Shown here piece by piece: positions 1 to 64,000 of a DNA stretch of 64,000 bases; position 1 is the stretch's first letter; each line of letters begins with the position of its first letter. The DNA is from Paludibacter sp. (GTDB lineage: Bacteria; Bacteroidota; Bacteroidia; Bacteroidales; Paludibacteraceae): the NCBI GenBank assembly GCA_028692715.1, contig JAQUWU010000028.1:1-64000 (forward strand). The letters run 5' to 3'. The translations under genes and the position numbers were made by a program. Below the pieces are notes generated by a model. The model made no database searches. It worked only from the letters and a program-made list of their open reading frames with translations, and was not told where the DNA came from.

Positions 1-60
1 ATCACAAGAAACTATATGCAATATTTATTCGATGAAATAGAATTTTTATAACCAGTTCAT

Positions 61-90
61 TATCAATATATAAATTTAGATATATTGATA
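61..90 (-). terminator. AT-rich hairpin after the transporter gene
   Basis: An 11-bp perfect inverted repeat (61-71 against 80-90, 8-nt loop) lies just past the stop of the transporter gene. It is the only structure at the 3' end of operon A. The stem is almost pure A/T and no clear U-tract follows on the minus strand, so a terminator role is weakly supported. Confidence 0.3.
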
Positions 91-127
91 TTTATCAATA
101 AGTTAAATGCTTGCGAAAGTTGAGTTA

Positions 128-1561
128 CTAAGAATTTTCCTTTTCTCGTCGCAAGGTTAATTCATCTCTTATTTCATTTGCTCTTGTTTCGGTGATGTCG
201 TATTTCCAAATAATAATAATGGCTAAAATCCCTGTAAAAAAAGGAATCAAAATGTCTGCAATCCTCAGATTTGTAAGCGTTTCCATGGTTTGCACCTGAA
301 CACCTTCGTTAAAGCCGATTAAGTGTAAAACGACTCCACTTGTCAACATGGCCATAGCAGTTCCCAATTTTACCATCCACCAGTACACAGCCCCAAACAT
401 GCCTTCGCGACGTTCGCCTGTATTCAGTTCATCTAAATCGCACACATCGGCAGTCATCGACATCATCAAGGTGAATAAGCCACCAATACCGAACGAAAGG
501 AACGGAATAGGCATAAACATTAACCATGGATTCGCCGGATTAAATCCCCACCATTTAAGTCCATAGCCTATCATTGAAAGTAAAGTAGCAATGATAAAAG
601 CATTTTTCTTACCTACTCTTTCCGAAATAAAAGTTACTACAGGAATTACAAGAAACGCAGTGGCAAATGAACTTACTGTACCAAACCAAGCAGGCCATTG
701 TCCAGCAGCAGCTGTATTTCCCTGAAATAGATAATACACAATAATAAAAAAAGCAAACTGAGCAATGGTTTGAAATCCATTAAAAACAAGGAAAGTTGCT
801 CCACAAAGCTTTACAAAAGGTTTGTTTTTAAGCGTCAGTGTTATACCTCTAATAAATTCTTTTGTATTAACAGCCAAATCTTTCATGGTTAAGTTGGCCA
901 TTTTACTTTTATCGGGTTTAATATTTTCTTTGTTGAACAATGCCGGCATAATTCCCAGAATCATACATAAAGCGCCCACCCAAATAGAAAGATTTCTCGC
1001 TCCTTCGGGAGCTGAATCGTAAATATTCGGATTGTAAATGATCACCCAAAACCAAGGAGCAATCATCCACGCTATTTGTCCCATAAATTGTGAAACGGCC
1101 ATTAGTCTGGTTCTTTCATTATAATCTTGGGTCATTTCGTAGCCCAATCCAATAAGTGGTGTTGCAAAAATGGTGTAGCCAATGTAAAAGAAAATGGAAA
1201 CTACCAGAAAATAGAAAAAATTAAACAATTCCGAGTTTTCAGGATTCAATTGCCACATAATCATAAAGGCCAAACCTGAAATCACAGCTCCTAACAAAAT
1301 ATAAGGTTTTCTCCTGCCCCATTTCGAACGTGTATTATCGGAAATAAATCCCATAATTGGGTCAGTCAATGCATCGATAAGTCGTGGAATGGCACCCAAT
1401 AAACCTGCAAGTATGGGGTTCATGCCCAACGACATGACCAACACTACCATAAAGACTCCCAATGCTGCCGGGAACAATTGATTGGCTAAATGTCCTGAGC
1501 CGAAAGCAATTTTTTGCCCAAAAGGAACAATATCTTTGAGAGCTGTTTTTATATGTGCCAT
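128..1561 (-). CDS. MFS sugar:cation symporter, GPH (MelB-like) family
   Basis: This 477-residue inner-membrane protein has about 12 hydrophobic segments. The loop motif around residues 75-85 (GFISDNTRSKWGRRKPY) is the signature of the glycoside-pentoside-hexuronide:cation symporter family. The length is normal for the family. It is the last gene of operon A, 52 bp after the GH81 glucanase gene and in the same direction, so it most likely imports the glucose or short beta-glucan oligosaccharides released by the glucanases across the inner membrane. The substrate is inferred from context only. The start at 1561 is supported by a plausible cytoplasmic N-terminus leading into the first helix. 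Confidence 0.85.
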   Translation of the reverse strand: MAHIKTALKDIVPFGQKIAFGSGHLANQLFPAALGVFMVVLVMSLGMNPILAGLLGAIPRLIDALTDPIMGFISDNTRSKWGRRKPYILLGAVISGLAFMIMWQLNPENSELFNFFYFLVVSIFFYIGYTIFATPLIGLGYEMTQDYNERTRLMAVSQFMGQIAWMIAPWFWVIIYNPNIYDSAPEGARNLSIWVGALCMILGIMPALFNKENIKPDKSKMANLTMKDLAVNTKEFIRGITLTLKNKPFVKLCGATFLVFNGFQTIAQFAFFIIVYYLFQGNTAAAGQWPAWFGTVSSFATAFLVIPVVTFISERVGKKNAFIIATLLSMIGYGLKWWGFNPANPWLMFMPIPFLSFGIGGLFTLMMSMTADVCDLDELNTGERREGMFGAVYWWMVKLGTAMAMLTSGVVLHLIGFNEGVQVQTMETLTNLRIADILIPFFTGILAIIIIWKYDITETRANEIRDELTLRREKENS

Positions 1562-1613
1562 AGCGTTTTAAAGTGTTTTCTATGTTTAGAAAAAGAATCT
1601 ATCTCTTTGTAAT

Positions 1614-4600
1614 TTATGATTTTACTATTTTTTTCGTAGTCAATCTACCGTCATTCAACTTCAAAGTAACAAAATAATTCCCGGCTGAAAGCTGACTAAG
1701 ATCAAGTGTTGTTTCATTGTTGTTTACATTGAACACTTTTACTGTTTGACCTACTAAATTTGTGACTACGAGTTGCTCAATAATTTTTTCTGATTGAATT
1801 ATTAGATTATCCTGAACAGGATTTGGGTACAAAACTATATGCTGAAAATCTATGTTTTCTACGCCTGTTCCCGAACAATCATTCCCAACTGTATATTCAA
1901 ACACTTTAGTAACTGACATACCTCCGGCAAATGCAAATTTACAAGCTATTTTTAGAACCGAACCGTTTGTCTGTCCAGTAAGGGTTGTACTAAACTTTTT
2001 ACCGCCTACATTCGTCATCGACGTTTCAACAAAACCAACAGTTGTATTCCAAGTATAAGCTACAACACCGGCTTTATCATCTAATAATTCGAAATCGACT
2101 TTCACATCTGTTCCTGTAGTTGTAAATCCATAATTATATCCAACACTGAACGAGCCCTGAGATGCTGCCGAAGCTGTTCCGCCACAATCGGTATTGGTAT
2201 TTGCAGAAGTAGTTGCTGAAAGTTGAATTGGGTTATTAGCTGCTGGATTTCCGGCTAAATCGGTGGCAGTAACCGTAAAGTTATACAATGTATTTGGTGT
2301 TAATGCAGTAATCAGTATTGACTTTGGTGTCCCGGAAGCAGTTGAAAGTGATTCGTTATTGCTTCCGTAAGTCACATTATACACAATAGTTCCTGAATTA
2401 TCGCTTGCATTCATTACTAATTCTACTGAGTTTTCGGTAATTGCACCAAGTGTTGCAGTAAAATTAGTTGGAGCTTGGGTGTCGTTGGTTGTGCTTCCAC
2501 AATTTGTCCCAACAACATAGGGAATGTATTTTGTAACCGACAGACCTCCTGCAAAAGCAAATTTACAAGCATAAGTAATTGTACTTCCGGGTGTTTGTCC
2601 ACCCAATGTTGTACTGAAAATCTTTCCACTTACATTTGTCATTGCCGATTCAGCAAAAGGAGTTTGTTTAAATAAATAAGCAACAACTCCTGCTTTATCA
2701 TCTAACAATTCAAAAGTGATGGTTACATCCGTTCCCACTGTTTCGTAAGTACATTTATAACCCACACTGAATGAACCTTCTGAAGCTTCAGTTGAAGTGG
2801 TAGTACATGACATTAATGGAGCAATCGTCACATTGGCAATTTGAGATGTTGAAACAGCCCCACCATTATCAGTCGCTTTTGCAGTAATTTCATAATTTCC
2901 TGCAAAAGGATTCCATGTAGTTGTGTATGGTGCAGATGTTATACTTTGAATCAAAGTTGTTCCTTCGTAGAATTCCACGTTCGAAATTGTTCCATCAAAA
3001 TCGCTGGCATTAGCCGAAATTGTAACGGGTTTTCCTTCAGTAAAAGTAGAGTTATTTGCGGGAGTAGTCAGCGAAACTGTTGGAGACACATTTTGTGTAC
3101 TTGTTAGCATTACCAATACTTCATCGGTAGAAATGCGTAAATCTGTGTTTTTTACCGTTAATTTAAAACTGTACATTCCTTCAGCAAGTCCTGAAATCCC
3201 AGGATTTGCTATAGTAGAATCTGAGATTACAGCTACAGTTGGACCATACATCTGTTTCCATCGATAGGTCAATTCCTTTGAAACTGACTCAGTACTTGCA
3301 GAGCCATTTAAAGTTGTAGATGTTGCGGGTAAAACTACTTTTATATCAGTCCCTGCATTTGCTGTAGGATAACTGTAAGTCAAATCACTTGTGCGTGCAA
3401 ATGTCATTTTTGCCAGATTAAATTCACCCGACGAAAAAGCTATTTTCAAAATATGATTTCCAGCTGTAAGTGGAATATCAGTAACAGTTTTAGTTGCCCA
3501 AATTGTCCAAACAGTTGTAGAAGTGGACGAAACAGTAATATTTTCAGAAATACTTTGTCCATCAAGTTCTAAGCGGAATGGTCCACCACCTGCTGAATTA
3601 CCCGAAGCATATCGGAATGCAAATGAATACAATCCCGATTGAGCTACATTTACCGTATATTCCAACCATTCTCCGGCAGCAATATTATTGATCGTTGCTC
3701 CTTCGGTAGCATCAGTTGAAGCATCTACCGATTCGTCCAAACGGAAATCGCCAACATTTGCTGAAGTTACGTCCATATAACAAATATTTTGTCCTTTTCC
3801 ACCTTCAAATACATCATATTTTCCTGCTTCAATGGTTCCCGGAATTGCCCATGCAGTACCGCCATAAGGAATTTGATTTCCTACCAAAACTTGTGTTGTA
3901 TTTGTTACGCTGAACTTTTCGCCTTCGTATATTTTTGCATAGAAATTACGACTACCTAATTGTAAATTTGTTGCAGTAAAGTTGAATGGTGCTGTTGTTA
4001 CTGTTCCCAATACGGTCGATCCATCCATAAATTCAACTTTTGCAGGTGTGCCACCCGAAACCACAACATTCAGTTTCACACTTCCGCCCACGAAAGCCTG
4101 ATTGAACGATGAACTAATGACTCCTGTAAAACTTGCATCTCTGCTCGTTGCCAATTTTCCGGCAGGAACAACTAACTGATAACCATTTGAGAAAGTGACT
4201 GTAAGTGGAGAAGTGCCGTAATTTTGAGCCACATAATTTATCTGATTTCCCATACGGAATGCTGCCGCAATCGGATAATTTGCTGTAATTCCTGCATCAA
4301 TACGTCCCAATGCGTTCATTGCATGTAAAAAATGGTAGGTTTGTGCATCCGAAATACCGAATTTCAATTCACGATTAGGATTGGAATTGTACATTTCAAT
4401 GGCTTTTGCGGGATCGGTATAAGCGAGAAATTCCCAATAAATGTCGTGCCACAGATTCGGATTTGCCTGATTACTGGCGATTCCCGTATTGGCTACCATT
4501 TCACTCCAGAGTTTCTTTGCATACACCGTATCTTGTCCTAAATATAGCGAACCGCCATGAATCGGATACATTTCGATGCCATAAGAGGCTGCAATATCAG

Positions 4601-6368
4601 CAGTCCAGAAAGTTTGATTATCAAAACTGTTTCCCCAAATGCGTGAAACCAAACTGTATTGTTGTGAAGCGGGGAAATTGCGATCGTGCGTATCCAAATA
4701 ATATTCTTCGATGCCGGTTTGCTCGGTGGTGTATAGGTAAATTCCCAAATCGCGAATGGCTTTGTTATTGGTTACTTGCCCCCATTCAATTAAAGAAGCA
4801 TTGAACAACATACTTTCAGAACTGGATTCCTGATTATTTCCACCAGGATTGTTGGCAAAACCATCTACCCAACTATGTCCGGCATACGGACTGAAATTTC
4901 TTAAATACGGGAACATGGTATCATTCCTGTCGTAAGCAGCTGCATCACGCACCAAAATATTTACCATTTCGCCCCATTGAGCTGCCCATCCCGGAGTGAA
5001 TTGTTCGATAAAAGCTGCAAGTTGAATAAAATATCCCCAATGGAATTGTTTGTCGTTCAAGCCACTATCCTGACCATATCCGGCAGGATAACCAATGGCT
5101 GAACTCCAGGTAGAATTGTAATAAAATAGAAATGCAACTTCTCCATTTTCTGCTTTGAACCAGTTTTCGAGGCGGGTTTTTAGCGTGCTTAATATCTTGT
5201 CGCGGGATGCAATATTTCCCATTTCGTTGGCAATTCGTGCCGTTTGCATTAACTGATGAAACACCTGACCTTCGTTGTACGAATCGGTCCAGGTAGCCAA
5301 GGTGCTATTTTCTAATTCAGCAATTTTTTCATTCAACTTAGAAGGCGAAAATCCGTTGCTGTAATTATCTATATAAGGAAGCGTAGGTAATACGCCATGA
5401 AAAGTGTTTTCAACACTGAAACTGTTTCCGGCCATGGTTTTCATTTCACCACGAATAACCGCATAACTGTATTTGTTTGGAACTGGAGAATCGGCTGACA
5501 AATGCGCCCATTGATGTGGAAGTAAACCCAATAACATATTCGTTTCTGTTCCTTCTTTTACTTCGGTTTGAACCGTAAAATCGGTACGTACTTTAGAAGT
5601 TGATTCGTTATAGCTATAATTTGCAGTAGTTTTTACAGGAAAAACATACGCGTATTTTTTATATTCGTTGGCAACAGTAGTAACGTTGGTTGCTGTCAAT
5701 GGAATAAATGCCATCGACCAGTAATTTTTTCCGTTTAAGGTAGAAGTATAAACAGCTCCATTCTGCGTCCATGTACTTCCTGTTGGAGCATAAACGGCAA
5801 AATCGGCACCGTTTTTTACGTTGGTACAAATCAACATTTCGTTGCTAATTTCAACTGTACCTGAATTTATTGTAATCTGAGCAATGTCAGCAGTTTTTTT
5901 TGTAAAATAAATAAAAGGCATAGCGATTCCAGCTGTTGCCTGAAATTGATGTGTACCGTCGTTCCAGTCCATTGTTACTGTCCAGTCGGAATAATCTGAA
6001 ACATAAGTTTTAGCTACATTCAACCCAGAAACACCCACCGAAAAAGGCGTTAAATCATCAATTACACCCCAAGGAATATAACTCACCACTAAACCTGAGG
6101 TTGAAGTTTTCATGGTGTATGGATAGTTGAAAAGATTAGAGGCTGTGCCATTTTTTACCAGAGCTGACCACCAATCGCTTGTGGGAACAGGTTTTCCAAC
6201 AGCATTTCCACTTAAATAAGGCGTTCCCGATGGAAATTGGTTGCGTCCTGCTGCATCGTATCCCGGATGAGTAGTTCTATAGCTACCACTACCGACAGTA
6301 ACAAACTGTGCTAAAGAAAGCGAAGTGAAGAAAACCAGAAACGAAAGTGTAGCTATTAAATTTCTCAT
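1614..6368 (-). CDS. GH81 endo-beta-1,3-glucanase, multimodular, T9SS-secreted
   Basis: This 1584-residue secreted enzyme has a signal peptide ending near FTSLSLAQ. A GH81 catalytic region covers roughly residues 25-720, with the family motifs LNDKQFHWGYF (catalytic Asp about 439) and NNQESSSES (Glu about 513 and 517). After it come an Ig-like domain (745-830), a CBM6-like domain (836-991), a PKD domain (997-1085), an Ig-like domain (1100-1190), an unnamed module of about 105 residues (1184-1288), an Fn3 domain, a second copy of that module (1394-1496) and a T9SS type A sorting domain (1503-1584). A Met 16 codons upstream (6416) is also in frame, but it lies inside the preceding terminator hairpin and spoils the signal peptide, so 6368 is preferred. 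GH81 enzymes cut beta-1,3-glucan such as laminarin internally. It is the fifth gene of operon A. Confidence 0.93.
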   Translation of the reverse strand: MRNLIATLSFLVFFTSLSLAQFVTVGSGSYRTTHPGYDAAGRNQFPSGTPYLSGNAVGKPVPTSDWWSALVKNGTASNLFNYPYTMKTSTSGLVVSYIPWGVIDDLTPFSVGVSGLNVAKTYVSDYSDWTVTMDWNDGTHQFQATAGIAMPFIYFTKKTADIAQITINSGTVEISNEMLICTNVKNGADFAVYAPTGSTWTQNGAVYTSTLNGKNYWSMAFIPLTATNVTTVANEYKKYAYVFPVKTTANYSYNESTSKVRTDFTVQTEVKEGTETNMLLGLLPHQWAHLSADSPVPNKYSYAVIRGEMKTMAGNSFSVENTFHGVLPTLPYIDNYSNGFSPSKLNEKIAELENSTLATWTDSYNEGQVFHQLMQTARIANEMGNIASRDKILSTLKTRLENWFKAENGEVAFLFYYNSTWSSAIGYPAGYGQDSGLNDKQFHWGYFIQLAAFIEQFTPGWAAQWGEMVNILVRDAAAYDRNDTMFPYLRNFSPYAGHSWVDGFANNPGGNNQESSSESMLFNASLIEWGQVTNNKAIRDLGIYLYTTEQTGIEEYYLDTHDRNFPASQQYSLVSRIWGNSFDNQTFWTADIAASYGIEMYPIHGGSLYLGQDTVYAKKLWSEMVANTGIASNQANPNLWHDIYWEFLAYTDPAKAIEMYNSNPNRELKFGISDAQTYHFLHAMNALGRIDAGITANYPIAAAFRMGNQINYVAQNYGTSPLTVTFSNGYQLVVPAGKLATSRDASFTGVISSSFNQAFVGGSVKLNVVVSGGTPAKVEFMDGSTVLGTVTTAPFNFTATNLQLGSRNFYAKIYEGEKFSVTNTTQVLVGNQIPYGGTAWAIPGTIEAGKYDVFEGGKGQNICYMDVTSANVGDFRLDESVDASTDATEGATINNIAAGEWLEYTVNVAQSGLYSFAFRYASGNSAGGGPFRLELDGQSISENITVSSTSTTVWTIWATKTVTDIPLTAGNHILKIAFSSGEFNLAKMTFARTSDLTYSYPTANAGTDIKVVLPATSTTLNGSASTESVSKELTYRWKQMYGPTVAVISDSTIANPGISGLAEGMYSFKLTVKNTDLRISTDEVLVMLTSTQNVSPTVSLTTPANNSTFTEGKPVTISANASDFDGTISNVEFYEGTTLIQSITSAPYTTTWNPFAGNYEITAKATDNGGAVSTSQIANVTIAPLMSCTTTSTEASEGSFSVGYKCTYETVGTDVTITFELLDDKAGVVAYLFKQTPFAESAMTNVSGKIFSTTLGGQTPGSTITYACKFAFAGGLSVTKYIPYVVGTNCGSTTNDTQAPTNFTATLGAITENSVELVMNASDNSGTIVYNVTYGSNNESLSTASGTPKSILITALTPNTLYNFTVTATDLAGNPAANNPIQLSATTSANTNTDCGGTASAASQGSFSVGYNYGFTTTGTDVKVDFELLDDKAGVVAYTWNTTVGFVETSMTNVGGKKFSTTLTGQTNGSVLKIACKFAFAGGMSVTKVFEYTVGNDCSGTGVENIDFQHIVLYPNPVQDNLIIQSEKIIEQLVVTNLVGQTVKVFNVNNNETTLDLSQLSAGNYFVTLKLNDGRLTTKKIVKS

Positions 6369-6403
6369 TTTATTGATTTTAGAGGAAGGAAAAAAAGAAA
6401 AAG

Positions 6404-6438
6404 ATAACGTCCGCAACAGTCAATATTACGGACGTTAT
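6404..6438 (-). terminator. Hairpin between the 526-residue protein gene and GH81
   Basis: A perfect 10-bp inverted repeat, ATAACGTCCG (6404-6413) against CGGACGTTAT (6429-6438), is followed on the minus strand by a pyrimidine-rich tract. It looks like a rho-independent terminator or a stabilising 3' hairpin inside operon A, which would lower expression of GH81 and the transporter relative to the upstream binding proteins. Confidence 0.65.
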
Positions 6439-6448
6439 ATTTGAAAGA

Positions 6449-8029
6449 TTATAATTTTACAAATTTTTGAGTTGAAAGTTGACCATTAGACAATTTAACA
6501 GTAACAAAGTAATTCCCTGAACTCAAACTATTTAAATTGATAGATTTCTCAAATCCGTTTACTGAAACAATTTGTAGTGTTTGACCTAGTAAATTACGAA
6601 TAACTACTTCGTTTATTTCTTTTTCAGATTTAATATTTAACTTATCTGATATTGTTGTTGGATAAACTGAAATAGATTTATCCGCATTAATATTGTTTAC
6701 AGAAGTTGTTCCATCGTGAAAGTAAAGATTGTCGATATAGAAAGTACCAAAACTATTTGTAGTTACAAATCCAACTTGTTTAATATCCGTCTTTGCTGAC
6801 ATTACAAAACTACTTAATGGCACATTCACACTATTCCATTGATTTGGAGTTAGCGTTCCCAAAGATACCCAACCTGCTGATTCTCCATTAGCAACCGTAA
6901 CAAGTTTAAGGCCTACATCAATTGTTGATGCAGGGAAAACATCTACATGAATTTGAGCCATATCAGTAACATCTAAAGGAGTAGCCACAAAAGTTGGACT
7001 TCCACAATTACCTGAAGCAGTTGTTGTAATTACTTTTCCACTATTACCTGCAGAATAGGTGCAATCAGAAATACTCATATCCCACCAATTGTCAAATGCA
7101 GTAACAGTAACAGCTGGTGTGTACGAATCACTATAAACCGATTTTACCTTTGCAGCGACGTTAGTTGGAGTTGGTGCTGCTGCCGGTATTAACTGAGTCT
7201 GTTTTACAACAATTGTTTTTGTTGTACTGCTTCCTGCAACCGTAATATTCGCTGTTCTGGCTATGTATGTAGTGTTTGCCTGAGCTGTTAAAGTAACAGT
7301 TGCATTTCCAGTACCGCTAGTATTACTTGCTGTCAACCAAGTTTGGTCGCTGGCAACTGTCCAACTATTGGCTGAAGTGATATCAAAGGTCTTTGTACTA
7401 TTTACAGGTTGATCTATGGTTAAAGTGCTAGTCGAAACAGTAAGTGTAGGAGCTACATCTGTCCAAAAATAGAGATTATCCAAATAAATGGTTGTGTATT
7501 TTGCGGTACTACTTGCTGCACCTAAAACAAACCACTCATTCGATTGAAATTTGAACTGTATAGCAGTAGCTAAATTTGCACCTGTAAATTCGGTAAGCGG
7601 AATATCAAGGGATGTCCATGTTCCATTTGTAGCAATTGTTTTAGTAATTGTTTTTTCAGCACCCCAAATTAAAGTTATGGGAAAAGTGGTTGCATTATCA
7701 TCGTTTGACCAAACATCAATATGTAAATACTTCATACTGGAAACATCCTGAGTACTTCCAAATTGAACACCCTGATAATTCATATTAGCATATTTAATCA
7801 CATTATCGGTAGTTCCAACAGTAATGGCATCATACGTCGTTACTTGTCCCCAACCCGGAAAAAAGTTTGTACCTGCAACATTAGTATACGCATTACTGAA
7901 AATGGAGATAACGCTTGAAGCTGCAACAGTTGGTGTTGGAGCCGAAGCAGTTGGCTGTGCAAATGCTGATAAACTTCCCAGTGCTATAAAAGCTACTGTA
8001 AGAAGAATTGATTGTGTAGTTTTTTTCAT
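6449..8029 (-). CDS. Secreted glycan-binding protein with BACON domain, T9SS-tailed
   Basis: This 526-residue protein has no recognisable catalytic domain. It has a signal peptide (cut near LSAFAQ) and a jelly-roll-like module at about 30-190 that ends in IYLDNLYFW. A BACON-type Ig domain follows (about 195-280, with SANSWTVASDQTWL), then a second jelly-roll module (about 285-440, ending FYIDNLYFHDG) and a T9SS sorting domain (about 450-526, beginning with a variant of the usual YPNP motif). BACON and DNLYF-ending modules are typical of carbohydrate-binding proteins in Bacteroidota. The fourth position in operon A, between other glucan proteins, suggests it holds beta-glucan at the cell surface. 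Binding is inferred; the two modules may belong to an unnamed CBM family. Confidence 0.75.
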   Translation of the reverse strand: MKKTTQSILLTVAFIALGSLSAFAQPTASAPTPTVAASSVISIFSNAYTNVAGTNFFPGWGQVTTYDAITVGTTDNVIKYANMNYQGVQFGSTQDVSSMKYLHIDVWSNDDNATTFPITLIWGAEKTITKTIATNGTWTSLDIPLTEFTGANLATAIQFKFQSNEWFVLGAASSTAKYTTIYLDNLYFWTDVAPTLTVSTSTLTIDQPVNSTKTFDITSANSWTVASDQTWLTASNTSGTGNATVTLTAQANTTYIARTANITVAGSSTTKTIVVKQTQLIPAAAPTPTNVAAKVKSVYSDSYTPAVTVTAFDNWWDMSISDCTYSAGNSGKVITTTASGNCGSPTFVATPLDVTDMAQIHVDVFPASTIDVGLKLVTVANGESAGWVSLGTLTPNQWNSVNVPLSSFVMSAKTDIKQVGFVTTNSFGTFYIDNLYFHDGTTSVNNINADKSISVYPTTISDKLNIKSEKEINEVVIRNLLGQTLQIVSVNGFEKSINLNSLSSGNYFVTVKLSNGQLSTQKFVKL

Positions 8030-8066
8030 AAGAAATTGTTTTTTATAGATTTATAATTAAAAGAGA

Positions 8067-8102
8067 ATAAGGTTCGTGGAGAAAGCTCGCCACGAACCTT
8101 AT
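8067..8102 (-). terminator. Strong intercistronic hairpin
   Basis: A 13-bp stem (ATAAGGTTCGTGG against CCACGAACCTTAT) with a 10-nt loop sits a few bases after the stop at 8106, and a T-rich stretch follows on the minus strand. It is a good intrinsic terminator or a partial terminator and mRNA stabiliser within operon A. Confidence 0.7.
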
Positions 8103-8105
8103 AGA

Positions 8106-10292
8106 TTATAATTTTACAACTTTTTGAGTTGAAATTTGACCATTAGTCATTTTTACTGTCACAAAATAATTTCCAGCAGAAACAGCACTTAAATCTAATG
8201 ATTTTTCGAGCTGGTTTACAGTAATTGTTTTAACCGTTTGTCCTAAAATGTTGCGTACAATTACCTGACTGATTTCAGAAGATGCACTAACATTAATAGT
8301 ATTATTCATTGGATTTGGATAACAACGAACTAAGTTATCAGATTTATTTGCACCCAATGAAGAAACCATGCCATTGCTAAAAGAAATATTATCAAAATAG
8401 TTTATAGTTGCATCAGTACGGGCTAAGAAGTCAGGAATTATAACAAAGTTATTAACAGTAGTTCCTACTTTAGAACTAAAATCAAATGTAAGTTCTTCCC
8501 ATGTATTAATTAAAGTATTGGGTACTGTTAGTTCCAAAGCACCGTCTGTAGTTTCTAGTTTCAAACCAAAATTGCTAATGCGATCTTTGTAAACCATCAC
8601 TTTAATTATTTTATTATCATTCGAAATTAAATAAGGACGACTACTAGAAAATACCAATGCCCAAGCATTGCCTGCAGCGGTTGCAGTAAATTTAGCAGCT
8701 TTTGTTGAGGTATTTATTCCAGTGGATGAAGGATTATCCACAAACTCAAGTGCTGGATTAGTTCCATTTTCACCAACTGTCCATGTCCAATCTTGTCCTA
8801 CTGTTTCGAAATTAATGGTAGTAACAGCTGGAGGAGCAGGAGTAGTAAAACTAACTGTAGTTGAATTAGTAGAAGTATTACCTGTAGCATCTTTAGCTTT
8901 TATCACTAAATTATAGGATGTAGAAGCATTAAGTCCGCTAATGATTGCATTACCAGAAGCATCTGCAGTAATAGCTTTATCAGTAATGCTATTTGTTGCA
9001 TCATTTGCAATAAAACTAGTTACTGGTGAAGTTACATTGTCAGTTGCAGCTAAAAGAATATTTACTGAATTAAATGCAGGTGAACCTACTACCGATACAG
9101 CTCCCATAACTGGAGGAGTGATATCAGAGCCAGCTGAAAAAGAGATATTATCGAAATAGTTTATGGTATTAGCAGTACGCGCTAAGAAATCAGGAATAAT
9201 GACAATTTTGGTAACAGTTTTTCCGATATCATCACCAAAACTAAATGTAAGTTCTTCCCATTGATTAACGAGAGTATTGGCTACTTTTAATTCTCTGGCA
9301 TAACCCGGACCTTCATATTTTACAGCAAAATCACTGATACGATCTTTGTAAACCATAACTTTAACAGTTTTATTGTTATTCGAAATAGTAAAAGTGCGAT
9401 TATCTGAATATGTCAATGCCCAAGCATTAGCATCAGCGATTGCAGTAAATTTTGCAGCTTTAGTTGAGGTGTTTATTCCAGCAGCTGATGGATTATCAAC
9501 AAACTCAAGTGCTGGATTAGTTCCATTTTCAGAAACAGTCCATGTCCAATCTTGTCCTACAGTTTCGAAATCGATGGTAGAAAGAGCAGGTTCAGCAGGT
9601 GTAGTAAAAACAACTGTAGCTGAATTATCAGAGATATTACCTGCAGCATCTTTTGCTGTAATTACTAAATTATAAGAAGTAGAAGCAGCAAGTCCAGTTA
9701 CGGTTGCATTTCCCGAAGCATCAGCTGTAATAGCTTTATTTGTAATGCTATTTGTTGCATCATTTGCGACAAAACTAGTTACTGGCGTAGTTATATCGTC
9801 AGTTGCAGCCAAAAGGAGATCTATCGAATTGAAGGTAGGTGAACCTACCACTGATGCATCACCCATTGTCGGCTTCTCTTCATCAACAACTACAGGGCCA
9901 CAAGTATTACCTACTGTATAAGTAAGATTTGCTGTTCTTAATGCTCCTCCAGCATATGGAAAATAACCAGCATATGTAATTGTAGAACCAATTGTTTGTC
10001 CTGTTAATGTAACTGTATAAGCTTGTGTTTCGCCACTTATAGAGCTCATACCTGTAAAAGCATTTGAAGGAGTAACAATTTGTGCCACTAAACCTTCTTT
10101 AATATCTAATACCTTAAAAGTAATTGTAACATCAGTCCCCGATGTTGTGAAACTATAATTGTAACCTAAATCAAAAGTTCCTGCAACAGCTTCGGTTGAT
10201 GTCCCGGCACATTCAGTATTTACAGCGTAAGCCGTGCTTCCCCAAGCCACAAGAGCAGCAATTAAAAGGAAGAATTTTGTAGTTTTTTTCAT
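8106..10292 (-). CDS. Secreted repeat protein with tandem Fn3/binding modules, T9SS-tailed
   Basis: This 728-residue protein has a signal peptide (to about AYAV). A module of about 105 residues (25-133, ending YTVGNTCG) is clearly related to the two modules in the neighbouring GH81 enzyme. Two tandem units of about 250 residues follow (about 137-390 and 391-640). Each unit is an Fn3-like domain followed by a jelly-roll module starting at INFETVGQDWTWTV and ending at INYFDNISF. A T9SS sorting domain closes it (about 650-728, CYPNPMNN). The two units are very similar in protein and DNA, indicating a fairly recent duplication. No catalytic motif is seen. It is probably a surface or secreted beta-glucan-binding protein acting with GH16 and GH81. 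The ligand is inferred. Confidence 0.75.
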   Translation of the reverse strand: MKKTTKFFLLIAALVAWGSTAYAVNTECAGTSTEAVAGTFDLGYNYSFTTSGTDVTITFKVLDIKEGLVAQIVTPSNAFTGMSSISGETQAYTVTLTGQTIGSTITYAGYFPYAGGALRTANLTYTVGNTCGPVVVDEEKPTMGDASVVGSPTFNSIDLLLAATDDITTPVTSFVANDATNSITNKAITADASGNATVTGLAASTSYNLVITAKDAAGNISDNSATVVFTTPAEPALSTIDFETVGQDWTWTVSENGTNPALEFVDNPSAAGINTSTKAAKFTAIADANAWALTYSDNRTFTISNNNKTVKVMVYKDRISDFAVKYEGPGYARELKVANTLVNQWEELTFSFGDDIGKTVTKIVIIPDFLARTANTINYFDNISFSAGSDITPPVMGAVSVVGSPAFNSVNILLAATDNVTSPVTSFIANDATNSITDKAITADASGNAIISGLNASTSYNLVIKAKDATGNTSTNSTTVSFTTPAPPAVTTINFETVGQDWTWTVGENGTNPALEFVDNPSSTGINTSTKAAKFTATAAGNAWALVFSSSRPYLISNDNKIIKVMVYKDRISNFGLKLETTDGALELTVPNTLINTWEELTFDFSSKVGTTVNNFVIIPDFLARTDATINYFDNISFSNGMVSSLGANKSDNLVRCYPNPMNNTINVSASSEISQVIVRNILGQTVKTITVNQLEKSLDLSAVSAGNYFVTVKMTNGQISTQKVVKL

Positions 10293-10331
10293 GATAGTAA
10301 TTTTTAAATTGTTTATTAAAAATGGTTGATA

Positions 10332-12314
10332 TTAATTAAGAATAAATTTAGATGTTGACGAACCCACTTTTAAAATGTAGATTCCTTTTGAAAAACGGCT
10401 TGTGGAAATTATGTTTGAGACTCCACTAAATACTTTTACACCTTGCAAATTATAGATATTAATTTCCTGATTTTCTGCATTTAACACATATATGCTTGAT
10501 CCACTCTGATAAAACTGTAATTTATTTTGTTCTACAGAATTTACTGCACTTTGTGTATCAGCAAAAAAATACACATCGTCAAATCCTATTGTTGCATTAA
10601 TTTCTGCAGTTTCAGAAATAAGTGTAAAGAAATTTTTGTTCGCCATTGGTGCATCCCAAATCAATCCCTGACTGAAGAAATCACTCATAGGTATTTCAAT
10701 TACATGCCATTGTCCATCACGAGCTAGTGAATAGTTTCCGGTTAAATTTACAGTTGCTTCCCCTCTACCTTCTAATTTCACAAATAGCGGCATTGTAGAA
10801 GTAGTTTTTAATGCAAAGTGTAGAATGAAATTTTTATACGCGAAACAAGTAAAGTCTCTGTTAGTGGTGTTTACAAATCCAAAACCAAACCAGTTTGAAT
10901 TAATTTTCAAATTACTGAATTGAGCACCTTCGTAAGCAGTACCAATCTGATCAATTCCTGTAGCCGTATTTTCCCAAACATTTAGATTGATATCCACACC
11001 ATTGGGACGTAAATCTAAGTAATGAGTATTATTTGTAATGTTTGTATGTTCTGTTGCAACCAAGACTGTATCAGGCAAAGTTGTTAGATCAATTGGATCA
11101 ATAATCGGGTCAGTATCTGTTGGATCACCCGCTTTAAACCAAACGGCATCAAAGCCTAGCTCAACATTTTTATCCGCTTTTTCAGAAACTAAACTGAAAA
11201 AAACTTTGTTTGACATGTTTCCGTTCCAATCTAAACCTTGACCAAAGAATGCAGACATTGGAATTTGAATTTGATGCCATTCTCCATCACGTGCAAAATC
11301 GTAATCACCCATCAAGTAACAAACAGCAGATGTACTATTTAATCCTTCTAGTTTTATAAATAATGGCATTAACGAGGTAGTTTTAACGGCAAATTGAAGT
11401 GTGTATTTTTGTTTAGCGAAAGCTGAAAAATCTCTTGCCACTGAGTTTGTAAATCCAAATCCAAACCATCCTCCTGGAGCTAAAACATTCAGATTAGCAT
11501 ATTGCGCACCTTCAAAAGCAGTTCCGGTGGCCGCAGCAGCCGCAGCTGTATTTTCCCATACATACATATTAATGTCAGAACCATTAGGACGTAAATCAAC
11601 ATATTCAGTATTTGAAGCGATATCGGTGTGTTCAGATGCCACTAAAAACCATGTGGGATTTGAGGGACTTACTTCGCCTATCGATTCAGTATAAACCGTT
11701 CCATCTTCTCGTGTCCCGGCATAGAAATAGACATAATCTAAATTAACGACCTGACCAGGAGTTGATTGTTCACTTATCAAGGTGAAATAGTTTTTTGATG
11801 TTACATTTCCATTCCATATTAAACCCTGTGCAAAAAATGCAGACATTGGGATTTCTACAACATGCCATTGACCGTCTCTGCTAACATTGTATTTACCTGA
11901 AAGATTGACTTTTCCATTTCCGGGATAACCGCCCGATTCAAGTTTTACGAAAAGTGGACAATTTGCTGTTGTTTTAATTGCAAAGTGTAGAATAAAGTTA
12001 TTTTTAGCAAAAGTGCTGAAATCAATTGCGTTGTCACTAATAAACCCAATACCAAACCAGCCACTGTTAACAACCAATTTTGTATAATTTGCTCCTTCAT
12101 AAGGTGTGTCAGTCTGAGTTGATCCTGTCACCGTATTTTCCCACAAATACATATGTCGGTCTGCATCATTTGGGCGAATATCCAAATAGTCAGGATTTGT
12201 AGCTATATTGTCATGTTCAGCGGCAACAATAACATACTTTGGATAATCAACAGCCAAAGTGTTACCGGCAATAGCCAAACTAAGGATAAGAAATAGTAAA
12301 TTTAGATTTTTCAT
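10332..12314 (-). CDS. Triple-repeat putative glycan-binding protein, T9SS-tailed
   Basis: This 660-residue protein has a signal peptide (to about GNTLA) and three copies of a module of about 190 residues (roughly 25-220, 221-415 and 416-595). Each copy begins with V-A-[ST/AE]-EH and contains DLRPNG or a variant, WENT, AFEGAQY or a variant, a WFGFGF-like segment and DGQWH-x-IEIPMSAFF, and ends with a D-x-V-Y/W-F motif. A short T9SS-type sorting domain follows (about 600-660). No enzyme motif is visible. The same module appears as a single copy in the lipoprotein encoded at 19630-20565, which is downstream of SusD. That is the position usually held by surface glycan-binding proteins, so beta-glucan binding is the best guess. 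I do not recognise a named family. Confidence 0.72.
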   Translation of the reverse strand: MKNLNLLFLILSLAIAGNTLAVDYPKYVIVAAEHDNIATNPDYLDIRPNDADRHMYLWENTVTGSTQTDTPYEGANYTKLVVNSGWFGIGFISDNAIDFSTFAKNNFILHFAIKTTANCPLFVKLESGGYPGNGKVNLSGKYNVSRDGQWHVVEIPMSAFFAQGLIWNGNVTSKNYFTLISEQSTPGQVVNLDYVYFYAGTREDGTVYTESIGEVSPSNPTWFLVASEHTDIASNTEYVDLRPNGSDINMYVWENTAAAAAATGTAFEGAQYANLNVLAPGGWFGFGFTNSVARDFSAFAKQKYTLQFAVKTTSLMPLFIKLEGLNSTSAVCYLMGDYDFARDGEWHQIQIPMSAFFGQGLDWNGNMSNKVFFSLVSEKADKNVELGFDAVWFKAGDPTDTDPIIDPIDLTTLPDTVLVATEHTNITNNTHYLDLRPNGVDINLNVWENTATGIDQIGTAYEGAQFSNLKINSNWFGFGFVNTTNRDFTCFAYKNFILHFALKTTSTMPLFVKLEGRGEATVNLTGNYSLARDGQWHVIEIPMSDFFSQGLIWDAPMANKNFFTLISETAEINATIGFDDVYFFADTQSAVNSVEQNKLQFYQSGSSIYVLNAENQEINIYNLQGVKVFSGVSNIISTSRFSKGIYILKVGSSTSKFILN

Positions 12315-12365
12315 TTTTTTTATTTAGATTGTGAATTATATTATTCTATATTTCTTTTGGCGAAA

Positions 12366-13283
12366 TTAATAAGTATGAAATTCTTCTTTATCAATTCCTT
12401 TTTGATATACTTTTATGTAATCAACATACATAATACCAGATCCTGATTTAAGAGCAGTAATTTCGTTTATATTATAAATTTCAGAGAAAGTTCCCCCTAC
12501 AGCTAAATTAAACAGGATAAAATAAGGTTTGTGAAAATACCGACCCGTGCAGTTTGGTTCATCTTTTGTATTTATTGGCATCACGAAATAAGGTTCGTTA
12601 TTTGGGAACTTATCAGTATCCAAATACATTTTAATTGAATCCACGTTCCATATTAATGTATATAAATGAAAATCATCCTGTAAACTATATTCATTTGTTT
12701 TGGCCATTCCTTTATTTGGATACGAACCTCCATTCCAACTTTCGCCCCAGTGACATGCTCCGTTAAAATACCTATCCTGTATATTTTTATCAATGCCTGT
12801 TTTATGACCCATTTCTACAATATCAATTTCGCCACATTTTGGCCATACATTTACGTTATTGTCGCTACCCAACAACCAAAATGCCGGCCATAAACCATTG
12901 GCAGTCTTTGGCATTTTTATTCGTGCTTCAACCTTTCCGTATTGAAACGTCATTTTATTTTGAGTAGTAATACGACCTGATGTTGCCGGTTTTGATTTAT
13001 AATTTGATTTCTTTGCTTTGATAATCATGCAAGACTCGCCACTTAGAGGTTCTTTTCCAACTGATATATTTTTTCGGCTATAATATTGCAGTTCTCTATT
13101 CCCACCACCATCGCCATCTACAACAACAGTCCACTTATTCTTTACATCCAATTTCTTTGAATCAAAATTATCCTGCCAGATTAATTTATAATTATCCAAG
13201 GAAGATTTTTGAATTTGACTAAAGAGATTTTGTGACAAAAACACTAAAGAAAAAAGGATTGTAATTGTTAATGATTTATTCAT
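12366..13283 (-). CDS. GH16 endo-beta-glucanase (laminarinase-like)
   Basis: This 305-residue protein has an ordinary signal peptide (MNKSL...NLFSQ) and a single GH16 jelly-roll domain. The active-site motif GEIDIVEMG lies at about residues 149-157, giving Glu about 150 as nucleophile and Glu about 155 as acid/base. The bulge form EIDIVE is that of laminarinases and lichenases. It is the first gene of operon A, behind the -7 box at 13381-13388. It is a clear paralogue of the enzyme at 16938-18152 but stops right after the catalytic domain (KGIDKEEFHTY) and has no T9SS sorting domain. It is therefore likely periplasmic, trimming imported oligosaccharides. Hydrolysis of internal beta-1,3(4)-glucosidic bonds follows from the family. 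Confidence 0.9.
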   Translation of the reverse strand: MNKSLTITILFSLVFLSQNLFSQIQKSSLDNYKLIWQDNFDSKKLDVKNKWTVVVDGDGGGNRELQYYSRKNISVGKEPLSGESCMIIKAKKSNYKSKPATSGRITTQNKMTFQYGKVEARIKMPKTANGLWPAFWLLGSDNNVNVWPKCGEIDIVEMGHKTGIDKNIQDRYFNGACHWGESWNGGSYPNKGMAKTNEYSLQDDFHLYTLIWNVDSIKMYLDTDKFPNNEPYFVMPINTKDEPNCTGRYFHKPYFILFNLAVGGTFSEIYNINEITALKSGSGIMYVDYIKVYQKGIDKEEFHTY

Positions 13284-13380
13284 ATTGAGAATAGTTAGAT
13301 ATCGTTGATAAGTATTTTTAAATTCTTAGAGCGAAAAATTATTGTTATGAATTTATCAGAGATTACATTTTCATACATTG

Positions 13381-13388
13381 CAAATATA
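13381..13388 (-). promoter_or_regulatory. Bacteroidota -7 box of operon A
   Basis: On the minus strand this reads TATATTTG, matching the TAnnTTTG consensus, about 93 bp upstream of the GH16 start. The identical octamer in the same surroundings precedes SusC at 25446-25453. No other promoter candidate for operon A was seen. Confidence 0.6.
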
Positions 13389-13512
13389 AATCTATTAAAA
13401 TCCAATAACTAAATATTAACCACACAAATATTCAAAAACAAGGAATTTACACTACACATTATTACAACATATAATTATTTATAGTACTGTATATGTGCGC
13501 TTTATAAAATTA

Positions 13513-13538
13513 TATGTTATGAAACATATTTCACAAGC
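13513..13538. promoter_or_regulatory. Palindromic operator candidate, site 1
   Basis: The palindrome TATGTT-ATGA-AACATA is followed by TTTCACAAGC. It is 23 of 26 identical to site 2 at 25578-25603, and both lie exactly 125 bp from an identical -7 box. It sits between the divergent GH16 operon and the propeller/LuxR regulator gene, whose start is about 70 bp away, so it may also serve autoregulation. It is the probable binding site of that regulator. Confidence 0.6.
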
Positions 13539-13608
13539 CATTTCATCTCTAAAATTTTCGCTATCATTGAATGATTTAATAGAAAATATTTCAAAAAAGT
13601 AAAAATCC

Positions 13609-16503
13609 ATGATTATGAAAAAGCTATTCTTATCTGTAATTTTCATATTTATCTACACAACTTCTTACTCAACTCAGCCAATGGTACGAAACTTTAGCAG
13701 AGATGATTATAATTCGGGGACTCAAAACTGGGGTATAGCACAAGATGAAGCCAATACCATGTTTTTTGCCAATAACTTTGGATTATTGGAATTTGATGGA
13801 AAAAACTGGACTACCTACCCAATAAATAATGGAACGAATGTTCGCTCAGTATTATATGGAAAAGATGGTCGATATTATGCTTCTTCCTTTAACGAATTCG
13901 GATATTACACCCGTCAAAATAACGGGGAACTTGTATATCAATCACTCAATGAAAAGCTGGGGAAAAAGATGATTAATTCAAATGGATTGTATTCTATTCA
14001 TCAGGGAATAAATAAGATTTATTTTCAATCAGAAAAAATGGTTTTAGAATATAATGCCGGGAAAGTGTTGAGTTATCCTTTTCCTGGGAAAATTAATGTC
14101 TCTGCTTTTGTACATAATGTATTATTTGTAACTAGTACACAGAGTGGAGCCTTTATGTTAACAGGGAATTTATTCATTCGAATATCCGGCTCTGAAATTT
14201 TACAAAACAAGAATATTTGTGCCATTTTACCATTCGGAAATAATAAAGTATTATTTGTAAGTAGTTTCGATGGCGTGTTTATATACGATGGAAATACAAT
14301 TCAACCCTATGTAACCGGAATTGATGAGTTTTTAAAATCTAATCAGGTTTTCTGTGCTACGACCAATGGCATTCAACTGGTATACGGAACTGTACAGCGG
14401 GGAGTTGCCATTCAAAATATTTCCGACAAGTCTGTAATTTATGTAAACACCTTCTCCGGTCTTCAGAACAATACGGTGCTTAGCGTAGCATTCGATAATA
14501 AGCAGAATCTTTGGCTGGGACTTGATAAGGGCATCGATTATATTTTATTGAACAGCCCAATACAGAATATATTCGGAACAAACAATTTATACGGTGCCGG
14601 TTATACATCAATTCTTAAAAATAACATTCTGTATTTTGGGACTAATCAGGGTCTTTATACCACTTCGTATCCTTTGCACAATGGTCCTTCACCAGTTCAA
14701 CTCAAACTTATGAATGGAATGGAAGGACAAGTTTGGAGCTTAGATGATATTGACAATACGCTTTTTTGTGGCACCGACCGTGGTGCATTTATAATATCAA
14801 ACCAAAAAGTTGAGAAAATAACAGAATTACAGGGTACATGGAAATTCAAACAATTAAGAATGCATCCTGATTTAATTTTAGGTTGTTCCTATCAGGGGCT
14901 TTTTATTTTAAAGAAGTTAAACAATAACTGGAAATTTTCACATTTTATTAAGGGTAAATTTTCTGAATCAAGCCCAATGTTTGAAGAATCTGAAGATGGT
15001 TCAATTTGGTTTAGTCACTGGCAGAAAGGATTATTCAGACTTCACTTAAACGCCAAAATGGACAGCATAATTAAAGTAGATTTGTACGATACATCTAAAG
15101 GTTTGCCTGGTTTCAAGAATAATACCATGTTTAGGATTGGGAATGAACTGATTTTTTCATCGGAAAGAGGATTTTATAAATATGATAAAAAAACAGACAG
15201 CATGGAAGTTTATGAAAAATGGAATCACCTTTTTTCAGCTCCACCGAGTTACATCCGCCTGCACGAAAGTGAAAATGGTGATGTATGGTGTATTTCCGGT
15301 CAGTTTGTAGGCTTAGCCAAAAAAGGAAAAAATAATTCATATAAGATGGACTCTTTAACCTACCATATTCTTCAACCAAAAATTGTCATCGGATTTGAAC
15401 ATTTTAATTTTATTGATAAAACAAATTTGATTTTAAATACTGAAGATGGATTTTGCTGGATAGATTTAAACAAAAAATTATTGACGAATAAAACTTTCAA
15501 CGTTTATCTTCATAAAGTGGTAATTACAAGCGAAAAAGGTTCATTAATTACTGTGAGAAATAATTCAACAGAAAATGAACAGGGGAATGAATTTCCTCAT
15601 CGTCAGAATTCATTACGATTTGAATTTATTGCCCCTGAATATAGAAACGAAGGGTTGGTTCGTTATAGCTATAAGCTTGAAAATTATGACAATTCATGGT
15701 CAGAGTTCAGCAAAACAAATATAAAAGAATATACTCAGTTACCAAAAGGAGATTATACTTTTAAAGTCAGAGCACATGATTTATTAGAATCAGAAGATGC
15801 CACCTACTCCTATACATTTACCATTTTACCTGCCTGGTACGAAAGCCGATTGGCATATATTATTTATTCAATTTTAATATTGATTTTAATTATTGTCTTA
15901 ATTATTTGGATTAACGACCAGACAAAAAAAGGAGCCCGTGATATGGAGAAACAAAAAGAAATAGAACTGAACGAACAAAAGAAGCATTTTGACGCAGAGA
16001 CATCGGAGAAAAAACGCGAAATTAAAGAGTTGAAAAATCAACAGTTGCAATATGAACTTCGCCATAAATCGCAGGAATTGGCTAGTTCCACTATGAATTT
16101 AATCCGAAAAAATGAAATGCTACAGGAAATAATGAATAATATTTCGAAAGTTGGTGATGATCTAAAATCGAATTCAGAGACAGATACGGTTTTAAAAAAA
16201 CTGAACAAGATGGAAAGAACCATTAAGCAAAATATAGGACACGATGATAATTGGAAACGGTTTGAAGAAAATTTTGATTTGGTGTATGAAAATTACCTGA
16301 AACGATTGAGCGAAGCGTTTCCGGCATTAAGTGTGAGCGACAAAAAACTTTGTGCGTATCTGAAAATGGATCTTACATCGAAAGATATTGCCCAGTTAAT
16401 GAATATGACCCTCAGAAGTGTGGAAATGAACCGTTATAGATTGAGAAAGAAATTGGAACTCGAGAGGGATACTAACCTTGGAGAATTTTTACAGCGATTC
16501 TAG
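13609..16503 (+). CDS. Membrane-spanning PUL regulator: propeller, Y_Y_Y, LuxR-type HTH
   Basis: This protein has 964 residues from 13609; the Met at 13615 (MKKLF) is an equally good start. It has a signal peptide or anchor (to about 22), then a long periplasmic beta-propeller of regulator-type repeats (about 30-640, with segments such as NLWLGLDKG). A Y_Y_Y domain follows (about 690-745, KGDYTFKVRAHD), then one transmembrane helix (about 750-768), a charged coiled coil (about 775-870) and a C-terminal LuxR/GerE-like helix-turn-helix (about 905-955, SKDIAQLMNMTLRSVEMNRYRLRKKL). It resembles an HTCS sensor but has no histidine kinase or receiver, so it would be a one-component sensor linking periplasmic glucan to transcription. 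It lies between the two laminarin operons and probably activates both. Confidence 0.85.
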   Translation: MIMKKLFLSVIFIFIYTTSYSTQPMVRNFSRDDYNSGTQNWGIAQDEANTMFFANNFGLLEFDGKNWTTYPINNGTNVRSVLYGKDGRYYASSFNEFGYYTRQNNGELVYQSLNEKLGKKMINSNGLYSIHQGINKIYFQSEKMVLEYNAGKVLSYPFPGKINVSAFVHNVLFVTSTQSGAFMLTGNLFIRISGSEILQNKNICAILPFGNNKVLFVSSFDGVFIYDGNTIQPYVTGIDEFLKSNQVFCATTNGIQLVYGTVQRGVAIQNISDKSVIYVNTFSGLQNNTVLSVAFDNKQNLWLGLDKGIDYILLNSPIQNIFGTNNLYGAGYTSILKNNILYFGTNQGLYTTSYPLHNGPSPVQLKLMNGMEGQVWSLDDIDNTLFCGTDRGAFIISNQKVEKITELQGTWKFKQLRMHPDLILGCSYQGLFILKKLNNNWKFSHFIKGKFSESSPMFEESEDGSIWFSHWQKGLFRLHLNAKMDSIIKVDLYDTSKGLPGFKNNTMFRIGNELIFSSERGFYKYDKKTDSMEVYEKWNHLFSAPPSYIRLHESENGDVWCISGQFVGLAKKGKNNSYKMDSLTYHILQPKIVIGFEHFNFIDKTNLILNTEDGFCWIDLNKKLLTNKTFNVYLHKVVITSEKGSLITVRNNSTENEQGNEFPHRQNSLRFEFIAPEYRNEGLVRYSYKLENYDNSWSEFSKTNIKEYTQLPKGDYTFKVRAHDLLESEDATYSYTFTILPAWYESRLAYIIYSILILILIIVLIIWINDQTKKGARDMEKQKEIELNEQKKHFDAETSEKKREIKELKNQQLQYELRHKSQELASSTMNLIRKNEMLQEIMNNISKVGDDLKSNSETDTVLKKLNKMERTIKQNIGHDDNWKRFEENFDLVYENYLKRLSEAFPALSVSDKKLCAYLKMDLTSKDIAQLMNMTLRSVEMNRYRLRKKLELERDTNLGEFLQRF

Positions 16504-16510
16504 AAAGCAA

Positions 16511-16548
16511 AAAAAACGATTTATGAAAAATTCATAAATCGTTTTTTT
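16511..16548 (+). terminator. Rho-independent terminator of the regulator gene
   Basis: A 17-bp A/T-flanked stem (16511-16527 against 16531-16548, core CGATTTATGAA) with a 3-nt loop and a run of seven T starts 8 bp after the stop at 16503. Confidence 0.85.
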
Positions 16549-16572
16549 ATACGCATTTCATTGAAGATATGT

Positions 16573-16662
16573 TTAAGGTGCTAATAAAATCAGAATAACA
16601 AATGGTACAATAATAGCTGCAAGAAAAACTACATCTTTCAATTCCAATTTTCTCTTTTTCAT
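16573..16662 (-). CDS. Possible 29-residue single-helix membrane peptide
   Basis: This small open frame begins MKKRKLELKD and continues as a hydrophobic helix of about 18 residues ending in LLAP. The charged N-terminus followed by one membrane-length segment is typical of genuine small membrane proteins, and the sequence is less A/T-biased than random spacer would suggest. It has no recognised homologue and no clear ribosome binding site. It lies alone in the 434-bp spacer between the regulator terminator and the GH16 gene at 16938. Apart from this frame and the terminator I see nothing else in the spacer. Confidence 0.35.
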   Translation of the reverse strand: MKKRKLELKDVVFLAAIIVPFVILILLAP

Positions 16663-16937
16663 AAAGTATTTATTTTTATATGCACAATTTTTAAAGGTTG
16701 AAAAGTATTCTGTACAATTATACATATAAAGAACGTTCAAAATATAATTAAAGTATATCAGTTGAAAATTATTTCCTATTAAAACTGCTTATTCATTCCT
16801 CTTGACAGATTTGGCCGTCAAAACAAACCGATTTATCAATCTTATTTTCAATTGTTTAATTACAAAACAATTATCATGTGCCATAATAAAAAATATTAGT
16901 AATTTATTTCAAATATTTAGTTAATGCATCTAAATCT

Positions 16938-18152
16938 CTATTTTTTCACAATTTTATGAGTTTCAATAACACCTTTACTATTTGTAATTTTTAATAAATA
17001 GTTGCCAGAAGATAAATTTTCGGTATTTATTTGTTTCGAATCCACAACTCTTAACAATTCTGTCCCTGATAAGGATAAAACACTAATACATGATGGAGAA
17101 TCATCTCCAACAACAGTAATATTATTCACAACAGGGTTAGGATAAATTTCGTATTGACGACTTGCTTTTAATACATTAATCGCATTAGGAGTTATTGCCG
17201 GACCAGTGTACTCTTCATCAGAAGTTCCTTTTTGATAAACCTTTACATAATCAACATACATTTTTGCTTCGTAATTGTTAGCCTCATTTAGAGCAGTAAT
17301 ACTATTTATATTCCAAATTTGTGTGAAGTTACCTCCAATAGCTAAATTGAAAATTACAAAGAATTCTTTATGGAAATAATGCGCAGCATTCCCAGCCACA
17401 TCATCTCCATCAATTGCCATTGTTACTATGTTCACTTTGAGAGGATCATCATCTGTTCCAAAATAGGTTTTCAATGAAGTATCATCCCAAATCAATGTAA
17501 ACAGATAAAAATCATCTTGAATACCTGTAGTATGAGTGTAATCTTTACCCCAGTTTGGGTAAGAGCCACCGTTCCAGCTTTCGCCCCAATGAAACCACGA
17601 ATTAAAGTATTTTTCTTGTGTACCATTACTAATTCCTTTTGAGTTGCCCATTTCCAAAATATCAATTTCACCACATTTAGGCCAGCCCACTGAAGAATAA
17701 TCCTGTCCCATTGCCCAAAATGCTGGCCATAAACCATTAGCCGTATGAGGTAATTTAATTCGAGCCACAATCTTTCCGTGTTTAAACGACATTTTATTGC
17801 TTGTTGTCAAACGACCTGAAGTACAGGTTTTTCCTGAATAACTTTCTTTTTTTGCAGTAATTATCAAGCAATTTTCTCCGCTTACAGGTTCTGTTCCAAC
17901 AGAGATATTCTCACTTCGATAATATTGTAATTCGCTGTTTCCACCACCATTTCCGTTTACTTCAGGTGTCCAGTTAACTGAATTTAAAGTTGTTCCATCG
18001 AACAAATCCTGCCAAACAAGGCTGTAACCATCTGCATCAACTATAACCTGAGCTGTCTCTTCAACAGGAGGGTTTACTTGTGAAGTACAACTGGCATTGA
18101 AAATCACTATAAATACTGCCAGCGAAATTGTTTTAATAAAAATGTTATTCAT
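16938..18152 (-). CDS. GH16 endo-beta-glucanase with T9SS sorting domain
   Basis: This protein has 404 residues. The N-terminus ends in a lipobox-like FNASC (Cys about 22). The GH16 domain covers about 40-300, with GEIDILEMG at about 159-167 (Glu about 160 and 165 catalytic). A T9SS type A sorting domain covers about 330-404 (IYPNPVVNN). It is a close paralogue of the GH16 at 12366-13283, sharing long segments such as TANGLWPAFW and HWGESWNGGSYPN. A lipoprotein signal together with a T9SS tail is unusual; the Cys may simply lie near an ordinary cleavage site. It is the last gene of the operon B block but is separated from the previous gene by a probable terminator, and no own promoter was found. 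It likely cleaves beta-1,3-glucan at the cell surface. Confidence 0.88.
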   Translation of the reverse strand: MNNIFIKTISLAVFIVIFNASCTSQVNPPVEETAQVIVDADGYSLVWQDLFDGTTLNSVNWTPEVNGNGGGNSELQYYRSENISVGTEPVSGENCLIITAKKESYSGKTCTSGRLTTSNKMSFKHGKIVARIKLPHTANGLWPAFWAMGQDYSSVGWPKCGEIDILEMGNSKGISNGTQEKYFNSWFHWGESWNGGSYPNWGKDYTHTTGIQDDFYLFTLIWDDTSLKTYFGTDDDPLKVNIVTMAIDGDDVAGNAAHYFHKEFFVIFNLAIGGNFTQIWNINSITALNEANNYEAKMYVDYVKVYQKGTSDEEYTGPAITPNAINVLKASRQYEIYPNPVVNNITVVGDDSPSCISVLSLSGTELLRVVDSKQINTENLSSGNYLLKITNSKGVIETHKIVKK

Positions 18153-18164
18153 TCTTTGTATTGT

Positions 18165-18302
18165 TTATTTAGTTATTTTAATCCAGTTTAAGGTAGTTCC
18201 GCCATACAAATTTTTTATTCTCAATGTATGATTCTTTTTACTTGCGGGTAAATTAATGATTTCTGTTATCTAGCTATTTTCAGCATCCGTTTTCAGCAAG
18301 TC
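18165..18302 (-). pseudogene. Remnant of a CBM6-like domain C-terminus
   Basis: In the spacer between two GH16 genes the minus strand encodes a short in-frame stretch: INLPASKKNHTLRIKNL, then YGGTTLNWIKITK, ending in TAA at 18165-18167. This is the typical closing strand pattern of CBM6-type domains; compare the CBM6 of GH81 (IPLTAGNHILKIAF). Upstream the frame is broken by a TAG at 18270-18272, and there is no start. It is probably the tail of a lost glucanase or binding protein. Confidence 0.45.
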
Positions 18303-18331
18303 AACAAATCATATTCTATTTTTAAACGCAA

Positions 18332-18384
18332 AAGTTCAATCACTGAAAAGCCTTTTTTTGAAATCTCAACAAGTGATTGAACTT
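18332..18384 (-). terminator. Probable terminator of operon B
   Basis: A perfect 13-bp inverted repeat (AAGTTCAATCACT at 18332-18344, AGTGATTGAACTT at 18372-18384) lies about 35 bp after the GH16 lipoprotein stop. On the minus strand it is followed by a short T run. The loop is long (27 nt), which lowers certainty. Confidence 0.55.
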
Positions 18385-18418
18385 ATAACACAACAACCTT
18401 AAAAAAGATATATATACT

Positions 18419-19489
18419 TTATTTTCGTTGATAGACTCTAACGTAGTCCACTTTCATTATAACAGGAACATCAAATATTGAATCATCTACAGTGCCTCCC
18501 ATAGTGCCACCTATAGCTAGATTTAAAATAAAATAGAAATCTTTGTTGAATGGCCAATCTGTAAGCGTAGAGCCCACGTGTTTTTGCCACGCCGTTGTAG
18601 ATTTCACACCGTCAATATAGAAACTAATATTGTCATCGCCATCGCTATAAGCTTTTTCCCACTCAATAGCATAAGTATGATAATTACCTTCGACTCCATC
18701 AATATACTGACGGTTAGACCAATTATTACCTCTCGAACCATTCTTCTCACTAGTATGGGTTGCATGCGAAATCATAGTTGGATCAGAACCGATATGCTCC
18801 ATAATATCAATTTCACCACAATAAGGCCATCCAGAAGTCGCACCTAACATCCAGAAAGCAGGCCAAGTACCTTTTCCTGCAGGCAAACTGATACGTGCTT
18901 CCATCTTTCCATAAGCAAATACAGCTTTTGCTTTAGTAGTTATACGAGCAGAAGTGTATTTATTAGTATATTCTTTATAGGTTTCTTTTTTTGCTTCAAT
19001 AATCAAGCTCCCATCTTCCAAGCGGACATTGTCAGTACGGTCAGTGTAATACTGTTTCTCACTATTTCCCCAACCATAACCCCCTATTTCATAATTCCAT
19101 TTAGTTAAATCGAGGGTGTCACCATCAAACTCTTCAGACCAAACAAGTTCGTAGGGTAAATCGTCAGCAGTAACTGTAAAAACACAAGTTGAATATAACA
19201 AACTATCAACAGTAACTTTAATAGTAGCACTTCCTCTTGCAAGACCTTTAACAAGACCTTCTGTTACAATTGCTACTTTCTCGTTAGAAGATGTCCAAAC
19301 CACAGTACCTTGAGCTTTATCGGGCAAAAGAGTGGCAATCAGAGCAACAGAATCACCAACAGCCAATACATCTTCTGATTTATTTAGCGTTACACTTTGG
19401 GCACTAACAATAGGCTCATCTGTTTTACAAGCTGTAAACAATACTAAAACAAATAACACTAGTGGAAGTATATGGGGAGTTAATTTCAT
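18419..19489 (-). CDS. GH16 endo-beta-glucanase lipoprotein with Ig-like domain
   Basis: This 356-residue surface or periplasmic lipoprotein has the lipobox LFTAC (Cys about 21) followed by KTDEP. A BIG_2-type Ig-like domain covers about 30-108 (VALIATLLPDKAQGTVVWTS), and a GH16 domain about 110-356 carries GEIDIMEHIG (Glu about 224 and 229). The EIDIMEHIG form is the classical laminarinase active site. It is the last gene of operon B after SusC, SusD and the 311-residue lipoprotein. The KTDEP sequence after the Cys and the Ig-like domain resemble that neighbouring lipoprotein, so the two probably work together on the outer membrane. The predicted reaction is endo-hydrolysis of beta-1,3-glucan before import through SusCD. 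Confidence 0.92.
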   Translation of the reverse strand: MKLTPHILPLVLFVLVLFTACKTDEPIVSAQSVTLNKSEDVLAVGDSVALIATLLPDKAQGTVVWTSSNEKVAIVTEGLVKGLARGSATIKVTVDSLLYSTCVFTVTADDLPYELVWSEEFDGDTLDLTKWNYEIGGYGWGNSEKQYYTDRTDNVRLEDGSLIIEAKKETYKEYTNKYTSARITTKAKAVFAYGKMEARISLPAGKGTWPAFWMLGATSGWPYCGEIDIMEHIGSDPTMISHATHTSEKNGSRGNNWSNRQYIDGVEGNYHTYAIEWEKAYSDGDDNISFYIDGVKSTTAWQKHVGSTLTDWPFNKDFYFILNLAIGGTMGGTVDDSIFDVPVIMKVDYVRVYQRK

Positions 19490-19579
19490 ATTATAATACT
19501 TTAAAAAAATGGTTGAGATTAGAATCTTATAAAAGCAAATTGACAGCGTTTGAAAATGCTATTCAGTTAGCTATTGGTA

Positions 19580-19609
19580 GTGCAGTGGATACATTCAAAC
19601 CCACTGCAC
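19580..19609 (-). other. Intercistronic hairpin in operon B
   Basis: A 9-bp stem (GTGCAGTGG against CCACTGCAC) with a 12-nt loop lies after the stop of the 311-residue lipoprotein gene. No U-tract follows, so it is more likely an RNA-processing or stability element than a full terminator. Confidence 0.5.
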
Positions 19610-19629
19610 ATTATTTTATTTGATAGCAA

Positions 19630-20565
19630 TTATTTTTTGTAAATAAATACAGCATCAAGATCAAGTGTAGTACCAGCAACACCACCACTTAAAAATGCAA
19701 ATAAATTATTAGCTGCATAATTACTGTAAGTTAATCCCATAGTTTTAAGAGTTGTCATAGGAATTTCAATTTCGTGCCATTCGCCATCGCGAGTAAAATC
19801 AGCAAGTGCAGGAAAAGTAACACCATTATCAACAAAACCAGAGGCACCGATTGTAAATTTAATATCAGTTTGACCGCCTAAAATTATTGCATGTGAAGCA
19901 TTATCTCTACTTTTAATACCAATGTGTAAATAATAACCTTCAGGATTATCAGTAATTGCTTTTAAACTTGCAAGAGCATCTGTATTACTAGGAATATCAA
20001 CGCTAATGCCTGCACCTGACCAGCCAACAGAAGCAACTGTTAAACTAACCCAACCTTCAACTTCTTTGTAGAAATTAGGACCAGTAGCAGTCCCTGCAGT
20101 ATATGTGTCATCCCATACATATAAAAATCTTGTTGCATCATCTACACGAAAATCGGCTACAATTTTACTGCCTATTTTTTCAGCAGTAACAGCATCCAAA
20201 ATAATAGGATAATACTCTGAACCAGTTAAAGATGGAGAGAAATCGGTACGTTCTGTTACAGTAATCATACAAGTAGCAGTAAATGAACCTGCAGTAGCTG
20301 TAATATTAGTTGAACCCATATTCACACCAAGAACGCGTCCACCAGTAACAGTAGCAATAGTAGGATCTGCACTTGCCCAAGTAATAGTTTCGGTTACACC
20401 TGCAGGTTGGATAGTAGCCACAAGAAGAGTAGTATCCCCTACACCTAATGACCATGTGGTTTCATCTAAAGTAATACCCGTCATTGTGACTTCATCGGTT
20501 TTACATGAGCTGAACAAAACAAGAGCCATGCTCAACGATAAGAATAAGAATTTTTTGATTTTCAT
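19630..20565 (-). CDS. Putative surface glycan-binding lipoprotein (SGBP)
   Basis: This 311-residue lipoprotein has the lipobox LFSSC (Cys about 21) followed by KTDEV. A BIG_2-type Ig-like domain covers about 28-105, and a module of about 200 residues (about 110-311) contains FLYVWDDT, GWSGAGIS, DGEWHEIEIPMTTL and a closing D-A-V-F-I-Y strand. That module matches the unit repeated three times in the protein encoded at 10332-12314. It lies directly downstream of SusD, where PULs usually encode the extra surface glycan-binding protein (SusE/SusF position). No enzyme motif is seen. It is inferred to bind beta-1,3-glucan at the cell surface. Confidence 0.78.
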   Translation of the reverse strand: MKIKKFLFLSLSMALVLFSSCKTDEVTMTGITLDETTWSLGVGDTTLLVATIQPAGVTETITWASADPTIATVTGGRVLGVNMGSTNITATAGSFTATCMITVTERTDFSPSLTGSEYYPIILDAVTAEKIGSKIVADFRVDDATRFLYVWDDTYTAGTATGPNFYKEVEGWVSLTVASVGWSGAGISVDIPSNTDALASLKAITDNPEGYYLHIGIKSRDNASHAIILGGQTDIKFTIGASGFVDNGVTFPALADFTRDGEWHEIEIPMTTLKTMGLTYSNYAANNLFAFLSGGVAGTTLDLDAVFIYKK

Positions 20566-20587
20566 GATTTTAAAATTTAATTGTTTG

Positions 20588-20621
<34 letters not shown>

Positions 20622-20628
20622 GTTTTAT

Positions 20629-22185
20629 TTAATATAATGGATTTTGACCCATTGGATTTAATTCTATCTCTTGACTTGGGATAGGGAATAGTTCATGTTG
20701 CCCGGCAACAAAAAGAGACATTTCTGCTTGAGCTTCAGCAGTTTCTGTAGCCTTATATGCATCCATAGTTTCTTTTGCAACACCCCAACGACAGATATCA
20801 AACCAACGGTGTCCTTCCATGGCTAGTTCAACACGGCGTTCGTGACGAATAGCTTTTCGTAAATCATCTTGATTATCAGCATAAGTTCCGTAAGGAAATT
20901 CAGGTAATATTGCTTGACCTCCTCTTGCTCTTAAACGAACTTCTTCCAATGCTTTTTTCGCACCAACCAAATCATTAGTTTCCACACTAGCTTCAGCATA
21001 CATCAATAATACATCGGCATAGCGAATCACTTTATTATTAATTGCACCACGAGTTGCGTGAGCTAATTTTGGAAATGTTCCATCATCATTCATAAGTGCA
21101 TATTTGCGATTTAGATAACGACAGCCCAGATATATTTCCTGCGATGGAGTTTCAATTTGAGCATCGGTAGGATTAAGAATAGTTGCATCTCTTCGCGGAT
21201 CATTTGTTTCATATTCATCATATAAATTTTGAGTGGGTTTATTAAATCCCCATCCACCACCAAGCAATGTAGAACGCGACCTTGTCAAAATAACTGTGAA
21301 CGTACCACGAGTGAAACCCTCACCATCGCCATAGTCACTTGTTGGATCTTCCATATACTGAATTTCAAATACAGATTCAGGACCATTTTCACCTGCCAAG
21401 GTGAAATTATCGGCATAATTGGAAACTAAAGAATATTGATTTGATAACATGATAGAATCGCCCCAACGCTTAGCATCTGGATAATTATGATTATATAGAT
21501 TTGCTTTCAACAACATAGCTTGTGCTGCACCTTTAGTAGCACGTCCTAAATCCGTTGAAGCATAATCACTCTTTAGCCAAAGTGTACTGTTTGCAGATTC
21601 CAAATCAGAAATGATTTGTGTGTAAATGGCATCTTTAGTAGCTCGTGGTTGCTTCCAGTCTGTAGTTGAAGTGATAGGCGCCGTAGTTAATGGTGTACCA
21701 CCAAAAATGCGCACTAATCTGAAATAGTACATAGCTCTCAAAAATTTCAATTCGCCAATGAGTCTATTCTGCACACTAAGAGTCATAGTAGAGTCAAGAG
21801 TCATTAATGGAATTTGCTCCAAGGCCAAATTACATCTTCCAATTCCAATGTATTGCGTACGATAAAAATCAAGCAAGAAAGAGTTATTAGAATTTGTTTT
21901 GAAATTTTCAAAGTCGTATACATCAGCCATATCACCAATTGATTGGCCTCCTTTTAGCGCATCATCAGAAGCTACATCGCCAATAAACCATTCAGGAAAA
22001 TAAGTATCATTGTATTCCCACATTAATGGAACATATGCTCCATTAGTTACTTCAATAGCAGTTTGACCTACTGAGAAATAATCATCGACAAGTGTTACGC
22101 CGGGAGTTGGTTCAAGTAACCAATCGTTACAAGAAGTAAGAAATATTGTTCCGGTAGCGAATAATATATAAATTAGTTTTTTCAT
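20629..22185 (-). CDS. SusD-like outer-membrane glycan-binding lipoprotein
   Basis: This 518-residue protein has a lipoprotein signal peptide (IFLTSC, Cys about 19) and begins the mature chain with DWLLEPTPG, as SusD proteins do. It has a TPR-rich alpha-helical SusD/RagB body and the conserved C-terminal region ERRVELAMEGHRWFDICRWG followed by LFPIPSQEIELNP. It lies 69 bp downstream of its SusC partner. SusD caps the SusC barrel and delivers oligosaccharides. Given the GH16 genes in the same operon, the substrate is probably laminarin-like beta-glucan. A GC-rich palindromic repeat sits 15 bp upstream of its start. Confidence 0.95.
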   Translation of the reverse strand: MKKLIYILFATGTIFLTSCNDWLLEPTPGVTLVDDYFSVGQTAIEVTNGAYVPLMWEYNDTYFPEWFIGDVASDDALKGGQSIGDMADVYDFENFKTNSNNSFLLDFYRTQYIGIGRCNLALEQIPLMTLDSTMTLSVQNRLIGELKFLRAMYYFRLVRIFGGTPLTTAPITSTTDWKQPRATKDAIYTQIISDLESANSTLWLKSDYASTDLGRATKGAAQAMLLKANLYNHNYPDAKRWGDSIMLSNQYSLVSNYADNFTLAGENGPESVFEIQYMEDPTSDYGDGEGFTRGTFTVILTRSRSTLLGGGWGFNKPTQNLYDEYETNDPRRDATILNPTDAQIETPSQEIYLGCRYLNRKYALMNDDGTFPKLAHATRGAINNKVIRYADVLLMYAEASVETNDLVGAKKALEEVRLRARGGQAILPEFPYGTYADNQDDLRKAIRHERRVELAMEGHRWFDICRWGVAKETMDAYKATETAEAQAEMSLFVAGQHELFPIPSQEIELNPMGQNPLY

Positions 22186-22199
22186 TGGATTTTATATTT

Positions 22200-22223
22200 A
22201 CCCCTAGCCCCTAAAGGGGAAAA
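22200..22223. repeat. GC-rich palindromic repeat, copy 1 (solo)
   Basis: The sequence ACCCCTAGCCCCTAAAGGGG followed by A's matches the element found as inverted pairs at 30076-30171 and 49879-49998. It occupies the SusC-SusD spacer. Its CCCC-TAAA-GGGG core can form a small hairpin just before the SusD ribosome-binding region. Confidence 0.8.
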
Positions 22224-22254
22224 GAGAAGTTATTACATTAAATTTTTATATCGA

Positions 22255-25200
22255 TTAGAAATCAAGATTCACACCCAACATAATTGTTCTAGATTGTGGA
22301 TAATTACCATAATCTACACTACTACCTACTTCTGGATCATATCCTGTATACTGAGTAAAAGTCAACAAATTACTTCCTGTAAAATAAATACGAGCTCTAT
22401 TGATACTCACTTTTTTAGTAATTTCACTAGGAAGAGTATAACCAATCTGTAAGTTTTTTAACCTTAAATATGATCCACTTTCCACAAAACGACTTGAAGT
22501 TGCCATATTAAGCGATGTTCCATAAGGATTTGGAATTGTACCATCTACATTCGAAGTCGTCCACACATCACGCATGCTTGTACTTAGTGTAGCCTCTTCT
22601 CCTTTACCTTCAGTTCGCATGCGAACAGCATTATAAATTTCATTTCCGGCAACTCCTTGAAAGAATAGCTGCACATCAAATCCTTTATAATCTGCTCCTA
22701 AATTTAATCCATAAGAAATCCAAGGGAATGCATTACCAAGATCTGTTTTATCGTTATCATCAATTATGCCATCACCACTTATATCTTTGAATTTAGCATC
22801 ACCAGCATGATAAGGAATTTTATCAGCGGCGTAACCAGACAAATAATCAGTTGCTTCAGCATCTGTTTTATAAATACCTTCATATTGGTATCCCCATAGA
22901 GTAAATAAAGCATATCCTTCATCAGATTTTACTTTATCACCGTAAATCACATCTCCACCATTAAGGGTTGTCAATTCATTTTTGATAAATGACACATTTC
23001 CACTTACAGTATAATTTACTTTTCCTATTTTATTTTGATGATCTAATGATAACTCTATACCCTTGTTGTTGATATTACCTACATTTGAAATAGGGTCATA
23101 ACGGTTACCAACTTGAGCAGGTGCTTTTACATAAAGTAATGCATCCAAGGTATTCCGACTAAATAAATCAAGATTACCATTTAATTTTCCACCAAACAAA
23201 CCAAAATCAATACCTCCATTAAGTTGTTCTGCAGTTTCCCAGGTTCCACCTGCATTTGGTATTGTAAGCATAGTAGATCCATTTGCCAATGTTTGAGTCT
23301 CACCTAACACGTAACTTACAAAAGTTGGTCCAGCCGAAAACATTACTGAATTAAATGCATCTGTAGGCACATTTGCATTACCAATTCGTCCCCATCCTAA
23401 TCGAAGTTTTATGAAATCAAGATTTTCAATCCTTGGCATCCAGCTTTCTTCGGTAAGTCTCCACGCCAGTGCTGTAGAAGGAAAATATCCCCACGGCTTA
23501 GACGAGAATCTACTAGAAGCATCTCCACGGAAATTTAAGGTAACCATATATTTACTACCAAAAGAATAATGCACACGACCCAATAAAGAGAATAACCTAC
23601 TACGATCTACATCATCTCCAGCATAAGATTTATCTTCAGTTGTCGACTTTAAATACCAGTTACTTTCTACAGGATTTAATATTGACGCACCCGATCCTCC
23701 CAATGTATTATAATTATACTCCTCAGTTGTTTGTCCAACCATAGCAGAAAAAGAGTGTTTACCAATCGACTTATTAAAACTCAAGGTATTTTCATATATC
23801 ATTGTATTATAACGTGTAATACTGCTTTGAAAATAGTTTTTAGCAGATTGATCGTATGATGAATACTCATAAGCTTCTTTAAATAATTGACTGCGAACAT
23901 AAGAGTGATCAAAATTAACGGAAGAGCGCCATATAAAATTCTTTACTGGAGTAAGCTCAACATACACATCACCCACCCAACGTTCTGTTCTACTTAATGG
24001 ATGTGACATTTCAACCATAGAATAAGGATTAGTCACATTCTTGAAATTTGAAGAGGCTGCAATTTGGCCGCTTAAATCCACACCATTTATATTTACTGAA
24101 CCATCGGAATAATGTGTCGGATCCCATGGCGCCATAGCCAAAGCAGCTGAAAGAACAGAAGCTCCTGGACTTGAACTATTATTCATTGCATTTCGACCTG
24201 AAGAAGTATTGAATGAAAGGTTCTGTCCAATTTTCAACCATTTATTCATTTCGTGTGCACTGTTCAAACGGAAAGTCAGTTTTTCGTAATTAGAACCAAT
24301 GACTGTTCCATCTTGAGAGAAATAACCAGCCGATACTGTATATTGATCTTTTTTTGTTCCTCCATCAAAGGAGATATAATAATTCTGTATAAGTGCATTT
24401 TCGTTGAATACTTCATCTTGCCAATCAGTTTCCACCGAAGAATAATCGAAACCTGTAGGATTTGAATCTGATAAAACAGTTGGATAATAAGGAGATCTAC
24501 CTAAACGATATAGAGATAACCATTTATTGAAACCATTATTTTTATAGTAATTCTTTTCAGAAGCTAAATTGTTTAAAGAAACAATTGTTTGGGCCATCTC
24601 ATCGCGTTGCATCAGGTCTAGTTTATTCCAACGATTCTGAACACCTGTATAAGCATTAAATGAAATATTTGTTTTGCCTTCTTTTCCTTTTTTAGTTGTT
24701 ACCAGAATAACTCCATTGGCACCACGTGAACCATAAATAGCAGTAGCAGAAGCATCTTTCAATACTTCAGTAGCTTCAATATCGTTTGGATTTAAGAAGG
24801 ATATATTTGTCGTAATCATTCCATCTACCACATAAATTGGATCGCTACCACCCATAACTGAGCCAATACCACGAATACGAATTGAAGCAGCTGCACCAGG
24901 TTGACCACTATTAGCGTTTACAGTCACGCCTGCTGCGCGACCTTGTAAAGCTTGATCAAGACCTGAAGCAGGAGTTTTTTGTAAAGCATCGGATTTAATA
25001 GAAGTTACAGATCCAGTTAAATCGCTTTTTTTCATTGTACCATAACCGATTGCAACAACCTCATCTAAGAGTTTAGTGTCAGATTCTAGCACAACATTAA
25101 TAACAGTATTAGCACTAATAGTTTTTATCACTTCTTTATAACCTATAAAAGAATATGATAACGAATTACCTTTTGGCACTTTAATACTATACTTTCCATC

Positions 25201-25368
25201 TAAATCAGTAACAACACCAACACCTGTTAGCCCTTTTACTATAATATTAACTCCAGGTAAAGGATATCCATCCTCTTTGGCTGTTACAACTCCCGAGACT
25301 TGCCATGCTTGTGCCCAAATTAATTGAGCAACAATTACCATTGATAAGAGTAAAATTGTTTTTTTCAT
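22255..25368 (-). CDS. SusC-like TonB-dependent outer-membrane transporter
   Basis: This protein has 1037 residues from the Met at 25368; an in-frame Met six codons upstream gives a poorer signal peptide. It has a signal peptide (to LIWAQ), a carboxypeptidase-regulatory-like domain (about 22-95, GVVTAKEDGYPLPGVNI), the SusC signature DEVVAIGYGTMKKSDLTGSV, a plug domain (about 105-215, including YVVDGMITT and ATAIYGSRGANGVILVTTKKG) and a large beta-barrel ending in the typical final strand (MLGVNLDF). It imports oligosaccharides with SusD in a TonB-dependent way. It is the first gene of operon B. Its upstream region aligns with that of operon A, indicating shared control. Confidence 0.96.
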   Translation of the reverse strand: MKKTILLLSMVIVAQLIWAQAWQVSGVVTAKEDGYPLPGVNIIVKGLTGVGVVTDLDGKYSIKVPKGNSLSYSFIGYKEVIKTISANTVINVVLESDTKLLDEVVAIGYGTMKKSDLTGSVTSIKSDALQKTPASGLDQALQGRAAGVTVNANSGQPGAAASIRIRGIGSVMGGSDPIYVVDGMITTNISFLNPNDIEATEVLKDASATAIYGSRGANGVILVTTKKGKEGKTNISFNAYTGVQNRWNKLDLMQRDEMAQTIVSLNNLASEKNYYKNNGFNKWLSLYRLGRSPYYPTVLSDSNPTGFDYSSVETDWQDEVFNENALIQNYYISFDGGTKKDQYTVSAGYFSQDGTVIGSNYEKLTFRLNSAHEMNKWLKIGQNLSFNTSSGRNAMNNSSSPGASVLSAALAMAPWDPTHYSDGSVNINGVDLSGQIAASSNFKNVTNPYSMVEMSHPLSRTERWVGDVYVELTPVKNFIWRSSVNFDHSYVRSQLFKEAYEYSSYDQSAKNYFQSSITRYNTMIYENTLSFNKSIGKHSFSAMVGQTTEEYNYNTLGGSGASILNPVESNWYLKSTTEDKSYAGDDVDRSRLFSLLGRVHYSFGSKYMVTLNFRGDASSRFSSKPWGYFPSTALAWRLTEESWMPRIENLDFIKLRLGWGRIGNANVPTDAFNSVMFSAGPTFVSYVLGETQTLANGSTMLTIPNAGGTWETAEQLNGGIDFGLFGGKLNGNLDLFSRNTLDALLYVKAPAQVGNRYDPISNVGNINNKGIELSLDHQNKIGKVNYTVSGNVSFIKNELTTLNGGDVIYGDKVKSDEGYALFTLWGYQYEGIYKTDAEATDYLSGYAADKIPYHAGDAKFKDISGDGIIDDNDKTDLGNAFPWISYGLNLGADYKGFDVQLFFQGVAGNEIYNAVRMRTEGKGEEATLSTSMRDVWTTSNVDGTIPNPYGTSLNMATSSRFVESGSYLRLKNLQIGYTLPSEITKKVSINRARIYFTGSNLLTFTQYTGYDPEVGSSVDYGNYPQSRTIMLGVNLDF

Positions 25369-25445
25369 GTTTTTTAAATAATTCATAATATTAAATATGT
25401 GAAGGATTTTCTAAATCAATAAAAATTCGTTGATTTTGTATATTG

Positions 25446-25453
25446 CAAATATA
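25446..25453 (-). promoter_or_regulatory. Bacteroidota -7 box of operon B (SusC)
   Basis: TATATTTG on the minus strand matches TAnnTTTG, about 77 bp upstream of the SusC start. It is identical to the box at 13381-13388 and at the same 125-bp distance from the palindromic site. Confidence 0.65.
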
Positions 25454-25577
25454 GATTGATATTGCTCAAATTAAAAACTTTCAACCTCACATTATTTCAA
25501 TTTGAACTCAAAGTAAGTACACAGAATTACAACAATAATAATTATATTTAATTGATATACTGCATGTTACAAATTTC

Positions 25578-25603
25578 TATGTTTTGTAACATATTTCACG
25601 AGC
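25578..25603. promoter_or_regulatory. Palindromic operator candidate, site 2
   Basis: TATGTT-TTGT-AACATA followed by TTTCACGAGC. It is a near copy of site 1 at 13513-13538. Between the site and the -7 box the two regions align without gaps and share a further identical nonamer, ATTACAACA (25526 and 13461). It is the probable target of the propeller/LuxR regulator. Confidence 0.62.
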
Positions 25604-26424
25604 TAAATCACAAATTAAATTAACAGCAATATTATAGATTTTATGTAATTATATCAAATCAGTCATTGACAATAAGAACCATTATTTTTTTAATCAACTT
25701 AAATATTTTTGTTTCAGTTTTATTATATACAAATAGAATATATTAACCTGATTTAAATCCAGCCAAAATAATTTGAATTTTATATTTACGCACCAAGTTA
25801 TTATAAATCATTTTGACTAAAATATCTACACTACGAAAAATACTAATTTCATTTGACTTGCTTAATACAAGCCTAAAAGTATTGTTATATGGATTTGGAT
25901 ATACAACTGACAAATTAGTTGTATTTCATGTGATTCAGTTGCACTTTCTACAAACACACGAATATTTTCAAATGAGGAGAGACTTAGATTATTTGTTTCT
26001 GTCGATTGACTTAGGTACAATTTATACCGATTGCAGAAATAATATAGTTCAATTTCGACAATGTCTCATTGTTCTATTTATTTCTATGCATCGACATTAA
26101 CTACAGTAGACTTATAAAATAGCTTTGGACTATTTTATAAGTACAAGTGATATTATTTGTTTGTACAAATTGAATTGCCCTATATATATTAAACGGTTAC
26201 TAATGTTAACAATAATGTGTGTCAAATAGTTCGCAAACAACTGAATAACAACTATAAAAATTTTAAATATACAATTTAAGATTACAAATCAGCACACAGA
26301 TTAAACGGAACAACTGGTATTCCTGTGAAAACACAGTTAGATGTTACTTTTGTTATCTTAAACAATATAGAAATTTTCAAGAAACTCAGCAGAAACAATA
26401 AACTTGTTGCTATAAAATAGCAAG
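25604..26424. other. Long non-coding spacer
   Basis: No credible gene was found here. The spacer is very A/T rich. Its only clear structure is the hairpin at 26110-26142. A 95-codon open frame on the plus strand (25813-26100) has no recognisable domain or codon signature. The region adjoins the truncated GH3 gene and may hold sequence decayed beyond recognition. Confidence 0.5.
26110..26142. other. Strong AT-rich hairpin
   Basis: A perfect 13-bp inverted repeat, ACTTATAAAATAG against CTATTTTATAAGT, with a 7-nt loop. It lies in a gene-free stretch with no U-tract on either strand. It may be a relic terminator or a protein-binding site. Confidence 0.5.
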
Positions 26425-26865
26425 TTAGATTAATTTCGGATAATCATTTTTCAGCCAATACTTTAACTTCGTTAATCGTTCCAATTCAAACTTCACACTT
26501 TCTCCACTTTGGCTGTCTTTCGATATCCAGACTTCGAATTCGCCGAGTTCAGCGTAATACGTATTATCGTTGTGCCAAAAGCCAAGTTGATCGGGACTAA
26601 TTTCAAATTGCAGCTTTTTAGTTTCGCCTACTTTAAGGTCGATTTTCTGAAAAGCTTTTAGTTCGCGTACCGGACGAGCCAAAGTTGCTACCAAATCCCG
26701 CACATAAAGTTGTACTGCTTCTTTAGCATCGTATCTACCTGTATTTATTATGCTGCATTCTGCAGTTATTTTCCCGTTTTTATTGAGTTGGGTTGATGAT
26801 AAATTTACTTTTGAGTATTCAAAACGGCTGTATGATAAACCGAAACCGAATGGGAACAATGGTTT
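26425..26865 (-). pseudogene. C-terminal fragment of a GH3 beta-glucosidase
   Basis: The minus strand encodes only the last 147 or so residues of a GH3 enzyme: KPLFPFGFGLSYSRFEY, which is the start of the Fn3-like C-terminal domain, then that domain (AVQLYVRD, RPVRELKAFQKI) to a normal stop. Everything upstream (the catalytic domain, about 600 residues, and the start) is absent. At about 26866 the sequence changes abruptly into the opposite-strand regulator fragment. The conserved KPL[FY]PFGFGLSY motif gives a firm assignment. It is presumably inactive. The lost gene probably belonged to the laminarin PUL. Confidence 0.85.
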
Positions 26866-28301
26866 ATCGGCTTACATGTAATGCTTCTTACGATAGTATT
26901 GTAAAAATTGAACATTTTGATGAATCAAAAGGGTTTCATTCTCTTCAAAACAATAAAATCTTCAAAATTAACCAACAAATTGTCTTTTCAACTGGGAATG
27001 GATTTTACAATTACAATGCTAAGGAAAATAAAATACAGAAGTCACAGCTTCTGACAAAGCTTTTTGGAACACCTTTTTTTTCAAAAAAGCTGCTCGAAAC
27101 TCCAAAGGGAAACATTTGGTGTTATTCACTTTCTTCAATGATATATGCCTTAAAAAAAGGAAACAATACATATAGCATCGATTCAATATCATTTAGCGGT
27201 TTGAAAAATAAACTCATATCTGGCTTCGAGCAAATGTCATACATAAACGATTCAAGCTATATTGTTGGTACAGAAGATGGTTTTTCATGGATCAACATTC
27301 ATTTAATAAATAGTGAACACAATAGGTTTAAGTTGTCAATCAGTGGTATATATACTACAAACGAAGGAGATTCGCTTATGTGTGGTTTTGTTTCACAGAA
27401 AGATTCTGACAAGTATAAAACCTTCATTTGGAAAAATAACTCTATCCGTTTCGAATTTGTAGGTACTGAATATCAGGTTGAAAATTGCGTTGTTTATAGC
27501 TTTATGTTAGAAAATTATAACAACGATTGGTCTCAGTATTCAACGGTAAACAACAAAGAATATACAAATTTGCCAAAAGGAGATTATATTTTTAAAGTAA
27601 GAGCAAAAAACATTTTCAGCTCCGAAACGGCAGAAATATCCTATCGATTTACCATATTACCACCTTGGTATCAAAGTAATTTAGCTTTTGCTATATATCT
27701 TTTTATAGTGTTATTGACACTTTATTTTCTTGTACAAAAATTCAAAAAACATTTAGAAAAAGGAGCCCGTGAAATGGAGGCACTTAAAGAAGTGGAGATA
27801 AAGGAACAGGAAAAACGTTTTAAATTGGAGGCAAAAGAAAAAGAGATTATAGCTCTGAAAAATCAGAAACTACAGTACGAATTACGCCATAAATCGCAGG
27901 ATTTAGCCAGCTCAACTATGAATCTGATTCGTAAGAATGAAATTTTACTCGAGATATCACAAAATCTTGATAAAATTGGAAGTGAGTTAGGAGAAAAAAA
28001 TGAAACAATTTCAATTGTTTGGAAAATAAGAAAAATGCAAGATGAGATCAAAAATAATGTTGAGCATGATCATAACTGGAAAAAATTTCAGGATAATTTC
28101 GATTTGGTTTATGAAAATTATTTGAAGAGATTGAGTGAAAACTACCCTATATTAACCAATAGTGATAAAAAATTGTGTGCTTACCTTAAAATGAATCTTT
28201 CATCGAAAGACATTGCTCCTCTTTTAAATATGTACTATCGAAGTGTGGAAATGAGTCGTTATCGATTACGAAAAAAGATGGAACTGGATAGAGATAAGTA
28301 A
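26866..28301 (+). pseudogene. 5'-truncated propeller/Y_Y_Y/LuxR-type regulator
   Basis: Homology to the regulator at 13609-16503 begins at about 26866 (RLTCNASYDSIVKI, equivalent to RLHLNAKMDSIIKV) and runs to the end. It contains the last propeller blades, the Y_Y_Y domain (LPKGDYIFKVRAKN), the transmembrane helix, the coiled coil and the LuxR-type HTH (SSKDIAPLLNMYYRSVEMSRYRL). About 460 N-terminal residues, including the signal peptide and most of the sensor, are missing. An open frame extends a little further upstream to 26793, but those codons are antisense to the GH3 fragment. It could in principle make a membrane-tethered DNA-binding remnant without a sensor; most likely it is a pseudogene. 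Confidence 0.8.
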
Positions 28302-28345
28302 TTGAAAACAAATAATGTCGTATTTTCATGAAAAAATTTAAGAAT

Positions 28346-28512
28346 AGAACGCTGATTTTCACTGATAGAGTGGATTTGAAAAAACGGATTTGAATTCCGA
28401 TAAATCGGAATGATTTACAGATAGTTGCGTCTTAATCATCTTGCCGAAGGCAAGAAAAATCCGTTTTGTTTTATCCTTCATTTTCCGATAAATCAGCGAA
28501 AATCAGCGTTCT
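28346..28512. repeat. MITE-like nested palindromic element
   Basis: Terminal inverted repeats of 21 bp (28346-28366 and 28492-28512; 20 of 21 pair, core CGCTGATTTTC against GAAAATCAGCG) enclose further inverted segments: AAAACGGATTT against AAATCCGTTTT-like sequence, and the palindrome ATTCCGATAAATCGGAAT. No coding capacity. Elements with such CGCTGATTTTC arms are common interspersed repeats in Bacteroidota. The rest of the 613-bp spacer before galK holds only the galK promoter. Confidence 0.7.
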
Positions 28513-28857
28513 ATTAATGTTTCTAATTGGTACATTTATTTGTTCCATTTACTTATTAACCTTGCTGATTTTTTACAAAATTTTTAAGGATGAATTAAAT
28601 TCATTATTGAGTAAAATAAACGCAAAAACAAAATTTTAGCTTATATTTTTATATAATTGTTTCAAAACATTCAGAATTTTAAAAATTATCTCTTTTCACT
28701 TTTATCGTACATAACATTGATCTTCTGATTGTTAACAAACATTTCGATAAGATATATTATTAGTTTGTTATTGTAATTATATTCCTCCAATAATTAATAA
28801 AACAAAATTATGCTATAAAACATGAATCATTCATTCGTTTTTCGCATCAATTTGAGT

Positions 28858-28865
28858 TATTTTTG
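28858..28865 (+). promoter_or_regulatory. -7 box of galK
   Basis: TATTTTTG fits the TAnnTTTG consensus, 50 bp upstream of the preferred galK start at 28915. It lies downstream of the earlier in-frame ATG at 28822, which therefore should not be translated from this promoter. Confidence 0.5.
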
Positions 28866-28914
28866 TATACCTAAAAATGTAAATATTCAAAATACAATTA
28901 AAAATAAATCTATT

Positions 28915-30075
28915 ATGACAGTTAAAGAATTAAAATCAGCTTTCGAAACAGCTTATGGCAAAGCAGCCGAGGCAGTGTATTTCTCTCCGGGACGTGTTAA
29001 TCTTATTGGCGAACACACCGACTACAATGGTGGTTCAGTATTTCCATGTGCATTGAGTTTTGGGACTAATTTATTGATGGCCAAAAACGACAAAAAGGTT
29101 ATGAATTTCAAATCATTGAATCAACCTGAAGTCGTTACACTTGGTTTTGACCAACTAACAACTCCGCTTGATAAATCGTGGGTAAATTATCCACTGGGTG
29201 TAATTGCACAGTTTGTAAAACGTGGTGTTGCTATTACTCAGGGCTACGACATGTTGATTTGGGGAAACGTACCTAATGGTGCTGGACTTTCTTCTTCAGC
29301 TGCATTAGAAGTAGTAACTGCTTTTGCTTTCAACGATCAATTGGGAACAGGATTCAACCGTACTGTTTTAGCTCAAATCGGTCAAAAATCAGAACACGAA
29401 TTTGCCTTGGTAAATTGCGGAATTATGGATCAGTTTGCTTCTGCTAACGGAGCTAAAGACCATGCCATTCACTTGAATTGCGACACCTTGGAATTCGAAT
29501 TGGTGCCTGTAAAACTGGAAGGTGTAAAAATTTTAATTTCAAATACTCACAGTCCTCATAAATTAGATTCAGGTGCTTACAATCAACGTGTGGCTGAATG
29601 CCAGTTAGCTGTTAAACAACTAAATACTGTTCATCCATTGAAATATTTAGCTGAATTAACCGAGGCAGAATTCAAATCAATTGAGTCGGCTATTACTGAT
29701 CCTGTAGCTCATAAACGCGCCCGACATGTAGTAGGTGAAGTGCAACGCACTTCTGATGCTGTAAAAGCATTGAAAGCGGGTGACTTGGTTTTATTCGGTC
29801 AATTAATGAATGCTTCTCACGTATCATTGCGCGACGATTATGAAGTTACTGGTCCTGAATTAGATTGCATGGCTTCCGAAGCATGGAAAATTGATGGTGT
29901 TATCGGTTCACGTATGACCGGTGGTGGTTTTGGCGGCTGTACCGTTTCGTTGGTAAAAGACGAAGCCATTGACACTTTCATCAAAGAAGTAGGTGCTGCT
30001 TACGAAGCAAAAATTGGTATCAAACCTGAATTTTACATTGCCGAAATTGGCGATGGAGCATGTAAAATTGATTAA
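28915..30075 (+). CDS. galK: Galactokinase
   Basis: This 386-residue cytoplasmic GHMP-family kinase phosphorylates galactose to galactose-1-phosphate (Leloir pathway). It shows the galactokinase signature GRVNLIGEHTDYNGG near residue 25, the ATP-binding motif GAGLSSSAALE at about 122-132 and the third GHMP motif MTGGGFGGC near 335. An in-frame ATG 31 codons upstream (28822) would add an A/T-rich, non-conserved leader, so 28915 is chosen; the -7 box at 28858 agrees. It is followed by galM on the same strand. It is probably the route for galactose released from hemicellulose side chains by the neighbouring PUL. Confidence 0.95.
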   Translation: MTVKELKSAFETAYGKAAEAVYFSPGRVNLIGEHTDYNGGSVFPCALSFGTNLLMAKNDKKVMNFKSLNQPEVVTLGFDQLTTPLDKSWVNYPLGVIAQFVKRGVAITQGYDMLIWGNVPNGAGLSSSAALEVVTAFAFNDQLGTGFNRTVLAQIGQKSEHEFALVNCGIMDQFASANGAKDHAIHLNCDTLEFELVPVKLEGVKILISNTHSPHKLDSGAYNQRVAECQLAVKQLNTVHPLKYLAELTEAEFKSIESAITDPVAHKRARHVVGEVQRTSDAVKALKAGDLVLFGQLMNASHVSLRDDYEVTGPELDCMASEAWKIDGVIGSRMTGGGFGGCTVSLVKDEAIDTFIKEVGAAYEAKIGIKPEFYIAEIGDGACKID

Positions 30076-30171
30076 ACCCCCTGCCCCCTAAAGGGGGTTC
30101 CGGGACGCTAATATATAAAACAGTTTATTAATCTCACTAACACAAAGCCCCCTTTAGGGGGTTGGGGGTCA
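30076..30171. repeat. Inverted pair of GC-rich palindromic repeats (copies 2 and 3)
   Basis: Copy 2 (30076-30099) contains CCCCCTGCCCCCTAAAGGGGG. Copy 3 (30147-30170) is the same element in inverse orientation, GCCCCCTTTAGGGGGTTGGGG. They fill the galK-galM spacer, with copy 2 starting directly after the galK stop and copy 3 ending 2 bp before the galM ATG. The pair can form a long hairpin with a loop of about 47 nt. The same inverted-pair layout recurs at 49879-49998. Confidence 0.85.
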
Positions 30172-30172
30172 T

Positions 30173-31213
30173 ATGAAAACAGTAAAAGATTTAGAAATAG
30201 AATTGAACGGTAAAGTAGTTTCACTTTATACCTTGTTCAACAAAAATGGTATGTCAGTTGACATAACCAATTACGGTGCTAAAATTATTCGTTTAATGGT
30301 TCCTGACAAAAATGGAAAATTTGACGATGTGGTAATGTCTTTCGACACATTGGAAGAAGTGATGGAGAAAGAAATTTACTTCGGTGCTGTATGCGGTCGT
30401 TTTGCCAATCGTATTAAAGATGGCAAATTCAGTATCGATGGTGTAGAATATACATTACCGATAAATAACGGAACCAACTCTTTACATGGAGGAATTCATG
30501 GCTATAACGAAAAAGTGTGGACAATAAAATCAGTTGCACAACAGGAACTGGTATTGGAACTTTTCTCTGCCGATGGTGAAGAAGGATATCCTGGCAATTT
30601 AAACATTACTTGTACTTACAGTTTGAGCGATGAAAATGAAGTCAAAATTCATTACGAAGCCACTACTGATAAAGCAACAGTTATTGGGTTGACAAATCAC
30701 TCCTATTTCAACTTAAAAGGAGCCGGAAACGGAACGATTAAAGATCATCAACTACAAATAAATGCTGATTTTTACACGGTTTTGGATGAATCATTTGCAT
30801 TAACAGGCGAAATTCGTCCGGTGGATGGGACTCCATTCGATTTCCGCAAGGCAACAAAGGTTGAAGAGCGCGTTGACGATGAAGTGTATGTCCCGGGTTG
30901 GGGAATTGATAATAACTGGTGTATCCGTAAAGACCAACAAGGCGATTTGGCCTTAGCGGGATACATTTACGAGCCAACAAGCGGACGTAAAATGGAAGTA
31001 TTGACCACACAACCGGGTGTCCAAATTTATACAGGAAACTGGGTAGAAAATGTCATTGGTAAAGAAGGTAAAAAATACGACCGTCAAGATGCCATTTGTC
31101 TGGAGACACAAGGTTTTCCAAATTCACCTAACGTAGCACATTTTCCAAGTTCATTACTTCGTCCGGAAGGGAAATACGATGAATGGTGTGTGTATAAATT
31201 TTCAATTGAATAG
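30173..31213 (+). CDS. galM: Aldose 1-epimerase (galactose mutarotase)
   Basis: This 346-residue protein interconverts the alpha and beta anomers of galactose and glucose. Family motifs are NHSYFNLKG with the catalytic His near 176, GRFANRIKDG near 77, and ETQGFPNSPN with the catalytic Glu near 311. No signal peptide, so it is cytoplasmic. It pairs with galK in an operon. Its start codon follows the inverse palindromic repeat by only 2 bp, so the repeat supplies its 5' leader and possibly its ribosome-binding region (GGGGGT). Confidence 0.95.
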   Translation: MKTVKDLEIELNGKVVSLYTLFNKNGMSVDITNYGAKIIRLMVPDKNGKFDDVVMSFDTLEEVMEKEIYFGAVCGRFANRIKDGKFSIDGVEYTLPINNGTNSLHGGIHGYNEKVWTIKSVAQQELVLELFSADGEEGYPGNLNITCTYSLSDENEVKIHYEATTDKATVIGLTNHSYFNLKGAGNGTIKDHQLQINADFYTVLDESFALTGEIRPVDGTPFDFRKATKVEERVDDEVYVPGWGIDNNWCIRKDQQGDLALAGYIYEPTSGRKMEVLTTQPGVQIYTGNWVENVIGKEGKKYDRQDAICLETQGFPNSPNVAHFPSSLLRPEGKYDEWCVYKFSIE

Positions 31214-31250
31214 TTACCAGTGGCTTTAGGTCTGCTTGTCACATTGAAAC

Positions 31251-31289
31251 AAAAAGCAGAGTTACCGTTTGGTGGCTCTGCTTTTTTTC
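31251..31289 (+). terminator. Terminator after galM
   Basis: The stem AGCAGAG...CTCTGCT, with an inner ACCGTTTGGT hairpin, is followed by seven T. It lies 38 bp after the galM stop. Confidence 0.85.
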
Positions 31290-31572
31290 TATTTAAAGCC
31301 TATTTTTACCGCGAATTTGCCAGAAAATATCATCAGACTCCAAGAGAATACCGGAGTCAAAAATAAAAATTAATTGGCTCTTTCTTTAACTGCAGAAATT
31401 TGAAATCATTCTTTTGATTATAATTTACAACTACATGTAAACTTTTATTTATCCGTATTGTCATTAACTTTCAAAGACCAGATTTGCCATAATACTTTTT
31501 TTATAAAAAAAAGAGATCCGATTGAATTCGGAGTTCATTTTTAAGATTAAATGAATTATTAAAATAAAAATC
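31290..31572. other. Spacer between the galM terminator and the beta-helix pseudogene
   Basis: No gene is visible. A short 6-bp inverted repeat, GACTCC/GGAGTC, followed by A's lies near 31347-31374. No TAnnTTTG box was found immediately before the pseudogene. Confidence 0.4.
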
Positions 31573-33152
31573 ATGAAAAAACTCTTACCCATATTCGTTC
31601 TGATCGTTATGAGTTGTACAACAATTACTTAAAAAATTTCGGCAACTACTTATTATGTTGCCCCCACGGGTACATTTACATCCAACGGAACTTTTTCAGA
31701 TCCTTTAAGTTTTTCAACTGCTATTGGCAAAGCTCTGACAGGGGGTGATTCATTGATTGTCAGGGGCGGCATGTATAGTTTTAGCAGTATACAACAATAT
31801 TCTAAGTCAGGAAATTCAACAAATTTTATCCATTTTGTCAATTATCCGGGCGAAACACCAATTCTTGATTTTCGGCATGAAGCCTATAGCAGCAGTAATC
31901 AGGGTGTGAAAATATCAGGTAGTTATGTTCATTTGAAAGGAATGATCATTCAGGGAGCCGGTGATAACGGTTTACAAGTTACTGGAAGTTATAATAAAAT
32001 TGAGAATTGTACTATGCGTTGGAACTGTGATTCAGGTTTGCAAATGAAAACAGGAAGTAATAATTTAATCCTGAATTGTGATTCGTACGAAAATTTTGAT
32101 TATAAATCAGGAGGTATCACTTCCCCAGACTACGGTGGAAACGCGGATGGTTTTGCGGATAAACAATATACAAATAGCGGCACAAATACCTACAAAGGAT
32201 GTCGTTCATGGAGAAACGGTGATGACGGGGCTGGGATAGTTATGAAAAAATAGGTAACACGGCTTACGACAGTTGCTGGTGTTACAACATGACGCCTGCT
32301 AGCTTTGACATGAGTAACAATATCCGTTTTAGAACCGATAGTGCATCTTGGTTTTATCAGTTTAAAAGTACAAATTATGTGATAAAAAATTATGGTAACG
32401 GCAACGGATTCAAATTGGGTGGGAATTAGACTGCCAATAATGCAACATTAAACAATTGCGTTTCGGTTGGCAATCCGGTGAAGGGATTTGATCAGAATAA
32501 TAACAATGGTATTATGACCATATATAACTGTAGCAGTTACAATAACGGATATAATTACGGATTTACGAATAACACCTACGGCACGCTGATTATCAAAAAT
32601 AGTGCATCGTTGACAACAGCTAAATCAAACTCCTTCAATTGTAAATCGGTTACACAGGCTTTTAATACATGGAATTCAGGATTTTCATGTGTCACTGCTG
32701 ACTTTGTCAGTTTAGACAAAGCTCAAATGCTGAATGACCGTAAAAGTGATGGTTCGTTACCTGAAATAACGCTTTTACACTTAACATCAACCAGTGGAAT
32801 GATAGATAAAGGAACAAATGTAGGATTCCCATTCTTAGGTGTCGCACCCGATCTGGGTGCATTTGAGTATTCTATCACGAACGCCATTCAACCGACTTTT
32901 TCAAATGGAAGTTTAAAAATATATCCCAATCCGGTCAACGAAAAAGCAATCATTTCACTTGATGCTTCATCGAATGATGCGCTGACTATTCAGTTTTATG
33001 ATATGACCGGGAGAATGATTTTCAACCTGAAGGAAACCATAACAGCAGGTAAAAACGAGTTTGAAATCAATACTGAATTCTTGAGTAAAGGAAATTATAT
33101 TTGTAAAATACAAGGAAAGGAAGTCTACTTAAGATTTAAACTGACAAAGTAA
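31573..33152 (+). pseudogene. Broken right-handed beta-helix protein (pectate-lyase-like), T9SS-tailed
   Basis: The original start ATG at 31573 opens a lipoprotein-like signal (MKKLLPIFVLIVMSC), but a TAA interrupts it at 31630-31632. In the same frame the sequence continues as a parallel beta-helix domain (TYYVAPTGT, GDSLIVRGGMYSF, YNKIENCTMRWN) to about 32230. There a +2/-1 frameshift breaks the GDDGWDSYE-like motif, and the old frame ends at TAG 32251. The new frame (DSCWCYNMT, GNGFKLGGN) carries another TAG at 32427-32429, then resumes (VKGFDQNNNNG) to a T9SS sorting domain (YPNPVNEK) and stop at 33152. The fold and the SYNNG-type repeats resemble PL9/PL1-like polysaccharide lyases. With three lesions it is almost certainly non-functional. 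Confidence 0.85.
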
Positions 33153-33165
33153 TTCAGGTATTATT

Positions 33166-33210
33166 AAAAAAAGGAAGGAGTCGTTCGCTTGAACTTCTCC
33201 TTCCTTTTTT
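33166..33210. terminator. Bidirectional terminator
   Basis: The stem AGGAAGGAG (33172-33180) against CTCCTTCCT (33197-33205) is flanked by an A-run and a T-run. It can terminate both the plus-strand beta-helix pseudogene and the convergent GH3 gene. Confidence 0.85.
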
Positions 33211-33258
33211 AATTCTATTCAGATTATTACCTGAAGTCAGACCTCGAATAAAAAGAAA

Positions 33259-35463
33259 CTATTTCACCTGAATTGCGACTTTGCTTTTTACATCTGCTGA
33301 AGAAGCAGCATTGCAGAGAACAAATTCTCCCACTTCAACTTTCCAACTGTGAGTTGTGTTATCGAAAAAAGCGAGATCTTTTACTTTTATTTCCAACTCA
33401 AGAGTTTGGGTTTCGCCGGCTTTCAGAAATACTTTTTTGAAGGCTTTCAGTTCTTTTTCAGGACGCAGAACCGATGCTTTCGGTTGAGATGCATATACCT
33501 GAACGGCTTCTGCACCATCCACTTTTCCGGTATTTTTTACAGTAAATGAAATTTTTATACTTTCATCGGACGAATAGATTTTTTTATCCGTTGCAATTTT
33601 TCCGTATTGGAAACTTGTATAAGATAATCCAAAGCCAAAAGGAAACAAAGGCTTGATTTTCTTTGTATCGAACCAACGGTACCCCACAAGGATATCTTCT
33701 TTGTAAATTTCATTAATACTGTCCCCGGGATATGCAATGCTGCCATAAGAATGAGAGCCGTAATCGGAGAGTTTGGCACCAAAGCTAAACGGCAATTTCC
33801 CGCTTGGACTCACTTCTCCCGAAAGAACGTTAGCAATAGCGTGTCCTGCCTCGGAACCACCGTACCATGCCTGAAAAAGCGTTGTAGCATTGTTTAACCA
33901 AGGCATTTCGTAGGCGTTACCACTCAACATAACCAATACAATCTTTTTATTCGCTTTTTGAAGTTCGGTAATCAATTCATTTTGTTCAAAAGGCAGGCTA
34001 TACGATATTCTATCGTCGCCTTCGCTGTCCTGTTGTGAGTTTTTATTCAGACCACCCACATAAATCACTAAATCGGATTTTGCAGCAAGTTCCACCGCTT
34101 CTTTTCTAAGTTTTGCTGCCTCGTAAGGCGATTTATTCACTTTGTCATATTCCACTTTCCCCGAAGCATAACCCATGGCGTACGTTATCTTGTCAGCCCC
34201 GAATTTTTCTTTCAGCCCCTGTAAAGGAGAAATTTCATGTTTAGGTTTTAGTTCGGATGAGCCACCGCCTTCGGTAAGAATACGGGTTGCATTTTCGCCA
34301 ATTACGGCAATGGATTTATAGTTAGAGGCATCAATTGGTAGGAGATGAGCCGTATTTTTTAAAAGCACTGCTCCCTGTTCAGATACAGTTCGTCCCACCG
34401 CGGCATGTTCTTCAGTAGCCAATGAGCCGAAAGGTTTATTGGTATTCATGGCAGTACGGAAAATAAGACGAAGAATTCTAGTGGCTTTTTCATCAATGTT
34501 GGAAACGGGAATTTCACCAGATGTTAACAATTGAAGATAAGGATTGGCCAAATAATAATTATCATAAGCATTTTTTGAATTGGAAGTAAACCCATCGGTT
34601 CCGGTTCCCATTTCGATGTCTAAACCATTTAAAGCGGCTTCTTTGGTATTATGCGCTCCACCCCAATCGGTAATGACACAGCCATCAAATTTCCATTCTC
34701 CTTTCAGGATTTTATTTAATGTTAAATCATTTTCACAGGCATAAGTCCCACGTATTTTATTGTACGAGCCCATAATAGACCATACTTTTCCTTCGGTAAC
34801 GGCAGCTTTAAAGGCCGGAAGATAAATTTCGTACAATGCCCGGTCGCTTAATTCTACATTGATGTGTCCGCGCCATTTTTCCTGATTATTCAGCACATAA
34901 TGTTTTACACAGGCGGAAACTCCATTTTCCTGAATTCCATGAATATAGGGAACAACCATTTTTGAAGCCAAGTAAGGATCTTCACCGAAATACTCAAAAT
35001 TACGACCATTCAGGGGTGTACGATAAATGTTGACGCCCGGCGCAAGCAATACATCTTTACGACGGTATCGGGCTTCTTCTCCAATTGCTTTACCGTAGAT
35101 GTGCGACATTTGGGGATTCCAGGTTGCTGCCAAACAAGTCAAAGCCGGAAAAGCGGTACATGAATCGTTCGTCCATTCGGCATGTCCCCAGCTATCCCAA
35201 AGAATTTCCATTCGTACACCATGAGGTCCATCGCTCATCCACAACTCAGGAATTCCCAAACGAGGAACACCGTGTGTGCTGAATTTAGATTGTGCTGTAC
35301 ATATTTTTACTTTTTCTTCCAATGTCATTCTTGAAAGAGCATCTTTTACACGCGCTTCTATAGTTTGTGTGTTATCTAAATAAATAGGATTCATTTTTTG
35401 CGCATTTGCCTGAAGTACCGCTCCCAAGAGTATAAAAAACAGGGCTGTTTTAATTTTTTTCAT
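33259..35463 (-). CDS. GH3 beta-glucosidase
   Basis: This 734-residue protein has a signal peptide (MKKIKTALFF...QANAQ). The GH3 N-terminal barrel carries GVNIYRTPLNGRNFEYFGEDP and the nucleophile region CVITDWGGAHN (Asp about 267). The C-terminal alpha/beta sandwich carries IAVIGENATRILTEGGGSSEL, and an Fn3-like domain begins at KPLFPFGFGLSY. The length is normal. It is predicted to release terminal beta-linked glucose (or a related sugar) from oligosaccharides in the periplasm. It has its own promoter (-7 box 35564-35571) with an 18-bp palindrome just downstream, and it ends at a bidirectional terminator, so it is a single-gene unit between the decay zone and the hemicellulose operon. Confidence 0.93.
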   Translation of the reverse strand: MKKIKTALFFILLGAVLQANAQKMNPIYLDNTQTIEARVKDALSRMTLEEKVKICTAQSKFSTHGVPRLGIPELWMSDGPHGVRMEILWDSWGHAEWTNDSCTAFPALTCLAATWNPQMSHIYGKAIGEEARYRRKDVLLAPGVNIYRTPLNGRNFEYFGEDPYLASKMVVPYIHGIQENGVSACVKHYVLNNQEKWRGHINVELSDRALYEIYLPAFKAAVTEGKVWSIMGSYNKIRGTYACENDLTLNKILKGEWKFDGCVITDWGGAHNTKEAALNGLDIEMGTGTDGFTSNSKNAYDNYYLANPYLQLLTSGEIPVSNIDEKATRILRLIFRTAMNTNKPFGSLATEEHAAVGRTVSEQGAVLLKNTAHLLPIDASNYKSIAVIGENATRILTEGGGSSELKPKHEISPLQGLKEKFGADKITYAMGYASGKVEYDKVNKSPYEAAKLRKEAVELAAKSDLVIYVGGLNKNSQQDSEGDDRISYSLPFEQNELITELQKANKKIVLVMLSGNAYEMPWLNNATTLFQAWYGGSEAGHAIANVLSGEVSPSGKLPFSFGAKLSDYGSHSYGSIAYPGDSINEIYKEDILVGYRWFDTKKIKPLFPFGFGLSYTSFQYGKIATDKKIYSSDESIKISFTVKNTGKVDGAEAVQVYASQPKASVLRPEKELKAFKKVFLKAGETQTLELEIKVKDLAFFDNTTHSWKVEVGEFVLCNAASSADVKSKVAIQVK

Positions 35464-35523
35464 TTTGAGATGAAGATTAAAATTTTTTCATTTTTGATTA
35501 ACATGTAGTTGGAACTGATTTGA

Positions 35524-35541
35524 ACTTTTGTCGACAAAAGT
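35524..35541. promoter_or_regulatory. Perfect 18-bp palindrome in the GH3 leader
   Basis: ACTTTTGTCGACAAAAGT, centred about 70 bp upstream of the GH3 start and 23 bp downstream of its -7 box. It lies at the start of the predicted 5' leader, a good position for a repressor operator or an mRNA stem. Confidence 0.55.
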
Positions 35542-35563
35542 GTACTATCATTTATCCATAATG

Positions 35564-35571
35564 CAAATTTA
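35564..35571 (-). promoter_or_regulatory. -7 box of the GH3 gene
   Basis: Minus-strand TAAATTTG fits TAnnTTTG, about 100 bp upstream of the GH3 start. Confidence 0.5.
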
Positions 35572-35755
35572 TTGATTATTATTTAGATATTTGAGACAAT
35601 ATGTGTCTATTATAGGAGCCATATGGTTTTTTAGCGGATTAAATGTTTTAAATAAGGGGTCAATTGGTTTATGAAAGAAAAAATAACAGACGAAAGCTAT
35701 AAAACTTTTGGCTGTTATTAAAAAGTGAGAGAGCACTTGTCTCTTTTTTTAAAAA

Positions 35756-36229
35756 CTAATCCTTAACACATCGTACAGAATATCCTGTTCGTTTATCAAA
35801 AGTAGAAGACATAAGGTTCGAATTTAAATAATTCATACTTCTATAATATCCATCAATGGATGACATCTCAGATAGACCGTATGCAGTACCAACCGAATTT
35901 GTGCCATAAGCACGTATATAACAGCTAGTATTTGGAGTTAAATTTCTTAGAAGACTGGTATAACTTCCAGCCCCGGAGCCATTCTTTGTTATACTGTCCG
36001 CTATTGTTGGTTCTGCTTTTTTACTCTAACAGACACCTTTCATAATAATATCCGGACCACCATAATCTGTGACATCACCTCCACTCAGTGCGCTGGTTGT
36101 TTTAATTTTTGTAACAGTTTGTTGAGTAGTAACAATTGCCGGCTCTGATACTTCTTTTTAATAATCTGTAAACTGGAATAACACACTCGCAATTAATATA
36201 AGTGAAATTTTAATGAATTTTCTTTTCCT
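35756..36229 (-). pseudogene. Degraded Fibrobacter-major-paralogous-type lipoprotein
   Basis: Reading the minus strand from 36229 gives a single frame of 158 codons with two stops inside. It has a former signal peptide (KRKFIKISLILIASVLFQF) whose ATG has become AGG, then a stop where a lipobox would be. An Fn3-like domain follows (TTSALSGGDVTDYGG, a TAG in the usual GVCWS motif, then LTPNTSCYIRAYGTNSVGTAYG). It jumps straight to the last 35 or so residues of a FISUMP (TIGR02145-like) domain, ending FDKRTGYSVRCVKD. The core of that domain is deleted. Lost start, two nonsense codons and an internal deletion make it a clear pseudogene. Confidence 0.75.
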
Positions 36230-36623
36230 GTTAATAAATTTTGTTTGCAAATTAAAAGTTATTTTTCGGATAGTTGTTTAAGACTATTTGTATTGCTACA
36301 ATAGCTGCATCGGCATTAAGTCATTGACCTGAATAAATCAATTGATTAATAGAATTACACAACTGGCTAACTGTTAGATATATTAATTTTCTGAACTCAG
36401 AAAATGAATTAGATTTGGGGAAGTATCAATTACAACTATTCAAAGTCTATTAAATTATTCACAAATAGAAACTAATAATTTAATATTTCAATTCTTTATT
36501 CATAATTTTTCAAAATACAGCAACATGTCTTCTCTTTAGTGTTAACAGGGATTTGATTTAAGTAGAATACATAGAAACGAATAAAATGTGACTACTGAAT
36601 AGCTAATGGTTGTTTCATTTATT
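36230..36623. other. Non-coding spacer downstream of GH95
   Basis: This A/T-rich stretch lies between the degraded lipoprotein gene and the 3' end of the GH95 gene. I see no gene, clear terminator hairpin or repeat. Confidence 0.5.
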
Positions 36624-39005
36624 TTATTCGGGAATATTAATCACAACTTTTTGATTCGCTTTTAAAGAGATTATCAATAGATTGTTTTCGAGATCAAAGT
36701 TACTAAATTTCTGTTTCAACTTGTTTTTATCCCAGTTTGCGGGAATTTTTATTCTGAATGTATTGGGAACTGATGCTTTCAATACTATGGCCTTTAAAAC
36801 TCCTCGTTCCCATTGGGATGAAACCTCACCACCTCCACGAACTTTCAACCCTTCAAAATGTCCAGTTTTCCATGCATCAGGCAAAGCAGGGAGCAATTCA
36901 ATATATCCGGCATGACTTTGAACCAGCATTTCGGCAATACCTGCTGATCCACCAAAGTTTGCATCAATTTGCAGCGGTGGACAGGAACTGAACAAATTCG
37001 GATATGTTCCCCGATGACCGTTTTTTTCACTCACAGGTTCTAATAAATCTTTTAGCAGTTTGTATGCATGATTTCCATCTTTCAATCGCGCCCAAAAACT
37101 AATTTTCCAGGCCATTGACCAACCCGTTGATTCATCACCCCGTCGTTCCAAAGTGGTTTTGGCGGCTTCCATTAGTTTGGGAGTCTTTTCGAAAGTCATT
37201 TCATTGGCCGGGTACAAACCATAAAGCTGGGATACATGTCGGTGATGGACATCAACTTCTTTATAATCTTCCATCCATTCCATTATTTGTCCCTCTTTTC
37301 CAATACTGTCCGGTGCAAGCTTATTCCGTTTTGCTATAAGTTCCCGAATCAATTCTTTGTCTTTTCTCAATAATTTCGCAGCTGCAATGGTATTGCTAAA
37401 CAATTCACGGACAATTTGATTGTCCATAGTGGAGCCGGCACAAATATTTAGTTTTTTACCTTCATACCAATAAGCATTTTCCGGTGAAGTTGTCGGAGCT
37501 GTAACCAAATATCCATTGCGCGGATCTTCAACCAACATATCGGAAAAAAATTCCGATGCACCTTTCAGAACAGGGTAAACAGACGCCAGATAGCTTTTAT
37601 CCAACGTAAATTCATAATGCTCCCACAAGTGCTGACAAAGCCATGCGCCCGAAGTATTGGTTGCTCCCCACGAGGGATCTTCGGAAGGCGAAGTAAAGCC
37701 CCACACATTCGAGATCATATGAACTACCCAACCACGACTGTTATAATACACTTTTGCCGTATTTTCTCCCGGTTTCACCAGCCTTTTTACATAATCGACC
37801 AGGGGCAGTTGTAATTCGGATAAATTTCCGACTTCCGCCGGCCAAAGGTTCATTTGCAAATTGATATTCAAATGATAATCTCCATTCCACGGCGTGCGAA
37901 TTTGATTCGCCCAAAGTCCCTGAAGATTTGGAGGCAAAGAACCCTTGCGAGTTGACGAAATCAAGAGATAACGTCCGTTTTGAAGATACAAAGCAGCCAG
38001 ATCGGCATCGGTAGAATCAGACACAAATGCTTTCAGCCGTTTATTGATGGGCAACCCGGAATTGGCATTCTTAGGTAACGATAGATTAACCCGATTGAAG
38101 AGTCTTCCAAACGCATTGATATGATTTTTTTTCAGTTCCGCGTATCTGATTTTTTCAGCTTTCGCGAGTAAGTCCAGCGCAACATTTTCAGGATCGGGTT
38201 GAAAATAATTTGTTGCCATGCTTACTAAAACCTCTGCTTCGTCGGCTTTTTCAACTACTATCCGATTGTTTTTATATTGAACATTACCACCTTTTAATTG
38301 CACTTTTACAGCCCCGTAATATTTCATTCCATTATCCGAAATACCATCGCCCGAAAGCTGTCCATGAATAACAAGTGTTTTACCATCCAATTCCACTTTG
38401 TATTTTTCGTCACGCTGCAATGAAAGTACAAAACTTATCGCTGACTTTTTATCCGCTGTAAGTTTGATAACGCCAACATCATTGTTAAATGAACTGAAAT
38501 ATTCCCTTTTATAATTGACATTTCCTTTTTGAAAGGATGTTGTAGCCAGCGCCTTGCTAAGATCCAACTCACGCCTGTAATTTGTAACTTTAGCTGTAGA
38601 ATCCGGATATTGGAAATCAAGAAATAAATTTCCAAATACCTGATAATTTCCGTATGCAGCTCCTGCTGAGCCTGCGCCTTTACAGGTAAAGGTTTTATAC
38701 ATCAATGCCTGCGCTTCGACATTTTTTCCGGCGAACAATAACCGGCGAATTTCTGCTAAATATTGGCGTGCTTCAGGATTATCAGCATCTTGCTTTTGTC
38801 CCGACCATAAACTTATTTCGTTCAGCACAACCTGTTCATGATTCACTCCACCCCAGGGCATCATTCCAATGCGACCGTTACCCAAAGGTAAAGTTTCTTC
38901 CCAGATCGTTGCCGGAGAATTAAAATAATACGTCCAATCGGCGGCTTGAGAACTAGCAAATATGATTGTTACTACAAGTAAACAAAACTGTTTTTTTAAA
39001 TTCAT
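36624..39005 (-). CDS. GH95 alpha-L-fucosidase (or alpha-L-galactosidase)
   Basis: This 793-residue protein has a signal peptide (to SSQA). The N-terminal beta-domain starts WTYYFNSPATIWEETLPLGNG, the hallmark of GH95. The central (alpha/alpha)6 barrel carries NLQGLWANQ, WNGDYHLNINLQMNLWP and TSPEN-type motifs, and a C-terminal beta-domain follows. The length matches the family. GH95 enzymes are inverting exo-enzymes that remove alpha-1,2-linked L-fucose (some L-galactose) from glycans such as fucosylated xyloglucan. It is the last gene of the nine-gene minus-strand operon, 71 bp after the (alpha/alpha)-barrel enzyme gene. The periplasmic location fits removal of side-chain caps after import. 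Confidence 0.93.
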   Translation of the reverse strand: MNLKKQFCLLVVTIIFASSQAADWTYYFNSPATIWEETLPLGNGRIGMMPWGGVNHEQVVLNEISLWSGQKQDADNPEARQYLAEIRRLLFAGKNVEAQALMYKTFTCKGAGSAGAAYGNYQVFGNLFLDFQYPDSTAKVTNYRRELDLSKALATTSFQKGNVNYKREYFSSFNNDVGVIKLTADKKSAISFVLSLQRDEKYKVELDGKTLVIHGQLSGDGISDNGMKYYGAVKVQLKGGNVQYKNNRIVVEKADEAEVLVSMATNYFQPDPENVALDLLAKAEKIRYAELKKNHINAFGRLFNRVNLSLPKNANSGLPINKRLKAFVSDSTDADLAALYLQNGRYLLISSTRKGSLPPNLQGLWANQIRTPWNGDYHLNINLQMNLWPAEVGNLSELQLPLVDYVKRLVKPGENTAKVYYNSRGWVVHMISNVWGFTSPSEDPSWGATNTSGAWLCQHLWEHYEFTLDKSYLASVYPVLKGASEFFSDMLVEDPRNGYLVTAPTTSPENAYWYEGKKLNICAGSTMDNQIVRELFSNTIAAAKLLRKDKELIRELIAKRNKLAPDSIGKEGQIMEWMEDYKEVDVHHRHVSQLYGLYPANEMTFEKTPKLMEAAKTTLERRGDESTGWSMAWKISFWARLKDGNHAYKLLKDLLEPVSEKNGHRGTYPNLFSSCPPLQIDANFGGSAGIAEMLVQSHAGYIELLPALPDAWKTGHFEGLKVRGGGEVSSQWERGVLKAIVLKASVPNTFRIKIPANWDKNKLKQKFSNFDLENNLLIISLKANQKVVINIPE

Positions 39006-39076
39006 TCGATATTTTAATTTAAAGACTTTTCAGAGGCTATCTTTTTATTCTTGACAAAATTTACGGACAACTTATA

Positions 39077-41116
39077 TCAATACATCTCAATTTCAGATAA
39101 AGCAATGACGGATTTCTGCGCTTCTTGTTTTAAATTAATCCGGAGTTGAGTAGTTGCAATCTTATCGAAGGACACGGTATTAACTGTATTTTCTATTGTC
39201 AAAGAGGGTGTTTTAATTACATTGTTTACAGGCAACCATTTTCCACCGCTCCAATATTCGATATTGTAATTATCCGGTTTTTTATAAGTCACGTTATCTG
39301 CATAAATGTAAATCTTGACAGTTGAAACAGAACGAATACACCCAAAATCAACTGCATACCAATCGTTTATAGACGTAGAGCCATACGTTGTCCATCTGTT
39401 CTTAATCTCCTGAAAATACCAGCAACGTCCATCAATTGCCTGATAAAGTGAATCGGGGATTGAGTTTACAGATGCAGATGGAGCCGGATAACCTTTCCTG
39501 AAAATATTCAAAGCAAAATTTATTGAGGGTTTTGATTTATTTATTATCGGTTTACCTATTTCAACCTCATATTTATTATTATCTTTTTTTACAAAAGCTT
39601 TTTCTCCATCAATAAATACAGTTAATCCTTTTCCAAGCTTGTATTTGCTTCCATCTTTATCATAAACTACTGTCATTTTATGTCCATGGTAAATAATATC
39701 CTCTAAACAAAAATATTGAATTGAATTGTCCACTAAAGGATTTATAATAAGCGTATTTCCTTCGGATGGTCGAATTCCGCAAAGACCTGTTATTATTAAA
39801 TCATTATAGCCTGAATGGTTGTAATGATGGCTTCTTGATAAACCTACAATTGGTTTTCCGGTATCCGGATTATAATCTTCCTGAAGATCTAGCTGACCAT
39901 TTGCAGTATAATGCTGCTTTGTGTATAGTCTCAATATTTTTAAATAATCCGATGTCTTGACTATGTTTTGAGAATAATTATTAAGCAGATTGGCCATGCC
40001 AACAAAGGCTTGGGTGGTTTGGAAAGGCCAATTGGGTCCATTCCATTGACATTCAGGATGAACCCCCTCGTAGCGATATTGCTTCATATAATACTGATAT
40101 GTGGGTTCAACAGTACGTAATCCATATTTTCCTAACAATTCAGTCGAATCCATTAAATGACTCCAGGCAGCACTATATTTCGATGTGTTTTCAGGCAAAT
40201 TATAACACCATGGAACAAATCCTGCTAATTCTCTGCCTCTGATAAAATCCCAATAATGAACAAATTTATTATTCACTTTATACCTGTCGATAAAATGTTG
40301 CAACGAATCGTTCCATAAACTGTGTTGTACATTTGCTTTTATATCGGCTGCTCTGTTTAAATATAACCGGCTCAGAGTAGTGTCTCCTTTCATTATAGCT
40401 ATTTGGGAAATGGCTAATGCATTTCCATACATATAACTATTAATGGTTGGTCTAAAGGAATCGCCTCCTGTAAATCCATCCATGCCTCCAGAAGCATCAA
40501 TGGAGGAAATGGTATATTCAGTTGCATCAGCCAGTGGCTCAATATAATATAGATTTTTGTTCAGGTCATAATGATCTAACCATAAGTTATAGATATGCTG
40601 CATAATGCCCAACTGATTGGTAATGAAAGCAGAATCGGCATTTACAAGATAGTTGGCAAAAGAAGCATAAGTAATTGCCTCGCTAAAATGGAGGTCGTTG
40701 CCGCCCCCTCTAAACATATAGTCGATATAACCATTTATAAATTTACTGTTTTTTAGCCAACGACCTTCGTATATATGAAACCCAGTAGCATCGTTTAGTG
40801 AACTATAGGGATCTTTATCCCAAGTCACATTGTCGAGAAACTCGGTAATCACATATCTACTTTCTCCAACGTTTCGAATATGCGCTTTATATAGCTTCCA
40901 CCGATAATAATAAACTTCTTGAATCTTTTTATCAGAACATTCAAAAAAAGGGATATTCTCGATATACCATTGTGCATCTTCATTAAAATACTGCGAAGCC
41001 AATTTGTTAGAGTCAATTATGTTCCTATTTTTTGGCACGTTGAAACCTAAGCATACAAACCCAAAGACTCCAATTGTCAGGAATTTCAATATCAAATTAT
41101 CCTTTTTAAATCTCAT
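39077..41116 (-). CDS. (alpha/alpha)-barrel glycoside-hydrolase-like protein with discoidin-like domain
   Basis: This 679-residue protein has a hydrophobic N-terminal signal (FLTIGVFGFVCLGF). A long helical region (about 40-480) with motifs such as YYYRWKLYKAH, ASGGMDGF, WNGPNWPFQTTQ and SRSHHYNHSGYNDLI resembles the MGH1-like/GH37-GH63-type (alpha/alpha)6 barrels. A C-terminal F5/8 type C (CBM32-like) domain covers about 535-679 (WYAVDFGCIRSVSTVKIYIYADN). I cannot assign a CAZy family or substrate. It sits between an acetylesterase gene and the GH95 gene in the same operon, so it probably acts on a side chain of the same hemicellulose. Acidic catalytic residues could not be identified with confidence. 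Confidence 0.7.
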   Translation of the reverse strand: MRFKKDNLILKFLTIGVFGFVCLGFNVPKNRNIIDSNKLASQYFNEDAQWYIENIPFFECSDKKIQEVYYYRWKLYKAHIRNVGESRYVITEFLDNVTWDKDPYSSLNDATGFHIYEGRWLKNSKFINGYIDYMFRGGGNDLHFSEAITYASFANYLVNADSAFITNQLGIMQHIYNLWLDHYDLNKNLYYIEPLADATEYTISSIDASGGMDGFTGGDSFRPTINSYMYGNALAISQIAIMKGDTTLSRLYLNRAADIKANVQHSLWNDSLQHFIDRYKVNNKFVHYWDFIRGRELAGFVPWCYNLPENTSKYSAAWSHLMDSTELLGKYGLRTVEPTYQYYMKQYRYEGVHPECQWNGPNWPFQTTQAFVGMANLLNNYSQNIVKTSDYLKILRLYTKQHYTANGQLDLQEDYNPDTGKPIVGLSRSHHYNHSGYNDLIITGLCGIRPSEGNTLIINPLVDNSIQYFCLEDIIYHGHKMTVVYDKDGSKYKLGKGLTVFIDGEKAFVKKDNNKYEVEIGKPIINKSKPSINFALNIFRKGYPAPSASVNSIPDSLYQAIDGRCWYFQEIKNRWTTYGSTSINDWYAVDFGCIRSVSTVKIYIYADNVTYKKPDNYNIEYWSGGKWLPVNNVIKTPSLTIENTVNTVSFDKIATTQLRINLKQEAQKSVIALSEIEMY

Positions 41117-41171
41117 AAAGCTACTTGTTTTGTGTTAATTTACCCAACAGAAAGATGTTTTAAATCACAGT

Positions 41172-43109
41172 TTATTTTTCTGTAATTCCTTTCCAGCTAT
41201 CCATACGGAAAGGTACAGCAGGAAAACCTTCTACATTTATCAGGTTACAATCAGGATTATCGCTCCATGCATATCGCACGGCAACCGAATTGGACACATT
41301 AACGGAACTTACAATTATTTCATTCTTTTGGATTAGTGCCGTAGCATTATAGAATTTATGATCCGCACCGGCGATTGTAAATTCACGTGGTGATAATTGG
41401 TCTGTAGTTTTAAGCCCCGAACCAATATCCGAAAAACTTATTCTGATAGAGTTTCCTTCAATTTTGAAACTGCTGAACATGGGTCCGGAAACCGTACCCG
41501 GTTTTCCATAAACCATTTTTTCAGCTTGTAAAGCCAATCTATATCCAACATCCTGTTTGTCTTTGGGATGAATACTTTCAGCTTCGCCTAAATCGATGGT
41601 ACAAACCATGCCGGTGTTTGGTTGTACTAAAGCCATTGCCTGAGCTTCGCGTAATTCGGCCCATTCACTTTCCATGCGTTCGACTTGTCTCTTTTTATAA
41701 TTTGGTAACTGAACATATAAAAACGGCAAATAACCCTGTTTCCAACGAATTCTCCAGTCGGTTATCATTAATGGGAATAATGTCCGGTAATTGTACGCCA
41801 ATGTATCGTTTGCTTCACCCTGATACCATAAAATTCCTTTCAGCCCATAAGGTAATATCGGATAAATCATGGCGTTGTACAAGAAGGTTGGATAGTACTG
41901 GTAATTTCGAATTTTGGGAATTGATGGTTCTAAATCTTTCTTAAATTTCCATTTGCCGGCAATACTTATTTTTGTATTTCCATCCGAAATATACATTTCT
42001 TCAGCAGGCGGATTGAAGCCTCCACCACCCCACAGATAAGCCATGCGGACAGAAAGTAAGTTCTTCCCTTTATGAATAAATTTTGCAGGGATTGTATAAA
42101 TATGGGTTGGATTTGCATTCCAAGCCGTTTTGCAAATCTCGTTTCCATTCAGATAAACCGAATAATTCATCTCCGGATGACCCAAATTCACCTTCACGTT
42201 CTTTGTCGAAAAATTATCAGGAATCTCAATTAATTTTCGCAACCAGATCATTCCTTCATAATATGGAATATCCGAAGTCTTCAAAATGGAAGGCATATTG
42301 ACTTCCATCCACTTTGAATCATCATAAGAAGACTTGGGAATAGCTTTATCCATTTCGTTTTTCGGATGATAAACAATATCCCAAAACCGGATTAAATCCA
42401 GGCTGTCTTTTACAAAGTCATTAGAGGTTACAGAATCGTTCGCAATGACTTTATCCTTTGTAATAGTTGATGACAACAACATTTCTTTACTTGTCCATGC
42501 TTCAACAGGAGTTCCACCCCACGTAGCTTGTAAAATACCAATCGGTACATTTTCATCCGTATGAATTTTCCTAGCGAAATAATATGCAACTGCCGAAGCT
42601 GTTTTTATTGAAGTAGAATCACACACTTTCCATGAACCTCCTAAAATGTCCTCTTCAGGTTTTACGCTTTTATTATGTGTAACAAAAAAGAACCGGATAT
42701 TGGGATAATCGGCTTGTTTAATTTCTTTCTTTGCGTCTTTCGCTTGCTGAACCTGCAATTCCATATTCGATTGACCGGATGCCAGCCAAACATCGCCTAC
42801 CAAAACATCAACAAATTCAATTTTTTGTTCCGGTTTCTCTGATTGATAAACCACAAGTTTATACGGGCCGCCTGCTTTAAATTTCGGGAAATGAAGCATC
42901 CATTTTCCGTTTTCAGCGGTGACTCCTTTATTTACTGTGTTAGCAAACTGTGCTGTGATTTCCGTCCCAGCCGCTGCATTTCCCCAAACAGGGATTTCCA
43001 TATCACGTTGTAAAACCATGTGACTACTGAAGACTTTGGGCATGGACACCTGGGCCGAAGCAGCAATACTCAGAGTAAGAAATAATAGGTTATATAATTT
43101 GAGTTTCAT
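41172..43109 (-). CDS. Sialate-O-acetylesterase-like carbohydrate esterase
   Basis: This protein has 645 residues from the Met at 43109, which starts a clean signal peptide (MKLKLYNLLFLTLSIAASAQ) 4 bp after the upstream esterase stop. An in-frame Met ten codons earlier would overlap that gene. The SASA-type SGNH fold has the nucleophile motif WLASGQSNMEL (Ser about 112), QATWGGTPVEAWTS, and the later block GILWYQGEAND. A jelly-roll insertion (LVRK-type sandwich) lies in the middle, about 250-370. In hemicellulose PULs this family usually removes O-acetyl groups from sugars. Sialic acid as substrate is unlikely here because no sialic acid genes are present. Confidence 0.88.
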   Translation of the reverse strand: MKLKLYNLLFLTLSIAASAQVSMPKVFSSHMVLQRDMEIPVWGNAAAGTEITAQFANTVNKGVTAENGKWMLHFPKFKAGGPYKLVVYQSEKPEQKIEFVDVLVGDVWLASGQSNMELQVQQAKDAKKEIKQADYPNIRFFFVTHNKSVKPEEDILGGSWKVCDSTSIKTASAVAYYFARKIHTDENVPIGILQATWGGTPVEAWTSKEMLLSSTITKDKVIANDSVTSNDFVKDSLDLIRFWDIVYHPKNEMDKAIPKSSYDDSKWMEVNMPSILKTSDIPYYEGMIWLRKLIEIPDNFSTKNVKVNLGHPEMNYSVYLNGNEICKTAWNANPTHIYTIPAKFIHKGKNLLSVRMAYLWGGGGFNPPAEEMYISDGNTKISIAGKWKFKKDLEPSIPKIRNYQYYPTFLYNAMIYPILPYGLKGILWYQGEANDTLAYNYRTLFPLMITDWRIRWKQGYLPFLYVQLPNYKKRQVERMESEWAELREAQAMALVQPNTGMVCTIDLGEAESIHPKDKQDVGYRLALQAEKMVYGKPGTVSGPMFSSFKIEGNSIRISFSDIGSGLKTTDQLSPREFTIAGADHKFYNATALIQKNEIIVSSVNVSNSVAVRYAWSDNPDCNLINVEGFPAVPFRMDSWKGITEK

Positions 43110-43113
43110 AAGT

Positions 43114-43755
43114 CTATTTTCTTGTAATTTTCCTTGCAATAATTCCCGCCATCACTTTCACGGCTCTTTCGTTGGGGTGAATGCTGTCTGGGAAATCAGC
43201 TCCCTGCCCACTCATACCATGATATAAATCAATCACCGGCAGCTTATTCTTTTGCGCCAGGCTTTCTACAATCGGAATAACACCATGCACGACAGTAGAA
43301 TCATTGATTCCCCATTTGGTTTTAAAGACAGGAACCGGCAGACATAAATAAATCTTCGGATGGGTTAAAATCGTTTGGAAGGTATCAATCAATGCCTGAT
43401 AGTCTTTTTCGTACTTATCGGCATGCCAGTTTTGGGGTTTGGTATCGTTTGTTCCTAATTTAATGACAATAATATTGGGCTTGTACACGAAAGTATTTGA
43501 AAACTCTTTGCAAATCCAATACGGAAAATCACCTTTCTTTTGCAAGGTTGTTGCACTTCTTCCGCTGTTTAAAACAGCATATTCCGGTCCAAGGATACTG
43601 TCGAGCATGACAGGATATGCGGTTTTACTTTGCACTTTCAGACCGTAACCTTCGGTGATACTATCACCAACACAAGCTACCCGAAGGATTTTATCGGAAC
43701 AACCGCCCAACAGAAGAATGGACAGAAGAAGAAACATGTATGTTTTTTTTTGCAT
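43114..43755 (-). CDS. SGNH/GDSL-family acetylesterase lipoprotein
   Basis: This protein has 213 residues from the Met at 43755; an upstream in-frame Met at 43773 is possible. The lipoprotein signal has LLLGGC (Cys about 19). SGNH block I is GDSITEG (Ser about 32), block III is KLGTNDTKPQNW, and block V is DSIHPN with the catalytic Asp/His pair. The size is typical of single-domain carbohydrate acetylesterases. It is tightly linked to the second esterase (4-bp gap), which suggests that two acetyl linkages on the target polysaccharide are removed. Acetyl ester substrate is inferred from the family and neighbours. Confidence 0.87.
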   Translation of the reverse strand: MQKKTYMFLLLSILLLGGCSDKILRVACVGDSITEGYGLKVQSKTAYPVMLDSILGPEYAVLNSGRSATTLQKKGDFPYWICKEFSNTFVYKPNIIVIKLGTNDTKPQNWHADKYEKDYQALIDTFQTILTHPKIYLCLPVPVFKTKWGINDSTVVHGVIPIVESLAQKNKLPVIDLYHGMSGQGADFPDSIHPNERAVKVMAGIIARKITRK

Positions 43756-43802
43756 GATTTTATTTTTATACATAACACTTCAAAGGTTTTATATAGTAGA
43801 GC

Positions 43803-44144
43803 TTAACACATCTTATCCATAAATTCACCAATAGCTAATTGAAGATTACCGGTCAAATTCACATCAGTCGGAACGGCTTTCAATTGGAATTCGATATTAT
43901 TTGAAACCAAAAGGGCTTTTTGTTTATCGAAAGATAAACGTAAGTTTTCAAAGACACGAAATTCAAGTTCTCCGTCCGAACTCATCGACACAAAAACGAG
44001 CTTTTGAAGTTTTAATACAGCTTTATCAAACAACAACCAAAAATAAAGCTTTGATTTTTCTGTTTCATTCGGAAGCAACCGTTTTATTTCGATAAGCGAA
44101 AAAATTTCAGATTCGAAGTGAAAAAGGGTTTTGAAATTATTCAT
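43803..44144 (-). CDS. Hypothetical protein, 113 residues
   Basis: I do not recognise this gene. It has no signal peptide or membrane segment. The chain alternates hydrophobic and charged residues (LYFWLLFDKAVLKLQKLVFVSMSSDGELEFRV), as in a small alpha/beta or all-beta domain, and ends with a Cys. It lies 23 bp after the GH43 gene and 47 bp before the SGNH esterase gene, in line with the operon, which argues for a real gene. A cytoplasmic protein among secreted enzymes is odd. It may instead be the remnant of a longer protein. Confidence 0.5.
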   Translation of the reverse strand: MNNFKTLFHFESEIFSLIEIKRLLPNETEKSKLYFWLLFDKAVLKLQKLVFVSMSSDGELEFRVFENLRLSFDKQKALLVSNNIEFQLKAVPTDVNLTGNLQLAIGEFMDKMC

Positions 44145-44167
44145 ATGTAATTCATTATTCTGTCGGT

Positions 44168-45679
44168 TTATTTTATCGGTTTATACTCGAAATTCTTAAA
44201 TTTTACGATCCCATTTCCCATAGAGCAAAGTCCAAGTCGTAAACTTAAAAAGCCACTCAGTACATTATGATTATAAGAAGAAACTTCAACTGAATTTTCT
44301 ATTTTATTCCACTTCACTCCATCGATGCTGTAATACATATCTACTGTATTATTGATGTCTTTTAGGCGGAGAAATACATGGTTTTTAATTTTTTCTTTCT
44401 CCGTTATGAACTGCCAGCCACGAAGATCAGCTAAAATATTTTCCTTGTCAACCAATATACCAGAATGTGCAACTTTGTTATAGAAAAGCACCAATCCACC
44501 CGTTGCATCGCCTTTGATAAACATCTCTACCTGTGCTATGTACGAATGGTTCGACGGAATGCAAAGCAAAGGAGAACAATTCCCTACTGAATTGCCTTTG
44601 GCCTCTATTGTCAAACCACTTTCATCAATATGAAACCGGGTGGTGTCATATTCCCCAAAAAATTTCCATTGAGGTTTTAAGTCATTACCGTCAAAATTAT
44701 CATTTAAATTGAATGAAACAGATGAAACTATTCCCATTGGCCTTTTGATCGGCTCATCTGTTTTAATACTGTCAGGGGTTTTAAACCAACCGTCATTTGT
44801 CCATTCAATGGGTTGAAGCAAGGTTTGACGACCCATATTATAGTGTCCGTTTTCATAACCATGAAAAACTGTCCACCAATTTCCTTTTGCGTCTTCGAAA
44901 ATCGTACTATGCCCTTTTGACCACCATTTTTCAGAACTGTATTTTGTTCTGATAATTGGATTGTAAGGTGAATTTTCCCATGGACCGAAAGGAGATTTTG
45001 AACGTGCAGAAATAACCATGTGACTTGTTGCAGGACCGGCAGTTCCACCTTCGGCAGTTGTCAGATAATAATAATCACCATGTTTAACAAGCTTCGGCCC
45101 TTCCATACAAAAACATTCTATTGTCCAGTCGCAGGGAATTGCCCATCCATCGTAAACATGTTTCGGTTCACCAATAATGGATAGTCCATCTTCTGACAAA
45201 GGAACATAATCACCGTTACTAAAATATAAATACCTTTTTCCTTCTGGATCTGTAAAATGACCGGGATCAATATTACCAATTTTCAAATCTACCGGATCAC
45301 TCCATGTACCATTCATTGAATCGGCAGTTATGACGTAGTTTTTATTATTTGCCGGAAAATAGATATAAAATTTGTGCCTGTATTTTACCAGATCGGGAGC
45401 CCAAACCGAACCTACATATTTGTGCAATGCATTTGTTACAGGTGTCCAGTTAATCAAATCTTTCGAATGCCAGATAAGTAAACCGGGATAATATTCGAAT
45501 GAGGAATGAACTATATAGTAATCTTTGCCATCACGCAATATACTTGGATCCGGGTAATCACCTGCAAAAATCGGATTCAAAAAATACCCATCACCTTTAT
45601 TATTCGTATTAGTTTGATACTGTGCATTTGCTAAAAAGCTCAATTGAATGAGCAAAGTAATAATTATAGATCTTTTCAT
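44168..45679 (-). CDS. GH43 beta-xylosidase / alpha-L-arabinofuranosidase
   Basis: This 503-residue protein has a signal peptide (to FLANAQ). The five-bladed GH43 propeller (about 35-310) carries the general base in GDYPDPSILRDG (Asp about 44), the pKa-modulating Asp in DPGHFTDPEG and the general acid in CMEGPKLVKHGDYYYL (Glu about 192). A C-terminal beta-sandwich follows (about 325-503, DNFDGNDLKPQW), like the GH43 C2 domain. The two-domain form is common for exo-acting xylosidases and arabinofuranosidases. It follows GH39 by 17 bp in the operon. Confidence 0.92.
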   Translation of the reverse strand: MKRSIIITLLIQLSFLANAQYQTNTNNKGDGYFLNPIFAGDYPDPSILRDGKDYYIVHSSFEYYPGLLIWHSKDLINWTPVTNALHKYVGSVWAPDLVKYRHKFYIYFPANNKNYVITADSMNGTWSDPVDLKIGNIDPGHFTDPEGKRYLYFSNGDYVPLSEDGLSIIGEPKHVYDGWAIPCDWTIECFCMEGPKLVKHGDYYYLTTAEGGTAGPATSHMVISARSKSPFGPWENSPYNPIIRTKYSSEKWWSKGHSTIFEDAKGNWWTVFHGYENGHYNMGRQTLLQPIEWTNDGWFKTPDSIKTDEPIKRPMGIVSSVSFNLNDNFDGNDLKPQWKFFGEYDTTRFHIDESGLTIEAKGNSVGNCSPLLCIPSNHSYIAQVEMFIKGDATGGLVLFYNKVAHSGILVDKENILADLRGWQFITEKEKIKNHVFLRLKDINNTVDMYYSIDGVKWNKIENSVEVSSYNHNVLSGFLSLRLGLCSMGNGIVKFKNFEYKPIK

Positions 45680-45696
45680 TTATAAGATAATTTTCT

Positions 45697-47274
45697 TTAT
45701 TGCTTAATAAGATTCAAAAAGAAGACATCATTCTCCCGAAGTTCAAGTTCCTTTACAAAGGGTTCATTTGATTTTACAGTTATCGTTTCAGTAGTAGTTG
45801 GCGAACCATCATTTTGTTTTTTTATTTGCTCCACTTGCTGTTTTGTCAACTGATTTGGTCTGCCCATAGCCAGATAAGTTGCATATGCATCATTCGATTT
45901 ATATCCAACTTTGTAAATTCCCAGTTGATATTTTCCTTGGGGTATGCCAGATAAGTTGATACGGATTATTCCCTTGGATTTTGCTGGTAAATCCTTGATG
46001 TAATATGCCTGATTGTTGATGGAATCTTTGGGAAGTGTGTTGGTGAAGTCCCAAAGCAGGATCTGTACATTCCCTTTTGCATCTTTACAAACCCAGGAAG
46101 TCGAATCAGTATCTATCAATTCCGTTCCACCAAGTTCATTCATAAACTTATAGGAATAAAATGCCGGTTTATTAATGCCTTGTGTATTTAAAAGCCCGAA
46201 GCCTCCGTGAAATGGAGTAAAACGTGGTCCTGCTTCTTCAAAAATATCGGTGAAGACCCAATACGACATTGAATTGGCGGCATTGCCAACCTGTTTGATC
46301 TTTTGCAAAATATAAGCAGCCTGATGATAGCTGTCGTGAATAGGATCGGAAGGCGTGTACGATGAACTCCATTCGGTATAATGAAGTTCTAGATTTGGCA
46401 TAGACGAATTACTGATTTGTTTCCGCGAATTCAGAATATCACCACTTACTGCCATTGGATCTTTATTCAGAACAGTTCCTGAATTTCCATATTCATCGAG
46501 ATAACCTTGATTCACTCCATACGTGTGCGTACTGATAAAATCGAGTAGAAGGGAATTTTTACTACAGAATTCAATCATCTCAGGCACCCAAGCAGCTCCT
46601 GCAGTAGCTGGACCACCCACGCGGTAATCTTTGTTTACACTTTTAATGGCATTCACTGAATACTTGTACAACTTGAAGTATTCCTCTTGCGTTCCACTCC
46701 AAAAACCCGGCGATAAATTAGGTTCGTTCCAAACCTCGAAATACCATGTTTTCACTTCTTTCGCTCCATAGCGGTCAGTAAAATGTTGCGTCAGGTTCCG
46801 AATTAAATCAGCCCATTTATTATAATCTTTTGGAGGTGTTACATTTCCTCTCCACCAAAAAATGGTTTTGGAATCGCTTGCCAGAGCCGATGGCATAAAT
46901 CCCAATTCTACAAATGGTTTCATTTCAATACTCAATAAATAATCATACAAAACATCGATGTATTGGTAATTATATTCCGGATCCCCATTTCTATCTTCCT
47001 TGTAAACTCCCATGTCGTCAGTCAGCAATCCATGCATACGAATGTATTTGAAATCACATGCTTTCTTCACATAAGCCAATTGCTGCTGCCAATCGGCTCG
47101 CAATCCTTCGTTTGCACGACCTGCACCGATGCATTCCTTGAACATGGTATTCAGCGGTCCTTTCACTTCGTTGAAATCGGCACTGATGTTTCTTGTTTTA
47201 GAAGTTGTTTGTGAATTAATCGCATTAATAAACGAAAAGCCAAGTAAGGTAAGAATTAGATATTTGGGTTTCAT
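45697..47274 (-). CDS. GH39 beta-xylosidase-like enzyme
   Basis: This 525-residue protein has a signal peptide (to INAINSQ). A clan GH-A barrel has the acid/base motif YFEVWNEPNLSPGFW (Glu about 184) and the nucleophile motif LHYTEWSSSY (Glu about 300). The opening FKECIGAGRANEGLR, DWQQQLAYVKK and FKYIRMHG are characteristic of GH39 xylosidases. A small beta-domain forms the C-terminus (about 410-525). It likely removes terminal beta-linked xylose or a related pentose. It is the third gene of the operon, after GH31; a 226-bp spacer with a degenerate repeat lies upstream. Confidence 0.9.
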   Translation of the reverse strand: MKPKYLILTLLGFSFINAINSQTTSKTRNISADFNEVKGPLNTMFKECIGAGRANEGLRADWQQQLAYVKKACDFKYIRMHGLLTDDMGVYKEDRNGDPEYNYQYIDVLYDYLLSIEMKPFVELGFMPSALASDSKTIFWWRGNVTPPKDYNKWADLIRNLTQHFTDRYGAKEVKTWYFEVWNEPNLSPGFWSGTQEEYFKLYKYSVNAIKSVNKDYRVGGPATAGAAWVPEMIEFCSKNSLLLDFISTHTYGVNQGYLDEYGNSGTVLNKDPMAVSGDILNSRKQISNSSMPNLELHYTEWSSSYTPSDPIHDSYHQAAYILQKIKQVGNAANSMSYWVFTDIFEEAGPRFTPFHGGFGLLNTQGINKPAFYSYKFMNELGGTELIDTDSTSWVCKDAKGNVQILLWDFTNTLPKDSINNQAYYIKDLPAKSKGIIRINLSGIPQGKYQLGIYKVGYKSNDAYATYLAMGRPNQLTKQQVEQIKKQNDGSPTTTETITVKSNEPFVKELELRENDVFFLNLIKQ

Positions 47275-47309
47275 TTTTACTTATTATTAATTAAAGTTGA
47301 GTTTAGTAT

Positions 47310-47492
47310 ATAATTCACGCAAAGTCGCTAAGTTCGCAAAGAAAATTATTCTACAAAATGTTTTGACACTTACTTTTTACATCAGTAACCATCAAGAAAT
47401 TAAGAACGCAAAGAGAAAAACTTAAAAGTTTTTCATCCGGTTCTCGGATTGTTCCATTAGCGACCTAGAAACTTTGCATCTTTGTGTTGAAA
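47310..47492. repeat. Degenerate interspersed repeat (CGCAAAG / CTAAG type)
   Basis: In the GH31-GH39 spacer, CACGCAAAGTCGCTAAG occurs at the left. A partly inverse counterpart (ATTAGCGACCTAGAAACTTTG, then CATCTTTGTGTTGAAAA) occurs at the right, and AAGAACGCAAAGAG lies between. It has the look of an old MITE-like element decayed inside an operon. No coding capacity is visible. Confidence 0.5.
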
Positions 47493-47500
47493 ATTTTAAA

Positions 47501-49864
47501 TTATTTCACCTGATATTTCACTCCATCTATTTTCCCTTTTTCAACCTGATATTCATTCCCTTTTTTATTCAAAACCAAAGTTACTAAAATATTATTCGAA
47601 GGCAAACAGACCAAACCTTTGGCAATGGATTTATCACCATAAACTTTCAATTCAATATTTGTCCAATCGATTTTATCAGTAGATTGTGCCAGTTTAGCAT
47701 GAGGAATAACTGCTCCATCACGAACCAAAATGATACAAGGTATTTCTCCTGCCTCGATGTCATTCCAACCACGATCATAGGTTTTTCCGGTTTGATAATC
47801 AATCCATTTACCTCCCGGTAAATACACCTGACGGCCTTTGGTGTTTTCCATCAATGGCGCTACATAAATATCCGAACCAAAAAGGTAGGCATCGTCTACC
47901 GTCCATGCACCGGGATCGTTTGGAAATTCAACAAAAAGCGCACGTACCATGGGCAAACCTTTTTCGGTACATTCTTTTGCCTGTGCGTAAACATAAGGCA
48001 TCAATTTATATTTCATTTCAGCGGATTCACGGAATGCTTTTACGAAACTCTCGTTATATAGCCAGGGTTCAGTGGGAGATGCTCCATGTGCACGACTGTG
48101 TGAACTCAGAAAGCCAAAAGGTAACCAGCGACGATATAATTGTTCCGGAGATGAAACCACAAAACCTCCAATATCGTGACTCCAGAAAGAAAATCCGCTG
48201 AGTCCGAATGACAAACCGCCACGCAAATCTGCTTCCATGCCAATGTTGGTATTGGCAGCATCGCCACCCCAATGTAGTGGATAACGCTGACTACCAGCCC
48301 AGGCACTCCGTGCCCAGATAATATTGTCACCTGTAGTTTGTTTGGTTATATCAGCCACGGCTTTGTTATAGCGTAAAGGATATAGATTGTGTTCGTACCA
48401 ACCGCCACGGCCCGAAGCGTAGATTCCTTCCAACGGTGCAGCCTCGCCAAAGTCGACTTTGATGGCTCCAACACCCATCTTCAACAATCCGGCAAGTTTA
48501 TCCTGATACCATTTTACCGTGTTTGGATTGGAAAAATCCAGCACAGCATCTTCGTACGGCATTTCACCTTTGCTGTTTTTTACAATTAAATTTTTATCAA
48601 TAATCTCAGTAAAAAATTTATTTTGGGGTGTAAAATAAGGCAATTGCCAAAGTGAAATATGAAAACCTTCTTTCTTCAAATCATTAATCATCTTTTGAGG
48701 ATCGGAGAAACGGGAAGGAGAGAATTTATAATCACATTGCCAGTCATTCTCGAACCAACCGGTATCGAAATGAATAACATCCGATGGAATTTTATTTTCA
48801 CGCAATTTGGCAGCCACTTCATATCCTTCTTTTTGCGAGAAATAAGTAATCCTGCTCATCCAGGTACCGAACGACCAAAGCGGTGGCATGGATGCTTTGC
48901 CGGTAATATCGGTATATTCATTCAAAATATCTTTTGGTTCGCCTATAAAAACGAATAAATCCAACGCTTCATCGCCCATAAAAAGTTTATTGGCACCAAC
49001 GTATGTATTTCCAAAATCGCAGGTAACAGGTGCGGAAGTATGCATAAACATTCCGTAACCACGGCTGCTCATAAAAAAAGGAATGGGTTTGTACATGGCA
49101 GATGTTTCCGGACCTTGCGGATCGGTAACAAACAAGTTGACTATTTGCCCGCGTTTATCAAGTTTAGTAAATGACTCACCACAACCGAAAATCTTTTCGT
49201 TGGGAGAAAGTGAAAACACAGGATTTATTTCGCGACTGTTATCGATTCCTTTTTTGATAAAATTGAAAGGTATCACTTTCACCTGAGTAGTATCGTTATC
49301 CACCCAACGTCTGGTATCTGTGAGCATTTTGCCATTTGCATCCATCAAAATGATTCGGAAAGGATTTTCTTCAATCAATAATTTACCGAATTCACTTTGA
49401 TACTCGTAACCAGTTTTTGTTTTGCTATATTTCCAGGAAGTATCCTTTCCCGGTTCTTTTACTAACATAGGCGAATCGAAAGGTTTCGGTTCTACCGGTG
49501 TTGTGAGCATTCGAATTCTCAATGTTCTTGGCGTTATGAAATCGACCGAAAAACTCAGTTCCGGATTTTGTTGGTACGCTTCGCCCGGAAAGTCGAGCAT
49601 TTTCAAATCCTGAGGTAAGATCGTATTTACATCAAAAGCCTGACGGGTATAAAGCGACACACGTTTCCAACTGATTTTACCTTTAACTGTTACCGGATCA
49701 AAACTTGCCAACTTATCGGCAAAGAAAAAAGTATTATGAAAATCTTTGAAATCAAGACTCATATCGACAGGGTCGCCGAGGAGTCGATTTTGTTGTTGTG
49801 CCGAAAGTGCTTGCAGGCAAGTGCAAGCTAATAATAGCATTGTGGGAATAAAGTGTTTTTTCAT
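47501..49864 (-). CDS. GH31 alpha-xylosidase / alpha-glucosidase (YicI-type)
   Basis: This 787-residue protein has a signal peptide; LLACTC gives a possible lipobox, and LSAQ an alternative SPI site. An N-terminal beta-sandwich leads to a GH31 barrel with FDTGWFENDWQCDYKF, the nucleophile in IKVDFGEA (Asp about 470) and the acid/base in HWGGDAANTN (Asp about 534), followed by C-terminal beta-domains. The GWFENDW and DFGE forms match bacterial alpha-xylosidases of the YicI type better than alpha-glucosidases. It would remove alpha-1,6-xylose from xyloglucan oligosaccharides. It is the second gene of the operon, 71 bp after GH3. Confidence 0.9.
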   Translation of the reverse strand: MKKHFIPTMLLLACTCLQALSAQQQNRLLGDPVDMSLDFKDFHNTFFFADKLASFDPVTVKGKISWKRVSLYTRQAFDVNTILPQDLKMLDFPGEAYQQNPELSFSVDFITPRTLRIRMLTTPVEPKPFDSPMLVKEPGKDTSWKYSKTKTGYEYQSEFGKLLIEENPFRIILMDANGKMLTDTRRWVDNDTTQVKVIPFNFIKKGIDNSREINPVFSLSPNEKIFGCGESFTKLDKRGQIVNLFVTDPQGPETSAMYKPIPFFMSSRGYGMFMHTSAPVTCDFGNTYVGANKLFMGDEALDLFVFIGEPKDILNEYTDITGKASMPPLWSFGTWMSRITYFSQKEGYEVAAKLRENKIPSDVIHFDTGWFENDWQCDYKFSPSRFSDPQKMINDLKKEGFHISLWQLPYFTPQNKFFTEIIDKNLIVKNSKGEMPYEDAVLDFSNPNTVKWYQDKLAGLLKMGVGAIKVDFGEAAPLEGIYASGRGGWYEHNLYPLRYNKAVADITKQTTGDNIIWARSAWAGSQRYPLHWGGDAANTNIGMEADLRGGLSFGLSGFSFWSHDIGGFVVSSPEQLYRRWLPFGFLSSHSRAHGASPTEPWLYNESFVKAFRESAEMKYKLMPYVYAQAKECTEKGLPMVRALFVEFPNDPGAWTVDDAYLFGSDIYVAPLMENTKGRQVYLPGGKWIDYQTGKTYDRGWNDIEAGEIPCIILVRDGAVIPHAKLAQSTDKIDWTNIELKVYGDKSIAKGLVCLPSNNILVTLVLNKKGNEYQVEKGKIDGVKYQVK

Positions 49865-49878
49865 GGTTATAAATTAAA

Positions 49879-49998
49879 GAACCCCTAACCCCTAAAGGGG
49901 AACAATGAGGCTGGTTATGAATAATTATAGAGAAATTATTGTTGTATTACTTTAAGAATAAAGTATTTCATTTTTTCCCCTTTAGGGGTTAGGGGTCT
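49879..49998. repeat. Inverted pair of GC-rich palindromic repeats (copies 4 and 5)
   Basis: Copy 4 (49879-49902) contains ACCCCTAACCCCTAAAGGGG. Copy 5 (49975-49998) is the inverse, CCCCTTTAGGGGTTAGGGG. The pair straddles the 3' end of the GH3 gene, with copy 5 inside its reading frame. The layout is the same as that between galK and galM. Confidence 0.85.
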
Positions 49999-52137
49999 TT
50001 CCGATGAACCACCAATCATCAACTTCACTTTTCCTTTCTCTACAGTAAATGCATGTTTTTCAACATTCCAATATGCCAAATCCATTGCTTTTAAGGGGAT
50101 TCCCACAGTCTTTGATTCTCCTGCAGGGATAAACACGCGTTTAAATCCCTTCAATTGTTTAAGTGGACGTTCAACTTTGGAATCAGGAAAAGAAACATAA
50201 AGCTGAACCACTTCATCTCCATCCCTTTTGCCTGTATTTTTCACATCAATAGAAACAAGAATGGAATCGGAAAGTGTTGGTTTTGATGTTTTCAAACCTG
50301 AATACTCAAAAGTAGTATAGCTCAATCCAAATCCAAAAGGATAAAGCGGTTTCCCCTTGAAGTATTGATAGGTTCTACCGTGACGAATATCATAATCCAT
50401 CATTGGGGGCAAGTCAGTAATGCGTTTTACCCAAGTTTGGGTAGTACGGCCGGCAGGATTTACATCACCAAAAATGACATCGGCCAAACCGTTGCCCAAT
50501 TCCTGACTGCTGTTGGTAACATGCAAAATTGCAGGCACATTTTCCTGCGACCAGTTGATAGCATGCGGGAAATTGCTCACCAAAACCATAACCGTTTTTG
50601 GGTTTGCCTGCAACACCAGTTTCACCAGATCTTCCTGTTCCAATGTTATCGCTTTGCGGTCAACTCCTTCTCGACCATCACTTGGCACCGGTGAAACCAT
50701 CCAGCGTGCATCAGTTCCGTAAGGATGATTTCCAACACAAACAATTGCCACATCGGCTTTGCGGGCAGCAATGGTAGCTTTATCCATTTCGTCTGAAGGA
50801 GCATAAAATACTTCCACATCCTTTCCCACTGCATTTTTTATTCCCTGCAAAATGGTTACAGCATAAGCCGGAGTACCACTGTACCAATCGAACAGCACTT
50901 CGTCGGCACGAGGTCCGATAACTGCAATGGATTTGAGTTTTGATTTATTTATTGGTAACAGATTGTTTGAGTTTTTCAATAAAACGACCGATTTTGCCGT
51001 CACTTCACGCGCAAAAGCCTTTGTTTCGAATTTCGTCCAAGGCTGAACAGTATCGGTAACGCCAATATTTGCATAGGGAACTTTTGTTTGGTCGGCATCC
51101 AGTAAACCCAGTCGTAAAGCCACGTAAAAATTTCCACGAATGGCAGAGTCAATGTCTTTTTCAGTCAGCAAACCTTTATTCAAAGCATCATAAACATAGG
51201 GTTTGAAAGTATCGAGAAATTGACCCACCGAAGCTTTTACGACCGCTGCAGCTCCTTCGGTCAACGTTGGAAAAGCATGATGCGCATTAATCAGTAATTT
51301 CAACGCGCCACCGTCAGTGCAAATAATTCCATTATTTCCCCATTCATCGCGTGTCACTTTTTTGAGAACAGGATTTATTGTCATCGGAATTCCGTTCCAT
51401 GAATTATATGAAGCCATAAATGCACGAGAACCCCCATCAGTAATACCTTTATAAAATGGGAAAGAATAATATTCCCGAAAAAGACGTTCCCCAAAGTTAG
51501 ATGAAGTTGAATCTCGCCCATCTTCGTTGCTATTGGCAAGGAAATGTTTCATTAAAGAAGCCGACTTCCAATATTTCGGATTGTTTCCCTGCAGGCCTTT
51601 TACAAAAGCTACTGTCATTTGTGAACCGAGAAAAGCATCCTCACCATAACTTTCTTCAGTCCTTCCCCATCTTGGATCGCGCGCAAGATCGGCATTGGGA
51701 GCACGCATCACCAAACCACCTTTTTGTAAATTTGGATTTTGAGTATAAAACCGTATATCAGTTGCTTCAATATCGGCCGCTTTTTTGATTAATTCAGGAT
51801 CCCAAGTTTCCCCAAGTCCGTAAGCTTGAGGAAAAATAGTAGTAGGATAAGTTTTTGGATTCTCTTTGTTTCTGAAATCGCCCCAATTAGCCGGGCCGCC
51901 TAAAGCCATGCCATGCAAGCCTTCGGAGTGACCTGTATTTCGGATTCCTAAACGCGGGACACCCAAATTGGTGGACATTGCTTCAACTTTTTCATCCAAA
52001 GTCATCAATGAAAGCAGATTGTCAAGGCGTGCATTGTCTGATAAGTTAATATTTTGAAATGGAAAAGTAGTTTGTCCTGATAAAAAACCTGTGGATAGGA
52101 GTAGCAGCAAACTTAAATGGAATGCATATGTTTTCAT
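49936..52137 (-). CDS. GH3 beta-xylosidase / beta-glucosidase with repeat-derived C-terminus
   Basis: This 733-residue protein has a signal peptide (to FLSGQ). The GH3 barrel carries RAPNADLARDPRWGRTEESYGED and the nucleophile motif GIICTDGGAL (Asp about 275). The alpha/beta sandwich carries IAVIGPRADEVLFDWYSG, and an Fn3-like domain starts after KPLYPFGFGLSY. The motifs are those of the xylosidase-like GH3 branch. The domain should end near IGGSSER. The last 19 or so residues (PLTPKGEK...VIQQ) are encoded by an inserted palindromic repeat and the spacer behind it. It is the first gene of the nine-gene operon, with a -7 box at 52164-52171 and a putative HTCS site further upstream. Confidence 0.92.
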   Translation of the reverse strand: MKTYAFHLSLLLLLSTGFLSGQTTFPFQNINLSDNARLDNLLSLMTLDEKVEAMSTNLGVPRLGIRNTGHSEGLHGMALGGPANWGDFRNKENPKTYPTTIFPQAYGLGETWDPELIKKAADIEATDIRFYTQNPNLQKGGLVMRAPNADLARDPRWGRTEESYGEDAFLGSQMTVAFVKGLQGNNPKYWKSASLMKHFLANSNEDGRDSTSSNFGERLFREYYSFPFYKGITDGGSRAFMASYNSWNGIPMTINPVLKKVTRDEWGNNGIICTDGGALKLLINAHHAFPTLTEGAAAVVKASVGQFLDTFKPYVYDALNKGLLTEKDIDSAIRGNFYVALRLGLLDADQTKVPYANIGVTDTVQPWTKFETKAFAREVTAKSVVLLKNSNNLLPINKSKLKSIAVIGPRADEVLFDWYSGTPAYAVTILQGIKNAVGKDVEVFYAPSDEMDKATIAARKADVAIVCVGNHPYGTDARWMVSPVPSDGREGVDRKAITLEQEDLVKLVLQANPKTVMVLVSNFPHAINWSQENVPAILHVTNSSQELGNGLADVIFGDVNPAGRTTQTWVKRITDLPPMMDYDIRHGRTYQYFKGKPLYPFGFGLSYTTFEYSGLKTSKPTLSDSILVSIDVKNTGKRDGDEVVQLYVSFPDSKVERPLKQLKGFKRVFIPAGESKTVGIPLKAMDLAYWNVEKHAFTVEKGKVKLMIGGSSERPLTPKGEKMKYFILKVIQQ

Positions 52138-52163
52138 GTGTCAATATACGTTGGTTAACCAGA

Positions 52164-52171
52164 CAAAAATA
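52164..52171 (-). promoter_or_regulatory. -7 box of the GH3-to-GH95 operon
   Basis: Minus-strand TATTTTTG fits TAnnTTTG, 26 bp upstream of the GH3 start. It lies 82 bp beyond the motif at 52254-52268. Confidence 0.5.
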
Positions 52172-52253
52172 CGTATATTTTAAATAGGAAACCAATTGAT
52201 ATGTATCGTATTCAGGTACAATTTCGACTTTTCTCGTTCGAAATGTTTCTAAT

Positions 52254-52268
52254 ATAGGGGTGAAATGT
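52254..52268 (-). promoter_or_regulatory. Candidate HTCS binding site, copy 1
   Basis: On the minus strand this reads ACATTTCACCCCTAT. The same word with one mismatch occurs at 56541-56555, upstream of the other operon of this PUL. Both lie upstream of -7 boxes, with the motif pointing towards the promoter. Confidence 0.45.
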
Positions 52269-52280
52269 AATATATAAAAA

Positions 52281-52312
52281 AACCTCAATGAACTGACTAA
52301 TTCATTGAGGTT
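52281..52312 (-). terminator. Rho-independent terminator of the HTCS gene
   Basis: The stem AACCTCAATGAA against TTCATTGAGGTT (12 bp, 8-nt loop) is followed on the minus strand by a run of T. It begins 5 bp after the stop codon. Confidence 0.88.
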
Positions 52313-52316
52313 AATT

Positions 52317-55300
52317 TTAGTTCAAAAATTTCTTCTTATAGTCGTTTGGACTAACTCCAAATTCTGTTTTAAAATACTTCCGGAAATACTTTGGATCGTT
52401 AAACCCAACCTGAAAAGCCACCTCATTGACAAACATCTGGCTTTTCTCCAGCAAATCGGCAGCCCGTTTCAGTCGGATAAAACGAATAAACTCCGATGGT
52501 GTTTTATCGGTAAGTGAAAGAATTTTTTTATAGAAATAAACACGACTCATACCCATCTCCCTGCATAAGTCCTCCACTAAAAAATCGCTACTAGAGATAT
52601 TTGCTTCAACCAGTGCAACTGCTTTTTTTACAAATTTCTCATCCATAGACGTTATTTGAACTTCACTGGTCGTAATGTCAACCTTGTGCTTAAACTGGTC
52701 ACGGGTTTTCTTTTGACGTTCAATAATGCGGGAAACTTTCAGAGAAAGCATTTCCATATTAAATGGTTTTGCGATATAATCTTCTGCGCCGGCTTCGAGC
52801 CCTTTATATTTGTTCTCATCTCCGGCTTTTGCGGTAAGCAGAATAATCGGAATATGAGAAATCCGAATATCCTGTTTTACTAAACGACACAATTCAAAAC
52901 CATCCATTTTAGGCATCATGACATCGCAGATGATTAAATCGGGCATTTTGTCAAGAATTATTTTGAGAGCTTCTTCACCATCTCCAGCTTTCAGGATTCT
53001 GTATGTTTCAGAAAACAAGGCCGAAATAAAATTCCGGAAGTCTTCATTATCATCGACCACTAACATGAGAGGTAATTTATTACGGTATTCCTCTTCAATT
53101 AATTCTTCGTCGGGACTGAGAACATCTTTAATTTCTTCGTATTGCAAATGTTCAGCAATCATTTCTTCATAAATCTGTAATTTTGCAGGAATCATAACAG
53201 TAAATGTTGATCCTTTTCCTTCAACGCTTTCAACACCTATATCTCCCTGATGTAGTTTTACATATTCACTTACAATATGAAGTCCTACACCGGTGCCGGT
53301 TTGATGGCCATTTTCTCTGCTTTCCACCCTATAAAAACGTTCAAAAATGCGATCCAAATCTTTTGCCGGAATCCCGATTCCATTATCTGAAATCGAAATT
53401 TTCAATAATTTCTTATCATCGTTAAGTTGCTGAATCAAGCTAAGATTTACATCAATTTTACCTCTGTTAGGTGTAAATTTAAAAGCATTTGAAAGCAGAT
53501 TAACAACAATTTTTTTCATTTTTTCGGAATCAAACTCCATTCGAAGTTCTGATATAGAAGTTGAAAAAGAAAAGCTGATAGTTTTCTTGTTCGCCAATTC
53601 GGTAAATGAATAACATATATCTTTAATGAATGCGACCACATCGCCTACTGAAATATTCAAGCTATCTTTTTGTACATCAAGTTTTCTGAAATCGAGTAAC
53701 TGATTAACCAACTCCAGCAAGCCGTTTGCATTGCGGTGAATTATTGCAAGTAATGATTTTTCTTCTTCCGATTTCGTTTCTCCCAGAAGTTTTTCAACTG
53801 GACTAATTATTAATGTCAAAGGAGTCCTGAATTCATGACTGATATTGGTAAAAAACCGAAACTTCATTTCATCAATTTCGTGCAATTGTTTGGCTTCGCG
53901 TATGCGTTGAGTACTTTCAAATTCTCGTTTTTGTTTCCGTAAATTAAAATTAACGATATACCAAAGTAAAAGCATAGCCATTAAAAAATAAAGGACAAAT
54001 GCCCACCAGGTAAACCAAAACGGAGGACGAATAATAATTTCAAGGGTTAAAGGTTGCTCACACCACACATTATCGTTGTTGCTAGCATAAACAATTAATT
54101 GGTAGGTACCCTGATTCAAATTGTTGTAACTGGCCGATCCGGTTTTTGATTCAATCCAATCTTCGTCAAATCCTTTGAGTTTATAACGGTATCGATTTTT
54201 TTCAGGATGAATATAACTTAAGGCAGAGAAGTTGATGGTAAAGTTCTTTTCATTGTATTTCAATTCAATTTTATTTTTGTTTACAATGGAAGAGTTAAGA
54301 ATAACCCGTCCTTTAATTTTTTGTCCAGGCTCTAACTCATCATTAGCAATAAAAAAACTGGTAAAATATGGTTTTGGAACAATTTCATTAAAATGAATAG
54401 TTTGAGGATCAAAAACGGTATAACCATTGGTACAACCTATATAAATCTTACCCTGTTTGTTCTTAAATACAGCATTCTGATTGAATATTGAACTCACTAA
54501 ACCATCGTTTTCATCAAAAGTAACTACATTGTATTCTAGCTTTTTAGTTGTTGGATTAATATTACAGTATATACATGCCAAGCCGTTACGTGTTCCTGCC
54601 CAAATATTGCCATTAACATCTTCTATCAATGACACTACCTGATCACTAATTAAACCGTTTGATTTATTAATATAATCAATGGACTTATTCTCCAGATTAT
54701 AAATATTGATACCATTGTCTGTTGCTATCCAAAGAAGATTCCGTTTATCAATTAATGTATTATAAACAATTAAATCGGAAAGTTTATTTTGTTGAGACAC
54801 TCCTTTGAAAATGGGCGTTATTGTATTGGTGAAAGTATTCAATTTATCAATTCCGGCTGAAGTACTTAAATACACTATCGCTGAATCTTTGCTGTACAAG
54901 GATAGAATATAATTTGAAGTCATGCCCTTTATATTTCCGATATCATGACGACGAAATTTTGACCGTGTTACATCCAGTTCATCAACGCCTCCTCCAAGTG
55001 TACCAATCCAAAGATTTTGATTGCGGTCCTCCACTAACCCGTAAATACTTTTGTTGGACAAGGAATTGGGATTATTAACATTGGATTGGAATTGCTTGAA
55101 CTTGTCTCCAACCAACTGATTCAATCCTCCCAGAAAAGTACCAAACCACATGGTTCCGGCTCTATCTTCCACCATTGAAATAATAATATCCGACGAAATA
55201 CTTGAAGGGTCCCCTTTCCGATTCCGAAACAATTGAAATTTTTGAGTCTTATAATTCCATTTTAAAACTCCGCTTCCGTTGGTTCCAATCCACAGATTTC

Positions 55301-56441
55301 CTTTCCTGTCTTCATAAAGTGTGTTACAATCTTTGTTTTCAAGATCAGGATTATGATAAAAAAACAAAGGCGATTTATCAAATTTAAATAAACCGGGGTG
55401 ATAATAAGATAAGCCGTTTTTATACGTTCCAACCCACATGATACCGGTATTATCGTAATACAAACTGATGGCTGAATTCTGACTCAGCGAGTTCGGGTTC
55501 ATCGGATCATTACGTAAAACCGTAATTTTATTCGTTGTTTTATCAAAAATATTCACACCTCCATGATCAGTTGCGATCCAAATCCGACCTTTTCCATCTT
55601 CTGTAATATCCCGTACAAAGTTCGATGCAATAAGCATATCCGAAGGACTTCGAAATTCCTTTTTGTCATCACCAAAGAAAACCCATTCGGATTTATTTAT
55701 ATCAAAAGACAAAATCCCCTTGTCTCCAATTCCGGGATATACCCACGGAGATCCAGATGAATCAATAAAAAGATTTTTCAGTATTGTTGCACCCGGCTGT
55801 TTTTTTTGCACATAATAATTCCTGAAATCAACCGTATTTGTCTTTTCATTCAAGCGCTCCAATAAGCCTGATTGGAAAAGTACCCACAAAAAACCATGAT
55901 CGGATTTAATATTGATAATTACTCCCTGACTAAATGTATTTGCATCGGTTGATTGTTGAAAACGGAGTATTTTTTTTGAAGAAACATCAAACTTATAGAT
56001 TCCATCGTTGACACGATAGAAATAATAATTCTTTTGTTTGTCAATTTCAACAAGGGCAGGAATAAAACGGATGCCCAGGGGCGATAGGAAAGAACTTATA
56101 TTCCGGTTAAATTTTTCAGTATGGACATCATAAACCACATATCCCGGATTTCCTGCAATCCAGAGATTCCCGTTTACATCCTCCTGAATTCGTGAAATAG
56201 CATTATAAATCAAACTTGTACTGTCATTTTTTATTGATTTATACACTTTTACATTATACCCATCATAACGATTCAGACCAAAATTAGTCCCAAACCACAT
56301 AAACCCCCGACTATCTTTGTATGTACACTCAATCTGATTATTGGACAAACCGTTTGTATTATCCAAACGGGCAAAATTATAAGTCTCGGCAAATGCTCCT
56401 ATAGATAAGCAAAGCACAAAAGCCAATAAGTAATTTTTCAT
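52317..56441 (-). CDS. Hybrid two-component system regulator (HTCS)
   Basis: This 1374-residue inner-membrane regulator has a signal peptide (to GAFAE). Two seven-bladed regulator propellers cover about 25-690 (repeats such as GNLWIGTNGSGV and GRIWIATDHGGV). A Y_Y_Y domain follows (about 735-795), then a transmembrane helix (about 803-823), a HisKA domain with NISHEFRTPL (phospho-His about 869), a HATPase domain (NGIGIPAKDLDRIFERF, GTGVGLHIV), a receiver with ICDVMMPKMDG (Asp about 1173), and a C-terminal AraC-type HTH (about 1270-1374, VNEVAFQVGFNDPKYFRKYFK). All key residues are present. It lies between the two divergent operons of the hemicellulose PUL, which it probably activates when an oligosaccharide binds the periplasmic sensor. 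Confidence 0.97.
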   Translation of the reverse strand: MKNYLLAFVLCLSIGAFAETYNFARLDNTNGLSNNQIECTYKDSRGFMWFGTNFGLNRYDGYNVKVYKSIKNDSTSLIYNAISRIQEDVNGNLWIAGNPGYVVYDVHTEKFNRNISSFLSPLGIRFIPALVEIDKQKNYYFYRVNDGIYKFDVSSKKILRFQQSTDANTFSQGVIINIKSDHGFLWVLFQSGLLERLNEKTNTVDFRNYYVQKKQPGATILKNLFIDSSGSPWVYPGIGDKGILSFDINKSEWVFFGDDKKEFRSPSDMLIASNFVRDITEDGKGRIWIATDHGGVNIFDKTTNKITVLRNDPMNPNSLSQNSAISLYYDNTGIMWVGTYKNGLSYYHPGLFKFDKSPLFFYHNPDLENKDCNTLYEDRKGNLWIGTNGSGVLKWNYKTQKFQLFRNRKGDPSSISSDIIISMVEDRAGTMWFGTFLGGLNQLVGDKFKQFQSNVNNPNSLSNKSIYGLVEDRNQNLWIGTLGGGVDELDVTRSKFRRHDIGNIKGMTSNYILSLYSKDSAIVYLSTSAGIDKLNTFTNTITPIFKGVSQQNKLSDLIVYNTLIDKRNLLWIATDNGINIYNLENKSIDYINKSNGLISDQVVSLIEDVNGNIWAGTRNGLACIYCNINPTTKKLEYNVVTFDENDGLVSSIFNQNAVFKNKQGKIYIGCTNGYTVFDPQTIHFNEIVPKPYFTSFFIANDELEPGQKIKGRVILNSSIVNKNKIELKYNEKNFTINFSALSYIHPEKNRYRYKLKGFDEDWIESKTGSASYNNLNQGTYQLIVYASNNDNVWCEQPLTLEIIIRPPFWFTWWAFVLYFLMAMLLLWYIVNFNLRKQKREFESTQRIREAKQLHEIDEMKFRFFTNISHEFRTPLTLIISPVEKLLGETKSEEEKSLLAIIHRNANGLLELVNQLLDFRKLDVQKDSLNISVGDVVAFIKDICYSFTELANKKTISFSFSTSISELRMEFDSEKMKKIVVNLLSNAFKFTPNRGKIDVNLSLIQQLNDDKKLLKISISDNGIGIPAKDLDRIFERFYRVESRENGHQTGTGVGLHIVSEYVKLHQGDIGVESVEGKGSTFTVMIPAKLQIYEEMIAEHLQYEEIKDVLSPDEELIEEEYRNKLPLMLVVDDNEDFRNFISALFSETYRILKAGDGEEALKIILDKMPDLIICDVMMPKMDGFELCRLVKQDIRISHIPIILLTAKAGDENKYKGLEAGAEDYIAKPFNMEMLSLKVSRIIERQKKTRDQFKHKVDITTSEVQITSMDEKFVKKAVALVEANISSSDFLVEDLCREMGMSRVYFYKKILSLTDKTPSEFIRFIRLKRAADLLEKSQMFVNEVAFQVGFNDPKYFRKYFKTEFGVSPNDYKKKFLN

Positions 56442-56469
56442 AAAGTTGATTTACATTACATTCGTAGCA

Positions 56470-56477
56470 CAAATGTA
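56470..56477 (-). promoter_or_regulatory. -7 box of the HTCS gene
   Basis: Minus-strand TACATTTG fits TAnnTTTG, 28 bp upstream of the HTCS start. Confidence 0.5.
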
Positions 56478-56540
56478 TGAAATAATTGCGTTATAAAATA
56501 AGATAATAGACCTTGTTATCAAACAGCTCCCATTCAGAAA

Positions 56541-56555
56541 ACATTTCACCCCCAT
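56541..56555 (+). promoter_or_regulatory. Candidate HTCS binding site, copy 2
   Basis: ACATTTCACCCCCAT matches copy 1 at 52254-52268 in 14 of 15 positions. It lies 61 bp before the -7 box of the GH31-SusCD operon; copy 1 lies 82 bp from its box. The 21-bp difference is two helical turns. Confidence 0.45.
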
Positions 56556-56616
56556 CGGTTATCAAATACAACCACCGATAATAACATCCTTCCCAATTCA
56601 TACAGATATATGTCAG

Positions 56617-56624
56617 TATATTTG
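56617..56624 (+). promoter_or_regulatory. -7 box of the GH31-SusC-SusD operon
   Basis: TATATTTG fits TAnnTTTG. Its predicted transcript start is near 56631, almost at the earlier in-frame ATG (56636), which supports translation from the later ATG at 56681. Confidence 0.6.
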
Positions 56625-56680
56625 CTAAATCTTAAATGATAAATTTAATATCTACAATATACTATTGCCAAAAAATTATT

Positions 56681-59527
56681 ATGAGATTAAAATTGATTGT
56701 GTTGTTAATCTGTGGAGCATCTTTTGTGGGATGTAACATGGCTGCTTATCAAAAAACTTCTGATGGAATTCTTATTTCATTGAAACAAGCTTCTCCCGAG
56801 TCTGTAAGATCTATCCGGATACAAGTCATTAACGATGATATAATTCACGTTATCGCTTCTCCAATCGCTATACTTTCAAGCGAATCAAGTTTAATTGCAG
56901 CTTATACAGACACACAAAAAGACGGTTGGAATGTCGTTCAACAAGGTGATACCATTATACTCAGTACTGCCACCACTAAAGTCTTTGTTTCAACAAAAAC
57001 AGGCGAAATACAATTTACAGACCTTAAAGGGAAAATCATACTGCAAGAACAAAAAGGTGGAGGAAAAACCTTTAGTCCGATTGAAGTTGATGGTCATTCA
57101 GGTTATACTTTCCGACAAATTTTCGAATCTCCGGCCGATGAAGCCTTTTACGGCTTAGGTCAACATCAATCCGACGAATTTAATTACAAAGGAAAAAATG
57201 AGGTCTTATACCAATATAATACGAAAGTTTCGGTTCCATTTATTGTTTCCAATAAAAATTACGGGATTCTGTGGGACAATTATTCACTCACACGTTTTGG
57301 CGATCCACGGGAATATTCCAATCTCGATCAATTTAGTTTATTTGATAAAACCGGTAAAGAAGGGGGATTAACCGCCACTTATATGATCAACAAAGATCCT
57401 AAAAATATCTTTGTGGAAAGAACTGAAAAAACAATTGATTACGAAAACAATGAAACAGTAGTAAACTTTCCCAAGGATTTCCCTTTCAATAACGCCGCCA
57501 TTAGTTGGGAAGGCGAAATTCAACCACACGAAAGCGGACTTTTTCACTTTATTCTTTACTATGCCGGATACACCAAAGTATTTCTCGACGATAGTTTAGT
57601 GGTAGCCGAACGCTGGCGTACCGCATGGAATCCAAACAGCTATAAATTTACGGCTAATCTGCAAGCAGAAAAGAAGCACAAACTCCGTGTGGAATGGTTG
57701 CCCGATGGTGGTGTTTCTTATATCGGATTAAAAGCACTCAGCCCCGTTTCTCCTGCAGAACAATCCAAACTTTCTTTCTGGTCCGAAATGGGCAAACAAA
57801 TGGATTATTATTTTATCCGCGGGAATAATCCGGACGAAGTAATAAGCGGTTATCGTACAGTTACCGGCAAAGCACAGGTAATGCCTAAGTGGGCCATGGG
57901 TTTCTGGCAGAGCCGGGAACGTTATAAGACTCAGGAAGAATTACTTTCGACCTTACGCGAATTCCGTCGTCGTCAGATTCCAATTGATAATATCGTTCAG
58001 GATTGGTCCTATTGGAAACAAGATAGCTGGGGAAGCCATGAATTTGAATCCTCGCGTTTCCCAAACCCTGAAGCCATGGTAAAAGAAGTTCATGATTCTT
58101 CAGCACGTATTATGATTTCTGTGTGGCCAAAGTTTTACATTAACACAAAACATTTTAAAGAATTTGCAGACAAGGGTTGGATGTATAAGCAAGCTGTCGA
58201 TGACAGTATTAAAGATTGGATTGGCAATGGTTATATCGGTTCATTTTACGATGCATATAGTCAGGGAGCACGTGATTTATTCTGGAAACAAATGAACGAA
58301 AAGCTTTATAGTAAACATTTTGATGCGTGGTGGATGGATGCTTCCGAACCTGACATTAACTCGAATTCCAGCATGGCTTATCGTAAAGAACTAATGAATC
58401 CAACTGCATTGGGTTCTTCTACCGAATTTTTCAATGCCTATGGATTAATGAATGCCAAAGGAATTTATGAAGGTCAACGAAAAACAAATCCGAATGACCG
58501 GGTTTTCATATTAACCCGTTCGGGCTTTGCAGGTTCTCAAAAATATGGAGCTGCTATTTGGAGTGGAGATATCGGAACACGTTGGGAAGATATGAAAGCA
58601 CAGATTTCGGCAGGATTGAACTTTTCTATTTCCGGAAATCCTTATTGGACGATGGATGATGGTGGATTCTGCGTAGAAAAACGATACGAAAAAGCGAAAG
58701 AAGGATCGGAAGACCTGCACGAATGGCAGGAATTAAATGTTCGTTGGAATCAATTTGGAGCCTTTGTACCCTTGTTTCGCTCACACGGACAACCACCTTA
58801 CCGCGAACTTTGGAATATTGCTCCTGAAACTCATCCTGCTTACAAATCCATGTTGTATTACACGCAACTTCGCTACAGATTAATGCCTTATATCTATTCT
58901 TTAGCAGGAGAATGTTATTTCAACGATTTCACCATCATGCGTCCATTGATGATGGATTTTGAAAATGATAAAAACGTTTTAAATATTGGAGATCAATATA
59001 TGTTTGGTAGTAACTTAATGATTTGTCCGGTTTATAAATACAAAGCTAGAAACCGGGAAGTGTATTTCCCCGAAGATACGGGTTGGTATAATTTATACGA
59101 TGGGAAATTCATTGAAGGCGGTAAGAAGCTAACAGTTGAAGCTCCATACAATCGTATGCCAATTTATGTTGCAGCCGGAAGTATTCTACCAATGGGAGCT
59201 TTGATTCAGAACACTTCTCAACCTCAAACTAATCTGACAATTTATGTTTATGGTGGTAAAAACGGATCATTCAGTTTGTATGAAGATGAAAATCTGAATT
59301 ACAATTACGAAAAAGGTGCTTATTCAACTATTGAATTTTCATACAATGATAAAACTAGAACCTTGAATATCGGCGACAGGAAAGGGAGTTTCAACGGAAT
59401 GATTAAAGAACGTAAATTCAACATTATACTTGTAGACTCAAATCATCCTTTTGGAGTCGATGCAACTTCAAAAGATTTTAAGTCTGTAAAATACACAGGT
59501 GTCAATACTAACATAAAGCTAAATTAA
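56681..59527 (+). CDS. GH31 alpha-xylosidase with PA14 insertion
   Basis: This protein has 948 residues from the Met at 56681. That start opens a lipoprotein signal (MRLKLIVLLICGASFVGC) and fits the -7 box; the Met at 56636 adds an unlikely leader. An N-terminal GH31 beta-sandwich is interrupted by a PA14 domain (about 270-353, HESGLFHFILYYAGYTKVFLDD). The catalytic barrel carries the nucleophile in WWMDASEPD (Asp about 553) and the acid/base in IWSGDIGTRWEDM (Asp about 630). The combination with PA14 is that of characterised xyloglucan alpha-xylosidases such as Cellvibrio Xyl31A. It leads the operon with SusC and SusD and is probably surface or periplasmic. Confidence 0.93.
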   Translation: MRLKLIVLLICGASFVGCNMAAYQKTSDGILISLKQASPESVRSIRIQVINDDIIHVIASPIAILSSESSLIAAYTDTQKDGWNVVQQGDTIILSTATTKVFVSTKTGEIQFTDLKGKIILQEQKGGGKTFSPIEVDGHSGYTFRQIFESPADEAFYGLGQHQSDEFNYKGKNEVLYQYNTKVSVPFIVSNKNYGILWDNYSLTRFGDPREYSNLDQFSLFDKTGKEGGLTATYMINKDPKNIFVERTEKTIDYENNETVVNFPKDFPFNNAAISWEGEIQPHESGLFHFILYYAGYTKVFLDDSLVVAERWRTAWNPNSYKFTANLQAEKKHKLRVEWLPDGGVSYIGLKALSPVSPAEQSKLSFWSEMGKQMDYYFIRGNNPDEVISGYRTVTGKAQVMPKWAMGFWQSRERYKTQEELLSTLREFRRRQIPIDNIVQDWSYWKQDSWGSHEFESSRFPNPEAMVKEVHDSSARIMISVWPKFYINTKHFKEFADKGWMYKQAVDDSIKDWIGNGYIGSFYDAYSQGARDLFWKQMNEKLYSKHFDAWWMDASEPDINSNSSMAYRKELMNPTALGSSTEFFNAYGLMNAKGIYEGQRKTNPNDRVFILTRSGFAGSQKYGAAIWSGDIGTRWEDMKAQISAGLNFSISGNPYWTMDDGGFCVEKRYEKAKEGSEDLHEWQELNVRWNQFGAFVPLFRSHGQPPYRELWNIAPETHPAYKSMLYYTQLRYRLMPYIYSLAGECYFNDFTIMRPLMMDFENDKNVLNIGDQYMFGSNLMICPVYKYKARNREVYFPEDTGWYNLYDGKFIEGGKKLTVEAPYNRMPIYVAAGSILPMGALIQNTSQPQTNLTIYVYGGKNGSFSLYEDENLNYNYEKGAYSTIEFSYNDKTRTLNIGDRKGSFNGMIKERKFNIILVDSNHPFGVDATSKDFKSVKYTGVNTNIKLN

Positions 59528-59622
59528 TTTAGCTTATCGACAATAAATAAAGTCTGGGGTAATTTTTTAAACTTTAAATACATACAATTAACAAAATAAC
59601 TAACTTTAAATTAACAAGAATT

Positions 59623-62600
59623 ATGAATGAAAAACAGATGATCCAAACAGTTCGACGGGTTATACATGACCTACTGAACAAGTACGTAATCCTCGCGATG
59701 ATGCTATGTTCGTTTGGACTGGTCTCAGCACAGAAAACCGATGGGAAAATTTCCGGAACGGTATTGTCCGACAGAGATGGTCAGCCACTTATTGGTGTTA
59801 GCGTTATGGTAAAAGGAACTGATGTAGGAACCATTACCAATTTCAATGGTGTATTTACACTGAATGCAAAAACAGGTGAAACAATTAAGTTTTCGTACGT
59901 AGGCTATTTAGCTCAGGAAGTGACTGTTACAGGAGCCAAAATCAATATCCGGTTAAAAGAAGACGAACAGGCTTTAGATGAGCTTGTCGTTATTGGTTAT
60001 GGTGTCCAAAAGAAAAAACTGAATACTGGAGCAACTATTCAGGTTAAAGGTGAAGAATTGGCAAAAATGAATACAACCAGTCCACTACAAGCTATGCAAG
60101 GAAAAACTCCAGGTGTAAACATCTCCTCTACCTCCGGACAACCTGGATCAGATATGAAAGTTACTATCCGTGGTTTAGGTACAGTGGGTAACTCTGGTCC
60201 ACTTTATATTATTGACGGAATTGAAGGTGACATTTCCATATTAAACGCATCCGACATTCAGTCGATAGACATATTAAAGGATGCAGCTTCGGCAGCAATC
60301 TATGGTGCCCAGGCAGCAAATGGCGTATATTGGTAACGACAAAGCAAGGACAAGCTGGAAAAGAACAAGTATCTTTTGATGCTTATTTTGGAGTTCAGAA
60401 TGCAGCCCGCACAGTTAAAATGCTAAATGCCGATCAGTATAAAACAATCATGGACGAGCAAGCACTTAACTCAGGTTCTACCGGTTTTAACTGGGCATCA
60501 TTAGGTGATTTGGCAAATACCGATTGGGTAAGTCAAATGTTTGTAAAAAATGCAAAAACCGAGAACTATTCATTTAATGTAAATGGTGGAACTAATGCAT
60601 CTGTTTATTCTCTTTCATTAAACTACACTTCTCAGGAAGGTATTGTAGGCGGTTCTTCGGTTTCAAATTATGAGCGATATGGTTTCCGTGTAAATACAGA
60701 ACATAAACTATATAAAAATGTATTGAAAATAGGCGAACACATAAATTTTAATTATATAAAAAATACAGGTGTTAATGTAGGTAATCAATATAATAACACA
60801 ATCCGTGGTGCTTTTGGAACTTCTCCACTTTCACCTGTGTACAGCGATAATAATACTTATGACAGTCCGTACAACGACACAAGTAACTCGACATGGTATA
60901 AGGGAGATGGTAACCCTTATGGATCAATGATGACGAATACGAATAACAAAGCTGACAACCAAAAACTGATGGCTGACATTTATGCCGAATTAGAACCGAT
61001 TAAAAATTTAAAACTCAAGTCTACTTTGGGCATTAACTACTATGCCTCAGAGTATCGTAGCTTCAGCCCGCTTTATCAGTTGTCAATATACTCCTACCAG
61101 AACGACCATACAACTACTTCTCAAAACATGAGCAAAGGCTATACCTCTACATGGACAAATACAGCCGGATATGATTTTAAAATCAACGAGGATCATGCAT
61201 TTAATGCATTGGTTGGTATGGAAGCTGTTCATTATCAAGGAACCTACTTGTCTGCTTCTAACTGGAATCTATTGTCGCAATTCAACGATTTCTCACATGC
61301 TTATCTTGATAATACAACAGGACAAGCGCATTTAGACAATGATGGTAAAGTAGTTGAAACCAGATCTGTAAACGGGAAACCCGAAACAGTATACAGTCGT
61401 GTCTCTTACTTTGGACGTATCGCATATAACTACAGGGAAAAATATATGCTGAATGCTACCTTGCGTGCCGATGGTTCTTCTAAGTTTGCAGCTGGTAATC
61501 GTTGGGGCTATTTTCCTTCAGTTTCTGGCGGTTGGGTTATGACAAACGAAGATTTCTTAAAATCTTCTGATAATTGGTTGGATTTCTTAAAACTACGTGC
61601 AAGTTGGGGTCAGGTAGGTAATCAGGATATAGATGCGTTCCAATATGCTTCTCCAATCAATACCTCTACCGGCTACAGTGGTAGTAATCCTGCCGCATTC
61701 TATAATTTTGGGACAGCAGGTACTAATGTTGCCGGAGCTTACCCTAACCGGTTATCAAATTTAAACGTTAAATGGGAAACTTCAGAACAAACAGACATGG
61801 GAGTCGATGCCCGCTTTTTGAAAGGTCGCCTGGCTGTTAACGCAGACTTTTATGTGAAAGCAACAAAAGATTGGTTAGTACAAGCTCCTATTCTAGCAAC
61901 AGCAGGTGCTGGTGCACCTTTCATTAATGGTGGAGATGTAAAAAATACAGGTGTTGAATTGGCTTTAAACTGGAATAACCATGTTGGTAAATTCAACTAT
62001 AACTTTGGTGCTAATGGAGCTTTTAACAAAAATGAGGTTGGAAATATTCCTACCGTAGATGGTATTATTCACGGATCAACCAATATGCTTTATGATAACT
62101 CTGAAGAATTTTATCGTGCGGAAAATGGACATCCTATCGGATATTTCTGGGGATACAAAACAGCCGGTATTTTCCAAAACGTGCAAGAAATAGCTGACTG
62201 GAAAGCCGCTGGAAATGGTATCTTACAAGCCAATGTACAACCTGGTGATGTTAAATACGTAGACATAAATAAAGATGGTGTTATAAATGCCGATGATAAA
62301 ACTGATTTAGGAAATGGAATGCCTTCATTGACTTTTGGTTTGAACTTCGGATTCGACTACAAAGGCTTTGACTTTGCGGTTAATGCAAATGGAGTAATGG
62401 GTAACAAAATTGTACAATCTTATCGTAACCATGCTAACAAACAAGCAAACTATACAACTGCAATTCTTGGTCGTTGGACTGGAGAGGGAACTTCAAACAG
62501 CACACCTCGTGTAACTGAAACCAATATCAACTGGCAGTTCTCTGACCTTTATTTGCAAAATGGTGATTTCCTTCGAATCAGCAACATTACGCTTGGTTAC

Positions 62601-62801
62601 GATTTTGCGAAATTATTTAAAACCAAATATATAAGTCAATGTCGATTCTATGCTTCAGTTCAGAATGCATTCACATTTACCAAATACGATGGAATGGATC
62701 CTGAAATTGGTTATGGTACTGACAAATGGGTTTCAGGCATCGACCTGGGTTACTATCCACGTCCAAGGACCTTTTTGGTTGGTTTAAATCTTAAGTTCTA
62801 A
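59623..62801 (+). pseudogene. SusC-like TonB-dependent transporter split by a frameshift
   Basis: The first part (59623-60336) holds the signal peptide (to LVSAQ), the carboxypeptidase-regulatory-like domain, the SusC motif DELVVIGYGVQKKKLNTG and most of the plug (YIIDGIEGD, SAAIYGAQAANGV). It then reads YW and stops at 60334. The second frame, open from about 60330, continues exactly where the plug should (LVTTKQGQAGK) through the barrel to the last strand (LVGLNLKF). The expected GVILVTTK needs one more A in GGCGTA(A)TATTGG near 60326-60329. Without this single-base loss the protein would be about 1059 residues, a normal SusC. It may be a real mutation or a sequencing error. Its SusD partner follows after 21 bp. 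Confidence 0.88.
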
Positions 62802-62822
62802 TTTTTAAAAACGATAAACATT

Positions 62823-64000
62823 ATGAATAAATTCAAATTAAATATACTGGCGTTCGGAGCATTAACGCTGACATTCTTTTCTTGCTCCGAAAGTGTATTG
62901 GATGTTCAACCGATGACATCTATACTCGATCAGAATTTTTATAAAACAGAAGCTGATGCCGAAATGGCATTGGTAGGCTGTTACGATGGATACCAACGTA
63001 CAACTTCAAATGGTAGTCAATCATTTTATATTACTTCTGAAATCCTTTCAGACAATTGTTTTGGTGGAACCGGAAATACTGATGGTCGTGGTTATCAGGC
63101 ATTAGACCGCTTTGATATTACACAATCGCCATCAGACAATAATATATTTAACGGAACATGGACCGATTATTATGCAGGTATTTTCCGCTGCAATACATTG
63201 TTACAAAAACTGCCGGACGTCGCCTCATGGGCATCAACAAATGATTCTGTAAATACTGTAACAAGAAATCAAATTGAAGGGGAAACTCGTTTCTTGCGCG
63301 CTATTGAGTATTTCGACTTGGTTCGTCTTTTTGAGAAAGTACCGTTAATAACAGTACCAACAACAGATAATGTTGCACAATCGGAACCAATTGAAACGTA
63401 TAAACTTATTGTCGAAGACTTAAAGTTTGCAGCAGCCAATATTCCAGTTACAGCATATCCTAAAGCTAACGCTGTAACTAACGATGGTCGTGTTACCAGT
63501 TATGCTGCAAAAGCCATGTTGGCTCGTGTTTATATGTTCTACACCGGATATTACGGCAAGGATGATTTAGGTGTGACCAAAGCGGAAGTGTTGGCTGGTT
63601 TGGAAGACATTATTACCGATAAAAAATTTGGATTGGTTACCGATTTCAAATCACTATGGCCTGCTGCAAGTTATATTGCAAATGCCGCTGACAATACTTT
63701 AGACAAAACCGGTTTTGCCGGAAAAGGAAACAAAGAAACTGTATTTGCTCAGAAGTTTAATAATACTTCTGATTATAATGGCATGGTAGATGGTAATCGT
63801 TGGTTAGTAATGATGGGTATGCGAAACACAAACTTTTCTCCTTATGGAAAAGGTTGGGGTGCTTGTACCGTCAACCCTAAATTAGTAAGTGACTTTGCTG
63901 CTGGAGATACTCGTAAATCAGCTTCAATAATTGATATAGCAGGTGAAAGTATTGCAAGTATTTTTGATATGAAAGATCAACGTGAGTACACTGGTTATAC
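62823..64000 (+). CDS. SusD-like lipoprotein, partial (runs off the window)
   Basis: The frame starts MNKFKLNILAFG and has the lipobox TFFSC (Cys about 20). It continues with the typical mature SusD start (SESVLDVQPMTS), the helical N-terminal region (FYKTEADAEMALVGCYDGYQ), and the conserved IEGETRFLRAIEYFDLVRLFEKVPL segment, which is split here for length: RFLRAIEYFDLVRLF. No stop occurs before the window edge, so about 390 of an expected 500 or more residues are visible. It pairs with the frameshifted SusC immediately upstream and would bind the hemicellulose oligosaccharide at the cell surface. Confidence 0.93.
   Translation, partial: MNKFKLNILAFGALTLTFFSCSESVLDVQPMTSILDQNFYKTEADAEMALVGCYDGYQRTTSNGSQSFYITSEILSDNCFGGTGNTDGRGYQALDRFDITQSPSDNNIFNGTWTDYYAGIFRCNTLLQKLPDVASWASTNDSVNTVTRNQIEGETRFLRAIEYFDLVRLFEKVPLITVPTTDNVAQSEPIETYKLIVEDLKFAAANIPVTAYPKANAVTNDGRVTSYAAKAMLARVYMFYTGYYGKDDLGVTKAEVLAGLEDIITDKKFGLVTDFKSLWPAASYIANAADNTLDKTGFAGKGNKETVFAQKFNNTSDYNGMVDGNRWLVMMGMRNTNFSPYGKGWGACTVNPKLVSDFAAGDTRKSASIIDIAGESIASIFDMKDQREYTGY

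What the first reader, a model, noticed from the sequence alone, without database searches (positions are those of the whole stretch)
13381..25603. Two PUL operons share a homologous promoter module with identical 125-bp geometry
Upstream of GH16 (operon A) and SusC (operon B) an identical -7 box (TATATTTG) lies exactly 125 bp from a palindrome, TATGTT-N4-AACATA followed by TTTCACRAGC (23 of 26 bases identical). The intervening DNA aligns without gaps and includes an identical ATTACAACA nonamer (13461 and 25526). Conserved islands at fixed spacing suggest a multi-site operator for the propeller/LuxR regulator encoded between the operons. The 12-kb separation makes it a clear regulon signature.
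Basis: partly seen in the sequence, partly recalled or inferred. Interest (0 to 1): 0.75.

Follow-up and report, generated by a model that had tools for sequence, protein, structure and literature searches.

The report
Two-activator promoter module for glucan genes
Two neighbouring sugar-degradation operons share a roughly 170-base control region that recurs at almost the same spacing in dozens of promoters of related bacteria and appears to combine a site for a global hunger regulator with paired sites for a local sugar-sensing regulator.

Summary
A sequence model of the ~170-bp module has exactly two matches in the window's genome: 13379-13549 and 25444-25608. Of 30 upstream regions chosen only by regulator homology, 28 show the palindrome and the -7 box 123-126 bp apart (shuffles: mean 0.13, max 2; a distant regulator clade: 0 of 28 rows). 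The model finds 57 strong matches (43 of them training rows) in 22 of 48 genomes of the genus. All 22 encode this regulator type; none of the 22 genomes without it has a strong match.

The palindrome's arms match the published BT4338/Cur (Crp-family carbon-limitation activator) consensus, and the strict motif occurs in 14 of 22 genomes lacking the regulator. The propeller/LuxR-type regulator more likely binds two direct-repeat boxes, 32 bp apart in 28 of 47 modules, just upstream of the -7 box. I read it as a composite promoter: global Cur site plus local membrane-anchored regulator at fixed geometry, MalT/CRP-like in logic. Binding was not tested; two further conserved islands are unexplained. 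New variant of a known kind.

The parts
13381..13388 (-). -7 promoter box TATATTTG of operon A (GH16 side)
   Evidence: TAnnTTTG at the same gap in 28 of 30 homologous regions
13416..13433 (-). proximal direct-repeat box (box 4) GAATATTTGTGTGGTTAA
   Evidence: PWM score 18.3
13448..13465 (-). distal direct-repeat box (box 3) GTAATAATGTGTAGTGTA, 32 bp from box 4
   Evidence: score 13.6 against shuffle mean -0.8
13513..13528 (.). palindrome TATGTT-N4-AACATA, Cur/BT4338-type site
   Evidence: consensus from PMC3878776
13529..13552 (-). conserved flank GATGAAAT...GTGAAA (consensus GTTGAAAT...TTGAAA), function unknown
13609..16503 (+). RegA, 964 aa: propeller, Y_Y_Y, LuxR-like HTH; N-terminal signal and membrane helix read from the sequence
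12366..13283 (-). GH16, first gene of operon A
128..12314 (-). rest of operon A: ExopC-type, fn3-type, BACON, GH81C and MFS genes (operon inferred from order and strand)
25446..25453 (-). -7 promoter box TATATTTG of operon B (SusC side)
25481..25498 (-). proximal direct-repeat box (box 4) GAAATAATGTGAGGTTGA
   Evidence: score 14.2
25513..25530 (-). distal direct-repeat box (box 3) GTAATTCTGTGTACTTAC, 32 bp from box 4; weak
   Evidence: score 2.4 against shuffle mean -0.4
25578..25593 (.). palindrome TATGTT-N4-AACATA, Cur/BT4338-type site
25594..25617 (-). conserved flank GTGATTT...GTGAAA
22255..25386 (-). SusC-type transporter, first gene of operon B
16938..22185 (-). rest of operon B: SusD, Big_2 protein, GH16 with Big_2, SKN1/KRE6-type (GH16-like) protein
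26793..28301 (+). RegB remnant: second regulator paralogue whose alignment to RegA starts only at residue 475

Best explanation
Each copy is a composite, activator-dependent promoter. Reading upstream from the -7 box: (1) two direct-repeat boxes, the proximal one with its core starting 42 or 43 bp before the -7 box and the distal one 32 bp further, which are the most likely binding sites of the neighbouring membrane-anchored propeller/Y_Y_Y/LuxR-type regulator (RegA in the window); (2) a palindrome whose near edge lies 124-126 bp from the -7 box, which is a site for a Crp-family regulator of the BT4338/Cur kind (best candidate gene in this genome: C79:67283-67981). When beta-glucan oligosaccharides reach the periplasm RegA would sense them and load onto the two boxes; when carbon is short Cur would bind upstream; both together would recruit RNA polymerase to a promoter without an evident -33 element. 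RegA would drive operon A (divergent from it) and, 12 kb away, operon B, whose nearby regulator RegB is now a remnant. Shown: sequence, geometry, conservation, co-occurrence with the regulator, occurrence of the palindrome apart from the boxes. Inferred: which protein binds which box, the ligand, the direction of the effect, synergy.
For: Geometry: 28 of 30 regions selected by regulator homology; shuffles mean 0.13, max 2; distant clade 0 of 28 rows; in front of GH16, SusC, MFS, BACON, fn3-type and GH3 genes. Spacer DNA between the two regulator clades is near the random level (identity 0.36 and 0.35 against 0.33 and 0.31 expected), box 4 is at 0.64 against 0.37; the values for palindrome arms (0.91) and -7 box (1.00) are inflated or fixed by how the rows were picked. 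Repeat: box 4 has its best same-strand partner exactly 32 bp upstream in 28 of 47 modules and 33 bp in 3 more. Co-occurrence: 57 strong model matches (43 training rows, 14 new) in 22 of 48 genomes; 22 of 26 with the regulator, 0 of 22 without (Fisher 5.7e-10, relatedness ignored). Palindrome = Cur type: consensus and fusA2 site in papers; 90 strict sites in 36 of 48 genomes, 0 in the reversed control; loci of the C79 Crp gene carry such a palindrome at <=2 mismatches beside the start in 13 of 30 (shuffles mean 0.17, max 2). Separability: L275 has a 32-bp direct repeat (19 of 20 bases, 0 of 300 shuffles) and no palindrome. DNA-only hits outside the genus lie beside a regulator homologue in 10 of the 13 best loci fetched, L362-L374, and in 0 of the next 6, L375-L380. 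The HTH is highly conserved over both clades and LuxR-like in fold.
Against: No binding or expression data. A 32/33-bp partner is absent in 16 of 47 modules, chiefly clade-B (GH3-type) ones. In the window, operon B's box 3 is weak (2.4). Two modules of G008 (L088, L185) have almost no box 4 (0.3, 0.9). L275 was not found by the model and its repeat could be a recent tandem duplication; L291, the other palindrome-free promoter, shows no significant self-repeat (287 of 300 shuffles as good), though the model matches it (2.9e-9). A box-4-plus-(-7) pattern is only twice as frequent as its control (31 against 16). Of five out-of-genus promoters tested, only L384 repeats at 32 bp (0 of 300); L382 repeats at 22 bp (2 of 300); three are not significant. 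No significant 10-11.5-bp periodicity (p 0.11). The genome's own candidate Crp gene has only a 3-mismatch palindrome. The two window palindromes lack the nTAn centre. In B. thetaiotaomicron BT4338 was not seen bound upstream of polysaccharide utilization genes (PMC6989115).
Confidence: 0.68

Rival explanations
1. The whole module, palindrome included, is the operator of the propeller/LuxR regulator, which binds a palindromic dimer site plus accessory sites.
For: Palindrome and boxes keep a fixed distance; every genome with a strong module match has the regulator; NarL/LuxR-type HTH proteins often bind inverted repeats (recalled).
Against: The arms match the BT4338 consensus and the strict motif is found in 14 of 22 genomes without the regulator; L275 has the box repeat without a palindrome.
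Confidence: 0.16
2. The two promoters look alike only because of a recent duplication; spacing is inherited, not selected.
For: Constant offset of 12065 and 60% identity between the two copies.
Against: The same spacing holds between regulator clades whose spacer DNA is near the random level, and in front of six kinds of gene.
Confidence: 0.04
3. The palindrome marks the regulator gene's own promoter (autorepression), TTTCA being part of its -7 element, and keeps its distance from the PUL promoter only incidentally.
For: It lies 77-143 bp before the regulator start in the regions with <=1 mismatch, and some rows have TTG about 20 bp before CATATTTC (my reading).
Against: Of 17 modules found by DNA pattern, none has RegA/RegB homology on its locus; in 14 of these more than 3 kb on that side was seen, in 3 (L178, L182, L185) under 500 bp. 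They keep the palindrome, by selection, and 9 of 17 the exact TGAAA flank (29 of 47 overall).
Confidence: 0.1

Closest known systems
BT4338/Cur (Crp-family) sites of Bacteroides
   Same: Palindrome wwwTATGTTnTAnAACATAwww (PMC3878776: passages and one section seen). The tested fusA2 site, CCTTATGTTACATAACATTGTT (PMC6989115: passages seen), has an nCAn centre, as do the window copies on the minus strand (TCAT, ACAA).
   Different: Here it is built at a fixed distance into PUL promoters; in B. thetaiotaomicron BT4338 was not seen bound upstream of polysaccharide utilization genes, though PMC11501099 (passages) mentions sites within PUL22.
SusR-like and HTCS regulator sites predicted in Bacteroides (PMC3878776, passages)
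   Same: Direct repeats on one face of the helix for membrane-spanning glycan regulators.
   Different: Published spacings are 67 or 77 bp (SusR-like) and 21 bp on average (HTCS); here mostly 32 bp, and the regulator has a LuxR-like HTH and no kinase or receiver domain.
E. coli mal promoters with MalT and CRP (recalled; one search gave listings only)
   Same: LuxR-type local activator at direct repeats near the promoter plus a Crp site further up.
   Different: The regulator is membrane-anchored with a periplasmic propeller; sites, spacing and organisms are unrelated.
BT4663-type HTCS sensor (4a2l/4a2m)
   Same: Periplasmic propeller plus Y_Y_Y fold (best TM 0.69 by target length).
   Different: No HisKA, HATPase, receiver or AraC domain found in RegA.

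Membership tests
BT4338/Cur binding site | match to wwwTATGTTnTAnAACATAwww | tested here: inconclusive
   arms exact in both window copies, centre ATGA and TTGT instead of nTAn; over 47 modules the centre is T in 40 and A in 39; the tested fusA2 site has centre ACAT
BT4338/Cur binding site | global distribution beyond one regulon | tested here: met
   90 strict sites in 36 of 48 genomes, 0 reversed-control; the own genome has one strict site, C14:8713; neighbours were looked at in 16 fetched loci only and not run against Pfam
BT4338/Cur binding site | site upstream of the Crp-family gene itself | tested here: inconclusive
   13 of 30 loci at <=2 mismatches; own gene only 3 mismatches
BT4338/Cur binding site | orthologue of BT4338 in this genome | not tested
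   four Crp-family genes; C79 resembles 2gau_A; no BT4338 sequence was at hand
BT4338/Cur binding site | bound by the protein in the cell | not testable with these tools
   needs ChIP or EMSA
SusR-like regulon site | direct repeats 67 or 77 bp apart | tested here: not met
   best partner 32 bp in 28 and 33 bp in 3 of 47 modules
Hybrid two-component system | kinase, receiver and AraC HTH in one protein | tested here: not met
   RegA has only Y_Y_Y and Reg_prop above cut-off
LuxR/GerE-type HTH | GerE domain or fold | tested here: inconclusive
   GerE 14.6 bits, below the 23.5 cut-off; the domain model matches LuxR/NarL HTHs, prob 1.00 but E 0.02
MalT/CRP-type composite promoter | cooperative action of both activators | not testable with these tools
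   analogy recalled, no call

The most novel reading that the evidence does not exclude
An enhanceosome-like promoter of about 170 bp in the Bacteroidota: a membrane-tethered LuxR-type glycan sensor on 32-bp direct repeats, a Cur dimer fixed about 12 helical turns upstream of the -7 box, and two further conserved sites (CTGATAATCAG and the GTTGAAAT...TTGAAA doublet) that must assemble as one rigid complex, so that carbon-limitation and substrate signals are read together directly at PUL promoters.
Probability: 0.3. Interest if true: 0.75.

Novelty: new variant of a known kind. Interest (0 to 1): 0.6.

Why it matters
How the global regulator Cur (BT4338) controls polysaccharide utilization loci is open: it is needed for full expression of the arabinan locus in B. 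thetaiotaomicron (PMC5061871, passages), yet was not seen bound upstream of polysaccharide utilization genes there (PMC6989115, passages). Here a Cur-type site is part of the PUL promoter itself, at a fixed distance, in dozens of promoters. That makes direct synergy testable with short DNA fragments. The direct-repeat boxes are also candidate target sites for a propeller/LuxR-type regulator family. The listings of my searches showed no paper on such a motif; of those papers I opened only PMC13188888 and PMC10766802 (passages), and the library is open-access only.

Tried and rejected
The palindrome alone as the signal: not enriched in the window at <=2 mismatches. The palindrome as the local regulator's own site: dropped. 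The palindrome as part of the regulator's promoter: weakened by modules without a regulator beside them. A 10-11.5-bp periodicity of conservation: p 0.11. Clade-C regulators (about 31% identity, own copy C36): another promoter, no module. A structured RNA: no Rfam match in 12000-29000. Direct repeats outside the genus: clear only in L384, partly in L382; the PWM pair test there was centred on locus midpoints and can miss the match, so I lean on it little. The full-module pattern in 393 genomes of the order gave 15 places outside the own genome against 15 in the control, i.e. chance, with one true case, G244. My early label 'spurious' for palindromes without boxes (L183, L184, L187-L198) was revised: several may be plain Cur sites. 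Paper searches gave mostly unrelated listings.

Rows dropped: L071, L030 and window copy B from the 30-region test (distant paralogue, distant homologue, no own regulator); L176 left out of the 46-row model alignment although among the 47 modules. The 28 clade-C rows hold one locus twice (L006, L213).
Full report
What was checked. The two promoter regions were read and aligned. The promoters face minus-strand genes. Operon A starts with a GH16 gene (start codon at 13283) and contains GH81C and MFS genes. Operon B starts with SusC (start codon at 25386), followed by SusD and GH16-type genes. The make-up suggests beta-1,3-glucan use (inference). Between them lies RegA, 13609-16503, divergent from operon A.

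The regulator. RegA has a propeller, a Y_Y_Y domain, long C-terminal helices and an HTH; a signal peptide and a membrane segment at about 747-770 are my reading of the sequence. The full model has mean pLDDT 77.4, with residues about 786-833 below 50. Foldseek matches the sensor part to BT4663 and related Bacteroides sensors. The HTH region, folded apart (mean pLDDT 88.1), has LuxR/NarL-type domains as its best matches, none reaching E 0.001. Pfam's GerE score is below cut-off. The HTH is highly conserved across the two clades of relatives (25 sequences).

Footprint in relatives. The closest named relatives are metagenome-assembled Paludibacter genomes, and one of the genus handles has a contig of the same length as one of them (136978 bases), so I call the genus Paludibacter (inference). 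Of 48 genomes of the genus, 36 have a RegA match at E 1e-100; 26 of these have one of 43% identity or more (clade A/B, some as fragments), the others only matches of about 28-33% (clade C and the like). I took upstream regions for 30 A/B regulators, the window's RegA and two relatives outside the genus (L026, L027) included, chosen by protein homology alone. In 28 the best palindrome and a TAnnTTTG box on the other strand are 123-126 bases apart. The exceptions are L082 (contig end) and L091 (regulator gene without its N-terminal part). Shuffles gave a mean of 0.13 and a maximum of 2; clade-C regions gave 0 of 28 rows, 27 distinct loci. The divergent gene varies: GH16, SusC, MFS, BACON, fn3-type, GH3.

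Anatomy. In 47 modules (28 from the regulator set, the window's copy B, and 18 from DNA patterns, of which 17 were picked in part by the gap itself), the gap is 124 (20), 125 (20), 126 (6) or 121 (1). Consensus from the promoter outward: CTATATTTGCA; TTGAATTTTTGTGTGGTAAAA (box 4); TGTnGTAnTATTGTGTAGT (box 3); CTGATAATCAG; the palindrome TATGTTATACAACATA; TTGAAA and a second GTTGAAAT (46 rows). Palindrome to box 4 is 82 or 83 bases in 44 of 47; box 4 to the -7 box is 42 or 43 in 46 of 47. A weight matrix from box 4 finds its best upstream partner exactly 32 bp away on the same strand in 28 of 47 and 33 bp in 3 more. Clade-B modules are the main exceptions. There is no evident -33 TTTG at the usual place.

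Two separable sites. PMC3878776 (passages and one section) predicts wwwTATGTTnTAnAACATAwww for BT4338, a Crp-family regulator later called Cur. PMC6989115 (passages) shows that removing a site of this kind, CCTTATGTTACATAACATTGTT, from the fusA2 promoter abolishes BT4338 binding and activation. The arms of the window palindromes match exactly; their centres are not nTAn but, on the minus strand, nCAn like the fusA2 site. The strict motif occurs 90 times in 36 of 48 genomes with no reversed-control hit, including 14 of the 22 genomes without an A/B regulator. Among the listed places only three (G015:C71, G024:C636, G031:C7:131768) coincide with modules; the list was cut short. The reverse case is thinner: L275 has a 32-bp direct repeat (19 of 20 bases, 0 of 300 shuffles) and a -7 box but no palindrome; L291 has box 4 and no palindrome, but no significant repeat.

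Candidate Cur. The genome has four Crp-family genes. The C79 gene has matches at E 1e-30 in 46 of 80 genomes of the order; the 30 best loci, the own one included, were examined. Within -70 to +16 of the start, 13 of 30 have the palindrome at 2 or fewer mismatches and 19 of 30 at 3 or fewer (shuffle means 0.17 and 1.2, maxima 2 and 5). This fits the autoregulation proposed for BT4338. The own copy has only a 3-mismatch match. I had no BT4338 sequence to compare.

Regulon and range. A sequence-only model built from 46 modules finds 74 matches at E 0.01 in the genus: 57 at E 4.9e-7 or better and 17 at 7e-5 or worse. Of the 57, 43 were training rows and 14 are new. The 57 fall in 22 genomes, all with an A/B regulator. 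Seven further genomes have only weak matches. The four regulator-bearing genomes without a strong match are G009 and G035 (regulator lacks its N-terminal part) and G030 and G045 (the regulator match reaches a contig end). Fisher's exact test gives 5.7e-10, which ignores relatedness. In 247 genomes of the order, 49 have a match at E 0.01; strong ones outside the genus are in G077, G244 and G068, each divergent from a 46-58% regulator. Of the 13 best out-of-genus places for which loci were given (L362-L374), 10 lie beside a regulator homologue; of the next 6 (L375-L380), none does. Most of the weaker ones beside a regulator match only the boxes-to-promoter part of the model. A clear 32-bp self-repeat was found in one of five out-of-genus promoters tested, L384.

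Modules away from the regulator. Of 17 modules found by DNA pattern, none has RegA/RegB homology on its locus; 14 of them show more than 3 kb on that side, L178, L182 and L185 under 500 bp. L182 (G044:C737) may simply be the missing half of L082 (G044:C223), both cut by contig ends. They stand before SusC, BACON-, ExopC-, fn3- and GH3-type genes and others, as operon B does in the window.

Window history. Beyond the operator of operon B lies a regulator remnant (RegB, 26793-28301) whose alignment to RegA starts at residue 475 and which abuts a GH3 C-terminal fragment (26425-26859). In relatives, eight of the nine clade-B type regions with a recognisable neighbour are divergent from GH3 or lie at such a border (L063, L064, L065, L081, L090, L067, L089 are GH3; L082 ends at a contig edge), and the fragment is 54-66% identical to the GH3 proteins of those seven loci. 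The simplest reading is a deletion that fused the two. The operator at 25578 therefore belongs to SusC, as in relatives where a clade-A regulator is divergent from SusC (L076, L077, L078, L087). RegA may now serve both operons.

Verdict. The assignment of the palindrome to the local regulator is probably wrong. The likely picture is a composite of a Cur-type site and direct-repeat sites of the local regulator. No binding has been tested, and two conserved islands have no explanation.

Noticed in passing
window 26425-28301: GH3 C-terminal fragment fused to a regulator paralogue without its N-terminal half and last residues; looks like the scar of a deletion in a GH3-regulator unit.
   Followed up: partly
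consensus of A3, between palindrome and box 3: Conserved CTGATAATCAG, itself a palindrome, with no known binder.
   Followed up: no
window 13529-13552 and 25594-25617: GTTGAAAT...TTGAAA doublet beyond the Cur-type palindrome; exact TGAAA next to the palindrome in 29 of 47 modules.
   Followed up: partly
upstream of clade-C regulators, e.g. L213: A different conserved promoter, ATTTTGTCATGTCAAAGAACTTTCCGTAATTTG-like, before many of the ~31% identical regulators.
   Followed up: no
window 59623-62801: A plug-domain frame (237 aa) is followed by an overlapping 823-aa frame without a Pfam hit; probably one SusC-type gene split into two frames.
   Followed up: no
window 33259-59527: A second glycan locus with its own HTCS (52317-56441) and GH3, GH95, GH43, GH39 and GH31 genes.
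   Followed up: no
L257-L264, L267, L272: A Cur-type palindrome conserved across genomes next to a ~145-aa secreted-protein ORF and, in most, a ~320-aa membrane-protein-like ORF.
   Followed up: partly
L275 (G008:C214): A near-perfect 32-bp tandem repeat of the box region before a -7 box, without palindrome.
   Followed up: partly
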